Source of the DNA: Nocardiopsis ganjiahuensis DSM 45031 | Lineage (GTDB): Bacteria; Actinomycetota; Actinomycetes; Streptosporangiales; Streptosporangiaceae | Assembly (NCBI RefSeq): GCF_000341085.1 | Contig: NZ_ANBA01000014.1 | Coordinates: forward strand, 310,001 to 374,000 | DNA: 64,000 nucleotides | Reading direction: 5' to 3' | Part shown: in pieces, positions 1 to 64,000 of the stretch | Position numbering within the stretch: position 1 is the stretch's first letter | How the letters are laid out: each line of letters begins with the position of its first letter | Translations under genes and position numbers: made by a program | The notes under the pieces: generated by a model | What the model saw: the letters and a program-made list of their open reading frames with translations, nothing else | What the model was told of the DNA's origin: nothing | Database searches by the model: none

Positions 1-2
1 TG

Positions 3-1664
3 CGGCTTGTCCAGCAACACCAGCTTGACGCTGACGGCGACGCTACCCTCCGGCTCCGGCTCCGCACCGCCGACATCTCGCATCGCCCCGGTGGGCTGGA
101 ACTCGGAGACGAAGAGGAATTCATCGTCAGGATTCACCCTTCGGTGTTCCTGCCCCCGAGAGCCGAAGTCGACCACACCCGCTTCCTCGGCTTCCCACAC
201 GTCCTCCAAGGGCAACGGCTCTGCATCTACCTAGACCCCTCTCGCGAGTGGCGCCCGTCCGCAGGAATGGCCGGATTCCTCAGCCGGCTGTGGGACTGGC
301 TCACCGATGCCGCCAGCGGGGCATTCGATCCCTCGACCGCGATGTACCACGCTGTCGGAGGAGTACTCCACCACGCCGATGGCACGCCCACCATTGTCGT
401 CCGCGAGCCCGTCCTACCGAAGCGGAGTCAGATCGCTTGGCTCATCCCTCGCTCACCGCACCGCTACGACCTCACCTCCTTGACCGGCCGCGACGGACAC
501 CGCACGCCCGTCTTCGTGCTTGCGAGTGACCTCCCCTTCGGTGCGGCATCCACCTTCGCGCTGTTCCTGACGCTCCTGGACGATCCGCATCTTGACCGAG
601 CCGAAGGACGAGCATCGGAGGCCTCACCGCAGTCGCCCGCGTTCCTCATAACACTCCTCGCCAGCGCTCTACGAAACCCTGACGGCACCGAGCAGTACTT
701 CGTGCTTGCCGTACCCCACCCCGCAGGCGGACCGCACCATCTTCTCGGCGGACGCCTCCCCGCAGCGATCGCCGACACCCTCCGGCACATCGCCAAGAAG
801 CACGGCACCGCAGTCAACCTCGATCCAGCGATCATCAACGCCGACATCCCCATCGAATGGTGCAGTATGTCCGACGAACGGCAAGAGGTCACAACCCGAC
901 GCGACGATGACCGTCCCGTCAACGGCTTCCAAGGAAAGACCGTTCAAATCTGGGGCTGCGGCGGCCTGGGATCATGGATCGCCGAGTTCATCGCCCGCGC
1001 CGGTGCCGCCACCATCACCGTCTGCGACCCCGGCACCATTACCGGCGGACTCCTCGTCCGACAGAACTACACCGAAGCCGACATCGGCCAGACCAAGGCC
1101 GATGCCCTCGCCGCACGCCTCCGCGCGATCCGCGACGACCTGACCGTCACCGTCGCAGAAGGAAGGGTCCCTGATCCAGCCTTCTCCCTCGCCGCGGACC
1201 TCATCATCGACGCAACCGTCAGCCACAGCATCACCACCTACCTCGGCGCCCCCGCCGGTGAAGAGCGCAAGGCACTCATTGCCCAGGTCGCCACCGACTC
1301 CAGGACGGGAACGCTCGGCATCGCCAACATCTGCGCACCTGGTGCTACCTGTACACCATCTGAGCTTGACGACCAGGCCGGACGCTCGGTAATAGCCGAT
1401 GGCCAGCTGGAGTTGTACCACCCGCTCTGGGAGGAAGCAGCCAAGAGCGACGAACTGATCCCCACCAGAGGATGCTCCGTACCCACCTTCCACGGTTCGG
1501 CCGCAGACCTCGCAGCAGTTGCCGCAACACTCGTCAACATGATCGGCCTCCACCTCCAACAGGCGGAGGCAGTCGTTTCAGGAACGCACCTTATCGCTCT
1601 GCCACACGCGACAGCTGGTCCACGGCATCATTTCCTTCCGGTTGCTTCGGGCAACCTCCCATGA
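3..1664 (+). CDS. E2-E1 fusion (ubiquitin-like conjugation), 5' end missing
   Basis: The frame is open from the first bases, so the true start lies outside the window; the first Met (base 144) is already inside a domain. The visible N-terminus resembles a prokaryotic E2 domain: HVLQGQRLCIYLD, whose Cys (codon at about base 222) is the candidate thioester residue, followed by REW. From about base 920 an E1/ThiF/MoeB-type adenylyltransferase begins with the nucleotide-binding motif GCGGLGSWIAEFIARAG and continues to the C-terminus. Such E2-E1 fusions drive bacterial ubiquitin-like protein conjugation, as in Cap2 of CBASS and related operons, normally beside a JAB-type peptidase and a ubiquitin-like or target protein. 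No complete partner is visible here; downstream the locus is interrupted by an IS481 element. E1 assignment is strong, E2 moderate, a defence role is inference. Confidence 0.75.
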   Translation, partial: RLVQQHQLDADGDATLRLRLRTADISHRPGGLELGDEEEFIVRIHPSVFLPPRAEVDHTRFLGFPHVLQGQRLCIYLDPSREWRPSAGMAGFLSRLWDWLTDAASGAFDPSTAMYHAVGGVLHHADGTPTIVVREPVLPKRSQIAWLIPRSPHRYDLTSLTGRDGHRTPVFVLASDLPFGAASTFALFLTLLDDPHLDRAEGRASEASPQSPAFLITLLASALRNPDGTEQYFVLAVPHPAGGPHHLLGGRLPAAIADTLRHIAKKHGTAVNLDPAIINADIPIEWCSMSDERQEVTTRRDDDRPVNGFQGKTVQIWGCGGLGSWIAEFIARAGAATITVCDPGTITGGLLVRQNYTEADIGQTKADALAARLRAIRDDLTVTVAEGRVPDPAFSLAADLIIDATVSHSITTYLGAPAGEERKALIAQVATDSRTGTLGIANICAPGATCTPSELDDQAGRSVIADGQLELYHPLWEEAAKSDELIPTRGCSVPTFHGSAADLAAVAATLVNMIGLHLQQAEAVVSGTHLIALPHATAGPRHHFLPVASGNLP

Positions 1665-1771
1665 CGTGGGAAACATCGCTGCGCGCGTCGACGTCGCTGG
1701 CGACAACCTCGAACGCCGGGTCAACTCGGTCCTGGTACATCGCCGATGCAGCCGGTTACCCGCTTCCGTGA
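1661..1771 (+). CDS. short ORF coupled to the E2-E1 gene, possibly a truncated partner
   Basis: An ATG overlaps the stop of the E2-E1 gene (ATGA), the arrangement expected for a co-translated partner, and 36 codons follow before a stop. The peptide ends RSWYIADAAGYPLP and I recognise no family. JAB peptidases are usual partners in this position, but no JAMM metal-binding residues are present, so it could be the start of a decayed partner or chance. Bases 1772-1936 contain no convincing gene. Confidence 0.2.
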   Translation: MTWETSLRASTSLATTSNAGSTRSWYIADAAGYPLP

Positions 1772-1936
1772 GGCTGCCCCTCAGCGGCCTATCTCGCGTC
1801 GGGGGTGATAGAGGCTTTGGTGCGTGCCGGGATCGCCTCCCGTCACTCACGAGGGCCGGGTTCCGCTGGATCAAGGCTGGAGCAGGTGCCCAGCTGGCAT
1901 GGAGCTTTGTTGCTGACCGCACAAGAGACGACTAGG

Positions 1937-3000
1937 TGTACTGACCATGGAGGTTGGTAACACCCACCCCGGCTGACACACGCCAAGAGGGCCTTCGGTA
2001 TCGGTGTGGATTACCACGTCTACACCGATCACCAGAAGGCCCTCGATGCCCCACACTACCCATGCCAACGCCCGCCTGACCCCCGCCGGGCGCCTGGCCC
2101 TGGCCCGCTGCGTGGTCAAGGACGGCTGGCCGCTGCGCCGTGCCGCCGAACGCTTCCAGACCAGCGTGAGCACCGCCGGACGCTGGGCCGGCCGCTACCG
2201 CACTCTGGGCGAGGCCGGGATGGTCGATGCCTCCAGCCGCCCCCACCACAGCCCCGGGCGCACCCCCACCCGGTGTGAGCGCCGCGTCGTCAAACTCCGC
2301 CACACCCACCGGTGGGGGCCGGCCCGTATCGGCGGCCACCTGGGCATGCACCCCTCGACCGTGCACCGCATCCTGGCCCGCTACCGCATGCCCCGCCTGG
2401 CCCACACCGACCGGGCCAGCGGGCGCACCGTGCGCCGCTACGAGCGCGACAAGCCCGGCGAGCTGGTGCACGTGGACATCAAAAAGCTCGGCAACATCCC
2501 CGACGGCGGCGGCCACAAAACGCTGGGACGGGCCCAGGGGCGCAAGAGGCGCTCCAAGGCCGGATATGCCTACCTGCACAACGCGGTGGACGACCACACC
2601 CGGCTGGCCTACTCAGAGATCCTGGCCGACGAGAAGAAGGAGACCGCGACCGGGTTCTGGAGGCGGGCCCAGGCCTACTTCGCCTCGGTGGGGATCACGG
2701 TGGAGCGGGTGCTGACCGACAACGGGGCCTGCTACAAGTCCCACCCCTGGCGCGATCTGTTGGCCGAGCAGGGCATCAAGCACAAGCGCACCCGCCCCTA
2801 CCGGCCCCAGACCAACGGCAAGGTCGAACGGTTCAACCGGATCCTGGCCGAGGAATGGGCCTACGCCCGCCCCTACCGGTCCGAGTCCCAAAGGCGGGAG
2901 GCGTTCACCGGATGGTTGCACCACTACAATCACCACCGGTTCCACACCGCGATCAGCGGCCCTCCCGCCTCCCGCGTACCTAACCTCTCAGGTCAGTACA
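1937..3000 (+). mobile_element. IS481-family insertion sequence with both ends
   Basis: Terminal inverted repeats of about 25 bp are visible: the left end (1937-1961) starts TGTACTGACC and the right end (2976-3000) is the imperfect reverse complement, also starting TGTACTGACC on the minus strand. Between them lies one transposase gene. The element is about 1,064 bp, normal for IS481. No clear target duplication is seen: the flanks are ACTAGG on the left and CGCCGG on the right. The left flank is the E2-E1 locus and the right flank cuts into a cupin gene, so insertion plus deletion or rearrangement is likely. Confidence 0.85.
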
Positions 3001-3392
3001 CGCCGGAACCGTCCTGTGGTTCGGTCCGGGCACGGTCCACCGCCTGGTCAACCACGGCGGTCTGGAGCTCACCGTGGTCATGCAGAACGCGGGGCTCCCG
3101 GAGGCGGGCGACGCGGTCTTCACCTTCCCGCACGAGGTACTGGTGGACCGGGAGGCCTACGACGAGGCCGCCCGGCTCGACCCGGACGCTCCGGAGAAGG
3201 AGCTCGCCGGACAGGCCAGGGTGCGCCGCGACCTCGCCATGCGGGGCTACCTCGAACTCGTGGTGTCGGTCGAGGAGAACGGCCAGGAGGCGCTGCGGGA
3301 GTTCCACCGGATCGCGGCGCGGGTGGTCCGGCCCCGGGTCGAGGCGTGGCGGCGGATCTGGTGTGAGGGCGTGGAGCGGGAGCTGGAGCTGA
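2046..3392 (+). CDS. IS481 transposase reading out into flanking DNA
   Basis: DDE transposase with an N-terminal helix-turn-helix region (ARCVVKDGWPLRRAAERF) and an rve integrase core: LVHVDIKKL supplies the first Asp, VLTDNGACYKS the second, and PQTNGKVERFNRIL the Glu. I start it at ATG 2046 (MPHTTHANAR), the usual IS481 N-terminus, not the upstream GTG. About 318 codons are IS-encoded and end GQYT in the right inverted repeat, where this family normally stops. Here no stop occurs, so the frame continues about 130 codons out of frame through the truncated cupin gene to 3392. The extra tail is not natural protein. All catalytic residues are present, so the element may still be active. Confidence 0.8.
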   Translation: MPHTTHANARLTPAGRLALARCVVKDGWPLRRAAERFQTSVSTAGRWAGRYRTLGEAGMVDASSRPHHSPGRTPTRCERRVVKLRHTHRWGPARIGGHLGMHPSTVHRILARYRMPRLAHTDRASGRTVRRYERDKPGELVHVDIKKLGNIPDGGGHKTLGRAQGRKRRSKAGYAYLHNAVDDHTRLAYSEILADEKKETATGFWRRAQAYFASVGITVERVLTDNGACYKSHPWRDLLAEQGIKHKRTRPYRPQTNGKVERFNRILAEEWAYARPYRSESQRREAFTGWLHHYNHHRFHTAISGPPASRVPNLSGQYTPEPSCGSVRARSTAWSTTAVWSSPWSCRTRGSRRRATRSSPSRTRYWWTGRPTTRPPGSTRTLRRRSSPDRPGCAATSPCGATSNSWCRSRRTARRRCGSSTGSRRGWSGPGSRRGGGSGVRAWSGSWS

Positions 3393-3550
3393 CCCGCGGT
3401 CAGCTCGCGGCGCTGGAGCGGGGCGAGCCCGGCATCATGCACGACGCGGCGCTGGTGCGCACCGATCCGCATCCGGGGCCGAAGCGTTTCGGTATGTGCG
3501 GACGACTCCGCACCTGGCAGGCGAGGGACATCGGCCTGGACCGGTCCTGA
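3002..3550 (+). pseudogene. cupin-domain protein, N-terminus removed by the IS481
   Basis: In the frame that opens directly at the IS right end the translation reads GTVLWFGPGTVHRLVNHGG, the second half of a cupin beta-barrel with its metal-type His in VHRL, then a charged helical C-terminal region and a stop at 3550. The first strands of the barrel, with the other metal ligands, would lie upstream of base 3002 and are replaced by the IS. The earliest remaining Met is at 3074, too late to restore the fold. Cupins of this kind bind small ligands or act as dioxygenases or isomerases; the substrate cannot be deduced. A hairpin terminator follows at once. Confidence 0.6.
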
Positions 3551-3557
3551 CGAAGTC

Positions 3558-3596
3558 GCGGGCGGCCCCGGGGCCCCTGTTCCCGGGGCCGCCCGC
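3558..3596 (+). terminator. strong hairpin after the truncated cupin gene
   Basis: A perfect 15-bp inverted repeat, GCGGGCGGCCCCGGG (3558-3572) and its complement (3582-3596), lies eight bases after the cupin stop. There is no T-run, as usual for actinobacterial terminators. Confidence 0.75.
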
Positions 3597-3670
3597 TGTC
3601 TGTCTCGTGCGGGGTCCTTCAGAGGCTCTGGCATGTGCTGGCTTTGATCGAGAGCAGTTGACACCCCTGC

Positions 3671-4021
3671 CTGTTCACCGCTCCCCAAGGTGGGCTGCTG
3701 AGGCACGGGAACTTCAGGCAGCGGTTCTGGCGGACCGCGTGGGACGGCAACCACACCGGCGAGTCGCAGTGGCTACGCCCTGCTCTGGTTCCGGGGGTGA
3801 AGCGCATCTACGAGATGGTTGCCGAGGAGATGGAGAAGAGCGTACTCGCGGTGACCGGGACCCGGTGGATGCGGTGTGTGGGCGCTCTCACGCACAGGGA
3901 GCGGGAGCGGCTGTTCGGCATGGCGCCGACCCTCGAAGGGCACTGCCGTGGAAACAGCGAAGGCGGGCTCCCGGAGGAACCCGCCTTCTTCTTGTGGGCG
4001 ATACAGGACTCGAACCTGTGA
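3671..4021 (+). pseudogene. site-specific integrase (tyrosine recombinase) C-terminal relic
   Basis: One open frame reads LFTAPQGGLLRHGNFRQRFW, typical of AICE and actinophage tyrosine recombinases just before the catalytic box, then passes directly to a tail GVKRIYEMVAEEMEKSVL and RERERLFGMAP like the C-terminus of these integrases. The Arg-X-X-His catalytic segment that should lie between is missing, so an internal deletion has occurred, and nothing of the N-terminal half remains. It lies directly beside a tRNA-like att fragment, which is where AICE integrase genes normally sit. It cannot encode a working recombinase. Confidence 0.6.
3960..3993 (-). terminator. hairpin beyond the tRNA-like fragment
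   Basis: AAGGCGGG (3960-3967) pairs with CCCGCCTT (3980-3987), followed by TCTTCTT on the plus strand. It lies immediately 3' of the tRNA-Val-like sequence on the minus strand and looks like the tRNA gene's own terminator, carried along with the att region. Confidence 0.6.
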
Positions 4022-4041
4022 CCCCTACCGTGTCGAGGTAG
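3994..4041 (-). other. tRNA-Val(GAC)-like 3' fragment, attachment-site relic
   Basis: Read on the minus strand, 48 nt reproduce the 3' half of a tRNA: anticodon arm CTACC-TCGACAC-GGTAG with GAC anticodon, variable loop, T-arm ACAGG-TTCGAGT-CCTGT and acceptor ATCGCCCAC. Position 33 of the loop is C where tRNAs have U, and no D-arm or 5' acceptor half precedes it, so this is not a functional tRNA. Such 3' tRNA segments are the identity blocks of attL/attR sites of actinomycete integrative elements, and an integrase relic is adjacent. Confidence 0.7.
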
Positions 4042-4252
4042 TTCAGGCGTCGCAGTGACCTGCGCCAACAAGCATTCGCCCAGTTCAGAGGGTTCCGTTG
4101 AGGGACCTTCGCGGCGGTTGGGAGCCGTTAGGGGACGTTCGCGTCTCCCAAAAATCTCCCAGTGGGTGGTGGGAGACGGCCGCCTCCCACCACCCACCCC
4201 GGCGGTTCTGCCGCTGCGAAGGTCTCTCGGTCACAGGAATGAAGTGATCGTG

Positions 4253-4945
4253 ATGGAGCCTTCTCGTTGGTCACGAACGGTGACCATCGCAGCCGTGCTG
4301 ATGCTCGCGGGCATCGCCGCGGTGGTGTCCTACTCCCACATGTACGAACTCGCCCTGCGCCACGGCGAACCTCCGTGGAGAGCAGCCCTGTTCCCCCTTT
4401 CAGTGGACGGCATGATCGTCGGCGCCTCCATGACCCTGCTCAGCGATGCCCGTCAGGGGCGCAAGGGTGGCCTGCTGCCCTGGGCCTTGCTGATCATTGG
4501 TTCGGTCGCATCCTTGGCCGCGAACGTGGCTGTCGCTGACCCTACGATGTGGTCGAGGATCATCCATGCCTGGCCCTCGTTCGCGTTGATCGGTGCGTAC
4601 GAGTTGCTCATGAGGGAGTTCCGCACCGCAGCCAAGAGCGTACGCACTGCGTACGCAGACGATGAGCAGGATTCGAGTGATGGACTGGATTCGTCTCTGG
4701 GAAGCGGCCTGCGCCTAGTGGATCCGTCGGGGCAGGACAAGGCCCCCAAGCCGTTCACACCGTTTCAGGCCCGAGCATGGGCGTGGGCTGAGGAGTGGGA
4801 GCGGGACCAGGGGAAGCTGCCCGACGGGAAGAAGATCGGTGAACGCTTCGGTCGCAAGGAGCGCTGGGGTCGGTTGGTGAAGGAACGCGGCCTCTACGAC
4901 CGCAGGTACTTCCAGGGGACGCACAGCAGACTGTCAAAAACATGA
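4253..4945 (+). CDS. DUF2637 membrane protein (integrative-element type)
   Basis: The protein (230 residues from ATG 4253; an in-frame GTG lies at 4244) has four hydrophobic segments in its first 125 residues: TIAAVLMLAGIAAVVSYSH, the FPLSVDGMIVGASMTLL segment typical of DUF2637, LLPWALLIIGSVASLAANVA, and IHAWPSFALIGAYELLM. The C-terminal 100 residues are charged and soluble, with a region near residue 170 (FTPFQARAWAWAEEWERDQG) resembling DNA-binding tails of these proteins. DUF2637 genes are frequent in AICEs and plasmids, near transfer or spread genes, but their exact job is unknown. The location beside an integrase relic and att fragment fits. A decayed second copy of the same family lies near 33.6 kb. 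Confidence 0.75.
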   Translation: MEPSRWSRTVTIAAVLMLAGIAAVVSYSHMYELALRHGEPPWRAALFPLSVDGMIVGASMTLLSDARQGRKGGLLPWALLIIGSVASLAANVAVADPTMWSRIIHAWPSFALIGAYELLMREFRTAAKSVRTAYADDEQDSSDGLDSSLGSGLRLVDPSGQDKAPKPFTPFQARAWAWAEEWERDQGKLPDGKKIGERFGRKERWGRLVKERGLYDRRYFQGTHSRLSKT

Positions 4946-5191
4946 CGGAGACCGGTGGTCAGGTGCACGGACGCCGTACCGAAGCGACCCTCTCAGAGTG
5001 AACGTCCTCACGGGGCCGGGAGTGCACCAAAGCCTGCCCGCCGGTCACCCGCAGCGATCCTGGAATATGGCGGCTATGTGAGGCTGTGGAAGCACATGAG
5101 CGGGGGCGACACTGTGGACGGCTCTACGGGTCAGTACTCACAGGTCATCGACAAACACCGCACCATCCACTGGCTGTCACCTGAGTTCGCT

Positions 5192-7414
5192 GGCTTACCC
5201 CCGCTCGCGCGGGGAAGACGCGTCCGGGATCGCACGGGACACGGGGAAGGACGGCTCACCCCCGCTCGCGCGGGGAAGACAGGTTCGCCGAGGTCGCCAT
5301 CGCCCCCGACGACGGCTCACCCCCGCTCGCGTGGGGAAGACCGGACCGGTGCCCACTGGTCACCCGGCCCCCACGGCTCACCCCCGCTCGCACGGGGAAG
5401 ACCAGCAGATAGCAGGGCCATGTCAGGGGGTCTCCGGCTCACCCCCGCTCGCGCGGGGAAGACCAGGCGCAGATGCACTACGCCCGCTGTGTGGACGGCT
5501 CACCCCCGCTTGCGCGGGGAAGACATCCACGAGTACGTGTGCACCCTGAACGTCCACGGTTCACCCCCGCTCGCGCGGGGAAGACGACCTCAGCGACCGC
5601 GAACCCAATCACCGCGACGGCTCACCCCCGCTCGCGCGGGGAAGACCTCCAGTGGACCGCCCCGGACCCGAGGAGGTACGGCTCACCCTCGCTCGCGCGG
5701 GGAAGACACCACCTTCACACCGCGAAGAACCGCGGCGGCCGGCTCACCCCCGCTCGCGCGGGGAAGACTCCGCACCGGAGTGGCGGCGTTCGGTTTCGGT
5801 CGGCTCACCCCCGCTCGCGCGGGGAAGACAGGACCCGCTCGAACAGCTGCTCGACCTCGAACGGCTCACCCCCGCTCGCGCGGGGAAGACGCCCCCCGGG
5901 ATGGTTACGAGCCGCCCTACCCCGGCACACCCCCGCTCGCGCGGGGAAGACCGCGTGGGGGGAGACGGGCCCCCGCTCTCCGTCGGCTCACCCCCGCTCG
6001 CGCGGGGATGACGTGTCCGGCAGCGGCACGTACCGGACACGCTGCGGCTCACCCCCGCTCGCGCGGGGAAGACCGCGTGTGGGGAGACGGGCCCCCGCTC
6101 TCCGTCGGCTCACCCCCGCTCGCGCGGGGAAGACGTGTCCGGCAGCGGCACGTACCGGACACGCTGCGGCTCACCCCCGCTCGCGCGGGGAAGACTTAAC
6201 CACCCATGATCAGGTTAAACACCAGCACGGCTCACCCCCGCTCGCGCGGGGAAGACGCCTAATCCCACGCATGTGTGTGGCCCCGATCCGGCTCACCCCC
6301 ACTCGCGCGGGGAAGACGACCTGGTGGCCGGTCAGGTCCGCAGGTCCGGCGGCTCACCCCCGCTCGCGCGGGGAAGACCGCAGCCGCTGGAGGGGGCCGC
6401 ACCGGGGGCACGGCTCACCCCCGCTCGCGCGGGGAAGACCGGCCGCGTGAGGCCCACCTCCTAGGAGGATCCGGCTCACCCCCGCTCGCGCGGGGAAGAC
6501 ATGACGACGGCGACGATCGCGATGAGAGCGGGCGGCTCACCCCCGCTCGCGCGGGGAAGACATCGTGACGCTGGACGATCGGCGGAACGCACTCGGCTCA
6601 CCCCCGCTCGCGCGGGGAAGACGCCGACCCCGCCACCGCCGACGAACCCCAGTACGGCTCACCCCCGCTCGCGCGGGGAAGACCCCGCCACCCAGCGGGG
6701 CCGGGGGTCGGTCTGCGGCTCACCCCCGCTCGCGCGGGGAAGACGCATCTGGGCAGGGCTCAACCTCCTCGGACTCCGGCTCACCCCCGCTCGCGCGGGG
6801 AAGACGTCGCCACGATGCGGGCCTGGATCTCTTCCAGCGGCTCACCCCCGCTCGCGCGGGGAAGACCCGTACAGGCAGTCCACCGACACGATGTCCTGCG
6901 GCTCACCCCCGCTCGCGCGGGGAAGACGACATCGAACCCGGGGTCAGTCAGCTTCTCGGCGGCTCACCCCCGCTCGCGCGGGGAAGACGAGGTGGTGGTG
7001 AGCGTGATCAGGAACGCGACCGGCTCACCCCCGCTCGCGCGGGGAAGACCGCGGCGGAGCGGATCGGCAGCGTGAGCACGTCGGCTCACCCCCGCTCGCG
7101 CGGGGAAGACTCGCGCTGGAGGGCGCTGAGTGCCACCCGGGTCGGCTCACCCCCGCTCGCGCGGGGAAGACCAAAACAGACTGAATATATGTTCTTGGAA
7201 GGGCGGCTCACCCCCGCTCGCGCGGGGAAGACCCGAATAGTCACGCTCATTATCAGCCGAAAACCGGCTCACCCCGCTCGCGCGGGGAAGACTCGGTGGC
7301 CTGCTGCTCGATCGCGTCCAGCTGCGGCTCACCCCCGCTCGCGCGGGGAAGACACCCGGCTCCCCGCAGGGAAGCTGTCGGTGTACGGCTCACCCCCGCT
7401 CGCGCGGGGAAGAC
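5192..7414 (-). CRISPR. type I-E-like CRISPR array, 37 repeats and 36 spacers
   Basis: A 28-nt repeat recurs every 61 bases (33-nt spacers) from 5192 to 7414; on the plus strand it reads GGCTCACCCCCG...GGGGAAGAC. By analogy with E. coli and actinobacterial type I-E repeats, which start G-TTCCCCGC and end GGGG-G/A-CC, the transcribed strand is minus, so the leader is on the right (7415 onward) and the oldest end on the left. Consistent with that, variant repeats cluster on the left: 5192 (GGCTTACC), 5314, 5375, 5497, 5558 (GGTTCACC), 5680, 5924 (GGCACACC), 5985 and 6290. The repeat at 7266 has lost one C. Two spacers are duplicated (5952-6073 versus 6074-6195). Long ORFs across the array are artefacts of the 61-bp period. 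No cas genes occur in the window. Confidence 0.97.
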
Positions 7415-7738
7415 CACTTCCCGACCTGGCCCTTTAGTGGGACGTTGTCATTTTGTGACCTGACGTGGCCTCAAGGTGCGGGAAGTCCTGTCTTTGGTTC
7501 ATCTGCGCGATCTCGCCCTGTGGGCTTCTGTTCTCGGAGCCCTGTGCCTTGGCTTGAGAATGCTTGCTCTGGAATGTCAGCCTCTCATGCTAACTCTGAC
7601 CGGAGACATGGCTAGCAGCCACCATCTCCGACTACGGGTCAAATAGGTGGATAGTTTCCCAAATGCTCGAATATGGGGCAAAAGTCAAGGATTGCCAGTC
7701 CCGTACCCACTCATTTGCCACCGGAGCGACGTGGCGGC
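7415..7738. promoter_or_regulatory. back-to-back CRISPR leaders
   Basis: This 324-bp stretch holds no gene. It lies between the newest end of the leftward array and the first repeat of the rightward array, so both leaders must be here. It is richer in A/T than its surroundings (for example TTTAGTGGGACGTTGTCATT next to the left array and CAAATGCTCGAATATGGGGC upstream of the right one), as leaders are. Exact promoters cannot be fixed by eye. Confidence 0.6.
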
Positions 7739-7887
7739 GTCTTCCCCGCGCGAGCGGGGGTGAGCCGACACCAGAATGCCCGGAATCACCGGCATGGGGT
7801 CTTCCCCGCGCGAGCGGAGGTGAGCCGTCCCGCTCGTGGGAGGGGCCCTGCCCGCGTGCGTCTTCCCCGCGCGAGCGGGGGTGAGCC
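7739..7887 (+). CRISPR. second CRISPR array, opposite orientation, three repeats left
   Basis: The same 28-nt repeat occurs in the transcribed orientation at 7739-7766, 7799-7826 (one change, GGAGG for GGGGG) and 7860-7887, separated by 32- and 33-nt spacers. A third spacer-length segment (7888-7920) follows, but where the next repeat should start the sequence becomes an IS3-family fragment, so the older part of this array is lost or displaced. Its leader is in 7415-7738, back to back with that of the large array. Confidence 0.9.
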
Positions 7888-7934
7888 GCCCTTCGTGGAT
7901 AGCCAGAGCGCCGATGTGCCGGGCCAGAGCTGTA

Positions 7935-8196
7935 TCCCTCGCCCGAGGGTGAGTTCGGCGTGCACCCGCCGCACCCCGTAGACGCCGTTGGATGCGGCGT
8001 GGATCTGGCGGATGGTGTCGGTGAGCAGCACATGCCGGATGGATCGGGTCGAGGGCCCTCGATCACGCCAGGCGTAGAACCCGGACTCAGACACCCCCAG
8101 CACCCGGACGGCGGCCTGGACCGGATGTCCCTCGGCGGCCATCACCGCGATCGCCTCGAACCGTCTTTGGGGGCACCACCTTCCCCAGCAGCTCAC
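7935..8196 (-). pseudogene. IS3-family OrfB, N-terminal fragment
   Basis: In the frame shifted against OrfA the translation reads RRFEAIAVMAAEGHPVQAAVR and VLGVSESGFYAWRDR, the HTH-like start of IS3 OrfB, then IRQIHAASNGVYGVRRVHAEL. The DDE core that should follow is absent; beyond TLG the frame runs into CRISPR repeat sequence. No function remains. Confidence 0.75.
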
Positions 8197-8446
8197 GGGC
8201 CCGGCGGTGGGTCGCCAGTTCAGCCCCCAGCTCGGCGATGCGCTTGTTCGCCGTTGCCAGCTCGGTCTTCTCGGTGCTGGTCAGGCCCGGAGCCAGACCT
8301 CGGTCAATGCGGTCCTGGCGCCGCCAGGCGTAGATCGTCTCGGTGCTGATGTCCAGATCGCGTGCCACGTCCGCGATGCTGCGTCCGGATTGGACCAGGT
8401 CCAAGACCTTGCGTCGGAACTGGTCGGGGTATCCAGGACGTGCCAC
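8087..8446 (-). CDS. IS3-family OrfA (transposase helix-turn-helix protein)
   Basis: The N-terminus MARPGYPDQFRRKVLDLV, then GRSIADVARDLDISTETIYAWRRQD, is the classic IS3 OrfA DNA-binding helix-turn-helix, followed by a leucine-zipper-like helix (STEKTELATANKRIAELGAEL). In intact elements OrfA and OrfB are joined by programmed frameshifting near KVVPPK; the last 25 codons here are the overlap read in the OrfA frame. Because OrfB is truncated it cannot support transposition, though OrfA could still bind the IS end. Confidence 0.8.
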   Translation of the reverse strand: MARPGYPDQFRRKVLDLVQSGRSIADVARDLDISTETIYAWRRQDRIDRGLAPGLTSTEKTELATANKRIAELGAELATHRRARELLGKVVPPKTVRGDRGDGRRGTSGPGRRPGAGGV

Positions 8447-8660
8447 GATGCCCTCCTTTAAGGGTCATGTGGTCCCAGGATCCAAAAATCCGACTCCGAA
8501 AAACGCGGGACACACCAAAGCGGATCGGTCACAGGGGTTTCTCCAGGCCACTGGATGTTGGTGTTGGTGGCGAGCAGTTCGTTGGAGCGCCCGTGGTGTT
8601 CCCAGGTGATTTCGGCCAGTGTGCAAAGCCGGGCGCCGACGTGGTGGCGTCGGGTGGGGT

Positions 8661-8698
8661 GGTGGTCCCGCTCCGGTCCTTGGGGGAGCGGGACCACC
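8661..8698 (-). terminator. terminator of the KS-AT-ACP operon
   Basis: A perfect 14-bp stem, GGTGGTCCCGCTCC (8661-8674) pairing with 8685-8698, with a 10-nt loop, lies 20 bases beyond the polyketide synthase stop. It separates this leftward operon from the IS3 fragment. Confidence 0.8.
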
Positions 8699-8717
8699 GT
8701 GGGACACCGTTCCGGGG

Positions 8718-11621
8718 TCAGGGGAGAACGGACGGCGACCCTTCCGGGGAGGGGTTGTGCGGGTCGGGCATCCGTTCGACCAGGGCTGCGGCGACCTGGC
8801 GCCAGGTCCGATCGGGAAGGAACACCTGGACGTCGATCCGGGCCCACGGGGGCACGCGGCGTAGCCGTGAAGTGAGCTGGAGCAGGCCATGGCTCTCCAG
8901 CCCGCTTTCGGTCCAAGTGCCGTCCATGTCTAGGCCCTCGGCTAAGGGGAGCAGACGGGAAACCTCAGTAATCAGGTGTGCCTCTACCTGATCGGGGGCG
9001 GGCACGGGAAGCGCTCCGCCGTCGTCCACGGGCGTGGCGCGACCGGTGTGGTCCCACCCCGGAGCGATCACCATGTGAGGGTGGGCCCGCTTGATCGGTC
9101 CGGTGGGTGTGACCCCCGCTGTGTAGAGCTCCCCGATCCCCCGGGCGAGGCCGTAGGGGTCACCCGTCACCGAGACTGTCGCCGACCGGGGGAGGGTGTG
9201 CGCCACGTGTTCCACGAGAAGGGCGCGAGGCCCGACTTCCACGAACACCACCGGCCCTTCACCTTCGCTCGCGGCGGCGCTCAGGGCTCGGGTGAAGCGG
9301 ACCGGTCGCCGGGCTTGCTCGGACCAGTAGGCGGGGTTCCACAGACCAACCGTGTCCTTGGGATGGTCGGGGTGGGAGGTGGAGACGATCGGGATCTGGG
9401 CGGGGCGGTGGACCAGCCCGGCCAAGGCCTCGCGCAGCGCGGGCACGAGGGGTTCGACGAGCGGGGAGTGGGCGGGGATCACGTCGGGCACCGGCTTGCA
9501 CCACACGTCCCGTTCGGCCAGGCGTGCCTGGAGGTGGTCCAGATCCTGGGTAGGTCCGGCCACGACCTGCACGGCGGGTGCGCTGTAGGAGGCGATGGTG
9601 ACTCTGCCCTCATCGGGCGCGGTGAAGGCGTCGAACTCATCGACGCTCGCACGGATCGCTAGCAGCCCGCCGACGTCGGACAAGCCCGAAAGGAGTTCGG
9701 ACCGTCGGGCCAGGACCCGGGTAGCGGCGTCCAGGCCCAGGACCCCGGCGGTGTGGGCGGCGGCGATCTCCCCGACCGAGTGCCCCAGGACCAGGTCGGG
9801 TTCGATTCCGCGTTGGGCTAGCAGGGCGGTGAGGCCGATCTGGGTCAGCGTCGTGCAGTGCTGGGCGTCCACGAAACCGGTGATGGCCTCGCCCGGCGCC
9901 CATACCTGGTACCCGCTCTGTTGCGCCAGGGCGGCCCGTGCTTCCTCCACCGCCCGGGCGTAGGCCGGCAGACACATGAGTTCAGCCCCGGACGCCGGGT
10001 GGTGTCCGCCGTGCCCGGTGTAGACGAACACGACTCGGGGTCGTGTATCCGGGGCAGAGCGAGGGGCGACGACGTGGGGATCGGGGGTGCTGTCTTGGAG
10101 GGCGCGTAGTCCTTGCACCAGGGATCCCAGGTCAGCGGTGGTGACGGCGGCCCGGTAACGGTGGTGGGGGCCGCGCGCCAGGGAGGTATCGGCCACCGTC
10201 CCCACTGACCCGCCCCGGGGAGCGTTGACCGCGAGGTGCCCGGCGGCCATAGCCAGAGCGGCGGGGGTGTGGGCGGAGACGAACACCGTCTCCGGTAGCG
10301 GCATCGGGTCCTCACGCTCTGGCGATTCGAGCACGGGGGCTTGAGCAAGGAGGGCGTGGGCGTTGGAACCGCCGAACCCGAAGCCGCTCACCCCCGCCAC
10401 GCGCCCTCCGTCATCGCCAGTCCCGTAGGGCCAGGGTTCCAACTCGATGGGCACCCGGATCCGTCCTTCCAACCCGGCCCTGAGCCGATGGTGGTGCGAG
10501 GTGGGCGGGACCTGCCCGTGGTGGACCGCCAAGGCGGCGGCCATGACCCCGAGGACCCCGGCGGCGCCTTCGAGGTGACCGAGCACGCTCTTGACCGACC
10601 CCACCGCGACCGGAAGATCCTGCTCCAGCCCTTGGGAGATTCCGGCGGCCTCGACGCGGTCTCCGGCCTTGGTGCCGGTTCCATGGGCCTGCACCCACCC
10701 CACCCGCTCGGCCGCCATCCCGGCGTCGGCGAGCGCCCGTCGGATCGCCTGAGCCTGGCGGCTGGCACGCGGGGCCAACAGGTGCGGGGACCGGCCGCCG
10801 TGGCTGAGCCCGGTCCCGACCACGTTCGCCCACACTCGGTGCCCACGTTCGACGGCCAGATCGGCGCGGGTCAGCACGAGTACGACCGCACCCTCGGAGC
10901 GCACGTACCCGTCGGCGTCTTGGTCGAAGGGCTTGCACCGGCCGTCAGGCGCCAGGACTCCCGCCTCGGTGAAGGAGGTGGTGATGACCGGGTTGGTCAA
11001 GACGTTGCTGCCTGCCACCACGGCCAGGTCTACGTCGCCCGTGCGTAGGTCGTGCACCGCGTAGTGCAACGCCGTCAGCGAGGAGGAACAGGCGGTGTCC
11101 AGGGTCAGGGAGGGCCCGTCCAAGTCCAGGGCGTGAGAGAGCCGGTTGGCCAGGATCGCCATTCCCGCGCCCGAGGAGGTGAACACCCCGGCCCGGTTTC
11201 TGGGGGCGAAGTTCTTCGCGGCTTGGTCGACGCTGGCCGCCCCCACGTACACCCCGGATCGTGACCCGGCCAGCGAGAAAGGGGCGACCCCGGCGTCCGC
11301 CAGCGCTTCGTAGGCAACTTCGAGGACCCACCCCTGTTGGGGATCCATCTCAGTGGCCTCGTCTGCGGTGATGCCGAAGAAGGCGTGGTCGAAGCCATGG
11401 TCCACGATCCCAGCACGGAAGGGTGCGGCCGGAACCTGCGTGGGATGCAGGCGCTCCACCATCGCCTTCCACCGGTCCTCGGGGACGCGAGTGATGTGGT
11501 CGCGGCTCTGGGAAATAGCCTTCCACAATTGATCGGGGTCGTTGACGCTGCCAGGGAGTCGGCAGCCCATGCCGATGATCGCCACCGGCTCACGCATTTG
11601 GGCGAGGGACGTGGCGTTCAT
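8718..11621 (-). CDS. single-module type I polyketide synthase (KS-AT-ACP)
   Basis: A 967-residue protein from ATG 11621, which overlaps the methyltransferase stop (ATGA). The ketosynthase covers about residues 10-440, with active-site Cys178 in DTACSSS, HGTGT and the SVKSVLGH His. The acyltransferase covers about 540-860, with GHSVGE nucleophile, but the position that is HAFH in malonyl- or YASH in methylmalonyl-specific domains reads IPAHS, so extender choice is uncertain. A C-terminal carrier domain (about 885-950) keeps a candidate phosphopantetheine Ser in SGLESHGLL. No KR, DH or TE domain is present, so it would give an unreduced chain or act iteratively, with release by another enzyme. 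It forms one operon with the upstream methyltransferase and FAD monooxygenase, which may tailor the product. Confidence 0.85.
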   Translation of the reverse strand: MNATSLAQMREPVAIIGMGCRLPGSVNDPDQLWKAISQSRDHITRVPEDRWKAMVERLHPTQVPAAPFRAGIVDHGFDHAFFGITADEATEMDPQQGWVLEVAYEALADAGVAPFSLAGSRSGVYVGAASVDQAAKNFAPRNRAGVFTSSGAGMAILANRLSHALDLDGPSLTLDTACSSSLTALHYAVHDLRTGDVDLAVVAGSNVLTNPVITTSFTEAGVLAPDGRCKPFDQDADGYVRSEGAVVLVLTRADLAVERGHRVWANVVGTGLSHGGRSPHLLAPRASRQAQAIRRALADAGMAAERVGWVQAHGTGTKAGDRVEAAGISQGLEQDLPVAVGSVKSVLGHLEGAAGVLGVMAAALAVHHGQVPPTSHHHRLRAGLEGRIRVPIELEPWPYGTGDDGGRVAGVSGFGFGGSNAHALLAQAPVLESPEREDPMPLPETVFVSAHTPAALAMAAGHLAVNAPRGGSVGTVADTSLARGPHHRYRAAVTTADLGSLVQGLRALQDSTPDPHVVAPRSAPDTRPRVVFVYTGHGGHHPASGAELMCLPAYARAVEEARAALAQQSGYQVWAPGEAITGFVDAQHCTTLTQIGLTALLAQRGIEPDLVLGHSVGEIAAAHTAGVLGLDAATRVLARRSELLSGLSDVGGLLAIRASVDEFDAFTAPDEGRVTIASYSAPAVQVVAGPTQDLDHLQARLAERDVWCKPVPDVIPAHSPLVEPLVPALREALAGLVHRPAQIPIVSTSHPDHPKDTVGLWNPAYWSEQARRPVRFTRALSAAASEGEGPVVFVEVGPRALLVEHVAHTLPRSATVSVTGDPYGLARGIGELYTAGVTPTGPIKRAHPHMVIAPGWDHTGRATPVDDGGALPVPAPDQVEAHLITEVSRLLPLAEGLDMDGTWTESGLESHGLLQLTSRLRRVPPWARIDVQVFLPDRTWRQVAAALVERMPDPHNPSPEGSPSVLP

Positions 11622-12367
11622 CGGCGCGGCTCCCGGGCCACCCACACCCCGGCCGAGCCCATGACGGTCAGGTCCACCCGGGCGAAGTGCAGGTCCAGCA
11701 TCGCCCGCAGATCGACCAGCCGGTCGCCGCTGTTGTGGAACATGTTCCGGCTCGGCTTGTTGTAGGCACCCTGGAGCCGGCGGGCGATCCAATTGTTGTT
11801 GGTGCGCGGGTCACCGACACCCAGGAGGGTGGAGCCGATGAACACCCCACCATCGCCCAGCACCCGGGTGGCTTCGGAGAACGCGGCGGCCTTGTGCCGC
11901 ATCGTCTGGCCGGGAACACAGTGCAGGACGTGGAACATCGCGACCGAGCCCACCGATGCGTCTGGCAGCGGCCACGGGGTGGTGAGCACGTCGTGCTCGT
12001 GCGGAATGACCTGGCCGTGCTCGGCCAGCTTGGGAACGCAGTAGTCCAACGGTGCGGGGTTGAGGTCCATCAGGTGGATCTGCCGCAGTCGTGCGGACAC
12101 CTCTTCGCCGGCGGGCGTGGCCGGGACGGGCGCACGGAGTAGGAAGTGGCCGTCGGCGGGGCCCACCTCCAGGTGGGTGGGCGCCATGTACAGGGCGTAC
12201 AGGTCCAGGATTTTCTCGTTGTCGACCTTCCACGCCAGGCGGTGGGACCAGCGAACCACGACCTGGCCGTAGCGCTTGAGGTTGCGGTGGCTGTACAAGC
12301 GGGGGTTGGGCGCGGAACGGGTGGTGTGGGGGGGTGTTCTCGGGCATGGCGCGGTGACGCCTTCCAT
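11618..12367 (-). CDS. class I SAM-dependent methyltransferase
   Basis: A 249-residue protein. The Rossmann motif I is HLEVGPADGHFLL, acidic post-I motif HLMDLNPAPLDY, then a post-motif DASVGSVAMFHVLHCVPG and RVLGDGGVFIGSTLLG, the order of class I methyltransferases of the UbiE/type-11 group. It probably methylates a small molecule, O- or C-linked, made with the coupled polyketide synthase. Its stop overlaps the synthase start by four bases, and it begins 27 bases after the monooxygenase stop. No strong ribosome site precedes the ATG, so translation may rely on read-through from upstream. Confidence 0.75.
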   Translation of the reverse strand: MEGVTAPCPRTPPHTTRSAPNPRLYSHRNLKRYGQVVVRWSHRLAWKVDNEKILDLYALYMAPTHLEVGPADGHFLLRAPVPATPAGEEVSARLRQIHLMDLNPAPLDYCVPKLAEHGQVIPHEHDVLTTPWPLPDASVGSVAMFHVLHCVPGQTMRHKAAAFSEATRVLGDGGVFIGSTLLGVGDPRTNNNWIARRLQGAYNKPSRNMFHNSGDRLVDLRAMLDLHFARVDLTVMGSAGVWVAREPRR

Positions 12368-12394
12368 CTCGATGAAGGACAGGGGGAGTGGGGG

Positions 12395-13720
12395 TCAGAG
12401 GGTGAGCAGGTGGTTCATCCGTGCGGGGTCGTCCAGCCCGGCCGCCCACGCCGCGGCCCCCTCGGGGGTGGAGACGGTCTCGGCGAAACTGGTCAGGACG
12501 TGCTCGGGCAGGGCACCGCTCCAGTAGGCGGAGACGAATCCGCCGAAGGCTGAGGTGTACTGGCCGTGCCGGGCCCAGTAGGCCTCCCAGGCCCCGGCCA
12601 GGAACGCCGAGTCCAGCGCTCCGTTGGCTTGGCGCTGTTGGCGGATCTGGTCGCGCAGTGTCGAGGCCACCCAGGTGGAGGCCCCGGCGCCCTGTCCGGA
12701 GGCGTGCTCGACGGTCATCGTGGCGTCTCCGATGCCCACCACGGGTGTTCCGGCGATGGTGGTGACCGGTCGGCGCACCTGTGGGTGGACTTCGCGCACC
12801 AGCTCAGACCCTGGGATCACTTTCCCTTGGGTGCACAGCCCAGCGAGCTCGGGGGCGAGCGCGGGAAGCTGGTCCAACACGTGGGCCCAAGCCGCTTGGG
12901 CGTGCGCGCCGTGCCTGCGCGGTAGCCCCGCACCCGTCTCGGAGTCATCGCCCTGGGGTGTGAGGGCCGAGGTGGGGTCCAGTGGGTTGTGGGGGCGGGC
13001 CATGACCTGCACGCACAGGGCCGCGTACGGGGTGACATGCACGGGCGGGGCGTCCGGGGCGGACAGGGCTCGCACCTGGGAGGGGGCGAGGCCGTCGACG
13101 GTCAGGACGGGGTAGACCATGACCTCGCCCCATGGGCAGGTCAGCACCTCCGCCCGCTCGGGGAGCAGTTCGTCGGGTACAGCCAGGTGGACTTGGACGA
13201 GGACCCTGCCGGTGGCTCCACCGGTGCGGCCGGGGTCGGGTGAGAACAGGTGGCGCAGGTCGGAGTCGACTCCGGGGGCGACCACCACCAGATCGTGCAG
13301 GCGTGAGGAGGCGAACCCGGCCACATCGCCCGTGGTGCAGGTGCGCTCGTGCACCCGCCCGCCCCGGTTGGTGACGTGTTGGAGCCAGTAGGCACTCTTG
13401 AGTCGGTGATCGACCGCAACCGCTGCCCCCGGCAACGGCGCGGTGAAGGTGAACGCTTCACCCCCGGGTGGGGTCATGCGCATGCGCACCTGATGGGCGG
13501 GCGGCGCGGTGTGCTGCCACAACCCCAACCCCAACGCGAGTTCGGTGGCGTGCACCGAGGGCAGGGTGAGTTGGGTCAGCCCGGCGGGATTGCCCAGGAT
13601 CTCGGGGGTGGAGTGGCGTGTGAACACGTCCACCCTCCACCCGTCGTCCAGCAAACCGGTGGCCAACGTGAGAGCGGAGTGTCCGGAACCGAACACCACC
13701 GCGCGCGGAGCCGGGCTCAT
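12395..13720 (-). CDS. FAD-dependent monooxygenase, StyA-like
   Basis: A 441-residue flavoprotein whose N-terminus is an FAD Rossmann motif (AVVFGSGHSALTLATGLL), with a second conserved stretch GTPVVGIGDATMTVEHASGQG equivalent to the GD motif of group E (styrene-monooxygenase-type) flavoproteins. Such enzymes epoxidise or hydroxylate and need reduced FAD from a separate reductase, which is not seen here. I use ATG 13720, which overlaps the upstream stop (ATGA); an in-frame GTG at 13771 lies inside the previous gene. Coupling to the polyketide synthase and methyltransferase suggests oxidative tailoring of the product. Substrate unknown. Confidence 0.7.
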   Translation of the reverse strand: MSPAPRAVVFGSGHSALTLATGLLDDGWRVDVFTRHSTPEILGNPAGLTQLTLPSVHATELALGLGLWQHTAPPAHQVRMRMTPPGGEAFTFTAPLPGAAVAVDHRLKSAYWLQHVTNRGGRVHERTCTTGDVAGFASSRLHDLVVVAPGVDSDLRHLFSPDPGRTGGATGRVLVQVHLAVPDELLPERAEVLTCPWGEVMVYPVLTVDGLAPSQVRALSAPDAPPVHVTPYAALCVQVMARPHNPLDPTSALTPQGDDSETGAGLPRRHGAHAQAAWAHVLDQLPALAPELAGLCTQGKVIPGSELVREVHPQVRRPVTTIAGTPVVGIGDATMTVEHASGQGAGASTWVASTLRDQIRQQRQANGALDSAFLAGAWEAYWARHGQYTSAFGGFVSAYWSGALPEHVLTSFAETVSTPEGAAAWAAGLDDPARMNHLLTL

Positions 13721-14523
13721 CGGCCACCTCCGCTCATCAGCGCCGAGCACAGGTCCATGAGCGCCTCGCACGTGCCGCGTCCGTGTACGTCACCGATCAC
13801 CACGGGAACACGCTGAGATAGGTCGAGGCAGGCGCGTACCACGTCGGTGTCCACCTCACCGTCGTCGCTCTCGTGAACCAGCACGACCACGGGTACACCG
13901 GCCTCATTCAGGGCCAGCAGGCTCTCACGGGTCGCGTCCAGTTCTCGCCTTGAGCCTTGGCTGACGACCACGGCCCCGAATGCCTCGCGGCACACGTCCC
14001 ACCACAGCGGGCTCGCCCCGCCCAGGTCGCTGACCCCCAGAGCCAGCATGTCCAGGTCCGGGGCGAGGCGGGTGGTGGCGACCTCGATGCGGGGCGATTC
14101 CTGCAAGCACCACGGATCGTTACCAGAGAGCCTGGTCAACGCACTGTGGGTATGGTCTTGGCGGGTACTGACGATGAGCGTCTTGATCACCGAGACCGCG
14201 ACTGGTACCGGGTGGGTGAGGGTGGCCCAGGTACGCAGTCGTTCGGCCCAGGCCGGGGCACGCACCACGCGCACCAGGTCCGCATCGGCCAGTTCGGTGA
14301 CCACCACCCCGACCACGGCGGGGGAGTGGCCCATGCGTGCGGCCAGCTCAGCGACCGTCACCGCCCGCTCCAGCTCCCGAAACACCTGGAGACAGAGGCG
14401 GAACAGTTCGGGAAGATCGGGCTCATAGGAGATGGGGACGGCCGGATTGGCCTCGATCAACGAGTGCATGACCACTCCGGTGGAAGGGCGTACCAACAGC
14501 GCCGCGGGTGCCTGGGCACTCAC
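13717..14523 (-). CDS. DUF742-GTPase fusion (conservon CvnC-CvnD type)
   Basis: A 268-residue protein. Residues 5-95 match DUF742 (CvnC): VRPSTGVVMHSL, ELFRLCLQV and a winged-helix-like TVAELAARMGHSPAVVGVVV. Residues 105-268 correspond to the small GTPase (CvnD/MglA-like) normally encoded by the next gene of a conservon. The P-loop expected as GxxxxGKS/T reads SVIKTLIVSTRQDHTHSAL, with no Gly-Lys pair, so nucleotide binding is probably lost; VPVVVLVHESDDG occupies the NKxD region. Conservons form membrane-associated signalling complexes; here no histidine kinase is present. Overlaps both neighbours by ATGA, so it is stoichiometrically tied to the Roadblock protein and to the biosynthetic genes. 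Confidence 0.7.
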   Translation of the reverse strand: MSAQAPAALLVRPSTGVVMHSLIEANPAVPISYEPDLPELFRLCLQVFRELERAVTVAELAARMGHSPAVVGVVVTELADADLVRVVRAPAWAERLRTWATLTHPVPVAVSVIKTLIVSTRQDHTHSALTRLSGNDPWCLQESPRIEVATTRLAPDLDMLALGVSDLGGASPLWWDVCREAFGAVVVSQGSRRELDATRESLLALNEAGVPVVVLVHESDDGEVDTDVVRACLDLSQRVPVVIGDVHGRGTCEALMDLCSALMSGGGR

Positions 14524-14999
14524 CGCGGGACCCTTCGCTCGCGAAGGCCCTCAGCCCGCGAAGCCAGGTCTTCCTGAGGCAGCAGGGGCTCGGCCTGGAT
14601 AGCGAATCGAGCCAGGGCGTAGGCGACTTGCTTCAACTCGTTGTCGGATCCACCAACGAACAAGCCCAGACCGAACGCGCTACCCAGCGGGGCCAGGACG
14701 AGCGCACCGGACTCGTAACGGATCACGATCGTCTCGGCTTCGCCGCGAGCGGTGAGCTTCCCGGCCCCGAGGGAGAGCAGCAGCACGTTGGTCAGGATGG
14801 CGGTGACGCTCTCCGCGCCGACCTGGTCCAGGTCTCCGGCGCGCAACAGGTGCAGTCCGTGGGTGCCGAACACCACCCCGTAGGAAGTTCCGGTCTCCTG
14901 GACCAACTGGTTCAACAGAAGTTGGAGGCCATCGTGGTGTTCGGAAGGCAGCTCTACGGTGTTCATCAAGCGCGGTGGCGTAGGGGTCGTGGTCGTCAT
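14520..14999 (-). CDS. Roadblock/LC7 protein (conservon CvnB type)
   Basis: A 159-residue protein with one Roadblock/LC7 domain: LLLNQLVQETGTSYGVVFGTHGLHLLRAG starts the domain (shown in part), followed by VTAILTNVLLLSLGAGKL and VIRYESGALVLAPLG. In conservons this protein (CvnB) partners a small GTPase and a sensor kinase. It is the first gene of the leftward operon; its stop overlaps the DUF742-GTPase start. An alternative start at Met12 (MNTVELPSEH) is possible. The promoter must lie in the 214-bp divergent gap up to the regulator gene at 15214. Confidence 0.8.
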   Translation of the reverse strand: MTTTTPTPPRLMNTVELPSEHHDGLQLLLNQLVQETGTSYGVVFGTHGLHLLRAGDLDQVGAESVTAILTNVLLLSLGAGKLTARGEAETIVIRYESGALVLAPLGSAFGLGLFVGGSDNELKQVAYALARFAIQAEPLLPQEDLASRAEGLRERRVPR

Positions 15000-15055
15000 G
15001 TCCAGCAGTGTCCGGCCCGCCGAGGGCTGGAACCTATGCGCACGCGGATAAGCGT

Positions 15056-15084
15056 CCTGTTCGATTTATGCGCCCTGTTCGATT
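15056..15084. promoter_or_regulatory. direct repeat in the divergent promoter region
   Basis: CCTGTTCGATT occurs exactly twice, at 15056-15066 and 15074-15084, 18 bp apart, in the gap between the divergent Roadblock and HTH-TPR genes. Two-turn spaced direct repeats are common activator sites in actinobacteria; the protein that binds is unknown. Confidence 0.4.
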
Positions 15085-15213
15085 CCTTGCCCCTGAAAAG
15101 CCCAAAGGTCCCGATGGCGGCGGTTCAACCCACGAAGAACGCCCGGCACGTGGAGGCTTCCCGGTTACGGTGGGCACATCTCGTTACACCCCCAGGTGGC
15201 GGAGGAACCCCCG

Positions 15214-16536
15214 ATGCGTTGTGGAAACTGCGGACGAGCCCGCGACGGCCACCGTGGGGCCTGCGAGTGCGTTCCGGCGTGGGTATGGCGAGATCCCGAG
15301 GTCGTCGCCGCTGTCCGTGAGCACGACGCCCAACGAGTGATCCAGTTTCTTAGACTTCGTGTGAAAGGCCTGTCCCAGGAAGCCCTGGCACGGATGTGCG
15401 GGGTCGCGCAGAGCACCATCAACCGGGCCGAAGCCGGCAACGGACTCACCGACCGGCGTAAGGCCCACGAAGCGCTCCAAGGGCTCGGCGCTCCGCTTGA
15501 GAAACCTGTCACCGCGAGCGCTTCCTCGGGGGCGCCCCGCTCCCATCACCGCATTCCACAGGTGGGTCCCATCTTGAACGTGAACGAACTCGCACACACC
15601 CTGATCGGTCACGCGACACCGTCATCGAGCCCTTTGGAGTCCCCTGCCCTGACTGGTCTTTCTCGGGAGGTTCGGCGGGTCAAAACCGCCTACCAGGCAT
15701 GCCGTTACACGGAGGCGGCCGGCCGTCTTCCCCGTATCCTGCGTCATCTGGGTCAAGAACCCTCCGCTCTGGAGGAGGAGACACGACACCTCTGGCTCCA
15801 GGTCAGGGCGGACGCCTACCACGTCACCGCGAGCGTGTTGCTCAAGTGCGACGAGCGAGGGCTGGCGTGGCTGGCGGCGGATCGCAGCCACCAGGCGGCG
15901 CAGGCCACCCAGGACCCCGTGCTGGTGGGCTCCAGCGTCAGGGTGTACGTCCGAGCCCTCATGCGTGAACGCCACTACCGAACAGCGGCTGACCTCGCGG
16001 TGAGCACCGCTGAGCAGCTGGGGCCCTCCACGAGTTCCTCCTCCACGGCATCAGCGGTCTCGGTGTACGGATCCCTGATGCTGATCGGCGCCGTGGCCGC
16101 GGCCAGACAGGAAGACCGTACGCGGACGCTCTCCCTGCTGAACGAGGCAGATCAAGCCGCTCGTCGCTTGGGCGGAGACCACAACCACCGCTGGACAGCT
16201 TTTGGCCCCACGAACGTGCTCCTGCACCGGGTGAGCACCGCGGTCGAACTCGGCGACGCCGGACAAGCCGTTCACCAAGTACGACAGATCGACACCACCC
16301 GGGTCGCCCCGGTCGAGCGCGAGGTCGTGCTGCACCTGGACACCGCACGCGCCTACACCCAGTGGGGAAAGCTTCGAGAGGCCTACGAGGCACTGACCAC
16401 AGCGGAGCGGCTGGCCCCGGAAGAACTCAAGGAAAGGCCGATGGTGCACCGTCTCGTCGACGAGCTACGGACACGGTCGACCGGCCATCTCAAGCGCGAC
16501 TTCGTCCACCTGGCCGACCGGGTGGGCGTGGTCTGA
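15214..16536 (+). CDS. zinc-ribbon/HTH regulator with TPR-like C-terminus (copy 1)
   Basis: A 440-residue protein from ATG 15214, 8 bases after GGAGGA; an upstream in-frame ATG at 15196 is less well placed. The N-terminus MRCGNCG...CECVP is a Cys-rich ribbon-like motif, followed by VWRDPEVVAAVREHD and an XRE-type helix-turn-helix (LSQEALARMCGVAQSTINRAEAG). The C-terminal 300 residues are helical repeats with Ala-rich TPR character, as in many actinobacterial signal-responsive regulators. A clear paralogue lies at 17093, with a flavoprotein gene between. It is divergent from the polyketide synthase operon and is a candidate regulator of it; the ligand is unknown. Confidence 0.8.
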   Translation: MRCGNCGRARDGHRGACECVPAWVWRDPEVVAAVREHDAQRVIQFLRLRVKGLSQEALARMCGVAQSTINRAEAGNGLTDRRKAHEALQGLGAPLEKPVTASASSGAPRSHHRIPQVGPILNVNELAHTLIGHATPSSSPLESPALTGLSREVRRVKTAYQACRYTEAAGRLPRILRHLGQEPSALEEETRHLWLQVRADAYHVTASVLLKCDERGLAWLAADRSHQAAQATQDPVLVGSSVRVYVRALMRERHYRTAADLAVSTAEQLGPSTSSSSTASAVSVYGSLMLIGAVAAARQEDRTRTLSLLNEADQAARRLGGDHNHRWTAFGPTNVLLHRVSTAVELGDAGQAVHQVRQIDTTRVAPVEREVVLHLDTARAYTQWGKLREAYEALTTAERLAPEELKERPMVHRLVDELRTRSTGHLKRDFVHLADRVGVV

Positions 16537-17096
16537 TGCCCATCTCCACCACGCTCTACGTCGTCGTGTGCGCCGCAGGGCCGGCTGGACACGTCGACCG
16601 GCTGATCCGACCCGTGCAGGCTCGGGGTTGGCAGGTCCAGGCGATCGCCACGCCCGCCGCCGTGGACTTTTTCGACGTCGGCGCGATCGAGGAACTCACG
16701 GGCCGTCCCGTGCGCAGCCAGCACCGAGGACCGAACACACCGCGCTCGCCCAAGGCCGATGCCGTGGTCGTCGCCCCGGCCAGCTTCAACACGATCAACA
16801 AGCTCGCCGCGGGCATCGCCGACAACTATGCCCTGGACGTGCTGAACGAGACCATCGGACTGGGTGTGCCGGTCACGATCCTGCCCTTCGTGAACGCCGC
16901 CTACGCGGGTCGAGGCCCTTTCCGTAGAAGTGTGGCCGCGCTCGAAGAAGAGGGCGTGGGGGTGCTCATGGGGGAAGGCGGATTCGTTCCCCATCCGGCG
17001 GGCCAGGGCTCGGATGCCTTCGACCGGTTTCCCTGGGATGCCGCCTTGGAGGATGTGGAGGAGCGGATCAAAGACTCCGGGAACGGTGCGGTGTGA
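16536..17096 (+). CDS. flavoprotein of the HFCD/Dfp family
   Basis: A 186-residue protein starting at ATG 16536, sharing one base with the preceding stop (TGATG). VVCAAGPAGHVDRLIRPVQ, then AVVVAPASFNTINKLAAGIAD, is the FMN-binding signature of homo-oligomeric flavin-containing Cys decarboxylases (CoaC, EpiD, Dfp), and the conserved PASFNT motif is intact. Such proteins oxidatively decarboxylate Cys residues or phosphopantothenoylcysteine, but many stand-alone actinobacterial members beside XRE regulators have unknown roles. Its start and end overlap the two paralogous regulators, so the three are co-translated. A flavin-based sensor or modifying role is inference. Confidence 0.75.
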   Translation: MPISTTLYVVVCAAGPAGHVDRLIRPVQARGWQVQAIATPAAVDFFDVGAIEELTGRPVRSQHRGPNTPRSPKADAVVVAPASFNTINKLAAGIADNYALDVLNETIGLGVPVTILPFVNAAYAGRGPFRRSVAALEEEGVGVLMGEGGFVPHPAGQGSDAFDRFPWDAALEDVEERIKDSGNGAV

Positions 17097-18427
17097 GGTG
17101 CGGCAACTGCGGGTGGGACCGGAGCGACCGGGCCAGGTCCTGTGAGTGCATCCCCTCGTGGGTGTGGCGCGACCCCGAGGTAGTCGCCGCCGTCCGTGAA
17201 CGCGACGCGCGGAGGGTGATCCAGTTCCTCCGACGGCGGGTGAAGAACCTGTCCCAGGAGGCCTTGGCACGGATGTGCGGGGTCGCGCAGAGCACCATCA
17301 CCCGAGCCGAATCCGGAAAAGGGCTCACCGACCCCCGCAAGGCCGTGGAGGCCCTCCACGGCCTTGGAGCCATGGAGTACGGCCCCACGAACGAAACGGC
17401 GGATCCGCTGGCTCCTGCGCCCCTGGTCCAGTCCGGGTCTTCAGATCACACCTCGGTGGCTGAGAAGACCCATGTCGAGCGGGAACGGCGCATCGCGTTG
17501 TTGGGGTCCCTCGTCAACCGATACGACCTTCCCGAAGACGGACGGGTACGGTCCCTGGGGAAGCTCCAACGCGAAGTCAGCACGATCATCCGATGCCGCC
17601 TGAACTCGCACTACAGCTGCCTCCTGGAACGCCTTCCAGCGCTTCTGCCCGAGCTGAGCCGAGCCCTGGGCACCCACCAGGGACAAGAACGCGCCCACGC
17701 CGCCAGACTGCTGGTCCAGGCCTATCGGGCGGCCGACGCGGTAGCGGACAAGTTCGGACTGCACGATCTCTCCGCCCGAACCATCCAGGTCCTCCTGTGG
17801 GCGGCGGACCAGACCGGCGACGACGTGACCCGAGCCGCCGCCGCGTACGTGAGAGGGGAAACCTTCTTCTGTACGCGCGAGCACGAAATCGGACGCCGCA
17901 TGCTGGAACGCGCCGCTGAAGACTTCACCCTCTCGGACTCCCGTTCCTGGGCGGCCTACGGGGCGCTGCACATGCGAGCCGCCGTTTTCGCGGCTAAGGA
18001 CAGCCAACCCCGGCAGGCCACCCTCCATCTGGCCGAAGCCTCCCTCGCGGCTCAGCACACCCGAGAGGCCGTCTACACCGGAACAGCGTTCGGACCCGCC
18101 TCGGTACGTATCCACCGGGTGACACTCGCCCTGGAATCCGAGGAGCCCGACCAAGCCCTCGCCGCGGCCTCGGGCTGGGTGCCGCCAAGAGAACTTCCCG
18201 CCGAACGGGCCTCGCATTACTTCATCGACGTGGCCCGTGCCCACAACCTCCTGGGGCGTCATGACGTCGTGCTGGCCAACCTCCACGAAGCATGGCGACG
18301 GGCCCCCGAGCACACCCGGCTCAACCCCCACGTACGCCGACTCTCAGGCCGTCTCCTGGCGACCGGCGTGACCAAACACGCGGCACGGCGGTTCGTCGCG
18401 ATGACCGCCGTCAGCCCTGTTCAGTGA
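17093..18427 (+). CDS. zinc-ribbon/HTH regulator with TPR-like C-terminus (copy 2)
   Basis: A 444-residue paralogue of the protein at 15214. GTG 17093 overlaps the flavoprotein stop (GTGTGA), giving MRCGNCGWDRSDRARSCECI, then VWRDPEVVAAVRERD and the same helix-turn-helix LSQEALARMCGVAQSTITRAESG. The N-terminal 90 residues are nearly identical between copies, while the helical C-terminal domains differ, which suggests duplication of the DNA-binding part with divergence of the sensing part. The two could share operators but respond to different signals. The 3' end overlaps the convergent HAD gene by 17 bases. Confidence 0.8.
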   Translation: MRCGNCGWDRSDRARSCECIPSWVWRDPEVVAAVRERDARRVIQFLRRRVKNLSQEALARMCGVAQSTITRAESGKGLTDPRKAVEALHGLGAMEYGPTNETADPLAPAPLVQSGSSDHTSVAEKTHVERERRIALLGSLVNRYDLPEDGRVRSLGKLQREVSTIIRCRLNSHYSCLLERLPALLPELSRALGTHQGQERAHAARLLVQAYRAADAVADKFGLHDLSARTIQVLLWAADQTGDDVTRAAAAYVRGETFFCTREHEIGRRMLERAAEDFTLSDSRSWAAYGALHMRAAVFAAKDSQPRQATLHLAEASLAAQHTREAVYTGTAFGPASVRIHRVTLALESEEPDQALAAASGWVPPRELPAERASHYFIDVARAHNLLGRHDVVLANLHEAWRRAPEHTRLNPHVRRLSGRLLATGVTKHAARRFVAMTAVSPVQ

Positions 18428-19058
18428 TGAGGTGTGGGAGCTCCTCGATCGAGTCGATGACCCAGTCCGCGCACGCGCGTACTTGGGGGTCATCCGCCCA
18501 CAGGTAGCCCCACGGGCCTCGGCGGATCAAAGCGGACCGCAGTCCGGCCGCGTGAGCGGGAATGACGTCGTTGTCGCGGTGGTCACCCACGTACACGATT
18601 TCGTGTGGTTCTCCGGGAGCCATGGCGACGACACGCTCGAAGAAGTCTGGATCGGGTTTGGCCACACCCCACTCTCCGGATGTGGCGACGGACTCCACTG
18701 GAAGATTCAGCTGGTGGAGGAATTCACCAGCACGGGCGGTCTGGTTACCCGCGATCCCCACCCAGAGCCCGGCGTCGCGCAGGGCCTGTAGCCCTGTCCG
18801 CACGTCGGCGTACAGGTCCGCTTCCTCGATGAGCTCGCCCTTTCCGGCCTCTTCACGCCGTTGGCGTTCGAGTGTCAGGTCGAAGCCGGGGCGGAAGTAC
18901 TCGAAGGTCTCGGCGTTGTTGCGCCCTTCCGCGGTCACGGCACCCAACACGGCGGAGAAAGTGTGCTGCGGGACTCCCAGCCAGTCAGCCCACCGTGCCC
19001 ACTCAGGGGTGTCATCGAGCAGGGTTTCGCCGACGTCGAACACCACAGAGCGAATCAT
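18411..19058 (-). CDS. HAD-family hydrolase (phosphatase)
   Basis: A 215-residue haloacid-dehalogenase-type protein. Motif I is VVFDVGETLLDD, where the usual DxDxT reads DVGET, the second Asp replaced by Gly as in dehalogenase-like and some phosphatase members; motif II is GIAGNQTARAG; motif III is the Lys of GVAKPDPDFF; motif IV is YVGDHRDNDVIPA. A cap domain lies at about residues 15-95. It probably dephosphorylates a small metabolite. I start at ATG 19058 preceded by GGGAG; GTG 19070 is an alternative. It overlaps the convergent regulator and has no obvious pathway neighbours. Confidence 0.8.
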   Translation of the reverse strand: MIRSVVFDVGETLLDDTPEWARWADWLGVPQHTFSAVLGAVTAEGRNNAETFEYFRPGFDLTLERQRREEAGKGELIEEADLYADVRTGLQALRDAGLWVGIAGNQTARAGEFLHQLNLPVESVATSGEWGVAKPDPDFFERVVAMAPGEPHEIVYVGDHRDNDVIPAHAAGLRSALIRRGPWGYLWADDPQVRACADWVIDSIEELPHLITEQG

Positions 19059-19163
19059 GCTCTCCCGCACTTTCCAGACATCGCGTGCACAGAACTTCCG
19101 GCGACCAGCGTAGGGCTACTGGAGGGAGGTGCTGCCTAGTACGCCAGTTGTAGATCCGGTTTG

Positions 19164-19545
19164 TCATGATTCTCGGGCTGCTTGTCTGCGGTAGTGACAA
19201 GACCTGGCCCGTGCCTGGTGAGAACGTCTGAACACCGACCACGCCAGCACGTGCTCCACATCCGGAACGGAAGGGAACAGGGCGTTCAGCAAACGAACGA
19301 TCTCGTTGCAGGTCAACACCACCAACCACTCCGGAACCGGATGCCGTCGAAGCTCAGACAGGCGACACACGGACACGAACGCGTAAGCGACCATTGCCAG
19401 CAGGCTCCACCGCTGCCAGGAGGTCCACGTCAGCACCTGGTGCTCGTCCAGCCCGGCCAGGCCCTTGCCCTGGGCGAAGGACTCCTCCACCCGCCACCGC
19501 CGTCCGGCCACCGCGTCATCACCCCCATTAAGCAGCCAGGTCAGG
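19164..19545 (-). pseudogene. IS701-like transposase, C-terminal relic
   Basis: The minus strand encodes GRRWRVEESFAQGKGLAGLDEHQ and TSWQRWSLLAMVAYAFVSV, the signature C-terminus of the IS701-like DDE transposases common in actinomycetes, including the catalytic Glu of VEESF. The upstream catalytic Asp residues and N-terminus are absent and the frame before GQWRPLTWLLNGG is unrelated. It is a dead fragment of about 380 bp. Confidence 0.7.
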
Positions 19546-20032
19546 GGCCGCCACTGGCCCTGGACAACCGCGCCCTGAACAGACTCCAGCGGGGTGTGCA
19601 CTGTCTGGGCGAGCGTGGGTTCGCGTTGCTGACCCAGCGGTGGCGACTCTTGCAGCACATCACTGCCAGCCCCAGCAAGATCGGAAATATCGCCAGAGCC
19701 GCTCTCGTGCTCACTCATTTCGAACGTGGGCGCCTGACATGGAACTTGCTGGGATCACCTCAGTGGGCGGTCCTGTGGTATGGCCTGCCCCGCCAAGGGC
19801 TTCACCTTCGTCGAGTGAGATCGGACCACACCATTTCGTGCTCGCTGGTGCTCTCTGTCTTTCGCTGTGGAAACCTCATTTCGATAAGTCTGACCTGCAA
19901 GATTTCCACATGAGTGGGGCGAAAGCGACGAATGGTAAAAAAGTCACTTTTATCTTATAGTGCATATTATTCAAACAGGGCTTGACTTGGGTCGTCCTCT
20001 GGTTAGCCTGTAGTTGTGCCTGTAAGGGGACT
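19546..20032. other. no gene recognised
   Basis: Base composition falls toward A/T here (for example the region around 19930-19975). No reading frame has recognisable domains or consistent actinobacterial codon bias. Confidence 0.5.
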
Positions 20033-20287
20033 ATGCCTTCAATGGTCGATGGGGCCTTCGAGACTCCAACTGCCCGCATTCGTTCGAACAGTATTCAAGG
20101 GTTCTTCGAGGTGGGGAACCTAGTGCCCATTCGAGGTTCCTGTCGCAAGATTGTAGATGAGTTCGTAACCCCCTCTTCGGTGTCAGCGTTGGTGAACCCA
20201 ACGAGACATGAGGGCTCCTCTTGGGAAGCGCTGGCTTCCAGCGAGGATCCCGTCCTGCTTTCTCTGTGCCTGGTCATGTCGGGCTGA
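20033..20287 (+). CDS. possible small protein, unknown
   Basis: ATG 20033 follows TAAGGGGAC and opens 84 codons (MPSMVDGAFETPTARIRSNS...) with a stop at 20287. The region has lower GC than the rest of the window and the codon use is not clearly that of the host, so this could be a transferred small gene or chance. No domain, signal peptide or membrane segment is evident. Confidence 0.25.
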   Translation: MPSMVDGAFETPTARIRSNSIQGFFEVGNLVPIRGSCRKIVDEFVTPSSVSALVNPTRHEGSSWEALASSEDPVLLSLCLVMSG

Positions 20288-20614
20288 CCCTCTGGAGATC
20301 GGGCGCGTGTTAATTGCGGGTAAGAGGAGTGGCGTGTTCCACGACTGGCGCACGTGGCTGGTACTTTCCTGGTTCTGCTGTTGCGGGCGATGCGGGACCC
20401 AGGATCCTCCACGTCGCCCGCGTCTCCAGAGGAACGGGTGGCATTGACGGGGCTGGGGTGTTTCTCTTGCGCAGCGTCGAAGAACCTGGAACCCGCTCCT
20501 TCGACCGCTTCCGCGTCTGGACCTCCATAGGGCGAAAAGCAAGAAATTCACAAGGGTGGGCAGGGTGGTCGGCTTGCTGCCGCCTCGCTCCAGGCCGAGA
20601 TTCGGGAGTTCGGA

Positions 20615-21253
20615 TTGGCAGATCGGGTTCTGGCTCAATCGATCGTCGACTACGGGGTCATTCAGTTCGGTGAGAACATGAAGAACAAGCATGACTCCCC
20701 TTCCTGTAAGTTTGACGTGAGGCGGCTCCTCGGAGCTCCCGATGTGATGTCTCATATCGGTGAGAAAATGGCATATCTGATCTCCCGGGAATGCTCGGCT
20801 TCTGCGGTCATGGGCGTATCGACATCGGGTATCCCCTGGGCGACGCTCGCAGGACTCTATGCACGGATGCCAGTGCTCTATGTTCGGAAATCTATCGAGC
20901 ACAAGGTCAGCGACACACTGGTGGAGGGGATCAGGCCCGTCGACGGAAAGGTGGTCCTGATCGATGACCTCATATTCGCTGGAGAGGTGAAGAGGGGCAC
21001 TATCGAACAGCTCCAGGAAGACGGTATCGAGGTGACCGATGTCGTGGTGGTCGTGGACCGCCAGCTGCAGCGGAAGAACGATGGCCCGAGTCTCCAGGAG
21101 CAGTTCGGAGTCAACCTTCACTCGCTTATCACCATGTCACAGGTGGTCGATTACATGCGAGAGGCCGATGTGATAACAGAGGGTTTCCTGGAAAGGCTTC
21201 GTGAAGACTATCGGCGATTCGAGCGTTGGCACATGCCCAGTTTCGCACGGTAG
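20615..21253 (+). CDS. orotate-phosphoribosyltransferase-like protein, start uncertain
   Basis: A PRTase-fold protein: the PRPP-binding motif VVLIDDLIFAGEVKRG is intact and preceded by ASAVMGVSTSGIPWATLAG and the VRKSIEHKVSDTLVEG flexible-loop region of orotate-type PRTases. The only in-frame start I find is TTG 20615, but the homologous N-terminal helix (SLQAEIREFGLADRVL) continues upstream to an in-frame stop at 20528 without ATG or GTG. Either a rare start is used or the 5' end is damaged. Substrate is probably a nucleobase, possibly orotate. No pyrimidine genes are nearby and the gene sits in low-GC DNA, suggesting transfer. Confidence 0.65.
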   Translation: MADRVLAQSIVDYGVIQFGENMKNKHDSPSCKFDVRRLLGAPDVMSHIGEKMAYLISRECSASAVMGVSTSGIPWATLAGLYARMPVLYVRKSIEHKVSDTLVEGIRPVDGKVVLIDDLIFAGEVKRGTIEQLQEDGIEVTDVVVVVDRQLQRKNDGPSLQEQFGVNLHSLITMSQVVDYMREADVITEGFLERLREDYRRFERWHMPSFAR

Positions 21254-21891
21254 CGGCACCTGCTGGATATCCTCGGTGAGTTCTGTTTCCATGGGTTGTC
21301 GGAGGTCAGGGTCGCTCGCACGAGCACCCCGATCCCTCCGGGACTCGGGGTGAAGTGCTTCAGGGGGCGCCAACGCTGCTTCGGCTCGGCCGTCGCATGC
21401 TCACCCGGAGCTCGGGAATCGCGCAGTCGACGGTTGTGAGCATGGTCGTCGCTGCCCAGCGGGTCGGGGACTGATCGTTCCGGGGGCGCGGCCGGGCCCC
21501 TTCTGCCGCCACGTCCAGGAGGAGAAGTACTTCGGCCCGGGGCCGTCCCGCTCAGTCCGTGTCACCGCTGGGCGGCACCGCCACCGCGTTGCTGGGAGAC
21601 GCTGCCGATCCGCCCACCCCGGACCTGACTGCTCTGGGCACTGACACCTTCCGTGACCACGGAGGGAACCCGCCTCGGCCTGTACTTCTTCGTGCCTGAC
21701 AGCTGTCTGTTCGGGCACGCCAGCCTATTTCGTTGAAGGTGGGCTGCCCGAGCAGGAGTCTTCTGCGAATTCGAGCGACCATGTACTGACGCGGCCCGGT
21801 CCCGCGCACCGGTCGGGTTTGGACCGCACCGGGGCTGGAGGGCCCCATTTCTCCAGCCCCGGAATCATGCCGCGTTCGCCGGTAGAATCGG
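21254..21891. other. no gene recognised
   Basis: 638 bases between the phosphoribosyltransferase and the end of the large-protein operon. Several short frames exist on both strands but none has recognisable domains or a ribosome site. Confidence 0.5.
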
Positions 21892-23424
21892 TTACGTCCG
21901 TCCGCCGAGAGGAAGCCAGTGAAAACGGACCAGAGCGATCTGTTCGCCGATATTATAACCGGATGCTTTCAGTCGACTCACGGAGAAACTCAGGATAACG
22001 GTTTTTCCCCTGGCTACGGGAATCAGCGGGGAGTAGGCCAGGTGTTGGCCCGGCAAGTTCTCAAAAACGAAGTTGGGGTATTTGTCTGAATTGTCATTTG
22101 TTGTTTCGCATTTGGGCCTAATGTATGAGATGAACTCGGTTTGTGTACTCGTTTGGGCGTATCCGAGCATCAACCCGTCGCTCTCGGCTGTGTATTCCAT
22201 GTGGAGTGAATCGATTTCTTGCCCGGGTTGTCCGGCATGTATCTCGAAATTCCTGATGACCTCCCATTCCCCGAAGAGGCTGACATTGCCCTTGACCGTG
22301 AGGTCGCCGGTGGTCACGTGACCGTCCCCGTCCAGGGAGAACCGGGCCAGACCTGGGTCGAAACCGGAAGCGTCCGGGTCGTAACCGATGTTCTCCGGAG
22401 CGAGCACGGTCAGCCCTGAAGCCGTGGTGATACGGCCGTTGAACCTAATCTGGGTTGTTTCCGTGGTGGTCTTCTCACCGCGGATGATCGCGCCGGTGGA
22501 GAGGCTGCCGTCCTCCCAGACACGGAAGTTCTCACCTATCCGCACCCCGCGGCCTTGGTTTCCGTTGAGCGCGGTGACTTCCACGGGGTGTTCACCGCCC
22601 ACAAGAACCCGATCTGCTCGAACCTGGTCTGCTTGAACCTGCCCTGCTCGGGCCAGGTCCGCTCGGACCTCGGTCGCGTCGACCACCGGCCGTGACACGG
22701 ACACACCGCAGGTCGCGTAGGACTTGACGGAGGTCCCCGAGGCGTCGGAGAACTCCTCGATCAGCGTGAAGACAGCGTCGTCCGACAGGGTTCCGACCAG
22801 CCACTGGTAGGTGGGGTCGGGGGTCCCGGCCGCCACCACGGACCTGGGTGTGCTCTCCCCCGGAAGTCCCGCCAGTGAGTAGGCGCACCTCGGGTCCCCG
22901 TTCCACACCAGCCGGACCTTTTCGGAGGTGGTGACCCGTGGTTTCTCGGCGCGGAAGTCCAGCCTCTGGTGCGGTCGCTGCGCGGCGTCCCCACCCACTT
23001 TGGGCACAGAGAGCAGGGCCCGTCGTGGTTCCGTCTCGGTGCCGGACCACTCCAGGACCTCCAGTCGGGTGGTCCCGGGCTGTCCGTTGACCCGTACCCC
23101 GGTGAGGCTGAGGGTCAGGCCCTCCCCGCCGGTCCTGGCTCCCTTGAAGGTCGCGTACTGGTACCCGGGTGTGGCGAGTACCGTCTCGGGGGTGATCGTG
23201 TCCAGGGACCAGTTCTGCGAACTGGCCGAGGGCACGACTGCGCCCAGAGCCGGGGTCAACGCCTGGGAGGTGTCGCCGACCCGGACACCGATCATGATCC
23301 GGGTGACGTCCACGGGGTCCTGGCCTCCGTTGGAGACCACGATGTGCAGGTCCGCGCTCCCCTGGGTGGTCAGCGGGGAAGGTGTGCAGACGAGTGAGTA
23401 GTCCAGTCGGGTTTCCTCGGGCAT
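21892..23424 (-). CDS. large-protein operon, gene 4: tail-fibre/adhesin-like protein
   Basis: A 510-residue protein, last of four co-directional genes; it begins 12 bases after the preceding stop. The N-terminal 240 residues are Ser/Thr-rich beta-strand sequence without a known domain. A pentapeptide-like alternating stretch follows near 250-275 (VRADLARAGQVQADQVRADRV), then a region like phage tail fibres: VRIGENFRVWEDGSLSTGAI, FNGRITTASGLTVLAPENIG and RFSLDGDGHVTTGDLTVKGN. The C-terminal 130 residues form another beta-rich domain ending in LVRFHWLPLGG. No signal peptide or catalytic motif is visible. I infer a trimeric or elongated surface/fibre protein; homologous structures and partners need searching. 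Confidence 0.6.
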   Translation of the reverse strand: MPEETRLDYSLVCTPSPLTTQGSADLHIVVSNGGQDPVDVTRIMIGVRVGDTSQALTPALGAVVPSASSQNWSLDTITPETVLATPGYQYATFKGARTGGEGLTLSLTGVRVNGQPGTTRLEVLEWSGTETEPRRALLSVPKVGGDAAQRPHQRLDFRAEKPRVTTSEKVRLVWNGDPRCAYSLAGLPGESTPRSVVAAGTPDPTYQWLVGTLSDDAVFTLIEEFSDASGTSVKSYATCGVSVSRPVVDATEVRADLARAGQVQADQVRADRVLVGGEHPVEVTALNGNQGRGVRIGENFRVWEDGSLSTGAIIRGEKTTTETTQIRFNGRITTASGLTVLAPENIGYDPDASGFDPGLARFSLDGDGHVTTGDLTVKGNVSLFGEWEVIRNFEIHAGQPGQEIDSLHMEYTAESDGLMLGYAQTSTQTEFISYIRPKCETTNDNSDKYPNFVFENLPGQHLAYSPLIPVARGKTVILSFSVSRLKASGYNIGEQIALVRFHWLPLGGRT

Positions 23425-23436
23425 CTTCGTCCTTTC

Positions 23437-26400
23437 TCAGCGGGAGGAGGGGGTGGGCAGTACTGCCAGGAGTCCGTTTCGCAGGGGTGGGGTCGGGGTG
23501 AACGCCGCCTGTTCGTTGGCGGGAGCGGTCGGCCACCACTTCCAGGTGCCCCCGGGTTCATGCTCCGCCCATTCCCAGGTCTGGGCGGGGCTCTCCCCGA
23601 CCGGTAGGAGCACGGAGGCGCCGTTCTGGGGCGCGAGCAGCGGAGCCACCCGGAAGAAGGCGGGCATCGTCGACAGCGGGGCCGCGCACCGGTCGGGGAG
23701 GCGGACCGAGACCTGCGGGAGGATCCCGGTCGTGGCGTGTACGGGGGTGTGGGCGTCCATGAGAAGGGTGAGCGTGGTCTCCGACGTGCCGTCGGCGCGC
23801 AGGAGGAGGTCGTGCCCCTCAGCGGGGTGCACCCAGATACCGGGGGCGGCGTTCACACCGTGGAAGGGACCGCCGGGCCGGGCGACGTCGGTGTAGCCGA
23901 CGAGCCCGTCGGTGGTGCGCTCGGGCTCGCCCAGGCGCACCGCCCACGGGTAGGACGGGTAGGCGGCGCCGGTGCCGTGGCCGCGGCGGCTCGGCAGGAT
24001 GCTGCGCCAGCTCGGGTCGAACAGTGGCGGCCCGTCGAGTTCCAGACGGAGCCTGGCTCGAACCACCGCGAGGGGGCGTCCGATCAGTTCCAGGTGGGTG
24101 TGGCCGCTGCTGTTACCCGTACTGGTCACGGCCGCCGCCGTGGTGATCTGCTGCCACATCTCGTCGAAGTGCTGTGAGCTTTCGAGGGTGCTGAGCAGGC
24201 GGAGCAGGGCGGGACCGGGTGGTCGGGGGCCGTGGTTCTGGGGGGAACGCCAGCCGGGAGGTGTGGGAAGCTCGCTGGCGGCCGAACCCACTTGACGCAG
24301 GGGCTTGCCGTCCGCGGCGAAGGCCATGAGGGTGCGGTCCAGGTGGTTGGGCACCAGCCAACCGTGCACGGGCTGGGTCAGGCCGTGGTCGTCCACCCGT
24401 CGCTCGGGTTCGGCGGTGTCCAGCAGGTCGAAGGAGAGTCGTGCCGCTTGGAGCAGGCGCGGTTGCGTCCTGATGAACTGGTCCCGGGCACGGGGCCGCG
24501 CCGGATCCCGGCTGTCGAGCCGTTCGGAGACGTCCACGGTGACTTGGTCGCGGTTGTCGGGGGTGACCAGGGGCAGTGCCTGACCGAACCGGTCGACCAG
24601 GGTCAGCCGGGTGAACACGAAACGGGTCGCCCGGGTCTGGGCCATACGGTGGACCGGCTCGGTGAAGGGCAGGGGGAGCGGGCCCAGGTCGGGCACACGG
24701 CGCACTCCGCGACCGGTGAGCGCGGCCGTTCCGGGCGGGGGCGCCGGCGCCAGCCCCGGTGTACGCAGCGCGAGCCGGTCCGTGAAACCCGTCAGCGGCT
24801 GGGCCAGCACACGCCATCGCTCGATGGAGGAGGAGAACTCCTCGATGCGTGCGCGAATCGGCTCGTCGAGCTGTGGGTGCTGTTCGGCGTAGCGTGTGAG
24901 TTGGGAACGGAAGACCTTCGGCGCACCGGTGTCCACGGGCTGTCGTCCGCTCAGGAGCAGTGGGTCGCCGTGATCCGGTTCGGTTTCCTCGCGCAGGTAC
25001 CGGTTGCCGTCGAACCGCCAGCCGGGGTCGTCTGCGCCCGTGCACGGTACCGGGTGGACCTCCACCTCCCATTCCAGGTACAGCGGCTGCCAGGGCGCGT
25101 GCCAGGCGGGGCCGGACACGACGCAGCGCCCGCACTGCACCAGGATGGCCTCGGCGAGTTCGGGGCTCTCGGACCAGGCCGGAGACAGATCCGGGAGGTT
25201 TTCCTCCGTGGCCTGGACGAAGCCCGGCTCCCTGGTGAACCGGCACCCCTGGGTTTCGGGCGCGGCCGGTGCGAGCTCGACGTCGGTGGTGGGCAGGGTC
25301 AGCAGGGCGACCGGGTCCGCCGCCCGGTGGAAGGCCGGTTTCTCCGAGCGCTCCACGGTCCAGGAGGAAGGGACGGCCCGGGCGCGCCGGTACTCCGCGA
25401 CGGCCTGTTCCAGGGGCCGGTCCGGCCCCTCCACCGGCATCTGGGAGGCCAGTCGGGTGATCCGGGCTTCGGTCTGGCGGATGCGCGCGGCCACCGTGCC
25501 CGGCCGGAGGGGGTCGAGTTCCTGGTCGAAGTCGGCCCGGTCCAGGCCCGAGGGCAGGGCGGGACGGCCCCGGGCGAACCAGAGCGCGTAGGCCTCCCAG
25601 CGGGCAGAGGCGAGTTCGCGCCTGGCGGTGTCGAGCTGGTCCTGGAGGGAGTTGAGTTCGGCGGCCAGCTTTGCGGCCCCGGTGGCGTCCTCGTCCGCGT
25701 CGACGGTCCACCGGTGTCCTCCGGAGAAGGGGAGGAAGGCGGAGGAGAACTGGCGCTGGGCGGTGGTGAAGGCGCCGTCGGTATCGTCCGAGGCGGGCAG
25801 GTGTCCGAATCCCAGGTGCCGCAGCGCCTCGGCCTGGCCGTGATCGAGGGCCTGGTCACCGAGGGAGGGTGAGCTCAGGGCGGCGAGGAAGGCGTCGACG
25901 GCGGTCGGTCCCACCGCGATACCGACGTCGTCGGGGTCGGGTACCGCGTTCGTGCCGATTCCGGGTGACCAGGGCACGCCGTGGACGGCTCCGCCGTACA
26001 CCGACCGGCCGTGCCCGGTTAGGGGTTGTCCCGGAGAGGCCAGGTGCCATCCCGCGTCTTGCAGTGCTCGGTCCAACCCCGCGTCGCTGTTGAGCGGATC
26101 GAGTCGGGGGTCGGAGTACCAGCCGACGACACCGTAGTTCAGCCGCAGGTCGGGCCCCGTCCCGCCGGGGGTGTCCAGCCCGGCGAGAGTGTCGTGGAAG
26201 GACAGCACGTCGGGGTGGTAGGGCTGGTAGGCGGTGAAGGCGGGAAGTCCGGGGCCGAGCGCGGTCAGGGGCTCGGGCAGGTCGTGCCCGGGGTCCTCCT
26301 GTCGCAGGCGCGGCCAGTCGACCAGCCGGGCGGCCCGGCCGATCCGGGTCAGCCGCCAGCTGTCCCCGTGTCCGACGACGTAGGGCGCGCTGCCCCGCTC

Positions 26401-26784
26401 CGGGTGGCTGTAGTCGCTCTCCACGATCCACGCCTCCGGCGGCAGGGGGTTCCCGGCGTTGGTGCCGGTGCGGGTGACCAGCCACCGGTTGGGCACGGCG
26501 GGGAAGGTGACCGCGGTCGAGCCGGGGCCGACGCCCGGTCGGCCGTGGCGGAGCGCGGCGGGTAGCGTCCACTGGACGTACACGCCGTCGCTGTCCTTCC
26601 TGGAACGGAACTCGGCGTCTGCGCCCGCGAAGGGTTCGTGTTCGGGGTCCAGCCGGAGCGCGGTGAGGTGGAAGTTCGGTGTCCTGCGTTCGAAGGCCGT
26701 CTCTGACCGGGTCACGGGCGTGACCGGTAGTGCGTGCACGCTGATCGGGACGTGCACCCCGTTGATCGGCTCCTGGGGGTTCAT
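23437..26784 (-). CDS. large-protein operon, gene 3: 1115-residue protein of unknown function
   Basis: A 1115-residue soluble-looking protein with no signal peptide or membrane segment. It starts MNPQEPINGVHVPISVHALP at ATG 26784, which shares one base with the previous stop (TGATG). Residues about 370-460 are predicted helical and coiled-coil-like (AAKLAAELNSLQDQLDTARR; RIRQTEARITRLASQ). The remainder is rich in Pro, Trp, Asp and loops, with repeated WxxP-type segments (WEVEVHPVPC, GWRFDGNRYL). No catalytic motif is recognised. Tight coupling implies that it works with the DUF6603-like and fibre-like products, for example as a scaffold. No better assignment is possible from the sequence alone. 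Confidence 0.6.
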   Translation of the reverse strand: MNPQEPINGVHVPISVHALPVTPVTRSETAFERRTPNFHLTALRLDPEHEPFAGADAEFRSRKDSDGVYVQWTLPAALRHGRPGVGPGSTAVTFPAVPNRWLVTRTGTNAGNPLPPEAWIVESDYSHPERGSAPYVVGHGDSWRLTRIGRAARLVDWPRLRQEDPGHDLPEPLTALGPGLPAFTAYQPYHPDVLSFHDTLAGLDTPGGTGPDLRLNYGVVGWYSDPRLDPLNSDAGLDRALQDAGWHLASPGQPLTGHGRSVYGGAVHGVPWSPGIGTNAVPDPDDVGIAVGPTAVDAFLAALSSPSLGDQALDHGQAEALRHLGFGHLPASDDTDGAFTTAQRQFSSAFLPFSGGHRWTVDADEDATGAAKLAAELNSLQDQLDTARRELASARWEAYALWFARGRPALPSGLDRADFDQELDPLRPGTVAARIRQTEARITRLASQMPVEGPDRPLEQAVAEYRRARAVPSSWTVERSEKPAFHRAADPVALLTLPTTDVELAPAAPETQGCRFTREPGFVQATEENLPDLSPAWSESPELAEAILVQCGRCVVSGPAWHAPWQPLYLEWEVEVHPVPCTGADDPGWRFDGNRYLREETEPDHGDPLLLSGRQPVDTGAPKVFRSQLTRYAEQHPQLDEPIRARIEEFSSSIERWRVLAQPLTGFTDRLALRTPGLAPAPPPGTAALTGRGVRRVPDLGPLPLPFTEPVHRMAQTRATRFVFTRLTLVDRFGQALPLVTPDNRDQVTVDVSERLDSRDPARPRARDQFIRTQPRLLQAARLSFDLLDTAEPERRVDDHGLTQPVHGWLVPNHLDRTLMAFAADGKPLRQVGSAASELPTPPGWRSPQNHGPRPPGPALLRLLSTLESSQHFDEMWQQITTAAAVTSTGNSSGHTHLELIGRPLAVVRARLRLELDGPPLFDPSWRSILPSRRGHGTGAAYPSYPWAVRLGEPERTTDGLVGYTDVARPGGPFHGVNAAPGIWVHPAEGHDLLLRADGTSETTLTLLMDAHTPVHATTGILPQVSVRLPDRCAAPLSTMPAFFRVAPLLAPQNGASVLLPVGESPAQTWEWAEHEPGGTWKWWPTAPANEQAAFTPTPPLRNGLLAVLPTPSSR

Positions 26785-28766
26785 CAGTGCTGCTCCTGCG
26801 GGGGGGTGCCGAAGTACTGCCGGAAGGGGGATCGGATGAGTTGGACCGCGAGCTGGGAGGAGGTGGGTGCCGGCTCAGAGCACGCCTTAGCGGCCAGGGC
26901 GGTCAGATTCAGGGTGCGGTCGTGTGCCGAACGCATCAGGGGAGCCAGACTCACCCTCTGTCCGGTGTCCTCCCCGTCCGGGCCGCGCACCACCGTCTGG
27001 AGGCCGTCGTCTCCCCGGGTGAAACCGAAGTGCAGGCCGTGCGCGGGTTCGGCCAACTCCACCCAGGTGACGGCGGAACCGCTGTCGAAGAGGCAGAGGA
27101 GGACGTCGTTGGCGAGGGCACGGCGGCGTACGGTGACCGGCCCTTCCGCACTTCCGGCGTTGACGTGCAGGGTTGGCCAGTCGGCGACCAGCTGGGAGCG
27201 GATCAGCAGACCGGTGCGGTGATCGGCTCCCGTGTCCAGCCCGGTGAGCGTGCGTCCCCGCTGCAGGGTTGCGGCGGTCAGCGCCTCGATGGTGCTCCGG
27301 AGACCGGAGCTGCTGGCACTGACCTCTGCGGCACCGGTGATCAATTCCTGTACCCAGGTCTCGTCCACGTGGAAGAAGCGCAGTGTCTCGGCGGGCAGCA
27401 TCCGGGGGTCGGGCACCAGGTGGCAGAAGGGTACGCCGCGCAACTGGAACAGATCGGCTGCCAGGAGTTCGGCGGCCGCTGTCACGTCGGCGGGGGAGTG
27501 GGCGGGGGCTGTGGGTGGTGCGGGCGGTCGGGCCGGGGCTGGCGCCGGATTTTTCGTGACCGCGCGGTGCGTGTGCAGGGCCGCGCCCAGATCGCGGGCG
27601 GCACCGCTGGTCAGGAGGGTGTGGAACTGCTCCTGATGGGTCCGGGGAGCGCGCGACGGTGTGCGCTGCGTTGCCTGGCCCGCGGCCAGAATGTCGGCCC
27701 GGCCCAGCGCGATCGTGCGCCCCAGGGCTCGGGCGTCCGCATAGCCGAGGTCGGAGGCGGGACGTGTTCCGGTACGCGGTTGCAGGGGACCGCCGTAGCA
27801 CGGTGGTGCTCCGGATTCGTCGTCCAGGAGTGCGGGAGAGAGGTGGACGCGTACGGCCCCCGTGCGGGGCGTCTCCGCTTCCGGCGTGCCGGGGACGGAG
27901 ACGGGGGGAGCGCTGAACTGTCCCCCGGTGGTCCGGCACTCTCCGACGAGCTCTCGGAGTACGGCCCCGAACCCGGGGCCCGTGTCCGGGGCACAGTTGA
28001 ACGACCAGGAGTGCAGGGACACCAGGCGCACGTGGACGGGGGAGTCCGAGGTCAGATTCTCGGCCATCGTGTGCACCCCCTCCAACGACACCAGGTGCGC
28101 GGCCTGGGCCACCGTCCCCGAGGCGGGCGCCGCGGGGAGGCGGCCGGCCACCAGCACGGCGCAGTCCTGGGGCAGCACGGACACACCGTCGCTGTAGGGC
28201 GTGCTCGAGGTACGCACGTGTGCGAGATAGCTCAGGTCGGCGGGGGTGGGCAGTACACGGCGCAACAGCGGCGTCGGAATCCGGACGGTCTGGCAGGTGA
28301 GGGCGCCCTCCTCGGCCGTGGTCTGCAGGTTGGGAACGGCGCAGCTGGTGTCGGCGAGCCACTCCCGGACCGTGGTCCGGGTGGTGCGGCCCTGGGCACC
28401 AGGGTCGTCGGGGAGCTCACGGGCATCGAAGAGCAGGAGCGCCAACCACGGAGGGGGCGGCCAGGGCTGGCTTTCCTCCATGAGTCCGAGGCCGCGTTCC
28501 CACGGCAGAGTGAGCCGGGAGAGCGTGGCGTGCGGCAGCACCGTGTCGTAGGAACCGGTAGAGGACGGTGGCGGGTACACCCTGGCGACCAGCCCCGGGT
28601 CGAGGCGAAAGCGCGGTGCGGTGACCTGGATCTCCTGTTGCGTGGACCCTTGGCGGGGATCGTTGCCGGTGGTGATCCCGTACTCGGCGGTGACCCTGTA
28701 GCGGCCCGCGGAAAGGGAGGGGACGGCGGCGTCGGCCATGCTCAGGGTCGCCGTGTTGTGAGACAA
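26784..28766 (-). CDS. large-protein operon, gene 2: 660-residue protein of unknown function
   Basis: A 660-residue protein starting 16 bases after the stop of gene 1. The N-terminal part reads as beta-structure (GRYRVTAEYGITTGNDPRQG; QEIQVTAPRFRLDP), then a Trp/Pro motif QPWPPPPWLALLLFDARE. A Pro/Ala linker (PAPAPARPPAPPTAPAHSP, about residues 415-435) separates a C-terminal domain with Asp/Glu-rich helices and LLIRSQLVADWPTLHVNAG. No transmembrane or export signal and no enzyme motif is seen. Its stop overlaps the start of gene 3. The Ig-like N-terminus and the long linker suggest a structural rather than catalytic part, which is inference. Confidence 0.6.
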   Translation of the reverse strand: MSHNTATLSMADAAVPSLSAGRYRVTAEYGITTGNDPRQGSTQQEIQVTAPRFRLDPGLVARVYPPPSSTGSYDTVLPHATLSRLTLPWERGLGLMEESQPWPPPPWLALLLFDARELPDDPGAQGRTTRTTVREWLADTSCAVPNLQTTAEEGALTCQTVRIPTPLLRRVLPTPADLSYLAHVRTSSTPYSDGVSVLPQDCAVLVAGRLPAAPASGTVAQAAHLVSLEGVHTMAENLTSDSPVHVRLVSLHSWSFNCAPDTGPGFGAVLRELVGECRTTGGQFSAPPVSVPGTPEAETPRTGAVRVHLSPALLDDESGAPPCYGGPLQPRTGTRPASDLGYADARALGRTIALGRADILAAGQATQRTPSRAPRTHQEQFHTLLTSGAARDLGAALHTHRAVTKNPAPAPARPPAPPTAPAHSPADVTAAAELLAADLFQLRGVPFCHLVPDPRMLPAETLRFFHVDETWVQELITGAAEVSASSSGLRSTIEALTAATLQRGRTLTGLDTGADHRTGLLIRSQLVADWPTLHVNAGSAEGPVTVRRRALANDVLLCLFDSGSAVTWVELAEPAHGLHFGFTRGDDGLQTVVRGPDGEDTGQRVSLAPLMRSAHDRTLNLTALAAKACSEPAPTSSQLAVQLIRSPFRQYFGTPPQEQH

Positions 28767-28782
28767 AGCAGCGAGTCCTTCT

Positions 28783-31700
28783 CTAGTTCAGGAACGGGAG
28801 GGCGGCCGTGGGTTCGGTGGTGGCACTGAGCACGGAGGCCGACAGGTCGAGCTCGTAGATTCGCGCGGCGTCGGCCACGGTGCAGGTCAGTCCGAGGATC
28901 TGGTCCCGGACCAGGTCATGGCCTGGTCCGGTCTCCTCCATCGCCCCCCACAGAGCGGCGGGGACCGACCCGGTCGCCACCGTGGTGGTCCAGCACTCGA
29001 CCTCCTCGGCGGTCAGGTTCTGCCACTGTCCGTCGCGTGATGCCTCGATGCGTACGGAGTGGTAGCCACCGGTGGTCTGGACCCCCATCGGGCGGACGCA
29101 GACCGGAGATGGGGCGGCACCCGCGACGGGGACGTCCCGGTTGCAGAACCCGACCCGTGCGGCCGGTACCGCGCACCGCATGCTGAAGGAGAACCCGTGA
29201 GCAGCCACGGTCCAGACCGAGTCACTCCGATGCGGTTGAGTGTCGGTTCCGTGCGCTTCGGTACCCAGGCCCGCCAGCGGGGTGAGGAGCAGGTGCTGTT
29301 CGGGAAGGAGCTTCTGACTGAATTCCTCCCAGCTCAAACGCTGTGCCAACGCGCCCTGGGGCGGTGCACCGAAGTTGACGTGGAAGGAAATGACGGTCCA
29401 GTCGATGGTGACCCGGCCGCCGGTGGGCGGACCGTACAGGTCCACGTCCACGCTGAAGTGTGCGCCCAGGGTGATGTCCCAGCCGAAGACGCTGAACGTG
29501 TACTCCACACCGATGCTGACCGAGACACCGACGTCGAAGTGGAAGGGCGCCCAGGCGATCAGGATGTGCGCGGCCAGGTCCAGCCAGGCGTGCAGTCCGC
29601 CGGATCGATAGGAGACGTTGAGGGCGCCGCCCGCCATGATGGCCCGGGGCGTCAGCGCGAAGTAGGCGTCCCCGTGGACGACCACACCGGTCGCGGGGGT
29701 CCAGTCGATCGCGACCCGGTCGACCTTGGGGTAGTGGTCCGGTACGGGGTAGCCGTCCGGATATCCGCCGATGCTGAGCACGAAGTCCCCGCCGTGCGGG
29801 CCCGACATCCACGTGTAGAGAGCCAGCCCGCCGGTGACCCGGCAGTCCTTGGACACGACGTAGGTCTTGTCGGTCAATCGCGCTTCGGCGGAGAACAGGT
29901 GCTGTGAACGCAGATAGCCCACGCGCAGATCCATGTCGGCGACCGCGTAGAGGGTGGCCGGGGCTGCCCCGGGCACGTCCTTGGCGGAGGGGAAGGTGGC
30001 GTTGGCGTGCCCGATGAGGGTGATGCTCAGATCGTCACCAAGCCCCACGGCCAGTACGGCCTCACCGCTGATCATCTCGAAGGCGGTGAAGGTCAGGCCT
30101 GCGGCGGCCCAGAACTCCCCTGCCGCGGGCACCAGCCAGGCGTCATCGCCCTCGCCGCGCAGTTGTTCCAGCAGGGCTGTCTGGCGTTCGGTCACAGCGG
30201 AAGCAGGATCCGTGCCGCCCTTCGGGGCCTGCCCCTCCCCTTCGGTACTGGCCTCCGCGGGTTTGGTCTCTTCGGTCCCGGACTCCGAGACCTCGGCCTT
30301 CGCACCCGCCGTTCCCTCGGTACCGCCGGTGTCGTCCTTCGTGCCCTCGGCACCGTCCTTGGTGTTCTCGGGGGCGGTGTCGGTCATGGCCGTCAGGAGG
30401 GGGAAGGAATCGACCTCGGTGATCGCGGGTACGCGCAGCCGGCTGTTGTATCCGAAGCCGCCCATAAGGCCGGTGACCACGAAGACGGGGGGTTCACCGA
30501 ACTTGATGCCGAGGCGACCGATCACGTCCAGGGAGAACCATCCGGCCCTGGCGTGCTGGTAGCTGCCCACGGCCTCCAGGGAGAACTTGGTGGCCGAGAC
30601 GTTGACCGTACCGCCCAGGCGCACGTCGAACTCGTCGTCGGCGGGCCAGCGCTCGAATCCGCCGCTGAGCGTCAGGGGAGGGCGGGAGTAGGCGACGGTC
30701 AGGCCGTCCAGCATCGGCTCCGGGGTGAACTGGCCCGCACGCAGTTCCGCCGGGGAGAAGCCCAACCCCAGGCCGTCCGTCTGGGCGCTGAGCCCTGCGA
30801 AGGCGAGCCCGGCGTCGAACATCAGCCAGAGTTTGCGGTCGTGGTGGCCCAGCCCGATCTTGCGCAGGTCGAGAGGGCCGAGTTGGCGCCGGACGTCTTT
30901 CCACGACACCGAGGGCTCCGAGTCGCCACCGCTGGCCGTGCCTTCGCCCTCGTCAGAGGAGGTCGCGCCGGAGGAACTCTTCTGGACCGGGGAGTCGTCC
31001 GAGGTACCGGTGCCGGTCCCCTTCACCTCGGGGGCGTCCGCCGCGGGGATGCTTCGGGGACCGGTGTCGGCCTCCGCGTCCGACCCGCCGCCCAGGTTCA
31101 GGTCCACACGGCTGTCGGACTGTCCGGGCAGCGTCAGAGTGAGGGACAGGCATGTGGCGGGGGTCCTGCCCTCCGACGGCTCCGGGAGAGTGAGCGTCTC
31201 CGGAAGCGCGGTGTTGATCCGTCGCACCGTCTCGGCGTCGAGCCGGGGCCGGGTCAGTGTCAGGTCGGCTCGGCTCACTCCGGCGTCCAGGTCCGAGGGG
31301 ATCAACTGGCCGACCATCGGGAGGTGGGACGCGGTCAGGCTGGACCCCAGGCTCGCCCGGGTGAGGAGAGCCAGTGCCGTGCCCGGGGTCTGGGAACCGT
31401 TTGCTGCCGGGTGGTCGAGGGCCACGGCGACGGACACCGGGTCGGAGAGCACCGCGAGGGTGAGGGTGCTGCCTCCGGGGGATTGCGTCCCGGGGTGTTT
31501 GGTGTAACCCAGGGAGAGCTCCGTGACCACCGGCAGGAGTTCGTCGGGGAGGTCGGCCCCGGGGTGCAGGGCGCGGACGACCGCGCCGAGGTTGACACCG
31601 CTCTCGTCCTTCCAGGAAAGATCGATGCGCTCTCCCGACCCGCGGGAGGCGTCGCCCCTCCAGGTCATGGGGTGTGGGGTTCCGTCGATCACGACCGGCA

Positions 31701-33240
31701 GGACCACGGTGAGGTCCGCTCGTTCGGCGGCGCCCCGGGTGATGTCCAGTTCGCAGGTGCTGCCTTGGGGCAGGACGGACCAACGCCCCGAGCACCGCAC
31801 GGAGAACTCGCCCTTCTCCGTGCTCGCCTCAAGGTGCAGTTCGGTCAGTTCCACGTCACCGAGCACATGACCCAGGTCGGTGCCGTGCCCGGCTCGCGCC
31901 CAGTCCTGGACGGCTGACGCGTTCGGGCGCAGGAGCTTTCCCCGGAGGTGCCAGTTGTCCCGGGAGTGTTCCAGGGTGGTGTCCACACGCAGTGCCCCCA
32001 GCAGGGCGGTGCCCTGGGCGGTCGCCCTGATCTGCTTGCGACCTTCGTCTGACGGCGCGCTTTCGGGCGGTGTCTCGGCACCGCCCTTCCCCGCGGCGTC
32101 TTCCTCGGTGGGGTGAGCCTCCTCTCGGGTGATGGTGAAACGCGGATCCCGGACGCCGACCCCGTCGAGGAGTTTCCAGGTGCCGGACATGTTGAGCTGT
32201 GCTGACCACGTACCGGCCCGGGCGTCGCCCGTGACCGAGGCCGAGACCACGTCCAGGTCCGGCAACCCCTGGAAGGCGGAGAAGGCGGATTCGGACAGTC
32301 GTGTGGCGGCTGGACCACCCGCTTCACCCGGCGGGGTGGGGGGCATCTCGATGAGGTCCGCGCCGAATTCCCCTTGGGGCAGGGTGCAGTCGGCGAAGAG
32401 ACGCAGACCGCCGAAGTCCAGCGCCCCCTTGAGCGTCACGCGGGTGGTGGGGGAGGCCCCGGAGAGGTCGATGTTGACGACGGCTCCGGGGTTACGCATG
32501 ACGATCGGCTCGGGTGCCTCGAAGAGGGTCAGCGGCTGCGAGACGTCCAGGAGGAGCCCTACCGACGTGAGCTTGTGGTCGTTCGGGTCCAGCCGGAGTT
32601 GGCAGGAGAGGGTGGACGCGGTGCTGGGGAAGTTCCGCTGCTCTCCGAGCGACCAGTGCGCACCGTTCCGGGCCTGGGCCGGGACGAACGGCAGGGACAT
32701 GACGTCCAAGGCTTTGTAGAAGGCGAAATTCTCGCACGCGAGGACGGAGTCCTCTCCGTCGTAGAGGAGTTCCAGCCCGCCCGCTCCTGGAAAGAAGACG
32801 CCGACCCGCTCATAAGCGGTCACCTCCTCCTCGGCAGATGTGGCGCACACGACCGCGATCGCGTGGAATTCTTCTTCTTCGAAGAGTCCACGGAGAAAGG
32901 AAAGGTTGGTCTTTCCGTTCTTCGGCGAGGTGAATTCCCAGTCGGAGAGGTGGAACTTCAGCAGCGCAGACGCCTCCCCATCTCCCTCCGTGATCTCCAG
33001 GGAAGCTATCACGGGGTGATCTTGGGACAGGGGTGTCACCTCCGCCTCATAAAAGGAGGGGGTGGCGCTTGGTCCCCCAAAGGAGGGGGCAGCGCTTGGT
33101 CCCCTGTCTGCTCTGATGAAGCGGGCTGCGTTGCCTTTGAGGTAGCTCGCCAGTTCCTTCTGTGCCTTCTGCGGAACCACATCTTCCGGGAGTCCTAGGG
33201 GTGTCTCTCCGGAGCTGTCTCCCAAAAGGTTTTCCGGCAT
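28783..33240 (-). CDS. large-protein operon, gene 1: 1485-residue DUF6603-like protein
   Basis: A 1485-residue protein. I place the start at ATG 33240, directly behind AGGAGAAGC, although the frame is open to 33354. Residues about 790-1300 resemble the DUF6603 family: LRKIGLGHHDRKLWLMFDAG, SAQTDGLGLGFSPAEL, SRPPLTLSGGF and later SVFGWDITLGAHFSVDVDLY plus GPPTGGRVTIDW. This part is amphipathic beta structure, alternating like a barrel or long sheet. Two acidic low-complexity linkers (around 715-770 and 950-1010, rich in Gly, Ser, Thr, Glu) separate domains. A 180-residue C-terminal domain follows. Function of the family is unknown. It heads a four-gene operon with its own promoter. Family naming is from memory and should be checked. 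Confidence 0.65.
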   Translation of the reverse strand: MPENLLGDSSGETPLGLPEDVVPQKAQKELASYLKGNAARFIRADRGPSAAPSFGGPSATPSFYEAEVTPLSQDHPVIASLEITEGDGEASALLKFHLSDWEFTSPKNGKTNLSFLRGLFEEEEFHAIAVVCATSAEEEVTAYERVGVFFPGAGGLELLYDGEDSVLACENFAFYKALDVMSLPFVPAQARNGAHWSLGEQRNFPSTASTLSCQLRLDPNDHKLTSVGLLLDVSQPLTLFEAPEPIVMRNPGAVVNIDLSGASPTTRVTLKGALDFGGLRLFADCTLPQGEFGADLIEMPPTPPGEAGGPAATRLSESAFSAFQGLPDLDVVSASVTGDARAGTWSAQLNMSGTWKLLDGVGVRDPRFTITREEAHPTEEDAAGKGGAETPPESAPSDEGRKQIRATAQGTALLGALRVDTTLEHSRDNWHLRGKLLRPNASAVQDWARAGHGTDLGHVLGDVELTELHLEASTEKGEFSVRCSGRWSVLPQGSTCELDITRGAAERADLTVVLPVVIDGTPHPMTWRGDASRGSGERIDLSWKDESGVNLGAVVRALHPGADLPDELLPVVTELSLGYTKHPGTQSPGGSTLTLAVLSDPVSVAVALDHPAANGSQTPGTALALLTRASLGSSLTASHLPMVGQLIPSDLDAGVSRADLTLTRPRLDAETVRRINTALPETLTLPEPSEGRTPATCLSLTLTLPGQSDSRVDLNLGGGSDAEADTGPRSIPAADAPEVKGTGTGTSDDSPVQKSSSGATSSDEGEGTASGGDSEPSVSWKDVRRQLGPLDLRKIGLGHHDRKLWLMFDAGLAFAGLSAQTDGLGLGFSPAELRAGQFTPEPMLDGLTVAYSRPPLTLSGGFERWPADDEFDVRLGGTVNVSATKFSLEAVGSYQHARAGWFSLDVIGRLGIKFGEPPVFVVTGLMGGFGYNSRLRVPAITEVDSFPLLTAMTDTAPENTKDGAEGTKDDTGGTEGTAGAKAEVSESGTEETKPAEASTEGEGQAPKGGTDPASAVTERQTALLEQLRGEGDDAWLVPAAGEFWAAAGLTFTAFEMISGEAVLAVGLGDDLSITLIGHANATFPSAKDVPGAAPATLYAVADMDLRVGYLRSQHLFSAEARLTDKTYVVSKDCRVTGGLALYTWMSGPHGGDFVLSIGGYPDGYPVPDHYPKVDRVAIDWTPATGVVVHGDAYFALTPRAIMAGGALNVSYRSGGLHAWLDLAAHILIAWAPFHFDVGVSVSIGVEYTFSVFGWDITLGAHFSVDVDLYGPPTGGRVTIDWTVISFHVNFGAPPQGALAQRLSWEEFSQKLLPEQHLLLTPLAGLGTEAHGTDTQPHRSDSVWTVAAHGFSFSMRCAVPAARVGFCNRDVPVAGAAPSPVCVRPMGVQTTGGYHSVRIEASRDGQWQNLTAEEVECWTTTVATGSVPAALWGAMEETGPGHDLVRDQILGLTCTVADAARIYELDLSASVLSATTEPTAALPFLN

Positions 33241-33285
33241 GCTTCTCCTGCTAGGGGTGTCAGGGAAATTCTGGAGGGAGGTTGG

Positions 33286-33315
33286 AAGATAGCAGCAAGA
33301 AAAATTTCGGGTCAA
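33286..33315 (-). promoter_or_regulatory. promoter of the large-protein operon
   Basis: On the minus strand TTGACC (33315-33310) and TATCTT (33291-33286) are separated by 18 bases, in an A/T-rich patch, about 45 bases before the start codon of the 1485-residue gene. This is a good housekeeping-sigma match. Confidence 0.6.
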
Positions 33316-33579
33316 GCGAAGTATTAAGGATGTGCAACGGTTCCTTATTGGCACCTGTCGTGTCCGAACATTTTGCTCTTCCTTGGCACTCTTGTGGGAA
33401 AGTCTATTGATTTAAAAGGATCGCCTGGATTGTCCGTAAAACTCCGGACTCTTTCGATGGGTTGGGCAGGTGTTCGGATTCGGGGTACTTCCGTGGACTG
33501 CATGGTTGGCGCCCCCTATGGCGCTGCTGAGCGTGGCCCGCAACACCCGGAAGAGCTGTCTGTTGCCGGGTTGGGCGCC
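33316..33579. other. A/T-rich gap upstream of the large-protein operon, no gene
   Basis: Low-GC sequence (around 33360-33440) lies between the operon promoter and the DUF2637 relic. No gene is supported. Confidence 0.4.
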
Positions 33580-33756
33580 TCCAATGCGTGGTTGGGTGCC
33601 ATCCATGCTTGGCTGTCCTTCGCGCTGATCGGTGCGTACAGGCTGTTCATAGGGGCGTTCCGTGCGGCGGTCAGGTACGTACGCAGCCAGCCCTCAATGG
33701 AGGGGCAACTACCCCTGCCGGCGGATCCGAAGACACGCCGGAGGCAGATGAGATGA
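33580..33756 (+). pseudogene. DUF2637 relic (fourth membrane segment and tail)
   Basis: The translation AIHAWLSFALIGAYRLFIGAF, followed by RAAVRYVRSQPSMEG, closely parallels IHAWPSFALIGAYELLM and its tail in the gene at 4253. The first three membrane segments are missing and the sequence upstream in the frame is unrelated, so this is a decayed or truncated second copy. It hints that DNA of the same integrative-element type once lay here too. Confidence 0.65.
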
Positions 33757-34165
33757 CGGCTGTCGACAACGAGAGTCTCTGGAACTGCCTCCATGGTGTG
33801 CCCGCACCGAATGCCTATGCCTCAAGCAGAGACTCCTGGACTGAGGACGAATTCGAAACTTATGTATGAACATAAGATTTTTGGTCAATCTGCTCGGTTT
33901 TTGTGATCTGTCAGCGTCACGCCCCGTTTGGCGGCCTTCCCGATCTCGTGGCGGAGTGCCCGATGACGATTCTTCGAGCCCGACAGGTGCCCGAAGCCAG
34001 GCAGGAGGATTTCGGTGCACTGGTCGAGCAGCCCACCCGCGCTCGGATGTGGTGAAGCCCTCGCTGAAACCGGCCCGGGATGGATCGGCTCGGCCGGACC
34101 GACCGTGCCCAAGGGCTTTGCGGGTCCTCAACGAACGGGCGGCGATCACTAGCCACGTCCACCGG
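33757..34165. other. degenerate DNA, no gene recognised
   Basis: The minus strand carries a short plausible stretch (GHLSGSKNRHRALRHEIGKA, around 33930-33990) that I cannot assign; it may belong to a decayed mobile gene. Nothing intact is present. Confidence 0.35.
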
Positions 34166-34363
34166 TCAGCGGCCTCGGGCGAGCGGCCCTTCGGGGCGCC
34201 CTGGCGAACGTTTCAGGCCACGGCACTGGACGTCCACAGCCAGCACGATTCGGCCGTCTGCCGTCCGGGGCAAAGGCGGATCGGCCGACGGGTGCCGCAG
34301 TCTGTAAGTGGCTGTCTGGTGATTTCGCACCACGCAAACATCAACCCCTGCGAACTCATTCAA
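34166..34363 (-). pseudogene. IS701-like transposase fragment
   Basis: The minus-strand translation LPRTADGRIVLAVDVQCRG resembles the N-terminal catalytic-Asp region of the same DDE family as the relic at 19.2 kb (family form: ADGR-VVLAVDVS). Only about 100 bp is recognisable. No ORF continues on either side. Confidence 0.4.
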
Positions 34364-34509
34364 GTAGGCTTTCTAAGGGCGACTTGCGGGCGCTCGTCCT
34401 TTATGCGCCATCGGGTTTGACATTTCCTCGGCTCAGGAGGTTTCTGGTCGCGGAACATAGAGAAGATCGGATCGGGGAAATGCCCCTGAATACGAACACG
34501 AGGAGACCG

Positions 34510-34698
34510 GTGCGTCGCATTATCGCCACTCTCGTTCTGACCGCAGCCGCCTGCGGAGCGCTGGCCGCGCCCGCCGCCGCCGAGAAGGTCATCACTATGG
34601 AGGAGTGCTTCCTGGGAGGAGGAACCCTCAAGGGTCACGATTCCCTCGGTATGGTCTGCGACGGAGGCGAACACGATGGTGCTGTGGTGATTTTTTAA
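34510..34698 (+). CDS. small secreted two-cysteine peptide 1
   Basis: GTG 34510 follows AGGAG and opens 62 codons; an upstream in-frame ATG (34480) is possible. The N-terminus MRRIIATLVLTAAACGALA plus APAAA is a Sec signal peptide with a predicted cut after AAA-A, leaving about 38 residues (EKVITMEECFLGGGTLKG...). The mature part has two Cys about 20 residues apart and is acidic, ending in GAVVIF. Similar tiny exported proteins are common and uncharacterised in actinobacteria. It is flanked on both sides by transposase relics; two others of similar design lie at 35766 and 37219. Confidence 0.6.
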   Translation: MRRIIATLVLTAAACGALAAPAAAEKVITMEECFLGGGTLKGHDSLGMVCDGGEHDGAVVIF

Positions 34699-35057
34699 CT
34701 AATTCTGTGCCTCGCAGAACCGGCCAATGATGGCACCCCATGCGGCGCCATCTGGCCCCTGGTGTCGCCGGTTCCCCGCCTCCACATCGGGGCGGGGATT
34801 TCTGTCTCACAGGGCGTGAGCCAATCCTCAGCCGCCGTCTCACCCCGGCGGGCTCATCGCCGAACCCGTCTCGTGCCAGGACTCTCTGCTCCAGGCCCTC
34901 GCACGTGTACCCGACCCACGCGGACTCTGCGGACGACGCCACCCGCTGGTCCGGAACCCAAGGGTTCACCGCGATCGGCCAATAGGCCGCCAAGAGCACC
35001 ACCCATACACTCACTATCCTGGGCATGACCCGGGGAATCGCCAGGGCTCCGGCAAAG
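34699..35057. other. no gene recognised
   Basis: 359 bases between the secreted peptide gene and the ISAs1 relic. No convincing ORF or strong hairpin was noticed. Confidence 0.4.
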
Positions 35058-35545
35058 TCAGGTCTGTAGGAGTCTGAGTGGGCGAGCCTCGTCGCGGATC
35101 ATGTGATGGTTGGCCTGGGCGATGTTGTCGAACCCGGCCGCTCTGAGCAGCCCGATCGCGGTGTTGCGCAGGGTCGCCATGACCTGGGCAGCGCTGCCCG
35201 TGCGCACCTGGGAGCGGTCCTCGTCATAGGTGACATCCCGGACGTGATGAAGCTTGTTCTCGATGCCCCAGTGCTGGCGAACCCATCCGGCCAGCACCAA
35301 CGCAGGCGCAGCGCGGTGGTCAGCCGAGGTGCTCAGGTAGACGACCTCGACACTCTTGCGTTTGGGTGAGCCCTTGGACTTCTTGCGCCAGGTGGTACGG
35401 CGCACCTGGGCGACCTGGGTCGCGCCTTCGAAGGTGATCCACGCCGGGACCTGGGCGGTCTTGATGGTGCGGGTCTCTTTGCGGCCGTGTCCGGTATCGC
35501 GTGTGGTGTGTGCGGGCACGTGCTTCCACGGCACCTTGCTCGAAC
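35058..35545 (-). pseudogene. ISAs1-family transposase, C-terminal half
   Basis: The minus strand reads [39 protein letters not shown], and the family hallmark [21 protein letters not shown] with [13 protein letters not shown], ending at a stop at 35058. This is the C-terminal half of an ISAs1 transposase including the catalytic Glu of GIEN. The N-terminal half is absent; a related copy at 37.4-37.9 kb keeps the N-terminal part and lacks this one. Confidence 0.8.
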
Positions 35546-35765
35546 AATAACCGAAGGTTGCCAATCTGCGACTCCTCGAGCCACGAGGGGATGAAAAATA
35601 CCGCCAATCTTTACTTTTTCTTCGGGTCTTCTCTGATCTGTAAATATAGGTCCGATTTAATACATTCAGCAATAAACCTCCGAGTTCGTATTCAGCTTCT
35701 GACTGTCAGCCATCCCTCGTATAGGGTCTTCCTCGTACTACTGGGAAAGCTCTCAAGGAGGCGTT

Positions 35766-35981
35766 ATGTTCAAGAAAGTTTTCATCACGCTGGGTGTCAC
35801 AGCAGCTGGGATCGCTCTCTCCTCAGGCGCGGCTTCGGCTGACGTGCGCCCCCATTCCACCTACGGGTCACAAGAAACCTGCATGGGCAATGCCATGGCC
35901 GCTGGCGAGGACGATCTGGCGGCGTTCTGCCAGCCCAGCAACTTCGAAGAGGGAAAGTGGCTGCTCTGGGTGCAGAATTAA
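35766..35981 (+). CDS. small secreted two-cysteine peptide 2
   Basis: ATG 35766 is preceded by an excellent ribosome site AAGGAGG with 6-base spacing. The 71-residue product starts MFKKVFITLGVTAAGIALS, with a Sec signal peptide cut after ASA, leaving DVRPHSTYGSQETCMGNAMA and about 26 more residues with two Cys, 16 apart, and a Trp-rich end (KWLLWVQN). This is typical of small exported actinobacterial proteins with one disulfide. Low-GC DNA with a TATAGG box lies about 45 bases upstream. The role is unknown. Confidence 0.8.
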   Translation: MFKKVFITLGVTAAGIALSSGAASADVRPHSTYGSQETCMGNAMAAGEDDLAAFCQPSNFEEGKWLLWVQN

Positions 35982-36101
35982 CTGCTTGTTGCACTCACGA
36001 AGACGCAGGTCACAACCCCATCACCCGACTTTGTCGGAACCCTGGGTTCATATGGCCAGGCGGTTGGGGTGTAGATCACGGGTGCTCCCGTCCCCTTTTT
36101 C

Positions 36102-36870
36102 GAGCTCATCTCATTTGGGTTCTCGATAACCTGGCCCGGTGTCGATGGTTGAGCGTTTGGTGTTGGATGGACTGTGGGAGCTGTTTCAGCGGGTGGGCGC
36201 CTCGGGCGCCCACCCGGCCTCAAGGTGGTGGGCGGCGCAGACACGGAGACCGTGAGGTGTTGGCCGCGATCATCTTCGTGGCGACCACCGGCTGCACGTG
36301 GGCCCAGCTCCCACCGGTCTTCGGCCCCTCCGGGCCTACCGCACACCGGCGTTTCAGCGAGTGGAGCCGGGCCCGTGTGTGGGCGAAGCTGCACCGCCTG
36401 GTCCTGGACGAACTCGGCTCCCGCGGTGAGCTGGACTGGTCGCGGTGTGCGATCGACTCGGTGAACATGCGTGCGCTCCAAGGGGGGACCTGACAGGTCC
36501 GAATCCTGTCGATCGGGGCAAGAAGGGCGCCAAGATCCACTTGATCACCGATCGGGCCGGGCTTCCGATGTCCATGGCGATCTCGGGTGCGAACCTGCAC
36601 GACAGCCAAGCGCTGTGACCGCTGGTGCGTGCGATACCGCCCATCAGGTCCAGGCGAGGCCGCAGGCGGCGCAAACCCGGCAAGCTCCACGGCGGCAAGG
36701 GATATGACTACACCCACCTGTGTCGATGGCTGCGCGAACGCGGGATCGTCCATCGTCTGGCCCGCAAGGGCGTGGGGTCCTCGAAGCGGGTGGGGCGGCG
36801 CCGGTGGCAGGTCGAGCGCACCATGTGCACGTTGATTTGCTTCCGCAGACTCACCAAATGAGATGAGCTC
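36102..36870 (+). mobile_element. IS5-family element, decayed
   Basis: Perfect 17-bp terminal inverted repeats GAGCTCATCTCATTTGG lie at 36102-36118 and, inverted, at 36854-36870. The 769-bp length is short for IS5: comparison with the fragment at 41.2-41.5 kb shows that about 80 bp were deleted near the 3' end, between CGCACCATG and TGCACGTTGAT. Confidence 0.85.
36143..36866 (+). pseudogene. IS5-family transposase with stops and an internal deletion
   Basis: In several frames the translation gives LAAIIFVATTGCTWAQLPPVF, VWAKLHRLVLDELGSRGELD and CAIDSVNMRA (first catalytic Asp region), then KKGAKIHLITDRAGLPM, SGANLHDSQAL and a KLHGGKGYDYTHLCRWLRERG stretch. Frameshifts, an in-frame stop after HDSQAL, and the loss of the ERTMTWL Glu motif show that it is dead. 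The element ends themselves are intact, so it could move if a transposase is supplied elsewhere. Confidence 0.8.
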
Positions 36871-36885
36871 TAAAAGAACGAACAA

Positions 36886-37065
36886 CAACCGCAGACCCCG
36901 GCACTACAGCCGCAGGCTGTGTCGCCTGTTCCACCTCTCGGCGCAGTCAGCGCTGCTACGGCTGGGCGCGTCTCAGGAGTACTACCGGCGTAAGCGGGCC
37001 GAAGGGGTGCCGCATCCTCAGGCGGTGGTGTGCCTGGCCAGGCAGCGGACCAACGCCTTGGCGCG
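36886..37065 (+). pseudogene. IS110-family transposase, C-terminal relic
   Basis: The translation HYSRRLCRLFHLSAQSALLR and YYRRKRAEGVPHPQAVVCLAR, with ARQRTNALAR, is the conserved C-terminal region of IS110-type (DEDD) transposases, which normally ends shortly after. The rest of the gene is absent because the IS5 copy lies directly upstream. Confidence 0.65.
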
Positions 37066-37218
37066 CCAACCTGGTGGCCAGGTTGGGGGCGACTCGCGGA
37101 CCTTGGTGGTGGTATGCGATCAGGAACGGCCTGTTTTTGCTGGTGGCAGGGTTGGCTGTCCGGGGGTGAGGGAACTAGCTGGGAGGCAGGATCCAGCTCA
37201 GGAGATTGAGGAGAGTCG

Positions 37219-37368
37219 ATGCGTCGCATCGTCGTTGTTTTCGCCCTGACCGCCGCCGCCCTCGGGGCGGCGGCGATGCCCGCCGCTGCCGCGCAGCCAG
37301 CACCGCCGTCGTGTGACGCAGTCACGCCCGGCACGCCGGCCTGGTTTGCCCTCGGCTGCTGGTCCTAG
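37219..37368 (+). CDS. small secreted two-cysteine peptide 3
   Basis: A 49-codon gene: ATG 37219 behind GAGGAGA, stop TAG at 37366-37368. The product begins MRRIVVVFALTAAALGAAAM, then PAAAA, a Sec signal peptide, and leaves about 25 residues (QPAPPSCDAVTPGTPAWFAL then GCWS) with two Cys near the ends, suited to one disulfide loop. The signal peptide resembles that of peptide 1 (34510). It is squeezed between an IS110 relic and an ISAs1 relic. Confidence 0.65.
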   Translation: MRRIVVVFALTAAALGAAAMPAAAAQPAPPSCDAVTPGTPAWFALGCWS

Positions 37369-37445
37369 GTCGATTCGTCCCTGTCGTCTTCCGTTCACCG
37401 GAAAACGGCAGGGACGTGTCTGTGTTGGGGAGTTCAGAAGCCGAA

Positions 37446-37874
37446 TCAGTTGCTCTTGTGTTTGGGTGAGCCCTTGGACTTCTTGCGCCAGGTGGTACGG
37501 CGTAGCTGGGCGATCTGAGCGGCGCCCTCGAAGGTGATCCACACCGGGACCTGAGTGGTCTTGATGGTGCGGGTCTCTTTGCGGCCGTGCCCGGTATCGC
37601 GTGTGGTGTATGCGGGCACGTGCTTCCACGGCAGGTTCTTGAGCTGGGCGTAGAGGTGTCTGTTGTCGGCCTTGACGGTGAAGACGTAGTGGGTGCCCTG
37701 GGCCCGGATGGTGGTGGCGGTGTCGGTCTGAGTGTGCATCGCGTCGAGGGTGACGTCCGCTCCATCGATGTCCAGGAGGTCGAGCAGGTTCCGCACGACG
37801 AGAACCTCGCCGTGCGGAACCTGCTCCAGTTCATCGATACCAACGGGGTTGTGGTCACGGTCGACGCGATACAC
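37446..37874 (-). pseudogene. ISAs1-family transposase, middle fragment
   Basis: The minus strand reads VRNLLDLLDIDGADVTLDAMH, QTDTATTIRAQGTHYVFTVKA (shown in part) and [19 protein letters not shown], the catalytic-Asp region of ISAs1 transposases. It ends at SPKHKSN, just where the fragment at 35.1 kb continues with VEVVYLS. About 190 bp are shared between the two relics. At its upstream end it meets an inverted copy of the same region on the plus strand. Confidence 0.75.
37782..37826. repeat. inverted repeat where two ISAs1 fragments meet head to head
   Basis: GAGCAGGTTCCGCAC (37782-37796) and GTGCGGAACCTGCTC (37812-37826) form a perfect 15-bp inverted repeat with a 15-base centre. To its left the minus strand encodes VRNLLDLLDI, to its right the plus strand encodes VRNLLQFIDTNG, so two related ISAs1 copies are joined in opposite orientation here. 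Confidence 0.75.
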
Positions 37875-37895
37875 ATCCGGACAGACACCGCCACC
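37797..37895 (+). pseudogene. ISAs1-family transposase fragment, plus strand
   Basis: The plus-strand frame reads ENLAVRNLLQFIDTNGVVVT then VDAIHIRTDTATT, an ISAs1 catalytic-Asp region (VDAIH) similar to but diverged from the opposite-strand relic (LDAMHTQTDTATT). It is about 100 bp and is replaced by an enolase-superfamily relic. Confidence 0.6.
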
Positions 37896-37906
37896 ACCCT
37901 CCAGCC

Positions 37907-38150
37907 GAGGACCCGCTGGACGCCTACGACGTCGCGGGGCACGCGCGGCTGGCCCGTGCTTTGGACACCCCGGTCGTCACAGGCGAGATGCCGGCGTCGG
38001 TCGCTGAGTACGAGAGGTGGATCGACGGTGCCGCCTGCGACATCACCCAGCCGGATTACCGTCGGGCACTTCGACTGGTTGGACCCGCTGTTCAACGAGC
38101 GTCTGGAGATCAAGGACGGGCGGCTATGGCTGGAGGACTGCCCCGGCCCG
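37907..38150 (+). pseudogene. enolase-superfamily (mandelate racemase-like) C-terminal relic
   Basis: The translation DPLDAYDVAGHARLARALDT, PVVTGEMPASVAEYERWIDG and AACDITQPD is the strand-6/7 region (Glu of TGE, Asp of QPD) of galactarate/talarate-dehydratase-type enolase superfamily members. A different frame then gives HFDWLDPLFNERLEIKDGRL and WLEDCPG, the usual C-terminus of these proteins. The segment in between is deleted with a frame change, and the N-terminal half is absent. It is a dead remnant of a sugar-acid catabolic gene. Confidence 0.6.
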
Positions 38151-38194
38151 TCGCCAGGTGTGCCGGGGGGCCTCGCATGCGCGGGGCGGGCACC

Positions 38195-39532
38195 TCATGA
38201 CCGTCGATCAGCCTTGGAAGCCAACACGATATGGGAGGAAACGCTGCGCATCTTCTCGCAGGTCTCCTCGAACTCGCGGTCAGGTCGGGACTCCAGGCCG
38301 ATTCCTGCCCCCGCCTGGAGCCAGGCTCTGCCTTGTTCCTGGAACAAGGACCGGATGACCAGGGCCGCGTCGAGAGAGCCACTGGCGTCGGCGACCAGTA
38401 CAGCTCCTCCGTACAGGCCGCGTGGCGTTGTTTCGAACTCGCGGATCATGGCGTGGGCCTGTGGCCGAGGTGCCCCGATCAGTGTGGGGAAGAGAGAGAT
38501 GAGCGCGTCCCACGGGCTGAGCCGTTGGTCCAGCGTGCCGATGACGCGAGAGGCGATGTGCTGCACGCTGCCCCGGTTCTCCACAGTCATGAAGTCCTTG
38601 ACCGCCGGCGAATCGGGCTCGCAGCAGGCAGCCATGTCGCGCAGCGAGTTTCGGACCGCCAGCGCGTGCTCGCACACTTCTTTCGGGTCGTCCAACAGCT
38701 CCTGGCGCAGGCGCGCGCTGTGCTCGGCGTCGTGCGCCCGGTACGGTCGGGTCCCGGCCAGTGGCTGGGTCGTGACCTGTCTGTCCGCGGACACGTTGAC
38801 GATGATCTCAGGGCTGAACCCGGCCGCTTCCGAACCGTTGATCCTGACCATGAAGGACCGAGCCGGGGTGTTGTGCCGCCGCCCCAGCAGGAACGTGGCG
38901 GGAACGTCGACATCGGCCCCGATCGGCACTGCCCGTGAGAGCACCACCTTCTGCAGGCCCTCGCTGCGCATTCGGGCCTGTACTTCCTCCACGGCCTTTT
39001 GGTAGGCGTTGCCCTCATCCTGGGAGACATCCACCGGTGACGGATTCGGATGCTGTCGCGGCTCCGTTCTCTGCACGGCGCCAGCCACCGCTTCGACCTC
39101 GGCAGTGTCGACACCGCGCACGGTGGCCGTGCCGTCGGTGATGCTCACTTCCAGCCTCGGAACCATCAGGTGCAGGAGGGGTTCATCGTCCGAGAACTCC
39201 CCTGCCTGGGTTGCAGTGGTGTGTGGCAGATCGAATCCGGCAATGCCGTAGGCCCTCCAGTCGTCCACAGGAACCCGTTCCAGCAGCCGTGGTACTTCCG
39301 CTAGCAGCTGCTCCTCCCGGGGGACGACGTGTTCACCTTCCGCGTCGCGGTAGATGGCGTGTGTAGGGGTGAGGACGACCTCAGCGATACGACCGACAGC
39401 GAGACTCCACAGCGGGGGATTCTCATAGAGAACATAATCCTCTGTGGCAACTGTTTGAACCAATCGGGTCATCAACTCATCCGGATTATCCCCTGTTATA
39501 ACTAGAGCGCTGGTGTATTCGAAGCGTCCCAT
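38195..39532 (-). CDS. salicylate synthase (MbtI/Irp9 type)
   Basis: A 445-residue chorismate-utilising enzyme from ATG 39532 (MGRFEYTSALVITGD); ATG 39544 is an alternative. The C-terminal catalytic half has KVVLSRAVPIG, the SGSEAAGFSPEIIV-like segment (NGSEAAGFSPE), PLAGTRPYR, CEHALAVRNSLRDM, RGSVQHIASRVIGTL and the ALIRSLF-type end, as in MbtI and Irp9, which convert chorismate via isochorismate to salicylate plus pyruvate in one enzyme. Salicylate normally starts siderophores or aryl-capped natural products. No AMP ligase, NRPS or iron box is seen nearby, so the product must serve genes elsewhere or the gene is stranded between transposon relics. Confidence 0.85.
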   Translation of the reverse strand: MGRFEYTSALVITGDNPDELMTRLVQTVATEDYVLYENPPLWSLAVGRIAEVVLTPTHAIYRDAEGEHVVPREEQLLAEVPRLLERVPVDDWRAYGIAGFDLPHTTATQAGEFSDDEPLLHLMVPRLEVSITDGTATVRGVDTAEVEAVAGAVQRTEPRQHPNPSPVDVSQDEGNAYQKAVEEVQARMRSEGLQKVVLSRAVPIGADVDVPATFLLGRRHNTPARSFMVRINGSEAAGFSPEIIVNVSADRQVTTQPLAGTRPYRAHDAEHSARLRQELLDDPKEVCEHALAVRNSLRDMAACCEPDSPAVKDFMTVENRGSVQHIASRVIGTLDQRLSPWDALISLFPTLIGAPRPQAHAMIREFETTPRGLYGGAVLVADASGSLDAALVIRSLFQEQGRAWLQAGAGIGLESRPDREFEETCEKMRSVSSHIVLASKADRRS

Positions 39533-39954
39533 CACTGTTCCCATCGCCAGACTTGTTCTGGAGCTCTGACAATTATCCGAGAACATCAGGATCCGCGCTA
39601 CAGTTCCAAAGGAATTCCCTTGCCGATCACCATACTGGAGTTCGCCGTGGAGCTGTTCGGAAACCGGGGACAGTCGGCGCCACGCCCATGGCGTCCGGGC
39701 CCGGATGGCCGGTTGATCAGCAGTCAACAGGGGCGGCTTCGGCGGTCGACCCTCGGGTGGCAAACAGGAGACGAGTGGACAGGGGTAGTGACTGTTGACG
39801 CAGATATCGCACCGGAGTCCCTGCCTATTAACTCGCAGATCCTATGGAACACCGTCGAGCTGTGCTTCTATGAGAAGAATGCAGGCCAGCCTGCTGCCCA
39901 GTCCGGGATGTTGCATTCTCAGGTGAGGGCCGTGCCCTCGCTGGCCAGGGGATC

Positions 39955-40240
39955 TCCAGCATGCGGAGGGGCGTATGAAGGCCTCGTAGGAGACCCAGAG
40001 GAACGCTTCGGGGATCCTGGACATCCCCAACTCTGTCAGGATCGGGGCGGCCATATTGCGCGGTATCGCCATGTTCTGAAGGGGGTGCCCGCCGTGCACG
40101 CAGGAGACGTTCTCTCCGAAGCTCCCGTCCCGCACATGGTGCAGTGCTTCGATCCCCCAACGGCCCTGCACCAGAGCGGCTAGCCTCTCAGCTCCGGCCT
40201 GCTCTGCGCTCAGGAATGGGCCTACGCACGTCCTCGCCTC
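39955..40240 (-). pseudogene. ISAs1-family transposase, C-terminal relic
   Basis: The minus strand reads ALVQGRWGIEALHHVRDGSFGEN, then QNMAIPRNMAAPILTELGMS, a diverged version of the ISAs1 C-terminus (HWGIEN...LRNLAIGLLRLAG). It is more divergent than the copies at 35-38 kb and so probably an older insertion. No intact frame remains. Confidence 0.55.
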
Positions 40241-40643
40241 TCCGAACTCGACCGCTGAGCTGCCTATCCCGACTTCTCGGACCGGTACAACTGCCATCTG
40301 CCCCCACCGGTATCAGAAGCCGACTCCCAGCGGCACGTGTCACCAACCTCACCGAACAGGACGCCTGGCCGGTGAGCACGCAGGGGAGGGGGAGGGCGTG
40401 GCAGGCCGGGGCCAACGGAGGCCTTGCGTGGTCAGGGGATGAGAGTTCCTGACCTCTTACCAGGGCTCCGTTGCCGTGTTCAAGGGGCCTTGTCCGTGCT
40501 GGCACACTCCCATGACCAGTGGGGACGTACTCGAACGCTGACTGTGAAACAGCCCCTGGGGAGCAAGGGGACGGCGGCCCGGCGAAGCCCCCGAGCGGCA
40601 AGGTATGGCTCGAGGGCTCGGGCTACCTCTGAAAGGGGACCGG
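40241..40643. other. no gene recognised
   Basis: 403 bases between the ISAs1 relic and the end of the ACP-like gene. Short frames exist but without recognisable domains. Confidence 0.4.
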
Positions 40644-41075
40644 TCAGGCCAGTTTGCCTTCGACGAGGTCGATGACCGATTGAACGGTCGTGAACTCGAT
40701 CTCCTCGTCGGGGATGCGGATGCCGAACTCCTCCTCCAGGGCCAGGGCGAGTTCGGTCAGGGCCAGATCGTCGGCACCGAGGTCCTCGGTCAGGGACGCG
40801 GTGTTGACCACCCGATCCTCAGGGACTTCGAGCTTCTCAGCGATGACCTTCTTGACCCGCTCCTCCACAGTCGCGGTCTGCGTGCTCCGACCGTCTTGGT
40901 CGGCGGTTACGTGTTGGGTCGTGGTGGTGCCGACCACGGCCGGAATCGCCTTCTCGAAAGTGTGCTCGTCCGCCATGGCCGGACCGTTGGCCAGGGTGAG
41001 GGCGACGGCCACCGTGGTGGCGAACGCAGCGGTGTTGACCAGCATCGGGGTGCGCAAGACTTCTCCAGCTCTCAC
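40644..41075 (-). CDS. exported acyl-carrier-protein-like protein lacking the phosphopantetheine serine
   Basis: A 143-residue protein from GTG 41075 (ATG 41045 is an alternative). Residues 1-35 look like a Sec signal peptide: Arg near the start, hydrophobic core [16 protein letters not shown], cut site AMA. After a 30-residue Thr-rich linker, residues 68-143 are an ACP fold very close to fatty-acid-type ACPs ([55 protein letters not shown]). The invariant DSL is DDL: the prosthetic-group Ser is Asp103, so it cannot be loaded in the normal way. Function unknown; perhaps a structural or interaction module outside the cell. It stands alone between relics. Confidence 0.75.
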
Positions 41076-41156
41076 ATCGATCAGCTTTCATCACTCAGAG
41101 TAATGGAGTGGTGTCGGAGAAAGCCAGACGCGCTTCACGGGTGTGGCGTTTTCTGC

Positions 41157-41539
41157 TTCCATGGCGATCTCGGGTGCGAACCTGCACGACAGTCGAGCCC
41201 TGTAGCCGCTGCTTCGCCCGATACTGCCCATCAGGTCCAGGCGAGGCCGCAGGCGACGCAAGCCAGGCAAGCTCCACGGAGACAAGAGATACGGCTACAA
41301 CCACCTGTGTCGATGGCTGCGTGAACGCGGAATCGTCCATCGCCTGGCCCGCAAAGGCGTGGGGTCCTCGAAGCGGTTGGGGCAGCACCGGTGGCAGGTC
41401 GAACGCACCATGACCTGGCTGGCCGGATGCCGCCGACCGCACCGCAGCCACGAGCGCAAAGCCGAGCACTTCCTCGCGTTCGCCGGCATTCCCTGCACGT
41501 TGATCTGCTTCCGCAGACTCCCCAAATGAGATGAGCTCT
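41157..41539 (+). pseudogene. IS5-family element, 3' fragment
   Basis: Sequence from MAISGANLHDSRAL to the right terminal repeat (CCAAATGAGATGAGCTC, ending near 41539) matches the decayed IS5 copy at 36.1-36.9 kb, but here the ERTMTWLAGCRRPHRSHERKA Glu-motif region is present (quoted to its conserved end). The 5' half is missing. Related copies on both sides of the 36-41 kb block could recombine. Confidence 0.8.
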
Positions 41540-41605
41540 TACTGGGTGACCCGCGTCCGTTGTAGCGTTCAGCACGAACCTTGTACTGCCGCTGGAAGGA
41601 GCCTA

Positions 41606-42466
41606 GTGAACCCGGATGTGGCACTGCCAGACCCTGCTCAGACGCACGAAACCCAGTTTCCGAGCCTGGATGGTCTGAGGCTGCGCGGCACCTTCACCGC
41701 GCCAGGGGACATGGATCCTGTTCGTGTGGCAGTTCTGGTCCACGGCGGCGGGGTGACCCGAGAGGAAGGCGGGTTCTTCACCCGCCTGGCCCAAGGCCTC
41801 GCACGAGCGGGCGCGGCCTCGCTCCGGTTCGACCTGCGAGGCCACGGTGCCAGCCAGGGCGATCAGAGGGAGCTCACCCTTTCGGGCGTGGTCAACGACA
41901 TCCGCGCCGCTGTCGACCACGCCCAGGAGCTGGCGCCTTCGACTGAAGGGCGTGTCGCCCTGCTCGGTGCGAGCTTCAGCGGCGGGTTGTGCGCCTTCTA
42001 CGCCGCCCAGCACCCAGAGGACCTCGACTCACTCATCCTGCTGAATCCGTTGATCGATTACAAGAAGCGGTTCATCGACGACAAGCCCTACTGGTCGTAC
42101 GACCGTATCGCTCCCGCAGAGGGCGAGGTCCTCGTCCGCGACGGTTTCCTCTCCCACTCGCCGACCTTCAAGCTCGGTCGGGGTCTGCTGAACGAAGTGT
42201 TCTACCTACGCCCCGACCAGGCGTTGGAGGGTGTGCGGTGTCCGACGTTGATCGTGCACGGCACCGCTGACACCTTCATCCCCGTGGAAAGCTCCCGGCG
42301 CGCAGCGGAACGAATCTCGGGCTCGGCACGGCTGTGGGAGATCGATGGTGCCCAGCACGGTATCGCCATGCACGACGATCCCGGCTACGCAGACCCCCAG
42401 ACCCAGAGGTGGCAGGCCGAGGTGATGGAGGAGGTCTCCCGGTGGGTCACCCTGCCGCGAGAGTGA
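41606..42466 (+). CDS. alpha/beta hydrolase
   Basis: A 286-residue hydrolase from GTG 41606, 5 bases after GGAAGGAG; longer in-frame starts are in IS5 DNA. LVHGGGVTREEGGF forms the oxyanion turn, LLGASFSGGL holds the nucleophile Ser, HGTADTFIP the Asp and GAQHGIAM the His, so the triad is complete. It belongs to the serine-aminopeptidase/Dlh-like group acting on small esters or peptides. It is convergent with, and overlaps by 20 bases, the XRE regulator at 42447. It may be controlled by the same signals as the pterin operon that follows, but no direct link is visible. Confidence 0.8.
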   Translation: MNPDVALPDPAQTHETQFPSLDGLRLRGTFTAPGDMDPVRVAVLVHGGGVTREEGGFFTRLAQGLARAGAASLRFDLRGHGASQGDQRELTLSGVVNDIRAAVDHAQELAPSTEGRVALLGASFSGGLCAFYAAQHPEDLDSLILLNPLIDYKKRFIDDKPYWSYDRIAPAEGEVLVRDGFLSHSPTFKLGRGLLNEVFYLRPDQALEGVRCPTLIVHGTADTFIPVESSRRAAERISGSARLWEIDGAQHGIAMHDDPGYADPQTQRWQAEVMEEVSRWVTLPRE

Positions 42467-43667
42467 GCTCCCGTACGGTCTCGCGTACCACGGGGCGGCG
42501 GTGCCAGGATCGCAGTCGCCCTGGCAGCCGGGCCAGCTCACCCAAGGTGCGTTGGGAACCGACCTCCTGGGCGACGGGCAGGGCCGTCAACGCGGTCTCG
42601 CACGCCTTCTCCGGATAACCCGCATCGGCCAGACTCAGGGCTTGGAGTGAACTGAAGTAGGCGTGATCACGGTGGGAGAACAGGTCGGGGTACAGGTGCG
42701 TCTCGTACAACTCGACCGCGTGCGCTACCCGTCCTGCCTCGGCGTGGCACAGCGCCGCCTGGAGCGCGAACAGTGAGCGGCCGTAGTGCTGCGAGAGCGA
42801 CCCGGCACCATCGTCGGCGGCGAGCAGGCTGGCCGCCCGGTCCAGGGAACGGGCGATCGCGCCGATCGGTTCGCCCACCATGGCTCGGCCTCGAGCCTGC
42901 TGTTGCAGTGCCTCGGCCCGCACGTGCGACGGCAGGTTCCAGCGGTTGCTGAGAACCGCGGTGGAGAGCTGGATCATCGTGGCTCCGTCACGGGTGTCCC
43001 AAGCCGCCTGGGCCCGCCGGAGGAGTACGTAGGCCTCCAGGGCCGGTTCATCCACACACCTCGCCCAGGTGATGGCCTGATCGCGCCACTGGTCGGCGGC
43101 TGCGGGCTGGCCGAGGTCACGGTAGAACCACGCAGCCAGCTCCGCTCCTTGAACCCCCAGCCGCAGGAGAGGGCCGCGTTGTGCGGATCGCGCCTGGCGG
43201 GCCGCCTCGGTGATCGCGGCGAGTACACCCAGCAACCCGGGCAGCGCAGCTCCCGGACCGTACAGCCCATCGTCGGTCGCGCTCTGGTGCATGGCGCGCT
43301 CGAAGTGTTCGATGGCCTCGTCATCCAGGCGTTGGCGTGCGTCTTGGATCGTGTCCAGGATCCGTCGCAAGTCGTGGGCGCTGATCACCGGGAGCACCAG
43401 GGCGCCGGCTGCCAGGGCCCCACCTCCCGCAAGGACGGTTCGACGGTCGGGGGTGCGCAGACGCTCGTCGAGCAGGACATCCAGCTGGTCACGGGTGATC
43501 TGCAGGGCTTCAGCGATCTCGGGCCGTTGCCCGGGGTGTGGGGTAGTGGCCCCGGATTCCCAGCGAGCCACTGTAGACCGGTCCACCTTCAGGAGTGCGG
43601 CCAGGCTCTCCTGGGTGTGCCCGGCTGTTTTGCGTTGTCGGGCCAGGGCCTCACGTCGCGATGCCAT
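42447..43667 (-). CDS. XRE-family regulator with helical-repeat C-terminus
   Basis: A 406-residue protein. Residues 5-60 are a helix-turn-helix: HTQESLAALLKVDRSTVARWESG. A short hydrophobic stretch with an Arg pair (RRTVLAGGGALAAGALVLPV, about 75-95), Tat-like in look, follows and occurs in many actinobacterial members of this family. The rest (100-400) is TPR-like helical repeats. It is divergent from folB across a 182-bp gap and so is the natural candidate to control the pterin operon. Different in sequence from the two zinc-ribbon/HTH regulators at 15-18 kb. Confidence 0.8.
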   Translation of the reverse strand: MASRREALARQRKTAGHTQESLAALLKVDRSTVARWESGATTPHPGQRPEIAEALQITRDQLDVLLDERLRTPDRRTVLAGGGALAAGALVLPVISAHDLRRILDTIQDARQRLDDEAIEHFERAMHQSATDDGLYGPGAALPGLLGVLAAITEAARQARSAQRGPLLRLGVQGAELAAWFYRDLGQPAAADQWRDQAITWARCVDEPALEAYVLLRRAQAAWDTRDGATMIQLSTAVLSNRWNLPSHVRAEALQQQARGRAMVGEPIGAIARSLDRAASLLAADDGAGSLSQHYGRSLFALQAALCHAEAGRVAHAVELYETHLYPDLFSHRDHAYFSSLQALSLADAGYPEKACETALTALPVAQEVGSQRTLGELARLPGRLRSWHRRPVVRETVRELTLAAG

Positions 43668-43849
43668 CGAACTGCCTCACCCGCCGTTGTGGGGACTGTT
43701 GTCGAGTCCATCCGACCCCGGCCGGTGCGGTCTGTGCAACACCGGTGCCACAAAAGTGCGTCAGCGGTGCTCTGGGAAAGAGCCGCCGTGCGGGGTTGGG
43801 TGGAGAGCAGCACCCCGCCGGTTCACTGACGAGCGAAGCGAGGACCCCC

Positions 43850-44242
43850 GTGCACAAAGACGTGATCGAGGTCGAAGGGCTGCGGCTGCGCTGCCGGATC
43901 GGCTGTAGCACCGAAGAACGCCGTGACCTGAGTGATGTGGTGATCGACTTGAGGATCGCCACCGATGCCTTCCCTGCCGGTCACAGCGACCGGTTGGAGG
44001 ATGCCTGGAACTACCGCACCCCCACCAAGGCCATTATCGCCGCGGTGGAAACCAGTGAGTTCTACACGGTCGAGGCCCTGGCCACCCGCGTCGCCCGCAT
44101 CGTGGTGGTGGACCATGCCGCCCCTTCGGTGCGGGTGCGGGTGCGCAAACCCGGTGCGCTGCGATTCGCCGACACGGTCAGCATCAACCTCACCCGTACC
44201 CCGGCGGACTTCACTCCTGAGGTGGGGGTGGGGTCCCCGTGA
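43850..44242 (+). CDS. folB: dihydroneopterin aldolase
   Basis: A 130-residue protein from GTG 43850, preceded by GCGAGGAC. VIEVEGLRLRCRIGCSTEER is the start of the T-fold of FolB, TEERRDLSDVVIDLRI the first signature, and SEFYTVEALATRVARIVV the region of the catalytic Glu and pterin-binding residues. It cleaves dihydroneopterin to 6-hydroxymethyl-dihydropterin and glycolaldehyde. It opens the pterin operon; its stop overlaps the next start (GTGA). Gene order folB-folE-folK without folP differs from the usual actinobacterial folate operon. Confidence 0.85.
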   Translation: MHKDVIEVEGLRLRCRIGCSTEERRDLSDVVIDLRIATDAFPAGHSDRLEDAWNYRTPTKAIIAAVETSEFYTVEALATRVARIVVVDHAAPSVRVRVRKPGALRFADTVSINLTRTPADFTPEVGVGSP

Positions 44243-44850
44243 GCACCACCGAACTCCCTCTGGGCTCGCTGCAGCCACATGTCCTTTCCAGCCCGGCCTC
44301 GGGACGGGAGCAGGCCGCTGCGGGAGCCGCAGCGATGCTGAGCTCCTTGGGCATGGACATCGCAGGCGAGACGACCCAGCGCACCCCCGAGCGCATGGCT
44401 GCGGCCTACCGCGAACTGCTCCAGCCGCGCGAGTTCAACCTGACGACCTTCCCCAACGAGGAGGACTATGACGGGCTGCTCATTCAGAAGGACATCGCCT
44501 TCGTCAGCCTGTGCGAACACCACGGTCTGCCCTTCACCGGCCGGGCCACGGTCGGCTACCTGCCGGGCGAACGCATCGTGGGGTTGTCGAAGCTGGCGCG
44601 GGTCGTGGAGCAGTTCTCCCGTCGCTTCCAGGTGCAGGAGCGCCTGACCAAGCAGATCGCCACCTACTTGGAGCAACACCTCACTCCCGGTGGGGTCGGC
44701 GTGGTCATGCAGGCCGAGCACATGTGCATGACCCTGCGTGGTGTCCAGGCAGCCGGCACCACCACCGTCACCTCGTCCCTGCGCGGGCTCCTGCTCAAGG
44801 ACGACCGCACCCGTACCGAGTTCTTCAACCTCGCAGGGGCGGGCCGATGA
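44239..44850 (+). CDS. folE: GTP cyclohydrolase I
   Basis: A 203-residue protein from GTG 44239. Zinc and active-site motifs are intact: VSLCEHHGLPFTGRATVGYLP, GLSKLARVVEQFSRR, QERLTKQIA and VVMQAEHMCMTLRGV (second zinc Cys). It converts GTP to dihydroneopterin triphosphate, the first pterin step. It is coupled to folB (overlap GTGA) and to folK (overlap ATGA). A dedicated second copy in such an operon suggests supply for a specialised pterin, given that folP is absent here. Confidence 0.9.
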   Translation: MSTTELPLGSLQPHVLSSPASGREQAAAGAAAMLSSLGMDIAGETTQRTPERMAAAYRELLQPREFNLTTFPNEEDYDGLLIQKDIAFVSLCEHHGLPFTGRATVGYLPGERIVGLSKLARVVEQFSRRFQVQERLTKQIATYLEQHLTPGGVGVVMQAEHMCMTLRGVQAAGTTTVTSSLRGLLLKDDRTRTEFFNLAGAGR

Positions 44851-45335
44851 CGGGCCCGGTGGTGGTCGGTGTCGGTTCCAATATCGACCCTGAGCACCAT
44901 GTAGCCACAGCACTGGAAGAGCTGCGCGCACGGGGACTGGAACTGGAGGTTTCCCCCTGGTACCGGTCCCCGGCCATCGGGCTCCGCGAGGGGGCAGGCG
45001 ACTTCATCAACCTCGCCGTGCTCTTTGCCTGGTCCCGTCCTGTGGCCGACCTCAAGGCGCTCCTGAGGCGAGTCGAAGAGGCTCATGGTCGCACTCGTCT
45101 TCCGAGTGGTCGGTGGATCTCACGCACGCTGGACCTGGATCTGCTCGTTGCCAGGAATCTGATCGACCCCGCCCTGAAGCTTCCGCATCCGGATCTGGGC
45201 CGTTTCGCACACGTGGCCGTACCCGTCGCTGATCTGATCGGGAGCCACACCCACCCCCAACTCGGGTGCACCTACGCCCAGCTCGCTGCCCGCCTTGACG
45301 CGTCCGCCTTGAAGCGGATCGAGGTGGCGCTGTGA
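44847..45335 (+). CDS. folK: hydroxymethyl-dihydropterin pyrophosphokinase
   Basis: A 162-residue protein from ATG 44847. VVVGVGSNIDPEHHVATAL is the FolK N-terminus, LREGAGDFINLAVLF the pterin pocket region and RTLDLDLLVARN the signature with the metal-binding Asp pair, followed by LPHPDLGRFAHVAVPVADL. It transfers pyrophosphate from ATP to hydroxymethyl-dihydropterin. Its product normally goes to dihydropteroate synthase, which is missing from this operon. It overlaps the next gene by four bases. Confidence 0.9.
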   Translation: MTGPVVVGVGSNIDPEHHVATALEELRARGLELEVSPWYRSPAIGLREGAGDFINLAVLFAWSRPVADLKALLRRVEEAHGRTRLPSGRWISRTLDLDLLVARNLIDPALKLPHPDLGRFAHVAVPVADLIGSHTHPQLGCTYAQLAARLDASALKRIEVAL

Positions 45336-46819
45336 GGTGGGACAGCACGGCTCTGGCGATCATGTGCGTGCCCTGTCAACGCAGTGGTGGCTACTTCGTC
45401 CCCACCGACCAGTTGGTGCTCGCCTCCCTGGACGCCGAACGCCCCCACCCGGTGCACGCTTTGGCCTCCCGGTTGCGTTCCACCTGGGCTGACCGGCTCT
45501 TCCACACTGGGGCGGTCCGGGTGGTCGTTGCCATGGACGACCTGGCGGTAACGCGAAGCTGGATGCTTCCGCCCACCACCCCCACGATCGACGACCTGTG
45601 GCCGCAACTGCACGACTCCCTGAACCGTTTGATGGAAGGGACACGGATTCCGGTCCGGTTCGTGCGTTGGTCCCACCTGGTGGACCCTTTCGACTACGAC
45701 CAACAGGTCGAGCTGATCTCCCAGGCGTGTTCGCGCAACGACGCCGAACCGCACTGGCGTCACCTCCACGAAGTGATGGGGGAGGAGGTCGCTCGACGCC
45801 TTCGGTTCGAGCGCTCCACCGGCCGCGGTGACACCCCGGTGGTGATGCGTCGTCGCGCGGCCGACCAGGTCGCCAACTACGCCGTCCAAGGCCAACTCGT
45901 GCACCAGTGGGGCGTGGCCGCCTACCTGCACTGGACTGCAGAGGAAACCGATCTGATGGGCACTCTGGAACCCGCCTTCGCCACCCACATGGTCGCCGGT
46001 CCGGGCTACGGTGAGAGTGCCCCCGCCTCCGTGTGGGAGCGATTCCCACCACGGTTCGCTGATCTCATCGAGGAACTGCGGCTCTACGCCGGTGACCTTC
46101 CCCAGACCCCTGGGACGGTGCGCCCGAAGGTGGCGACCGCGGTCCTGGAAGGCCTCGCCGACCTTCTCACACCCGGCACCTGCGAGCTGGCCAGACGACG
46201 GCTGCGCTCCCTGGACGCCGTACTGGGAGGCGGACCCATCAACCGAGCACGAGTGCGCCGTCTGCTGGAGGAGCTCCGGGATCTGGAGCTGGAACCGGGA
46301 TGGGCTGTGGAGCAGGTGGTGAAGAAGCTCTTCTGCCAACTCACCTCCCGCTACACCGATGCGCAGAACCGTGACGAGCTCGACCGGCACCGGCACCTCG
46401 TCGCCGACCTCGCCCACGCCCTCGATCCCCAGATCAGCGACCAGGTCGCCCTGGCCCTGACCGGCTCGATGACCGGTGCCCCAGAGGGAATCTGGCACCC
46501 CTACTTCAGCGACATCGACATCATGCCCCTGTTCGCCACCACACCCTCGCCCGAACTGCTGGCCCGGGCACGGCAGGCCTACACCGCCCCCCACCGGCCT
46601 TCCTGGGTGCACCTCAACGAAGGAGCACGCGAAGGTGTGGCCGGGCTGACCCGCGACCCCGCCAACGGGATGTTCGTCGCCGACCAGCTGCACACCCTCA
46701 CCGCGGTCGAGGCCGGCAAACTCGGCCGACTGGTCGCCCCCATGCGTCACGTCGGCGGATCGGCCGCGGTCTTCGAGGCCTTCACCCGAGCCCACGAGGA
46801 GAGGACCCATGTCGCATAG
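45332..46819 (+). CDS. uncharacterised nucleotidyltransferase-like protein in the pterin operon
   Basis: A 495-residue protein from GTG 45332, coupled to folK and overlapping the SDR gene by 11 bases. I do not recognise the family as a whole. Residues about 374-396 read TGSMTG-x9-SDIDIMPLF, the G-S plus hDhDh pattern of the polymerase-beta nucleotidyltransferase fold, so it may transfer a nucleotide or be a degenerate relative. The N-terminal third (PTDQLVLASLDAERPHPVHA; SRLRSTWADRLF) and a middle helical region have no motif I know. No export signal. Context argues for action on a pterin or on the Arg-linked step supplied by argS. Confidence 0.6.
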   Translation: MRWDSTALAIMCVPCQRSGGYFVPTDQLVLASLDAERPHPVHALASRLRSTWADRLFHTGAVRVVVAMDDLAVTRSWMLPPTTPTIDDLWPQLHDSLNRLMEGTRIPVRFVRWSHLVDPFDYDQQVELISQACSRNDAEPHWRHLHEVMGEEVARRLRFERSTGRGDTPVVMRRRAADQVANYAVQGQLVHQWGVAAYLHWTAEETDLMGTLEPAFATHMVAGPGYGESAPASVWERFPPRFADLIEELRLYAGDLPQTPGTVRPKVATAVLEGLADLLTPGTCELARRRLRSLDAVLGGGPINRARVRRLLEELRDLELEPGWAVEQVVKKLFCQLTSRYTDAQNRDELDRHRHLVADLAHALDPQISDQVALALTGSMTGAPEGIWHPYFSDIDIMPLFATTPSPELLARARQAYTAPHRPSWVHLNEGAREGVAGLTRDPANGMFVADQLHTLTAVEAGKLGRLVAPMRHVGGSAAVFEAFTRAHEERTHVA

Positions 46820-47549
46820 CGGCAGGGACAGGTGGGCCCTGATCACCGGTGCCGCTCACCGGATCGGCGCCCATCTGGCCCGAACCCTGGCCGCACACGG
46901 CTACGGCCTACACCTGCACACCCGCACCCGCGGCCTGACTCCGCTGGCCGAGACCCTTCGCCAGCAGCACGCGACGCCGGTGATCACTCACCGAGTGGAC
47001 CTGTCCGATCGCACCGCCACCCACCACTGGGCTCGCACCCTGGCCACCGGCCCTCAACCGCCCGACCTCATCGTCAACAACGCCTCACCCTTCCCCGCTC
47101 CACACCGAATCGATGACCTGGCCGTCCTGGACGAAGGCCTGGCCGTGCACCTGATCGCCCCCACCCAGCTCTACGCGGCGCTGCCCGACCACGGGGGACA
47201 CGTCGTGCACCTGCTCGACGCCCGTCTGCCCCTCCTCGACAGCCTCCGCCCCGGCTACGAGCTGTCCAAACACACCCTGGCCGCCCACACCCTGCTCGCC
47301 GCCCGCCGACTGGCACCCCGCATCCGCGTCAACGCCCTGGCCCCCGGCCTGGTCCTGCCACCCCCCGGTCATGACCAGGAGTACCTGGAACACCTGGCCA
47401 TCATCCGTGCCCCGCTGCAAACCCCGGCACGGTTGGACGACATGGGCTCAGCCCTGCTCTTCCTCGACCACGCAGCCTCGGTGACCGGGCAGATCATCCA
47501 CATCGACGCCGGTGAACACCTCGGCCCACCACCCGAAAACCCCACCTGA
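46809..47549 (+). CDS. SDR reductase, pteridine-reductase-like
   Basis: A 246-residue short-chain dehydrogenase. The cofactor motif TGAAHRIG fits TGX3RXG, the form seen in pteridine reductases (PTR1, FolM) rather than the usual TGXXXGXG; NNAS, the YELSK catalytic Tyr/Lys and the C-terminal VTGQIIHIDAGEHLG are present. The Ser position before the Tyr is DSLRPGY, slightly unusual. It probably reduces a pterin made by FolE/FolB/FolK, using NADPH. It overlaps the preceding gene by 11 bases, so one transcript is likely. Confidence 0.8.
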   Translation: MSHSGRDRWALITGAAHRIGAHLARTLAAHGYGLHLHTRTRGLTPLAETLRQQHATPVITHRVDLSDRTATHHWARTLATGPQPPDLIVNNASPFPAPHRIDDLAVLDEGLAVHLIAPTQLYAALPDHGGHVVHLLDARLPLLDSLRPGYELSKHTLAAHTLLAARRLAPRIRVNALAPGLVLPPPGHDQEYLEHLAIIRAPLQTPARLDDMGSALLFLDHAASVTGQIIHIDAGEHLGPPPENPT

Positions 47550-47582
47550 TCGCGCCCGATGGCGTGGCAGACTGAACATCCA

Positions 47583-47602
47583 CCCCGGCCCCGCAGCCGG
47601 GG
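47583..47602 (+). promoter_or_regulatory. short hairpin before argS
   Basis: CCCCGGC (47583-47589) pairs with GCCGGGG (47596-47602) in the 68-base gap between the SDR gene and argS. It is too weak to be sure of termination; it may modulate argS expression. Confidence 0.35.
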
Positions 47603-47617
47603 AGAACTGCGCAAACA

Positions 47618-49360
47618 GTGAGGAAAGCTGTGACAGGAGACATCGGAGCCGATCTCGGACGGCGCGTCGTCGCCGCCGTGGCCGCCGCGTTCGAGGTGGA
47701 CATCACCATCGACCAGGCCGTCGTACGCCCCTCCCCGCGAGACGGTGTCGACTACCAGATCAACACGGCCATGGCCCTGGCCAAACGGCTCCGACGACCC
47801 TCCCGCGAGGTCGCCGAACAGATCCTCGACCACCTGGACCTGGGCCCGATGGCCGCCAACGTCGAGGTGGCCGGCGCTGGCTTCCTCAACGTCGCTCTGA
47901 ACGACGCCTGGTTGAGTGAACACACCACTGCCCTGGCCGCCGACCCACGGTTCGGCTACCGGCCGGAGGGCGCACCGCGTCGCGTGGTCGTGGACTACTC
48001 CTCACCCAACATGGCCAAAGAGATGCACGTGGGGCACTTGCGCTCCACGATCATCGGCGACGCCATCGTGCGCATGCACACCTTCGCCGGGGACGAGGTC
48101 GTGCGCCAGAACCACCTCGGGGACTGGGGCACCCCCTTCGGCATGCTGGTCGAGCACCTGGTCGACGAGGGCCTGCACGAAACCGAGTTCTCCATCAGCG
48201 ACCTCAACGTCTTCTACCAGCAGGCGCGAACCAAGTTCGACGCTGACCAGGACTTCGCTGACCGCGCCCGCGCCCGCGTGGTGGCTCTGCAAGCAGGCGA
48301 CCCCGACACCTTGGCCTTGTGGGAACGGCTCCTGACCGAGTCCAAGCACCACATCGAAGCCGTCTACGACCTGCTGGGCGTTCAGCTCACCCCCGCCGAC
48401 TACCAGGGTGAAAGCGCGTACCAGCCGGTCCTGGACGATGTCGCCGACGAACTCACCCGCCGCGGACTGGCCCACACGAGTGACGGGGCCTTGTGCGTGT
48501 TCCTGGAGGGGTTCACCGGACGCGAGGACAAACCCCTGCCGCTCATCGTGCGCAAACGCGACGGCGGCTACGGTTACGACGCCACCGACCTGGCCACCAT
48601 CCGTCACCGCGCCCACAACCTCAAAGGCGACCGGCTCATCTACGTGGTCGGTTCCCCCCAGTCCACGCACTTCGCGATGATCTTCGCTGCCGCCCGCAAG
48701 GCCGAGTGGGTCAGCCCGGTCACCGAAACCGACCACGTCGCCTTCGGCAGCGTGCTGGGCGAGGACGGCAAGATCCTGCGCACCCGCGCGGGCGCCACCC
48801 TCAAGCTCACCGACCTTCTCCACGAAGGAGTTCAACGCGCCGCGGCGATCGTGGCCGACCGCACTGACCTCAGCGAGGCCGAACGCGCCGAGATCGCCCA
48901 GGCGGTGGGGATCGGTGCCATCAAGTACGCGGATCTGTCCACAGACCGCATCAAGGACTACGTCTTCGACTGGGACCGGATGCTGGCCATGGACGGCAAC
49001 ACCGCCGTCTACCTCCAGTACGCCATCGCCCGAATCCGCTCCATCCTGCGCCGTGCCGATCACACCCCGCCCCTGGGAGCGCCGGTCACGCTCACTGAGC
49101 CCGCCGAACGCCGGCTGGCCCTGGAGCTAGCGCGTTTCCCGGAGGTGATGGACACCGCATTGCAGCACCTGGAGGCCCACCGCCTGGCGAACTACCTGTT
49201 CGAGCTGGCCACCGCGTTCAGCAGCTTCTACGAGCAGTGCCCGGTCCTCAAGTCCCAGGACGAGGTACGCGCGTCGAGGTTGGCGCTCGCCACTCACACC
49301 GCCGCGGTCCTCGAGGGCGGCCTGGACCTTTTGGGCATCGAAACTCCCCAACGGCTGTAG
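47618..49360 (+). CDS. argS: arginyl-tRNA synthetase
   Basis: A 580-residue class I synthetase. The N-terminal add-on domain (residues 8-95) is followed by VVVDYSSPNMAKEMHVGHL with the HIGH-type motif HVGH (137-140), NHLGDWGTPFGMLVEHL, the anticodon-side DALR domain (RLALELARFPEVM; HRLANYLFELATAFSSFYEQCP) and a typical end. The KMSKS loop is in its ArgRS form (EDGKILRTRAGAT). GTG 47618 and GTG 47630 are both possible starts. Being the last gene of a pterin operon it may be a second, pathway-linked copy giving Arg-tRNA for amide formation or self-resistance; it could also be the only housekeeping gene. Confidence 0.9.
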   Translation: MRKAVTGDIGADLGRRVVAAVAAAFEVDITIDQAVVRPSPRDGVDYQINTAMALAKRLRRPSREVAEQILDHLDLGPMAANVEVAGAGFLNVALNDAWLSEHTTALAADPRFGYRPEGAPRRVVVDYSSPNMAKEMHVGHLRSTIIGDAIVRMHTFAGDEVVRQNHLGDWGTPFGMLVEHLVDEGLHETEFSISDLNVFYQQARTKFDADQDFADRARARVVALQAGDPDTLALWERLLTESKHHIEAVYDLLGVQLTPADYQGESAYQPVLDDVADELTRRGLAHTSDGALCVFLEGFTGREDKPLPLIVRKRDGGYGYDATDLATIRHRAHNLKGDRLIYVVGSPQSTHFAMIFAAARKAEWVSPVTETDHVAFGSVLGEDGKILRTRAGATLKLTDLLHEGVQRAAAIVADRTDLSEAERAEIAQAVGIGAIKYADLSTDRIKDYVFDWDRMLAMDGNTAVYLQYAIARIRSILRRADHTPPLGAPVTLTEPAERRLALELARFPEVMDTALQHLEAHRLANYLFELATAFSSFYEQCPVLKSQDEVRASRLALATHTAAVLEGGLDLLGIETPQRL

Positions 49361-49368
49361 GCAGCGAA

Positions 49369-49407
49369 GAGGGCGGGGCAGGTGAAGGAAGTGCCTGCTC
49401 TGCCCTC
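49369..49407. terminator. shared hairpin between argS and the kinase gene
   Basis: GAGGGCGGGGCAGG (49369-49382) pairs with CCTGCTCTGCCCTC (49394-49407) with two G-T type mismatches. It lies between convergent genes and can end both transcripts. Confidence 0.65.
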
Positions 49408-49418
49408 ATCATCCACGA

Positions 49419-50498
49419 TCAACGTCTCCTACTGACGTCTCTGAGCATCGCTTCGACTTCTTCCAAGTTCTCCAAGAGGCGACCGGCCGCTCGGTGCCGC
49501 AACTGCCAGAACTCGTCGAGTGCTGCCTGCCGGGGGTCTGGGTTCAAGTAGTGCTGCTCGACGCCGTAGAGACTCCTGAGCATCTGGACGAGAATCACCC
49601 GACCACAGACGAGCACGTCTCGACGAGCGATTTCGGTGTTCTCCCTCAGATATGCAGTGAGGAGTCGGGCTGCAGAGTCGATCCAGCCTTCGTCCAAGAC
49701 GACGGTGCGCGGGTCGAAAGCGATTCGGCCCAACTCGAAGGCGAGCATGTACGGCACCGGAGGGCGGAAGTCGATCACCGCGGCAAGACCCTCCTCGTCG
49801 AACAGCAGGTTCGGAGGGGTGAAGTCACCATGCAGAACCTGAGTTCCCAGGTCACGTGGTAGACCGGCAAGGAGAGCAGGTACCTGGGCCAGCATGATCC
49901 GACGGTCTGTGAGTGTGCTCCGCGCGATCACGTCGAATTCATCGCGGCAGTCACGCCCGGCGACGACACCGAGCAGCGAGTCGATACGGGCCTCGGTTTC
50001 GCGCAGATCAGCAGAGAACCACTCCTCGAGCCACGGAGACAGCGTGCGACTCCGCCGGTGGTGTGCGAACACCGCATGGATCCGGCCCAGCGCCTGCCCC
50101 ACCATCGCCTGCTCCGCGGGAGTGAACCCACTGCTCACAGTGTCTCCGGGCACCCACTCCCATACCGACAGGGCCACCGCTCCCGAGCAGGCGAGGAGCT
50201 CACCGTCCATCGATTCTCGAAGACGGGCTGTCGGTACGCCGTGGGCTCCGGCCCACCGTGTCAACGCAATGGCGTGCTGTTCGGCTCGGACGTCCCACCC
50301 CTCCGGATAGACCTTGACGAAAACCTCCGAGCCGCTGCTGTCCACGGCATGGTAGTTCTGCGTGCTGTGCCCACCCGAAATCCGTTCAAGGCGCACATCC
50401 GCCAACGCGTACCGGGAGCGGAGTAGTGCTGAAACGGTTGGATGGTGCGGGCCTTGGCCCATGGGCATGCTCTCCTGAAAACCGGACGACTTCATCAC
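49419..50498 (-). CDS. aminoglycoside-phosphotransferase-family kinase
   Basis: A 359-residue protein with the eukaryotic-like kinase fold of APH and homoserine-kinase-type enzymes: ISGGHSTQNYHAV and EVFVKVYP (ATP Lys) in the N-lobe, the catalytic loop VLHGDFTPPNLLFD (Brenner motif HxDxxxxN) and the metal-binding AVIDF. The usual Gly after DF is replaced (DFRPP). It may phosphorylate a small hydroxylated molecule such as an antibiotic or amino alcohol. GTG 50498 lies 9 bases from GGAG; ATG 50495 is an alternative. It is convergent with argS. Resistance function is inference. Confidence 0.75.
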   Translation of the reverse strand: MMKSSGFQESMPMGQGPHHPTVSALLRSRYALADVRLERISGGHSTQNYHAVDSSGSEVFVKVYPEGWDVRAEQHAIALTRWAGAHGVPTARLRESMDGELLACSGAVALSVWEWVPGDTVSSGFTPAEQAMVGQALGRIHAVFAHHRRSRTLSPWLEEWFSADLRETEARIDSLLGVVAGRDCRDEFDVIARSTLTDRRIMLAQVPALLAGLPRDLGTQVLHGDFTPPNLLFDEEGLAAVIDFRPPVPYMLAFELGRIAFDPRTVVLDEGWIDSAARLLTAYLRENTEIARRDVLVCGRVILVQMLRSLYGVEQHYLNPDPRQAALDEFWQLRHRAAGRLLENLEEVEAMLRDVSRRR

Positions 50499-50531
50499 CA
50501 GAGGTAACTCCTAACATGCCTGGTCAGCGCC

Positions 50532-50648
50532 ATGCACTCTTTGGTCGACCGTGAGACCTTCGCTCCGGGTGCCCGCGACCGCGAGTTCGACATCCCCGAG
50601 GAGGAGGTCGCCGTCCAGCGCGTCCAGGCCGAGGTCGAAGCGACCTGA
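50532..50648 (+). pseudogene. 38-codon fragment of unknown gene
   Basis: ATG 50532 opens MHSLVDRETFAPGARDREFD and an acidic helix (IPEEEVAVQRVQAEVEAT), with stop at 50648. Codon use looks genuine, but I know no full-length protein of this size; it may be the C-terminus of a larger gene removed by rearrangement. It lies just upstream of a decayed regulator. Confidence 0.3.
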
Positions 50649-51554
50649 GACAGGTCACCGCCGTACAGCTGGCCGCCGGACCCGACCTGTCCTCCGAACC
50701 CGAGACCGCACCCCACCGGCCCGAGGTCGTCTTGGCCCGCCTGGAGCGGTGGGCCTACGGCCACCCCCCACTCCCCACAGGCCAGGGCCGCAGGCTCGGC
50801 ACCTTCGACGCCACCCGACTGGTGGGCCTGCAAACCCACGCCCGCATGGACGTCGGCGCCTACGCCCACGCCACTGTCCACGCCACAGCAGCTCGGACTC
50901 TGGCCGACCGGGTCACCGACCCTGGCCTGCAGACATGGGTCTGCGCCCTGCACAGCCTCATCGCGTACTGGGACAGCCGCCCCGGCGACGCCTTACGAGC
51001 CGCCGAAGCCGGGCTCGCCCACAGCGCCACCGAAAGCAACCTCACCCGCCTGCACGCCCTGCGTGCCCGTGCGGCAGCCGCGCTCAGCGACCGGCGAACC
51101 ACCCGCGAGGCCATCACCGCCGCTGAAGACCACAACGGGTAGATGCTCCGGCCGGGCCTCCTGGGCTTCCTCAGGGCAAAACACACACCTACGCAGGCAC
51201 AGAGTCCTGCTCGCCCTGGACACACCGGCCGAACGCCGGCTCGCCATCGCACACACCGAACGCGCCATCACCCTCTGCACCGGCCCCACCCGCTCCACCG
51301 GGGACCTGCTGGCCGCCCGCCTGGATCTGGCCACCGCTCACCTGCGCAACCACGACCCCGACGGGGCACTGGAACAGATCGACATCATCTGCGCGAGCCC
51401 ACCCGAACAGCGCACCGCGAGCATCACCCAGCGCGCCCGCCGACTCATCCCCCTGACCGACAGCCTCCACGCGCCACCCGTACGCGAAATCCGCGACCAT
51501 CTCTCCGCGTTCACCCCCACCCCCGCCGGCCACAGCCCCAACGCGGGTCGATGA
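50640..51554 (+). pseudogene. TPR-type regulator, frameshifted and N-terminally truncated
   Basis: Two frames carry one protein: LERWAYGHPPLPTGQGRRLG and LVGLQTHARMDVGAYAHATV to a stop at 51142, then in another frame from about 51200 VLLALDTPAERRLAIAHTE, TGPTRSTGDLLAARLDLATAH and the end at 51554. These are helical repeats like those of the XRE-TPR regulators, but the helix-turn-helix domain is missing and about 60 bases of extraneous sequence break the frame. Not functional. Its last stop overlaps the next start (ATGA), as in intact regulator-methyltransferase pairs. Confidence 0.6.
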
Positions 51555-52252
51555 GGATGGAGCCCATGGAAGACCGCCCCCGCACCTCCACTGGCCGCAC
51601 CCTGCTCACCGGCCACGCCTACCGCGACGACCGCCCTTTCACTGCCCGTCAACGCCTCTACGACCACCAAACACCCCAGTACGACCTGCCCGGCATGGTC
51701 CTGGCAGAGGCAGGGCACCGAACAGGGGTGTGGGCGGACGTGGGCTGCGGCAACGGCCGTTACCTACAACGCATCCGCACCGAGCGCCCCGGCGTGCGAA
51801 CGCTCGGCCTGGATCTGTCCGCGTCCATGCTCACCGACCTGCCCGGCCCCGTGGTATGCGTGATGGCCGCCTCTGTCCCCGGCCGGGACGGGGCCAGGAC
51901 CACGTTGTTGAGCCTGTACCTGTGTACGCCGGTGCGGTTCGTGTTCGCCGATGCGGGGTTCGCGGGAAAGCTGGTGGCCTGGGCCGAGAGGTTCGTGGCC
52001 ACGACTGTGCACATCGTGCGCAAGGCTCCCTACCAGGTGGGGTTCGCGGTGATCCCACGCAGGTGGGTGGTGGAGCGTTCGCTGGCGTGGTTGACCGCTC
52101 ACCGTCGTCTGGCACGGGACTACGAGTGTGACCCGGCGGTGTCCGAGGCCATGGTGCGCTGGGCCGCGATCGGCCGGATGGCCCGCCGCCTCGCCCGAGG
52201 ACGTGACGCCGTTCGTCAGCGTGCTTGGGCTGGCCAGGACCTCATTTCCTGA
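51551..52252 (+). pseudogene. methyltransferase N-terminus fused to an IS5-type transposase C-terminus
   Basis: From ATG 51551 about 100 codons encode the start of a class I methyltransferase: GMVLAEAGHRTGVWADVGCG with motif I VGCGNGRYLQ, then LGLDLSASML. At about 51862 the sequence switches, in frame, to the C-terminal half of an IS5-family transposase: FVFADAGFAGKLVAWAERF, PRRWVVERSLAWLTAHRRLA with its Glu, and DYECDPAVSEAMVRWA. The 233-residue ORF is a chimera produced by insertion or deletion; neither enzyme is complete. The 5' half of the IS and the 3' half of the methyltransferase are both missing. Confidence 0.75.
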
Positions 52253-52586
52253 CCCTTCTCAAACACACTCTGAGATCACCTCATTTGACCTGGTGTTTTG
52301 GATGTCCGAATTTTGGACTGTGACATGAGGATCATCACGTGGCCGACTGTGGCCCGCCTGGTTTGGGTGAATGAAAATAAGTGCGAGGCTCCTTGGGTGT
52401 CCCGCCGCATGTGCATCGACCTCCTGGTGGTGCATATATTCGGCAGTTTTCTGCCGGGTGATCGGGGGTTGCGTCTCTGGTCATCCCTGGCGTGTCGTGT
52501 GGTGTAGTCAGGTGATTGAAAATACTTGAAACAAGTTATTAACATTCGTGGTCGATTTCCGTGTCGAGTGCCCCTGAAGTGGATGT
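52253..52586. other. A/T-rich gap, no gene
   Basis: Low-GC DNA between the chimeric ORF and the promoter of the orphan regulator. Several TTGAAA-like boxes are present (52500-52540) but no coding signal. Confidence 0.4.
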
Positions 52587-52616
52587 TTGACAAGTTTTGA
52601 AACCTCCGTCTAGCCT
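52587..52616 (+). promoter_or_regulatory. promoter of the orphan response regulator
   Basis: TTGACA (52587-52592) and TAGCCT (52611-52616) are 18 bases apart, placing transcription start near 52623, about 40 bases before the ATG. The -35 box is a perfect consensus, unusual in this GC-rich DNA, so expression may be strong. Confidence 0.65.
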
Positions 52617-52663
52617 CGGAATGGAATCGCTGTCTGATAATTCAATCGCCTTAGGGTGGGAGT

Positions 52664-53512
52664 ATGGGAGAAATGGGTCTGCCGACGGCGGAAAAAACGG
52701 TATGGCCGCCTGATTCTCAAACGAGCCCGTCTGGCTCGGCTGGCTGGACGCTCCCGGCCAGCCTCCGGCAAGTGCTCGTGGTGGAGAACGACACGAACGA
52801 TGCTCGGATACTCGTCGAGGGCCTGGCCCGGTACGGATACTCCGTCCAGACCGTGAGGGCCGGACGGGAAGCGCTCGACGTCTACCGGTCGGCTGACATG
52901 GTTCTCCTCGACCTCGACTTGCCCGACCTCGACGGCCTGGAGGTCTGCCGGTTGATACGCGCCTCCAGCCGGGTGCCGATTATCGTGGTCAGCGCACGGA
53001 CGACCGAGCTGGACCGTGTCCTTGGGCTCAGGGCCGGGGCCGACGACTACATGTCCAAGCCGTGTCCCATGTACGAGCTCATCGCGCGGATGGACGCGGT
53101 GATGCGGCGGGTACGGCGCCAGGAGCGGGGTACCGAGCCAGCCGTCATCTCCTGCGGCCCCCTGACGATCGAGCCGGCCGCGCGCAAGGTGTGTCTGTCC
53201 GGCAAGCCGGTGAAACTCACCAGGAAGGAGTTCGACCTGCTCCATATCCTCGCTGCGCAGCCAGGGGCTGTGGTGTCCAGGAAGTACCTCATGGAGCGGG
53301 TATGGGGGGACACTTGGTCGCGGCGGACGATCGACACGCACGTGAGCAGCCTGCGCGGCAAGCTCGGTGATGGTGACTGGATCGTCACCGTGCGCGGGGT
53401 CGGGTTTCAGATCGGCCCCCAGTGGTGGAAGGAAGCCGTCGAATCGGGTGGGGTGCGCGCAGCGGAGAGCGCCGGTTCCCAACCCCGCACGGAGGCGGGG
53501 CCGCTCGACTAG
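52664..53512 (+). CDS. orphan OmpR-type response regulator, atypical receiver
   Basis: A 282-residue protein from ATG 52664 (GGTGGGAG upstream). Residues 37-145 are a receiver domain with Asp83 (VLLDLDLPDLDG) and Lys132 (SKP), but the acidic pair that holds Mg is Glu41-Asn42 instead of two acids. Residues 165-255 are a winged-helix DNA-binding domain (LTRKEFDLLHILAAQPGAVV; WSRRTIDTHVSSLRGKLG; TVRGVGFQI). No sensor kinase is adjacent. JadR1-type regulators of aromatic polyketide clusters have this architecture and a degenerate pocket that binds pathway products. It stands just before the type II polyketide cluster, so cluster control is likely but inferred. Confidence 0.85.
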   Translation: MGEMGLPTAEKTVWPPDSQTSPSGSAGWTLPASLRQVLVVENDTNDARILVEGLARYGYSVQTVRAGREALDVYRSADMVLLDLDLPDLDGLEVCRLIRASSRVPIIVVSARTTELDRVLGLRAGADDYMSKPCPMYELIARMDAVMRRVRRQERGTEPAVISCGPLTIEPAARKVCLSGKPVKLTRKEFDLLHILAAQPGAVVSRKYLMERVWGDTWSRRTIDTHVSSLRGKLGDGDWIVTVRGVGFQIGPQWWKEAVESGGVRAAESAGSQPRTEAGPLD

Positions 53513-53611
53513 CTTGACTCTGGCGGTGATCTTGAGGTTCGGTGCTCCTGTCAGGTGAGGGGCTGACACTCTCCGTAGCGGAAAACAACCCAGCCCCTCA
53601 AAGAACACTCG

Positions 53612-54440
53612 ATGTCACTCGGCTCCCGACCCGCCGCGACGAGCCCACCGCTGACAGCCCAGATGGCCCGCGCCAGTAATCCCAGCTGCACCACGGCGAT
53701 GTGGATTCGCGACCGACTCGACAGCTTGTGGAGCGACGAGGACTTCGCCCACTGGTACTCCCGCGACGAACGCCCCAGTCTCTCGTCGGCGCAACCGGCC
53801 ACCGTGTGCGTCCTGCAGTACGTGTTGGACCTGTCCGACCGCCAAGCCGCCGACGCCGTGCGCTGCCATATCGACTTCAAATACGCCCTGGCCCTGGACC
53901 TGGACGGCCCCGGATTCCACCACAGCGTGCTCAGCGACTTCCGCGACCGCCTCACCGAGGGCGATCACGCCGACCACTTGCTCGACCTCACCCCGGCCCG
54001 ACTCGAGGACGCCGGTCTGGTCCGCGAGCGCGCCACCCAGCGCACCGACTCCACCCACGTCCTCTTCCACAACGGTCCCGCTGGTCGTAGCGAGGTCCAC
54101 TAAAGGGCCAGTGTCAGCCGTGTCCGGTCCGCGCTCAGTGCACCACCTCCCGCGAAAGCCCGCAGAATGTGGGTTCCCCCCAAGAGCTCCTCGAGTTGCA
54201 AGTCAAGGCCCGCGTCGAGCAGCAGACTCCGCAATGGCGGGAGCGGTACGCGGTGCGTTGCGGAGTCGAGGGCACCATCTGCGAGTTCGCTCACGGGTAC
54301 GGAACGCGGAGATGCCGCTGTCGCGGCCAGGCCAAGACTTATGTCCAGCACGTGTTCACCGCCATCGCTGTGAACATCGAACGGCTCAGCGGACAGTCGC
54401 AGTTACCGCTTCTTTCTCATCACCGACGGCCTGCTAGGGC
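53612..54440 (+). pseudogene. IS1182-family transposase with internal deletion
   Basis: The first 145 codons read TTAMWIRDRLDSLWSDEDFA, LQYVLDLSDRQAADAVRCHI, LDGPGFHHSVLSDFRDRL and ERATQRTDSTHVL, the N-terminal domain and catalytic Asp region of IS1182 transposases. After a stop at 54103 the C-terminal end follows in another frame: ELLELQVKARVEQQTPQWRE, AVRCGVEGTICEFAHGYG with the Glu, and HVFTAIAVNIERLSG. Most of the central catalytic region is deleted. Dead element lying between the regulator and the polyketide cluster. Confidence 0.8.
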
Positions 54441-54651
54441 TTTCTGGATCGGCAGGGCACTCCCCGGCTGCGTTCCTGGCGGGCTTGCAGCCGCACCGCC
54501 AGGGTGGCCACGAGGTCTCCGGTGTTCAGGTTTTTCTCGGTCGATGAACCCTTTACTGGAGAACTCACTGACTTCACGATCACGACACGCCCCCACACCG
54601 GGCTTCGATGCAAACCCCGGGCACCCGGGGTCGAGGCGTGACCGAGGAGTA

Positions 54652-54959
54652 TCAGAGTGGGTTGAGGCGGGCCTTGAGCAGGTAGAACTTCTTGCCTTCG
54701 GGGCGGATGAAGCGTTCGAGGCGTTCTGGGTACTGACCGGTTTCGGCTGCTTCGACCTCCTGTACACCGGCCAAGGGCTGTCCGCCGACCGGTCCGGCGA
54801 CAGACGGCTCGACATGGCCGAGTCCATACTCGGCCCCGTGTAACCGGCGCCCGATCCGCCGTTGTGCCACACGAGACCGAAGACGACCCGCCGGATCTGC
54901 CACCCTGCCGGGGTGCGCACCTGTTCCCACAGCTCCGCGACCTCGTCGCTGAGGGACAT
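54652..54959 (-). pseudogene. small gene at the end of the polyketide cluster, frameshifted
   Basis: From ATG 54959 the first 40 codons look genuine (MSLSDEVAELWEQVRTPAGW, RRVVFGLVWHNGG), but the same frame then loses coding character. In the neighbouring minus frame a natural-looking C-terminus appears: GQYPERLERFIRPEGKKFYL ending at a stop at 54652. A one-base shift near 54845 would join the two into about 102 residues. It could be a true mutation or a sequencing error. No family is recognised. It lies next to the IS1182 relic and is co-directional with the epsilon subunit gene. Confidence 0.4.
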
Positions 54960-54988
54960 ATTTCTTTCGGGTGCGGGGACGGCAGGGA

Positions 54989-55192
54989 TCAGACGGCGAG
55001 GCACCAGGACCGGGCACCGCTGAAGGCGGACTCCCGTTCGAGTCGGCGCCAGGTTGCGATGAGCCGGGGCCGGGACTCGGAGCTGTTCGCGCGCGAGGCG
55101 TAGGCGATGAGCACTGCGGTCAGGGCAGCCAGCTCCTCCGCGTCGAGACTCCCCTTCTCCACATGGATCAGCCGTTCGGTGGTGGCGGTCAT
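54989..55192 (-). CDS. acyl-CoA carboxylase epsilon subunit
   Basis: A 67-residue protein from ATG 55192; the longer frame start lies 39 bases upstream. IHVEKGSLDAEELAALTAVL, followed by an Arg/Trp-rich end (TWRRLERESAF), is the AccE/PccE pattern found only in actinobacteria. The epsilon subunit binds and stabilises the carboxyltransferase encoded just upstream at 55228. With a BCCP at the right edge it completes cluster-dedicated carboxylase parts, apart from biotin carboxylase. Confidence 0.8.
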   Translation of the reverse strand: MTATTERLIHVEKGSLDAEELAALTAVLIAYASRANSSESRPRLIATWRRLERESAFSGARSWCLAV

Positions 55193-55227
55193 CGGACTCT
55201 CCTTCTTTCTCGGGGTGTGCGGTGCTG

Positions 55228-56796
55228 TCACTGAGGCGGGTTTCCGTGCTTGCGGCGCGGGAGGTCGACGTTCTTGCGGGTGAGCATGGCCAGTGACCGC
55301 GCGAGCACTGTCCGAGTCTCGCGCGGGTCGATCACGTCGTCCACCAGCCCTCGCTCAGCCGCGTAGTAGGGGTGGACCAGCTCTCTGCGGTACTCCTCGA
55401 TCTTCTGGCGGCGGGCCGCCTCGGGGTCCTCGGCCGCTGCGATCTCCCGGCGGAAGACCACGTTCGCCGCGCCCTCAGCGCCCATGACCGCGATCTCGTT
55501 CGTGGGCCAGGCCAGAGCTATGTCCGCGCCGATCGAGCGGGAGTCCATGACGATGTAGGCGCCGCCATAAGCCTTGCGAAGCACCACGGACACCCTTGGG
55601 ACCGTGGCGTTGCAGTAGGCGTACAGGAGTTTGGCGCCGCGCCGGATGATGCCGTCGTGCTCTTGGCCCACGCCCGGCAGGAAGCCGGGGACGTCGACCA
55701 GGGTGACCAAGGGGATGTTGAAGGCGTCGCAGAATTGGACGAATCGTGCGCCCTTCTCGCTGGCCTTGATGTCCAGCACCCCCGCCATGGCGGCTGGCTG
55801 GTTGGCGACGATGCCGACGACCCGCCCGTCCAAGCGGGCCAGCGTGCAGACGATGTTGGGCGCCCAGGCGGCGTGGACCTCCATATGGTCGCCGTCGTCG
55901 ACGATCTCCGCGATGACGTCGCGCACGTCGTAGGATGCGCTGCCGCCCGTGGGCACGATGTCCAACAGGGCGTTCAGCGGCCGGTCCACCGGGTCTGTCG
56001 CGCCCTCCACATCGGGCGGCAGTTCGCGGTTGTTGGACGGTAGCAGCGACAACAGGTACCGCACGTCGGCGAGGCAGCTCTCCTCGTCGTCGTAGGCGGC
56101 GTGCGCCACGCCCGACACTTCCGAGTGTACGTCCGCTCCGCCGAGCCCGTCCTGCGACACCTGCTCTCCTGTGACGGCTTGGACCACGTCTGGGCCGGTG
56201 ATGAACATCTGCGAGGTGCCGCGAATGCTGAAGACGAAGTCGGTCAGCGCCGGCGAGTAGGCGGCGCCCCCGGCACACGGGCCGAGCATCACCGAGATCT
56301 GCGGGATCACGCCCGAGGCCTTGGTGTTGCGCTGGAAGATGCCGCCGTACCCTGCGAGCGCGGAGACCCCCTCTTGGATGCGGGCCCCCGCCCCGTCGTT
56401 GAGCGAGACCAGGGGCGCACCGGCCGCCAGCGCCATGTCCATGAGCTTGTGGATCTTCTGGGCGTGCGCTTCGCCGAGCGCCCCGCCGAAGATCCGGAAG
56501 TCGTGGGCGTAGACGAACACCGTCCGTCCCTCGACTGTCCCCCACCCCGTGACGACGCCGTCCGTGTGCGGCCGCTTGGCCTCTAGACCGAACCCGTGGG
56601 CCCGGTGCCGTCGAAGCGACTCGACCTCCGTGAAACTGCCCTTGTCCAGCAGCAGGTCGATCCGTTCGCGAGCGGTGAGTTTGCCCTTGGCGTGCTGGCG
56701 TTCGGTGGCCTCGGAGGAGGGGCCCCGGTGGGCGCCGTCCCGGATTCGGGCCAGCTCCTCCAACCGTGCGGAAAATCCGGATTCGGTGATCGACAT
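55228..56796 (-). CDS. acyl-CoA carboxylase carboxyltransferase (beta) subunit
   Basis: A 522-residue protein from ATG 56796 behind AAGGAG; the longer frame is an overlap with the MFS gene. It has both crotonase-fold halves of AccD/PccB-type enzymes: GKLTARERIDLLLDKGSF, FGGALGEAHAQKIHKLMDMA, the oxyanion Gly pair of MLGPCAGGAAYSPAL, then LVTLVDVPGFLPGVGQEHDG and RKAYGGAYIVMDS. It transfers CO2 from carboxybiotin to acetyl- or propionyl-CoA. The substrate-determining residue near the 420 region reads within GAYIVMDSRSI and does not decide. Its placement argues for malonyl-CoA supply to the aromatic polyketide synthase. Confidence 0.9.
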   Translation of the reverse strand: MSITESGFSARLEELARIRDGAHRGPSSEATERQHAKGKLTARERIDLLLDKGSFTEVESLRRHRAHGFGLEAKRPHTDGVVTGWGTVEGRTVFVYAHDFRIFGGALGEAHAQKIHKLMDMALAAGAPLVSLNDGAGARIQEGVSALAGYGGIFQRNTKASGVIPQISVMLGPCAGGAAYSPALTDFVFSIRGTSQMFITGPDVVQAVTGEQVSQDGLGGADVHSEVSGVAHAAYDDEESCLADVRYLLSLLPSNNRELPPDVEGATDPVDRPLNALLDIVPTGGSASYDVRDVIAEIVDDGDHMEVHAAWAPNIVCTLARLDGRVVGIVANQPAAMAGVLDIKASEKGARFVQFCDAFNIPLVTLVDVPGFLPGVGQEHDGIIRRGAKLLYAYCNATVPRVSVVLRKAYGGAYIVMDSRSIGADIALAWPTNEIAVMGAEGAANVVFRREIAAAEDPEAARRQKIEEYRRELVHPYYAAERGLVDDVIDPRETRTVLARSLAMLTRKNVDLPRRKHGNPPQ

Positions 56797-56797
56797 G

Positions 56798-58099
56798 TCA
56801 CTCCTTGCCTTTCTTCTGGGAGTTCGTTCCTGACCGTCCGTAGGATCGGGAGGACCTGGAGCTGACACGGCGCCACTCGACGACCAGCGCCGCGGTCCCC
56901 GTGAGCAGGGCGGCCAGACCCCCGGCGTGCAGGCCTGCCCGCACCCCCAGCTCCTCGCTCAGCCACCCGATGACCAGGGCGCCGAACGGGGTAGTCCCAG
57001 TGAAGACGACTGTGTAAAGGGCCATGACCCGGCCCCGATAGGCGGGATCACTGCCGAGCTGGACCCGGTGGTTGGCGGCCTGAGCGAAGTAGAGGGCGGC
57101 GAAGCCGGTGACGAACAGCAGCCCCATCGCTGCGGGGAAGGTGGGGGCTAATCCGGTGAGGGACTCCGCCGCCCCGAAGATCAGGACCGAGCCCACGACG
57201 ACCCCGGTGCTCGGGCGCCCCCTCCGCGCCGTAGTGGCGAAGGCGGCCAGCAGGGAGCCAGCTGCGAGTGCGGAGGTGAGTAGACCGAACGCGGACGGGT
57301 CGGCGTCGAACACGGTTCTGGCGAGCAGGGGCAGGGTCAGCTCGAAGTTCATCCCGAACAGGCCGACCACGCCTACGAGGGACAGCGGCAGCAGGAGGTC
57401 GGGCCGGGACGCAGCGTAGCGCAGCCCGTCCACCACCCCGCCCCTGGCCGTCCGGCTTGTCGCGCGGTGCAGTTCTTCCGTCCGCATCATCAGCAGCCCG
57501 GTCACCGCCGCCGTGAAGCTGACGGCGTTGACCAGCATTACCGCGCCCGGCCCGACGGCGGCGAGCAGGAGCCCGCCGACCGCCGGACCAGCGACCCGCG
57601 CCGTGTTGAAGTAGGCCGCGCTCAGCGCCGAGGCGTTCGGCAGCAGGTCGGCACCGACCATCTCACTGACGAACGACATCCTGGTGGGGACCTCCAGGGC
57701 GTTGACCACGCCCAGGCACAGCGCGAAGGCGTAGATGTGCCACAGTTCGATGAGGCCCGTGACCACCAGGGGCGTCATCAGCAGGGCCAGGGCGCCGGAG
57801 GCCGAGTTCGCTCCGAGGAGCAGGGTCCGCTTGTCGAACCGGTCCGCTAGCCGCCCGCCGTAGAGGGTGAGCAGCAGCAACGGTGTGAACTGCAGCGCGG
57901 TCACCGTCGCCAGGGCGATGGCCGAGTCGTCCGACATGCCCAGGACCAGCCAGTCCTGGGCGATGATCATCATCCACGTTCCCATGACGGACACCACCTG
58001 GCCGACCGCGAACAGCCGGAAGTTGCGGACGGCCAGCGATCGGAACATCGTGCCGAACATCCGCCGCGGCAGGGTCCGTTCACCCCTCGCGTCGGGCAA
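56798..58099 (-). CDS. MFS exporter
   Basis: A 433-residue membrane protein with about 12 hydrophobic segments, starting FRLFAVGQVVSVMGTWMMII, with a loop-2 motif YGGRLADRFDKRTLLLGAN and a second-half equivalent. It belongs to the MFS_3/DHA-type (enterobactin exporter EntS-like) drug:proton antiporters. GTG/ATG 58099 overlaps the upstream hydrolase by 20 bases; the Met at MFGTMFRSLAVRNF is an alternative start. It probably exports the aromatic polyketide and gives self-protection. Confidence 0.85.
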   Translation of the reverse strand: MPDARGERTLPRRMFGTMFRSLAVRNFRLFAVGQVVSVMGTWMMIIAQDWLVLGMSDDSAIALATVTALQFTPLLLLTLYGGRLADRFDKRTLLLGANSASGALALLMTPLVVTGLIELWHIYAFALCLGVVNALEVPTRMSFVSEMVGADLLPNASALSAAYFNTARVAGPAVGGLLLAAVGPGAVMLVNAVSFTAAVTGLLMMRTEELHRATSRTARGGVVDGLRYAASRPDLLLPLSLVGVVGLFGMNFELTLPLLARTVFDADPSAFGLLTSALAAGSLLAAFATTARRGRPSTGVVVGSVLIFGAAESLTGLAPTFPAAMGLLFVTGFAALYFAQAANHRVQLGSDPAYRGRVMALYTVVFTGTTPFGALVIGWLSEELGVRAGLHAGGLAALLTGTAALVVEWRRVSSRSSRSYGRSGTNSQKKGKE

Positions 58100-58964
58100 G
58101 GCATTCCTCCAGGAAGGCGAGGGAGCGGAGGTGGTAGGAACGGGCCGCCCATCCCAGGCTGATGTTGTGGCCGGCGTCGGGCTGGCAGTCCACGACCACC
58201 CTCGGCGACACGCTCAGCCGGGAAACGAGGTCGGCCAGGGACCGGTCATCGTGGCGCCACCAGCGCTCGTGCTCGGCGAAGGTCAGCCGGACCGGGATCC
58301 GGATCCGCCTGGCCACGTCGTCGAAGAGCCTCGGCCACGCGGCCGCCTCCGCCAGCTCGTACCTGGGCATGGGGGAGACCATCGCGCTGCTGAGTTGGAA
58401 GGTGCCGGGCGGGTACAGGCCGAGTCCGCCCCAGGTACGCTCCCACCGGCCCTTGCCGTGCGGGTCGGCGAGCTGGTCGGGCTGGACAGCGTATCGGTTG
58501 CCCATCCCGGAGATGTCCAGCCCCAGCAGATCCCCGATGTCGTTGTTGGCCACGGTGGTCAGGGCAAGCTTGCCGCCGTAGGAGTGGGCGAGTAGGAACA
58601 GCCCTGCGCCCGTGTCGTATCGGTTCCTGAAGTCGGTGAGCGCCTCCCAGAGCGTGGCGGCCTGGTCGGCCAAGCGCTGCCCGAGGGGGAACAGGTCGGC
58701 GTAGCGGCCGTAGCCGGGGCGGTCGACGGCCAAGACCGAGAAGCCCAGGCGCGCCCCAAGCGTCAGGAGCGAGACGTGCGGGTGGGCCTGTCCGTCGAAG
58801 TAGTGGGCGTTGACCCCTCCTCCGTGGACGGCGACCACGGTGGCGCGCACCGGCACGTCCTCCGGGGTGAGGAGCAGGCCGGAGACCGGCGCCTCGTCTG
58901 CCTCCAGGGTAATTCGGCGCACGCCGTGCGACAGCGCGCTCTCCTTCGGCACTGTGGTGGTCAT
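58080..58964 (-). CDS. alpha/beta hydrolase of the polyketide cluster
   Basis: A 294-residue hydrolase: VVAVHGGGVNAHYFDG forms the oxyanion turn, FLLAHSYGGKLAL holds the nucleophile Ser (HSYGG), and PDAGHNISLG the His; the Asp is probably in the LTFAEHERWW strand region, where the usual Asp seems to be Glu. Possible jobs are release or hydrolysis of a polyketide ester, or cyclisation without hydrolysis. It is encoded between the aromatase and exporter genes and overlaps the latter. Not similar in detail to the hydrolase at 41606. Confidence 0.8.
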   Translation of the reverse strand: MTTTVPKESALSHGVRRITLEADEAPVSGLLLTPEDVPVRATVVAVHGGGVNAHYFDGQAHPHVSLLTLGARLGFSVLAVDRPGYGRYADLFPLGQRLADQAATLWEALTDFRNRYDTGAGLFLLAHSYGGKLALTTVANNDIGDLLGLDISGMGNRYAVQPDQLADPHGKGRWERTWGGLGLYPPGTFQLSSAMVSPMPRYELAEAAAWPRLFDDVARRIRIPVRLTFAEHERWWRHDDRSLADLVSRLSVSPRVVVDCQPDAGHNISLGWAARSYHLRSLAFLEECLARREG

Positions 58965-59053
58965 CGTGTCTCCCGTCGTTCGGGCTCAGGACGACGGGGC
59001 GCCGGACTACCGCTCGAACGCGGCGGTGACGACGGCCCGGTCCCCGGCCTTGG

Positions 59054-59995
59054 TCAGCGCACTCCCTCGGCGTACCGCTTCGCGTGGTTGAGGGTCGCGA
59101 GGCTGTTGGTGCTCAGCGCCTCCTGGACGTAGGCCTTGGCGTCAGCCGCCGTGGCGTCCTCGCCGAGGATCTCGACGATGTTGTCGGTGTTGAGCACGAC
59201 GGTGTGTTGGGAGGAGGCGCTGGTCCCGTCTGGCCCCTCCTCGAAGGTCCAGTAGCCGGTGTGCAGCTTCATCAGGGCCGGCAGGGTGATCTGCTTGTAG
59301 GCGATCTTCCGGTGCTCGATGCACACCCGGTAGGACTTGGTGGTGTGCACGGAGCCATCCTTGGCCCGCGTCTCCATCTCCAGCGTCTGCAGGCCGGGGG
59401 GGTCCTCCTCCAAGGTGACACTCGCGACGTGCGGGAGCCGATCGGGCCACAGACCGGCGTCGTTGATGAAGTCGTAGAGGTCCTTGGGCGACCCGTTGAC
59501 GTGGACGGTGTCGGTGAAGCAGAAGGTGATGTCCTCGGCGGCGTGGGCGAACTCGACGTTGTCCTTCAGGGCGGCGAGTTCGGAGTGCGAGTTGCGGTCC
59601 ACCGCCTCGTCGATCCAGGTCAGGTGGCCGGGGTCATCGCCGAGCGCGCTGTAGTCGTGCAGCAGTCGGACTCTCGACTCGGAGTCGCCGAGCGGTTCGA
59701 TGACCCAGGCGCCGCCCATCGAGGCGACGGGCGGGGCGCTGACCTCCTGGCGGAAGTCGATCCGCAACCCCTGCGGGTCCAGCTTCCGGCGCGAGGTCCA
59801 CGTCTTGGCCTCGCCGTTGGCGGTCGCGCTGATCCGGATGCGCTCCTCGCTCCCGGACTCCTCCAGGTGGTCGACGTAGATGGTCGGAGGGAAGATCCGT
59901 GGCCAATTGGCCACGTCGGCGATGAGGCGGTAGACGGCGGACGCGGGCGCAGAGACGGTGATCTCGTGCTCCACCTCGCGGTGACCGGTGGTCAT
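59054..59995 (-). CDS. didomain aromatase/cyclase
   Basis: A 313-residue protein from ATG 59995 behind AGGAGAG. Two START/SRPBCC domains in tandem: residues 1-150 (HEITVSAPASAVYRLIADVA; WPRIFPPTIYVDHLE) and 160-313 (ITFCFTDTVHVNGSPKDLYDF; LWPDRLPHVASVTLEEDPPG). Didomain ARO/CYC proteins of the ActVII/BexL type form the first aromatic ring of polyketides whose C9 carbonyl was reduced by a ketoreductase, which is encoded directly upstream. It works in the cytoplasm on ACP-bound chains. No second-ring cyclase is complete in this window. Confidence 0.9.
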   Translation of the reverse strand: MTTGHREVEHEITVSAPASAVYRLIADVANWPRIFPPTIYVDHLEESGSEERIRISATANGEAKTWTSRRKLDPQGLRIDFRQEVSAPPVASMGGAWVIEPLGDSESRVRLLHDYSALGDDPGHLTWIDEAVDRNSHSELAALKDNVEFAHAAEDITFCFTDTVHVNGSPKDLYDFINDAGLWPDRLPHVASVTLEEDPPGLQTLEMETRAKDGSVHTTKSYRVCIEHRKIAYKQITLPALMKLHTGYWTFEEGPDGTSASSQHTVVLNTDNIVEILGEDATAADAKAYVQEALSTNSLATLNHAKRYAEGVR

Positions 59996-60042
59996 GCTCT
60001 CTCCTGTCGTGTTGTCGAAAGGGGTGTACCGGGTGGGGCGGA

Positions 60043-60828
60043 TCAAAAGTTCCCGAGTCCACCGCAGACGTTCATCGCCTGGGCGGTGATGGAGGAGGCG
60101 GTGTCGGAGGCCAGGTAGCCCACCAGCCCGGCCACCTCTTGTGGGGTGGAGTAGCGGCCGAGGGGGATCTTGCTCTGGAACTTGGTGAGGATCTCCTCCT
60201 CGGTGGTGTCGAAGGCGGCCGCGTACCCCTGGCGGACACGCTCGGCCATGGGAGTCTCGACGTAGCCGGGGCACACGGCGTTGACGGTGATGCCAGTGGG
60301 GGCGAGCTCGTTGCCCAGCGCCTTGGTCAGCCCAACGACGCCGTGTTTGGAGGCTGAGTAGGGGGCGCCCAGGACGACGCCTTGCTTGCCCGCGGTGGAG
60401 GCGATGTTGATGATTCGGCCGCGGTCCTTGTGTCGCATGCCGCCGGTGTTGAGCACCTCCCGGGTCACGATGAAGACGCTGTTGAGGTTCGTGTTCACCA
60501 CGTCGAACCACAGGTCGTCCTCAATGTCGGCGGTGACGCCGCCGCCGCTGCGCCCAGCGTTGTTCACCAGGACGTCGACGGTGTCGAACCGGTCCACGGC
60601 CGCTTGAACGAACGCGCTAACGCTCTCGCGTGAGCGGACGTCCACGGTGGTGCCAGCGGCCTCGATGCCTTCTTCGCTGAGCTGTTTGATGGTGGAGCCC
60701 ACGTTCTCGGCGCTGCGGGCGCCGATGAACACCCGGTGGTCCTGCTCGCCCAGCTTCCGGGCGACCTCCAGGCCGATCCCGCTGGTGGCACCGGTGACGA
60801 TCGCGACCCGCTTGTCGTTGTTCGGCAT
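60043..60828 (-). CDS. aromatic polyketide ketoreductase (ActIII-like, C9)
   Basis: A 261-residue SDR from ATG 60828. The NADPH motif is TGATSGIG, the catalytic Ser-Tyr-Lys is NIASTAGKQG...YSASKHG, and the substrate loop carries VCPGYVETPMAERVR, all as in ActIII-type C9 ketoreductases; NVCGGLGNF is their usual end. It reduces the C9 ketone of the nascent poly-beta-ketone and fixes the first cyclisation (C7-C12). It lies between ACP and aromatase in the cluster, the common arrangement. Confidence 0.92.
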   Translation of the reverse strand: MPNNDKRVAIVTGATSGIGLEVARKLGEQDHRVFIGARSAENVGSTIKQLSEEGIEAAGTTVDVRSRESVSAFVQAAVDRFDTVDVLVNNAGRSGGGVTADIEDDLWFDVVNTNLNSVFIVTREVLNTGGMRHKDRGRIINIASTAGKQGVVLGAPYSASKHGVVGLTKALGNELAPTGITVNAVCPGYVETPMAERVRQGYAAAFDTTEEEILTKFQSKIPLGRYSTPQEVAGLVGYLASDTASSITAQAMNVCGGLGNF

Positions 60829-60863
60829 GCTCCCTCTTCTTCCTTGTCCGTGGGTGGTGGGGC

Positions 60864-60887
60864 GCCGGGCACGGTCGCGTGCCCGGC
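60864..60887 (-). promoter_or_regulatory. intercistronic hairpin between ACP and ketoreductase genes
   Basis: GCCGGGCAC (60864-60872) pairs with GTGCCCGGC (60879-60887). The same stem core (GTGCCCGG/CCGGGCAC) recurs at 63794-63815, before the KS genes. It may stabilise or partly terminate the mRNA, keeping ACP in excess. Confidence 0.45.
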
Positions 60888-60891
60888 GGAG

Positions 60892-61152
60892 CTAGATGGA
60901 GGCGGCTAGGCGGTCGTTGACGACCTTGATGAGTGCCTCAGGGGTCACGGCCTCGGACAGGGTCTCGTCGTCCAACTTGATGCCGTATTCGCGCTCGATG
61001 CGGCTGCCCGCCTCCAGCAGTGCCAGGGACTCGTAGCCGAGCTCCTCGAACCCGCTGCTGAGGATGTCGCCGTCGAGGTCGACGCTCTCGTCCTCGCCCG
61101 CGGCCTCGCGGAGGATGCGCTTGAGATCCTTGAGGGTGAACTGCGCTGCCAT
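60892..61152 (-). CDS. acyl carrier protein of the type II polyketide synthase
   Basis: An 86-residue ACP. The phosphopantetheine Ser42 is in EELGYESLALLEAGSR (canonical LGYDSL, with Glu for Asp), and helix 3 (LSEAVTPEALIKVVNDRLA) is typical of type II polyketide ACPs. It carries the growing poly-beta-ketone between KS-alpha/CLF and the tailoring enzymes. It follows the CLF gene by 30 bases. Contrast the exported ACP-like protein at 40644, which lacks the Ser. Confidence 0.92.
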   Translation of the reverse strand: MAAQFTLKDLKRILREAAGEDESVDLDGDILSSGFEELGYESLALLEAGSRIEREYGIKLDDETLSEAVTPEALIKVVNDRLAASI

Positions 61153-61182
61153 GGAATGCCTCTCTTTGGTGGTGGGGGAAGG

Positions 61183-62400
61183 TCAGGACTCCGCGGAGCG
61201 GACGACCATCACGGAGTTGAACCCCGCGTGGCCGCGCGCTACGACCATCGCCGAGCGCACCGGCATGGTGCGCGGCTCGGGGCCGACCAGGTCGAGCCCG
61301 TGTCCGGGGTCGGCGTTCACGTTCACGGTCGGAGGGACGACCCCCTGCTTCATGGACAGGAACGCCGTGGCCAGGTCCAGGGGCGCGGCCCCCGAGTACA
61401 GGCGGCCCGTCATCGTCTTGGGTGCGGTGACGGGTACGCTCTCGCGGCCGAACACGGCGTTGATCGCCTCGGCCTCGATCCGGTCGAGTTCCGGGATGGC
61501 CGCGGCGTCGGCGAACACGACATCGACGTCACCGGCCGTCATCCCCGCGTCGGCGAGGGCGAACTCCATCGCCCGGCGCAGACCCGGTTCGCGGCCGCTG
61601 CCGGGCCGCGGGTCGAAGGTGGCGGCGTAACCCGCCACCTCGCCGTAGGTCCTCGCGCCGCGCTCGCGTGCCGACTCGGCGGACTCGGTCACGAGGATCG
61701 CGCCGCCCTCACCGGGGACGTGGCCACCCGACCTGCGGTCGAAGGGCAGATAGGCGGTCTCGGCATCCTCCGCCGTGCTGAGCCGTCCGCTGGCCAACTG
61801 GGCCACCCAGCCCCAGGGGCAGATGGAGGCGTCGATCGAGCCGGTTACGACCAGGTTCGTGCCCTTGCGGATCTGGCGTCTGGCCTGGGCAACCGCGTCC
61901 AGACCGCCGGCCTGGTCGCTGACCATGACGCCGCTGGGCCCCTTCATCCCGTTGCGGATGGAGATCTGTCCGCTGTTGACCGCGTAGAACCACGCGAACG
62001 ACTGGTAGGCGCTGACGTGTTCGCTGCCCAGGTTCCACAGCTTGCGCAGCTCGTTCTGACCGAACTCGAACCCGCCCGAGGAGCTGGCGGTGATGACGCC
62101 CATGTCGAATGCGGGCATCTCGTCGGGTACCACCCCGGAGTCGGTCAGAGCCCAGTCCGCCGCGACCAGGGCCAGCCTGGTCATCCGGTCGGTCTGCGGA
62201 ATAAGCCTGCTGGGCAGGTGTTCCTTGGCGTCGAAGCCGTCGATCTCCCCGGCCAGACGTGCCGGGTAGCTGTCCGGCGTGAAGCTGCGGATCCGGCCCA
62301 GGCCGCTCTTGCCGTTGAGGGTCGCCGTCCAGAAGTCCTGGGTGCCTAGCCCGTTCGGGGCTGCGACGCCCAGCCCGGTCACCACGGTCGATGTGCTCAT
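61183..62400 (-). CDS. chain length factor (KS-beta)
   Basis: A 405-residue KS-like protein from ATG 62400, overlapping the KS-alpha stop by four bases, the hallmark of type II polyketide operons. The active-site Cys is replaced by Gln163 ([11 protein letters not shown]), so it is the decarboxylating/chain-length subunit. [14 protein letters not shown] starts the fold. It pairs with KS-alpha and its pocket sets chain length; residues that gate the pocket cannot be read reliably by eye, so chain length is left open. Confidence 0.92.
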
Positions 62401-63668
62401 GCCGTTCTCCTCTCGGAACGGGACAGGACCATCGCGCTCTGAAATCCGCCGAACCCGCTGCCGACCGTCAGCACCGAGTCGACGATCTGGTCCCGGGCGG
62501 TCAGCGGCACGTAGTCCAGGTCGCACTCGGGGTCGGGGGTGCACAGATTGGCCGTTGGCGGCACGACCCCGTACTCCATCGCCAGGGCGGAGGCGGCTAT
62601 CTCGATGGAGCCGATAGCCCCCAGGGAGTGGCCGACCATGGACTTGATGGAGCTCACCGGTGTCCGGTAGGCGTGCTCGCCCAGGCTCTTTTTGAAGGCC
62701 GCTGTCTCGTGGCGGTCGTTCTGTTTGGTGCCGGACCCGTGGGCGTTGACGTAGTCGATCTCCTCGGGGTTCATCCGGGCCTCGGCCAGCGCGGTGTCGA
62801 TCGCCTCGGCCATCTCCGCGCCGTCGGGCCGCAGACCGGTCATGTGGTAGGCGTTGCTGCGCGTGGCGTAGCCAGCGATCTCGGCGTAGATGTGCGCTCC
62901 GCGCGCCTTGGCGCTCTCCAGTTCCTCCAAGATGAACATGGCCGAGCCCTCACCGAGGACGAAGCCGTTGCGGCTCTTGTCGAAGGGCCGTGAGGCGTGC
63001 TCTGGCGCGTCGTACCGGGGCGTGGTCGCCTTGATGGCGTCGAAGCACGCCATGGTGATGGGCGAGATGGGCGCGTCCGAGGCGCCGGCCAGGAGGACGT
63101 CGGCGGAGCCCTCGCGGATCAGCTCCACGGCATAGCCCACGGCGTCGATCCCGGACGTGCAGCCGGTGGAAACCACCGTGCTCGGCCCCTCGGCTCCCGT
63201 GGCCCATGCGACCTCGGCCGCAAACGAGCTCGGTACCAGGTAGTTGTACAGGTGTGGGGCGGCGTAGTCGTTGTCGACCAGGTTCAGGCGGCCGCCGTCA
63301 CTGACCACCCGGTACTCCTGGTCGAGGCCCATCGTGGCGCCCACCGCGCTGCCGATGGTGATGCCCATCCGGTGCGGGTCGACCTCGTCGATCCGCAAGC
63401 CGCTGTCGGCGATGGCGCCCCGGGCCGCGACCAGCGCCAGTTGGGCCGCCCGGTCGGTGCGCCGAACCACTTGCGGGCTCAGGCCGTGCTCGTAGGGGTC
63501 GAAGTCGATCTCTGCGGCCACGCGGGAGCGGAAGGGCGCCGGGTCGAAGAAGGTGATCCCTCGGGTCGCGGTGCGCCCGTCGGTGAGCAGGCTCCAGAAC
63601 TCCTTGAGCCCGACTCCGCCCGGCGCCAGGACCTCGATCCCGGTGATGGCCACACGTCTGGCGGTCAC
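62397..63668 (-). CDS. ketosynthase alpha of the type II polyketide synthase
   Basis: A 423-residue ketosynthase from GTG 63668, 7 bases after GGGAGG. Cys170 lies in [13 protein letters not shown], with the two His in [14 protein letters not shown] and [24 protein letters not shown] is the typical KS-alpha start. With CLF, ACP and a malonyl donor it makes the minimal polyketide synthase. Its GTG overlaps the stop of a 30-codon upstream ORF (GTGA), and its stop overlaps CLF, so all three are translationally coupled. Confidence 0.95.
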
Positions 63669-63757
63669 TTGCCGACCTCCCAGCAGCAGAGGCTCGTGGC
63701 CATGGCGTCGTCGCTGGACGTCAGGTCCATCCGGGCGGCGATCAGTGTGCTGTGCAT
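63665..63757 (-). CDS. 30-codon leader-like ORF, N-terminus of a TcmI-type cyclase
   Basis: ATG 63757 behind GAGGAGAG opens [20 protein letters not shown] then [10 protein letters not shown] and stops at 63665, overlapping the KS-alpha start. TcmI-type polyketide cyclases begin MHxTLIVARM-x-PGSxDDVA and usually occupy exactly this place. Here the frame ends after 30 codons, so the cyclase body has been deleted while start, ribosome site and coupling to KS-alpha are kept. It may survive only as a translation leader. Too short for automatic gene finders. Confidence 0.55.
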
Positions 63758-63793
63758 CTGTTCTCTCCTCGCGGTGGGAACTGTGGAAGAAGC

Positions 63794-63851
63794 GTGCCCG
63801 GAGTCTGCCGGGCACAGCGCGTGACGATTCCGGCCGGATGGCGCCGGAATC
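63794..63851 (-). terminator. two hairpins between the BCCP and KS genes
   Basis: GTGCCCGG/CCGGGCAC (63794-63801 with 63808-63815) and GATTCCGGC/GCCGGAATC (63826-63834 with 63843-63851) are perfect stems in the 145-bp gap. They could end or attenuate the transcript coming from the BCCP gene, leaving KS-alpha under separate control. Confidence 0.5.
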
Positions 63852-63902
63852 CTGTTGGAGAAGGTGAGAGGGTGGTGAGGGAGGTCCGGGGGCTGCGGGC
63901 CG

Positions 63903-64000
63903 TCAGTCCTTGATCTCGCAGATCGCTGCGCCTGAGGAGACGGAAGCGCCGACCTCGAGGTTCAGGCCGGTGACCGTGCCGGACTTGTGTGCGTTGAGTG
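63903..64000 (-). CDS. biotin carboxyl carrier protein, C-terminal end only
   Basis: The last 31 codons of a leftward gene enter from the right edge: LNAHKSGTVTGLNLEVGASV then SSGAAICEIKD. This is the C-terminal half of a biotinyl/lipoyl hammerhead (family form: I-A-P-GTV--I-V--GD-V--GQ-L--IE); the biotin Lys (MKM) is beyond the window. It stands immediately upstream of the type II polyketide genes and fits with the carboxyltransferase and epsilon genes 8 kb further on as dedicated malonyl-CoA supply. Confidence 0.75.
   Translation of the reverse strand, partial: LNAHKSGTVTGLNLEVGASVSSGAAICEIKD

Follow-up and report, generated by a model that had tools for sequence, protein, structure and literature searches.

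A minus-strand operon of four large genes

The window (the whole 64,000-nucleotide stretch analyzed, from Nocardiopsis ganjiahuensis DSM 45031) contains four intact, closely spaced genes that all run leftward, on the minus strand: A (28783–33240; 1,485 aa), B (26784–28766; 660 aa, TTG start), C (23437–26784; 1,115 aa), and D (21892–23424; 510 aa). A and B are 16 bases apart, B and C share one base (a gap of −1), and C and D are 12 bases apart. Four leftward ORFs of these sizes and spacings had been listed in an earlier note made from the sequence alone; they are confirmed by their coordinates, by a high, coding-like third-position GC content (A, 0.84; B, 0.84; C, 0.88; D, 0.77), and by the intactness of all four ORFs in L033, a locus from the same genus and the nearest relative compared. 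The dN/dS values between the window and L033 (A, 0.41; B, 0.48; C, 0.29; D, 0.61) point to purifying selection on all four genes, weakest on D. Translation of A starts at the ATG at 33240, which is preceded by an AGGAG-type ribosome-binding site; an alternative GTG at 33354 would yield a 1,523-residue protein. Upstream of A lies a promoter-like site, TTGACC-18-TATCTT (33286–33315, read on the minus strand from 33315 to 33286), that matches 9 of 12 consensus positions. The note had called it a single good promoter: it is indeed the sole consensus match within 21000–34500, but it is weak rather than good, since shuffled sequences yield 0.5 ± 0.5 such matches.

Protein A belongs to DUF6603 (PF20248; E = 6.9e-125, 417.9 bits versus a curated cut-off of 27), a family name without a function, so that the resemblance noticed earlier proved real. 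The note's description of A as mostly amphipathic beta sequence also held: over residues 399–1485 the alternation of predicted strands is 2.87 compared with 1.49 ± 0.17 for shuffled sequences, and none of 2,000 shuffles scored as high. A is thus probably a giant amphipathic antiparallel beta protein. A structure model of the same region (mean pLDDT 77, pTM 0.60) gave 14 Foldseek matches at E ≤ 0.001, with TM-scores on the query of just 0.11–0.15.

No Pfam or NCBIfam match above cut-off was obtained for B, which weakly matches phrog_1797, a family of unknown function (E = 0.0024), and none at all for C. The model of C is confident (pLDDT 81, pTM 0.82), and searches of the PDB and of viral folds returned no match to it at E ≤ 0.001. 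Among homologues, LamG and CBM_2 each occur in 1 of 52 B proteins, TIG in 3 of 39 C proteins, and RHS_repeat in 1 of 39 C proteins (E = 0.08). A Pfam scan of A–D in the window revealed no NTPase, sensor, or protease domain. Consistent with the earlier remark that the four proteins lack export motifs, a Kyte-Doolittle scan, which considers hydropathy only, showed no transmembrane or signal-like stretches.

D looks like a fibre adhesin, and its C-terminal half is probably beta-helix-like. The earlier description of D as tail-fibre-like stands through its homologues only, which are located downstream of C in several phyla: 2 of 35 contain Phage Tail Collar (PF07484), 7 of 35 give a weak Bactofilin match, and the D profile has a weak match (E = 0.0017) to a chimera that combines phage OBP gp146 with T4 gp5. 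In another layout of the module, D is replaced by a different gene, c3, whose product likewise resembles a fibre adhesin. Its N-terminal region is lectin-like (E = 1e-18), and its C-terminal part matches Bd2133 (E = 6.9e-9), a trimeric fibre of the mosaic adhesive trimer (MAT) type known from Bdellovibrio (PMC10769870). From the MAT fibres, c3 differs in its lectin-like region and in its location in this module. No MAT fibre was among the matches listed for the D profile, and in the window no c3 adjoins the module.

Conservation of the module across phyla

An alignment-based pattern scan of genome contigs yielded 422 stretches that were confirmed by tblastn; an earlier scan with A of the window alone had matched 10 stretches, of which none was confirmed. 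The best 79 of the 422, ranked by similarity to group-1 A (L059–L137) and for that reason favouring group 1, were taken further. After removal of L059, L076, L101, and L118, whose A is identical to that of another locus, and of L064, in which the C frame is in two pieces, 74 loci from named genomes remained. A and B occur together in 71 of these, A, B, and C in 65, and the order A-B-C-D is found in 42 (D matches below 60 bits being disregarded). The 65 A-B-C loci come from seven named phyla and from unassigned lineages. We conclude that A-B-C-D is a conserved module across at least seven bacterial phyla; co-occurrence of the four genes in distant phyla had been set beforehand as a test of the earlier proposal. 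In a tree of A (quick LG+G4, with long branches including the window stem, and without the same five loci and rows below 400 bits), phyla are intermingled.

DUF6603 spans at least two types of system. In the sister type, B is weakly recognizable in 9 of 13 loci and C was detected in none of the 13.

Pfam, NCBIfam, PHROGs, phage records (searched for A), and a search for contractile sheaths placed none of the four genes clearly in a phage, extracellular contractile injection system (eCIS), or secretion family accompanied by its usual partners. The window's own genome, which is 100% complete, has no match to the sheath family PF04984; among 24 other module-bearing genomes, a sheath-family match was present somewhere in 17 and absent in 7. 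In PHROGs, only B and D drew matches, weak ones to families without a known function, and A–C matched no structural phage family. A search of open papers for DUF6603/PF20248 (subscription papers mostly, and bioRxiv preprints wholly, lay beyond its scope) found none, and the papers listed by broader searches of open papers included none recognizable as dealing with the A-B-C-D module. With the co-occurrence in distant phyla and the lack of a clear known-family member among A–D, the earlier suggestion that the locus is an undescribed system is well supported.

Exchangeable enzyme genes upstream of A

In many relatives, a separate enzyme gene lies directly upstream of A, and the enzymes come from several unrelated families. 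We defined such slot genes as same-strand frames of ≥200 aa located 300–2,200 bp before the matched region of A; they were called by simple scripts rather than by a trained gene finder, so some may be wrong. By this criterion 29 of 105 A loci lack a slot gene, some owing to contig ends. In 54 of 73 cases the slot stop codon is ≤60 bp from the nearest possible A start, a measure more lenient than the ORF-edge distance used for control genes. Slot genes belong to families of at least three loci in 47 of 73 cases, compared with 0/52 and 0/57 for control neighbours, which may lie on either strand; the first control, the next upstream gene, was counted within 3 kb and without c3.

Among locus pairs with 60–75% A identity, similar slot genes were seen in 18 of 57, compared with 57/57 for B and 39/39 for C; at 40–50% identity the figures are 13/274 for the slot gene and 257/257 for B. 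On the A tree, label changes number 8 for MBL (6 forced by starred branches), 6 for EEP (5), and 3 for TAGT (3). Payload labels nevertheless cluster, with 11 changes in total versus a shuffled mean of 25.0 and 0 of 200 shuffles as low, suggesting that payloads are mostly inherited and exchanged now and then.

The MBL slot protein resembles the ComEC nuclease domain (E = 8e-28), and EEP is a DNase-I-like enzyme (E = 3e-15). Other types are Lipase_3, Gln_deamidase_2, and sulfatase (less certain), and, below the Pfam cut-off, HNH, M91, RIP, and TAGT; no Pfam family at E ≤ 0.01 was found in 13 of the 29 distinct upstream proteins scanned. Catalytic-type residues are kept in the aligned slot enzyme families, and hydropathy indicates an N-terminal hydrophobic stretch in 1 of 73 slot proteins. 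In one genome (L095), an MBL domain is fused to the N terminus of A within a single 1,784-codon stop-to-stop frame. Judged by sequence, the slot genes encode interchangeable putative payload enzymes that recur by family and are coupled to A.

No docking or sorting domain common to the payloads was found in 231 profile-profile comparisons among 22 slot families and singletons; the only matches were MBL-MBL, EEP-EEP, and, weakly, M91-M91 (14.3%). As a check for immunity genes, we looked for a recurrent gene of ≥200 aa upstream of the slot, leaving out c3, and found 0/52; no immunity or lysis gene was identified at the loci. In L046 and L048, A has an exceptionally long N-terminal extension; the idea that these extensions are known toxins was dropped, as they gave no Pfam match.

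In the window, the region matching the payload position of relatives (33355–38194) holds a transposase remnant (DDE_Tnp_1 in 35058–35672). Pfam revealed no recognizable payload in 35058–35672 or 34384–34698, the parts it covered; the other ORFs (≤263 aa) lay outside the scan. Nor does the variable N terminus of the window's A appear to be a payload: it has no Pfam match, and a profile of the relatives' N terminus covers only its last part. No payload gene was seen in the same-genus relative either. The window copy has A–D intact and lacks an adjoining recognizable payload gene, which is why the earlier reader could not see the main functional clue, the exchangeable slot of the relatives.

A putative enzyme-delivering system and its alternatives

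A small number of very large proteins combined with a variable enzyme is also found in Tc toxin complexes (TcA/TcB/TcC). The module differs from these in that its enzyme is usually encoded by a separate upstream gene and in having fibre-like proteins. Pfam found no Tc family among A–D at E ≤ 1, and membership was rejected since A–D have no Tc-specific or RHS-repeat domains. With eCIS (PMC8213781), the module shares fibres, varied toxin-like payload genes, and environmental hosts across many phyla. An eCIS operon call there needs at least 10 core genes, whereas the module core has four and the window genome has no sheath. As in polymorphic toxin systems (PMC3482391), a conserved core is combined with a swappable enzyme, across relatives and not in the window; here, however, an upstream gene of its own usually encodes the payload, which in those systems is a C-terminal domain, and the search for an immunity gene identified none.

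We put at roughly 0.5 the probability that A-B-C-D forms the core of an enzyme-delivering system, so far undescribed and spread by horizontal transfer. This reading is suggested by synteny, the swappable and coupled slot, the enzyme-A fusion, the fibre- and lectin-like domains, the amphipathic character of A, and the missing sheath in the window genome. Weighing against it are the lack of a payload gene in the window and its same-genus relative and of a slot gene in 29 of 105 loci, the clustering of payload labels on the A tree, the slot proteins that have no Pfam family or are labelled below cut-off, the failure to find a common docking domain or an immunity or lysis gene, the low TM-scores of A, and the upstream enzymes of the sister DUF6603 group described below. 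A, B, and C, having no signal peptides, would be synthesized in the cytoplasm and build a large beta-rich particle, in which the N terminus of A would associate with the enzyme whose gene precedes A. The receptor-binding fibre would be D or, where the other layout occurs, c3 with its lectin-like and trimeric-fibre-like parts. After release, perhaps through lysis, this fibre would bind a target, and the payload would enter the target or act on it. We infer that A–D may form one physical assembly, and the release, target binding, translocation, and toxicity of the module are likewise proposed. Somewhat more tentatively, A-B-C with D or c3 may represent a new class of sheathless particle, spread horizontally over at least seven phyla and constituting a third large extracellular delivery machine beside Tc and eCIS, in which A would be the giant amphipathic beta protein that holds the payload and either interacts with membranes or passes through them. 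If the delivery reading is true, hundreds of genomic loci (422 stretches) encode a delivery machine for which we found no name, with its own payload repertoire; DUF6603 would gain a function, and new effector enzymes and another protein-delivery chassis would become available. Even if it is wrong, a 3,770-residue four-gene module with almost no known domains is conserved in seven phyla.

Somewhat unlikely, in our estimate, is an extracellular or cell-surface scaffold, in which A–D would form an adhesive complex on glycans or biofilm that displays hydrolases or oxidases, with no injection. The LamG, CBM_2, and TIG domains in a few B and C homologues would suit it, as would the fibre- and lectin-like regions and the failure to find a translocation domain common to the payloads. 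In the sister DUF6603 group, moreover, the genes upstream of A encode tyrosinase, galactose-oxidase-like, PLD, and peptidase proteins, which an extracellular enzyme complex fits as well as a toxin does. Against the scaffold, DNase-I-like, ComEC-like, deamidase, and RIP-like enzymes are typical of effectors, and a simple scan finds no signal peptides.

A system that defends the cell from within against phages, having recruited MBL nucleases and further effectors, seems improbable. Such a system would parallel the Hachiman and AVAST nuclease-protease pairs described in PMC12799240, where a ComEC-like MBL nuclease gene lies directly upstream of its partner, as MBL does before the conserved gene A, and where the neighbour of the MBL gene is a trypsin-like protease in fusion with a defence enzyme. 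Trypsin-like upstream genes, below the Pfam cut-off, are present in the group-2 loci L050 and L141, and a CATRA gene and a CHAT gene are found close to one plasmid locus. In our module, however, MBL shares the slot position with several other exchangeable enzymes, A–D of the window have no NTPase, sensor, or protease domain, and fibre-like, lectin-like, and tail-collar domains, along with upstream lipase, sulfatase, and oxidases, are out of place in this scheme.

It is very improbable that the slot genes are mere variable flanks of a mobile cassette in which A–D play an unrelated role, such as that of an internal scaffold: phyla are mixed on the module tree and a slot gene is missing from the window copy, but slot families recur and are tightly coupled, features rare or absent at control neighbours, and MBL is fused to A in L095. 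A diverged phage-tail or contractile-injection derivative (tailocin, eCIS) can be dismissed almost entirely, because A is absent from phage records, viral contigs yielded no relative in a pattern scan, A–C have no structural PHROG, and sheaths are absent from the window genome and 7 of 24 others, even though D has tail-collar and beta-helix relatives and sheath matches occur, at any distance, in 17 of the 24.

Small opposite-strand ORFs near the slot are also recurrent, in clusters of 3–4 loci, and look like antisense shadows.

Conservation of the four-gene operon

The earlier note had described four leftward genes of 1485, 660, 1115 and 510 residues with gaps of 16, -1 and 12 bases, and both the frames (A, 28783-33240; B, 26784-28766; C, 23437-26784; D, 21892-23424) and the spacing were borne out. 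Its single good promoter stood in part: within 21000-34500 no consensus match exists other than the leftward promoter-like site (33315-33286), but shuffled sequences average 0.5. The frames of A-D are all open in L033, a locus from the same genus and the nearest relative compared, with dN/dS values of 0.41 (A), 0.48 (B), 0.29 (C) and 0.61 (D). We therefore conclude that the four genes are under protein-level selection. In the same comparison dS of C is 0.07, far below the 0.16-0.21 of A, B and D, which suggests recombination within the operon.

A is indeed a DUF6603 protein (E = 6.9e-125), a domain family found in 63 of 298 genomes sampled across the window's taxonomic family; the window's own genome has one such locus. 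By tblastn, A, B and C occurred together in 19 of the first 20 stretches; a further 20 comprised six with all three genes, one truncated duplicate of a previous locus, and 13 members of a distant DUF6603 group. Scanning one genome per species by pattern yielded 422 stretches that hold a relative of A. From the best 79 loci of these 422, five were dropped, leaving 74 for gene-order counts, which are lower bounds because contig ends cut several loci. A and B are both present in 71 of the 74, and A, B and C in 65. The exact order A-B-C-D is seen in 41, and embedded in one further locus (L099); the others read C...A-B (13), A-B-C without D (9), A-B (6), A alone (2), C-A (1) and A-B-D-C (1). Co-occurrence in distant phyla, the check proposed for the operon, was confirmed in seven named phyla, the 65 loci coming from Actinomycetota (26), Pseudomonadota (11), Bacteroidota (10), Cyanobacteriota (5), Bacillota (5), Acidobacteriota (3) and Chloroflexota (1), with phylum unassigned in four.

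Many C...A-B loci carry between C and A a gene of ~800 aa, c3 (cluster 0, 24 loci). The N-terminal part of its profile matches lectin-like regions in an S-layer-domain protein (E = 1e-18), an arabinanase and pentraxins, and is read as LamG-like; the C-terminal part matches the Bdellovibrio fibre Bd2133 (E = 6.9e-9), one of the mosaic adhesive trimers (PMC10769870). A fibre-like gene (D or c3) thus tends to accompany both layouts.

An exchangeable gene upstream of A

We defined the slot gene as a same-strand gene of at least 200 aa lying 300-2200 bp ahead of A's matched region. Such a gene is present at 76 of 105 A loci (73 once duplicates are out). The distance from its end to a possible A start is at most 60 bp in 54/73 cases overall and in 44/47 from recurring families, several slot genes overlapping the A start by 4 bases; same-strand genes this close make up 6/52 of next upstream genes and 5/57 of genes downstream of the module. 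Families spanning at least three loci account for 47/73 slot genes, compared with 0/52 (c3 left out) and 0/57 in the same controls. In locus pairs with A at least 75% identical, slot genes are similar in 19/19. The proportion falls to 18/57 at 60-75% identity (B, 57/57; C, 39/39), 9/44 at 50-60% and 13/274 at 40-50% (B, 257/257; C, 228/232). A quick tree was built from 99 A proteins, 47 of them labelled by payload family. All labels together need 11 changes on it, whereas shuffling gives a mean of 25.0; payloads are thus mostly inherited, with several exchanges. Taken singly, and with the changes forced by well-supported branches in parentheses, MBL requires 8 changes (6), EEP 6 (5), TAGT 3 (3), and the HH and RIP-like families one each. 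At L095, a locus from a gammaproteobacterial MAG, an MBL domain forms the N terminus of A within one 1784-codon stop-to-stop frame (767-6118). The B frame of this locus additionally bears a D-like part.

Slot proteins above the Pfam cut-off belong to Lactamase_B (profile match to the ComEC nuclease domain, E = 8e-28), Exo_endo_phos (DNase I and gamma, E = 3e-15), Lipase_3, Gln_deamidase_2 and sulfatase, the last doubtful as a slot gene since the nearest A start is 268 bp from its end. Below the cut-off are TAGT-like glycosyltransferase, RIP (E = 0.00065), HNH and Peptidase_M91. Alignments of the MBL, EEP, TAGT-like and RIP-like families show that catalytic-type residues are retained. The HH family (Frankia, Parafrankia and two Streptomyces) has conserved HH and WDN-type residues and no Pfam match, its profile matching only RecA chains, weakly, among solved structures, where the RIP-like and TAGT-like profiles found nothing meaningful. 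Of 29 distinct upstream proteins scanned, 13 had no Pfam match at E ≤ 0.01; alignment or profile comparison places some of them with MBL or EEP. Profile-profile comparison found no domain common to different payload families. A fusion of an MbnB/TglH/ChrH-type RiPP enzyme with a DUF2063 domain (L034:14471-16621), ~2.9 kb upstream of A and also among the scanned proteins, was rejected as a slot gene and is probably an unrelated neighbour.

In the window, a Pfam scan covering some of the ORFs upstream of A revealed no recognisable payload gene. This region holds a DDE transposase remnant (35058-35672), a chorismate-binding enzyme (38195-39763) and a PP-binding carrier protein (40644-41075), the latter two possibly belonging to an adjacent secondary-metabolite cluster. 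A 142-aa ORF at 37446-37874 clusters with the transposase fragment. Much of the same DNA lies upstream of A in L033, and in the A tree the two loci share a long stem in a clade of 19 rows, 3 with a recognised payload family. Given this clade and the lack of a recognisable gene, the payload of the window's core may lie elsewhere, escape recognition or have been lost. Downstream of the operon are two rightward genes for paralogous HTH proteins of 446 and 444 aa (15196-16536 and 17093-18427).

Component matches and predicted structures

B, C and D have no above-cut-off family in Pfam or NCBIfam, and PHROGs gave only weak matches, for B and D, of unknown function. Among homologues, B carries LamG in 1/52 and CBM_2 in 1/52, and C carries TIG in 3/39. 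The proposed tail-fibre likeness of D finds support through its relatives, with a Phage Tail Collar domain in 2/35 and a weak profile match to a phage OBP gp146/T4 gp5 spike chimera (E = 0.0017), but D itself falls in no such family; 7/35 D homologues match Bactofilin weakly. Against solved structures, the A and B profiles matched nothing at E ≤ 5 and the C profile a single chain (SUWA, E = 1.6). A is absent from phage records, and no relative turned up when viral contigs were scanned by pattern.

C was modelled with confidence (pLDDT 81, pTM 0.82), and PDB and viral fold searches gave no match at E ≤ 0.001. Residues 399-1485 of A (pLDDT 77, pTM 0.60) are predicted to form a long antiparallel beta meander. 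Consistent with the amphipathic beta sequence ascribed to A, polar/nonpolar strand alternation is far above shuffles (0/2000 as high; 162/2000 for the strands of C). Foldseek returned 14 hits for A at E ≤ 0.001 (best 6e-7), including apolipoprotein B, LptD, SlpA and a pilus complex chain. With query TM-scores of 0.11-0.15 we rejected a common fold; the resemblance is confined to local style, that of large amphipathic beta sheets.

Possible function and the sister group

Conservation, coupling, exchange, one fusion and domain content are the established steps. The simplest reading of very large conserved proteins together with an adhesin-like one, of an enzyme that is exchangeable and coupled to A, and of the lack of signal peptides in a simple scan (N-terminal hydrophobic stretch in 1/73 slot proteins) is an extracellular enzyme-carrying particle: the module proteins would assemble, and the particle would be released, bind and mediate entry. 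One main rival is an adhesive enzyme scaffold without injection. The other, by analogy with systems described in PMC12799240, would be an intracellular defence system having adopted MBL nucleases. Since no component tested links the core to a described machine, it appears to be a new kind of system. Searches of open full-text literature gave no paper with DUF6603 or PF20248.

The distant DUF6603 group (22-24% identical in three members measured) makes up a sister system and has a weak B match in 9/13 loci and a C match in 0/13. Its loci are L050, L138-L142, L145, L147-L149 and L152-L155. Among upstream genes scanned in 11 loci are those for M14, M64 and S8 peptidases, tyrosinase, galactose-oxidase-like and PLD proteins; of ten scanned together, nine matched a family, one of them a trypsin-like peptidase below the cut-off. 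These predicted activities favour extracellular enzymes generally over toxins alone.

Several A proteins are unusual. L099 and L101 lie near opposite ends of the Streptomyces olivoreticuli chromosome. A is identical in these two copies and appears split, its two pieces separated by an M91-like gene (match just under the cut-off); another, partial C-D pair lies upstream. In L046, L048, L049, L052, L150 and L151, A reaches ~3000-3900 aa; 2100-2900 residues precede the matched region in four measured, and the two scanned (L046 and L048) matched no Pfam family. In L113 and L123, both from Streptomyces, A has a ~450-aa C-terminal extension with a beta-propeller match (Lactonase family).
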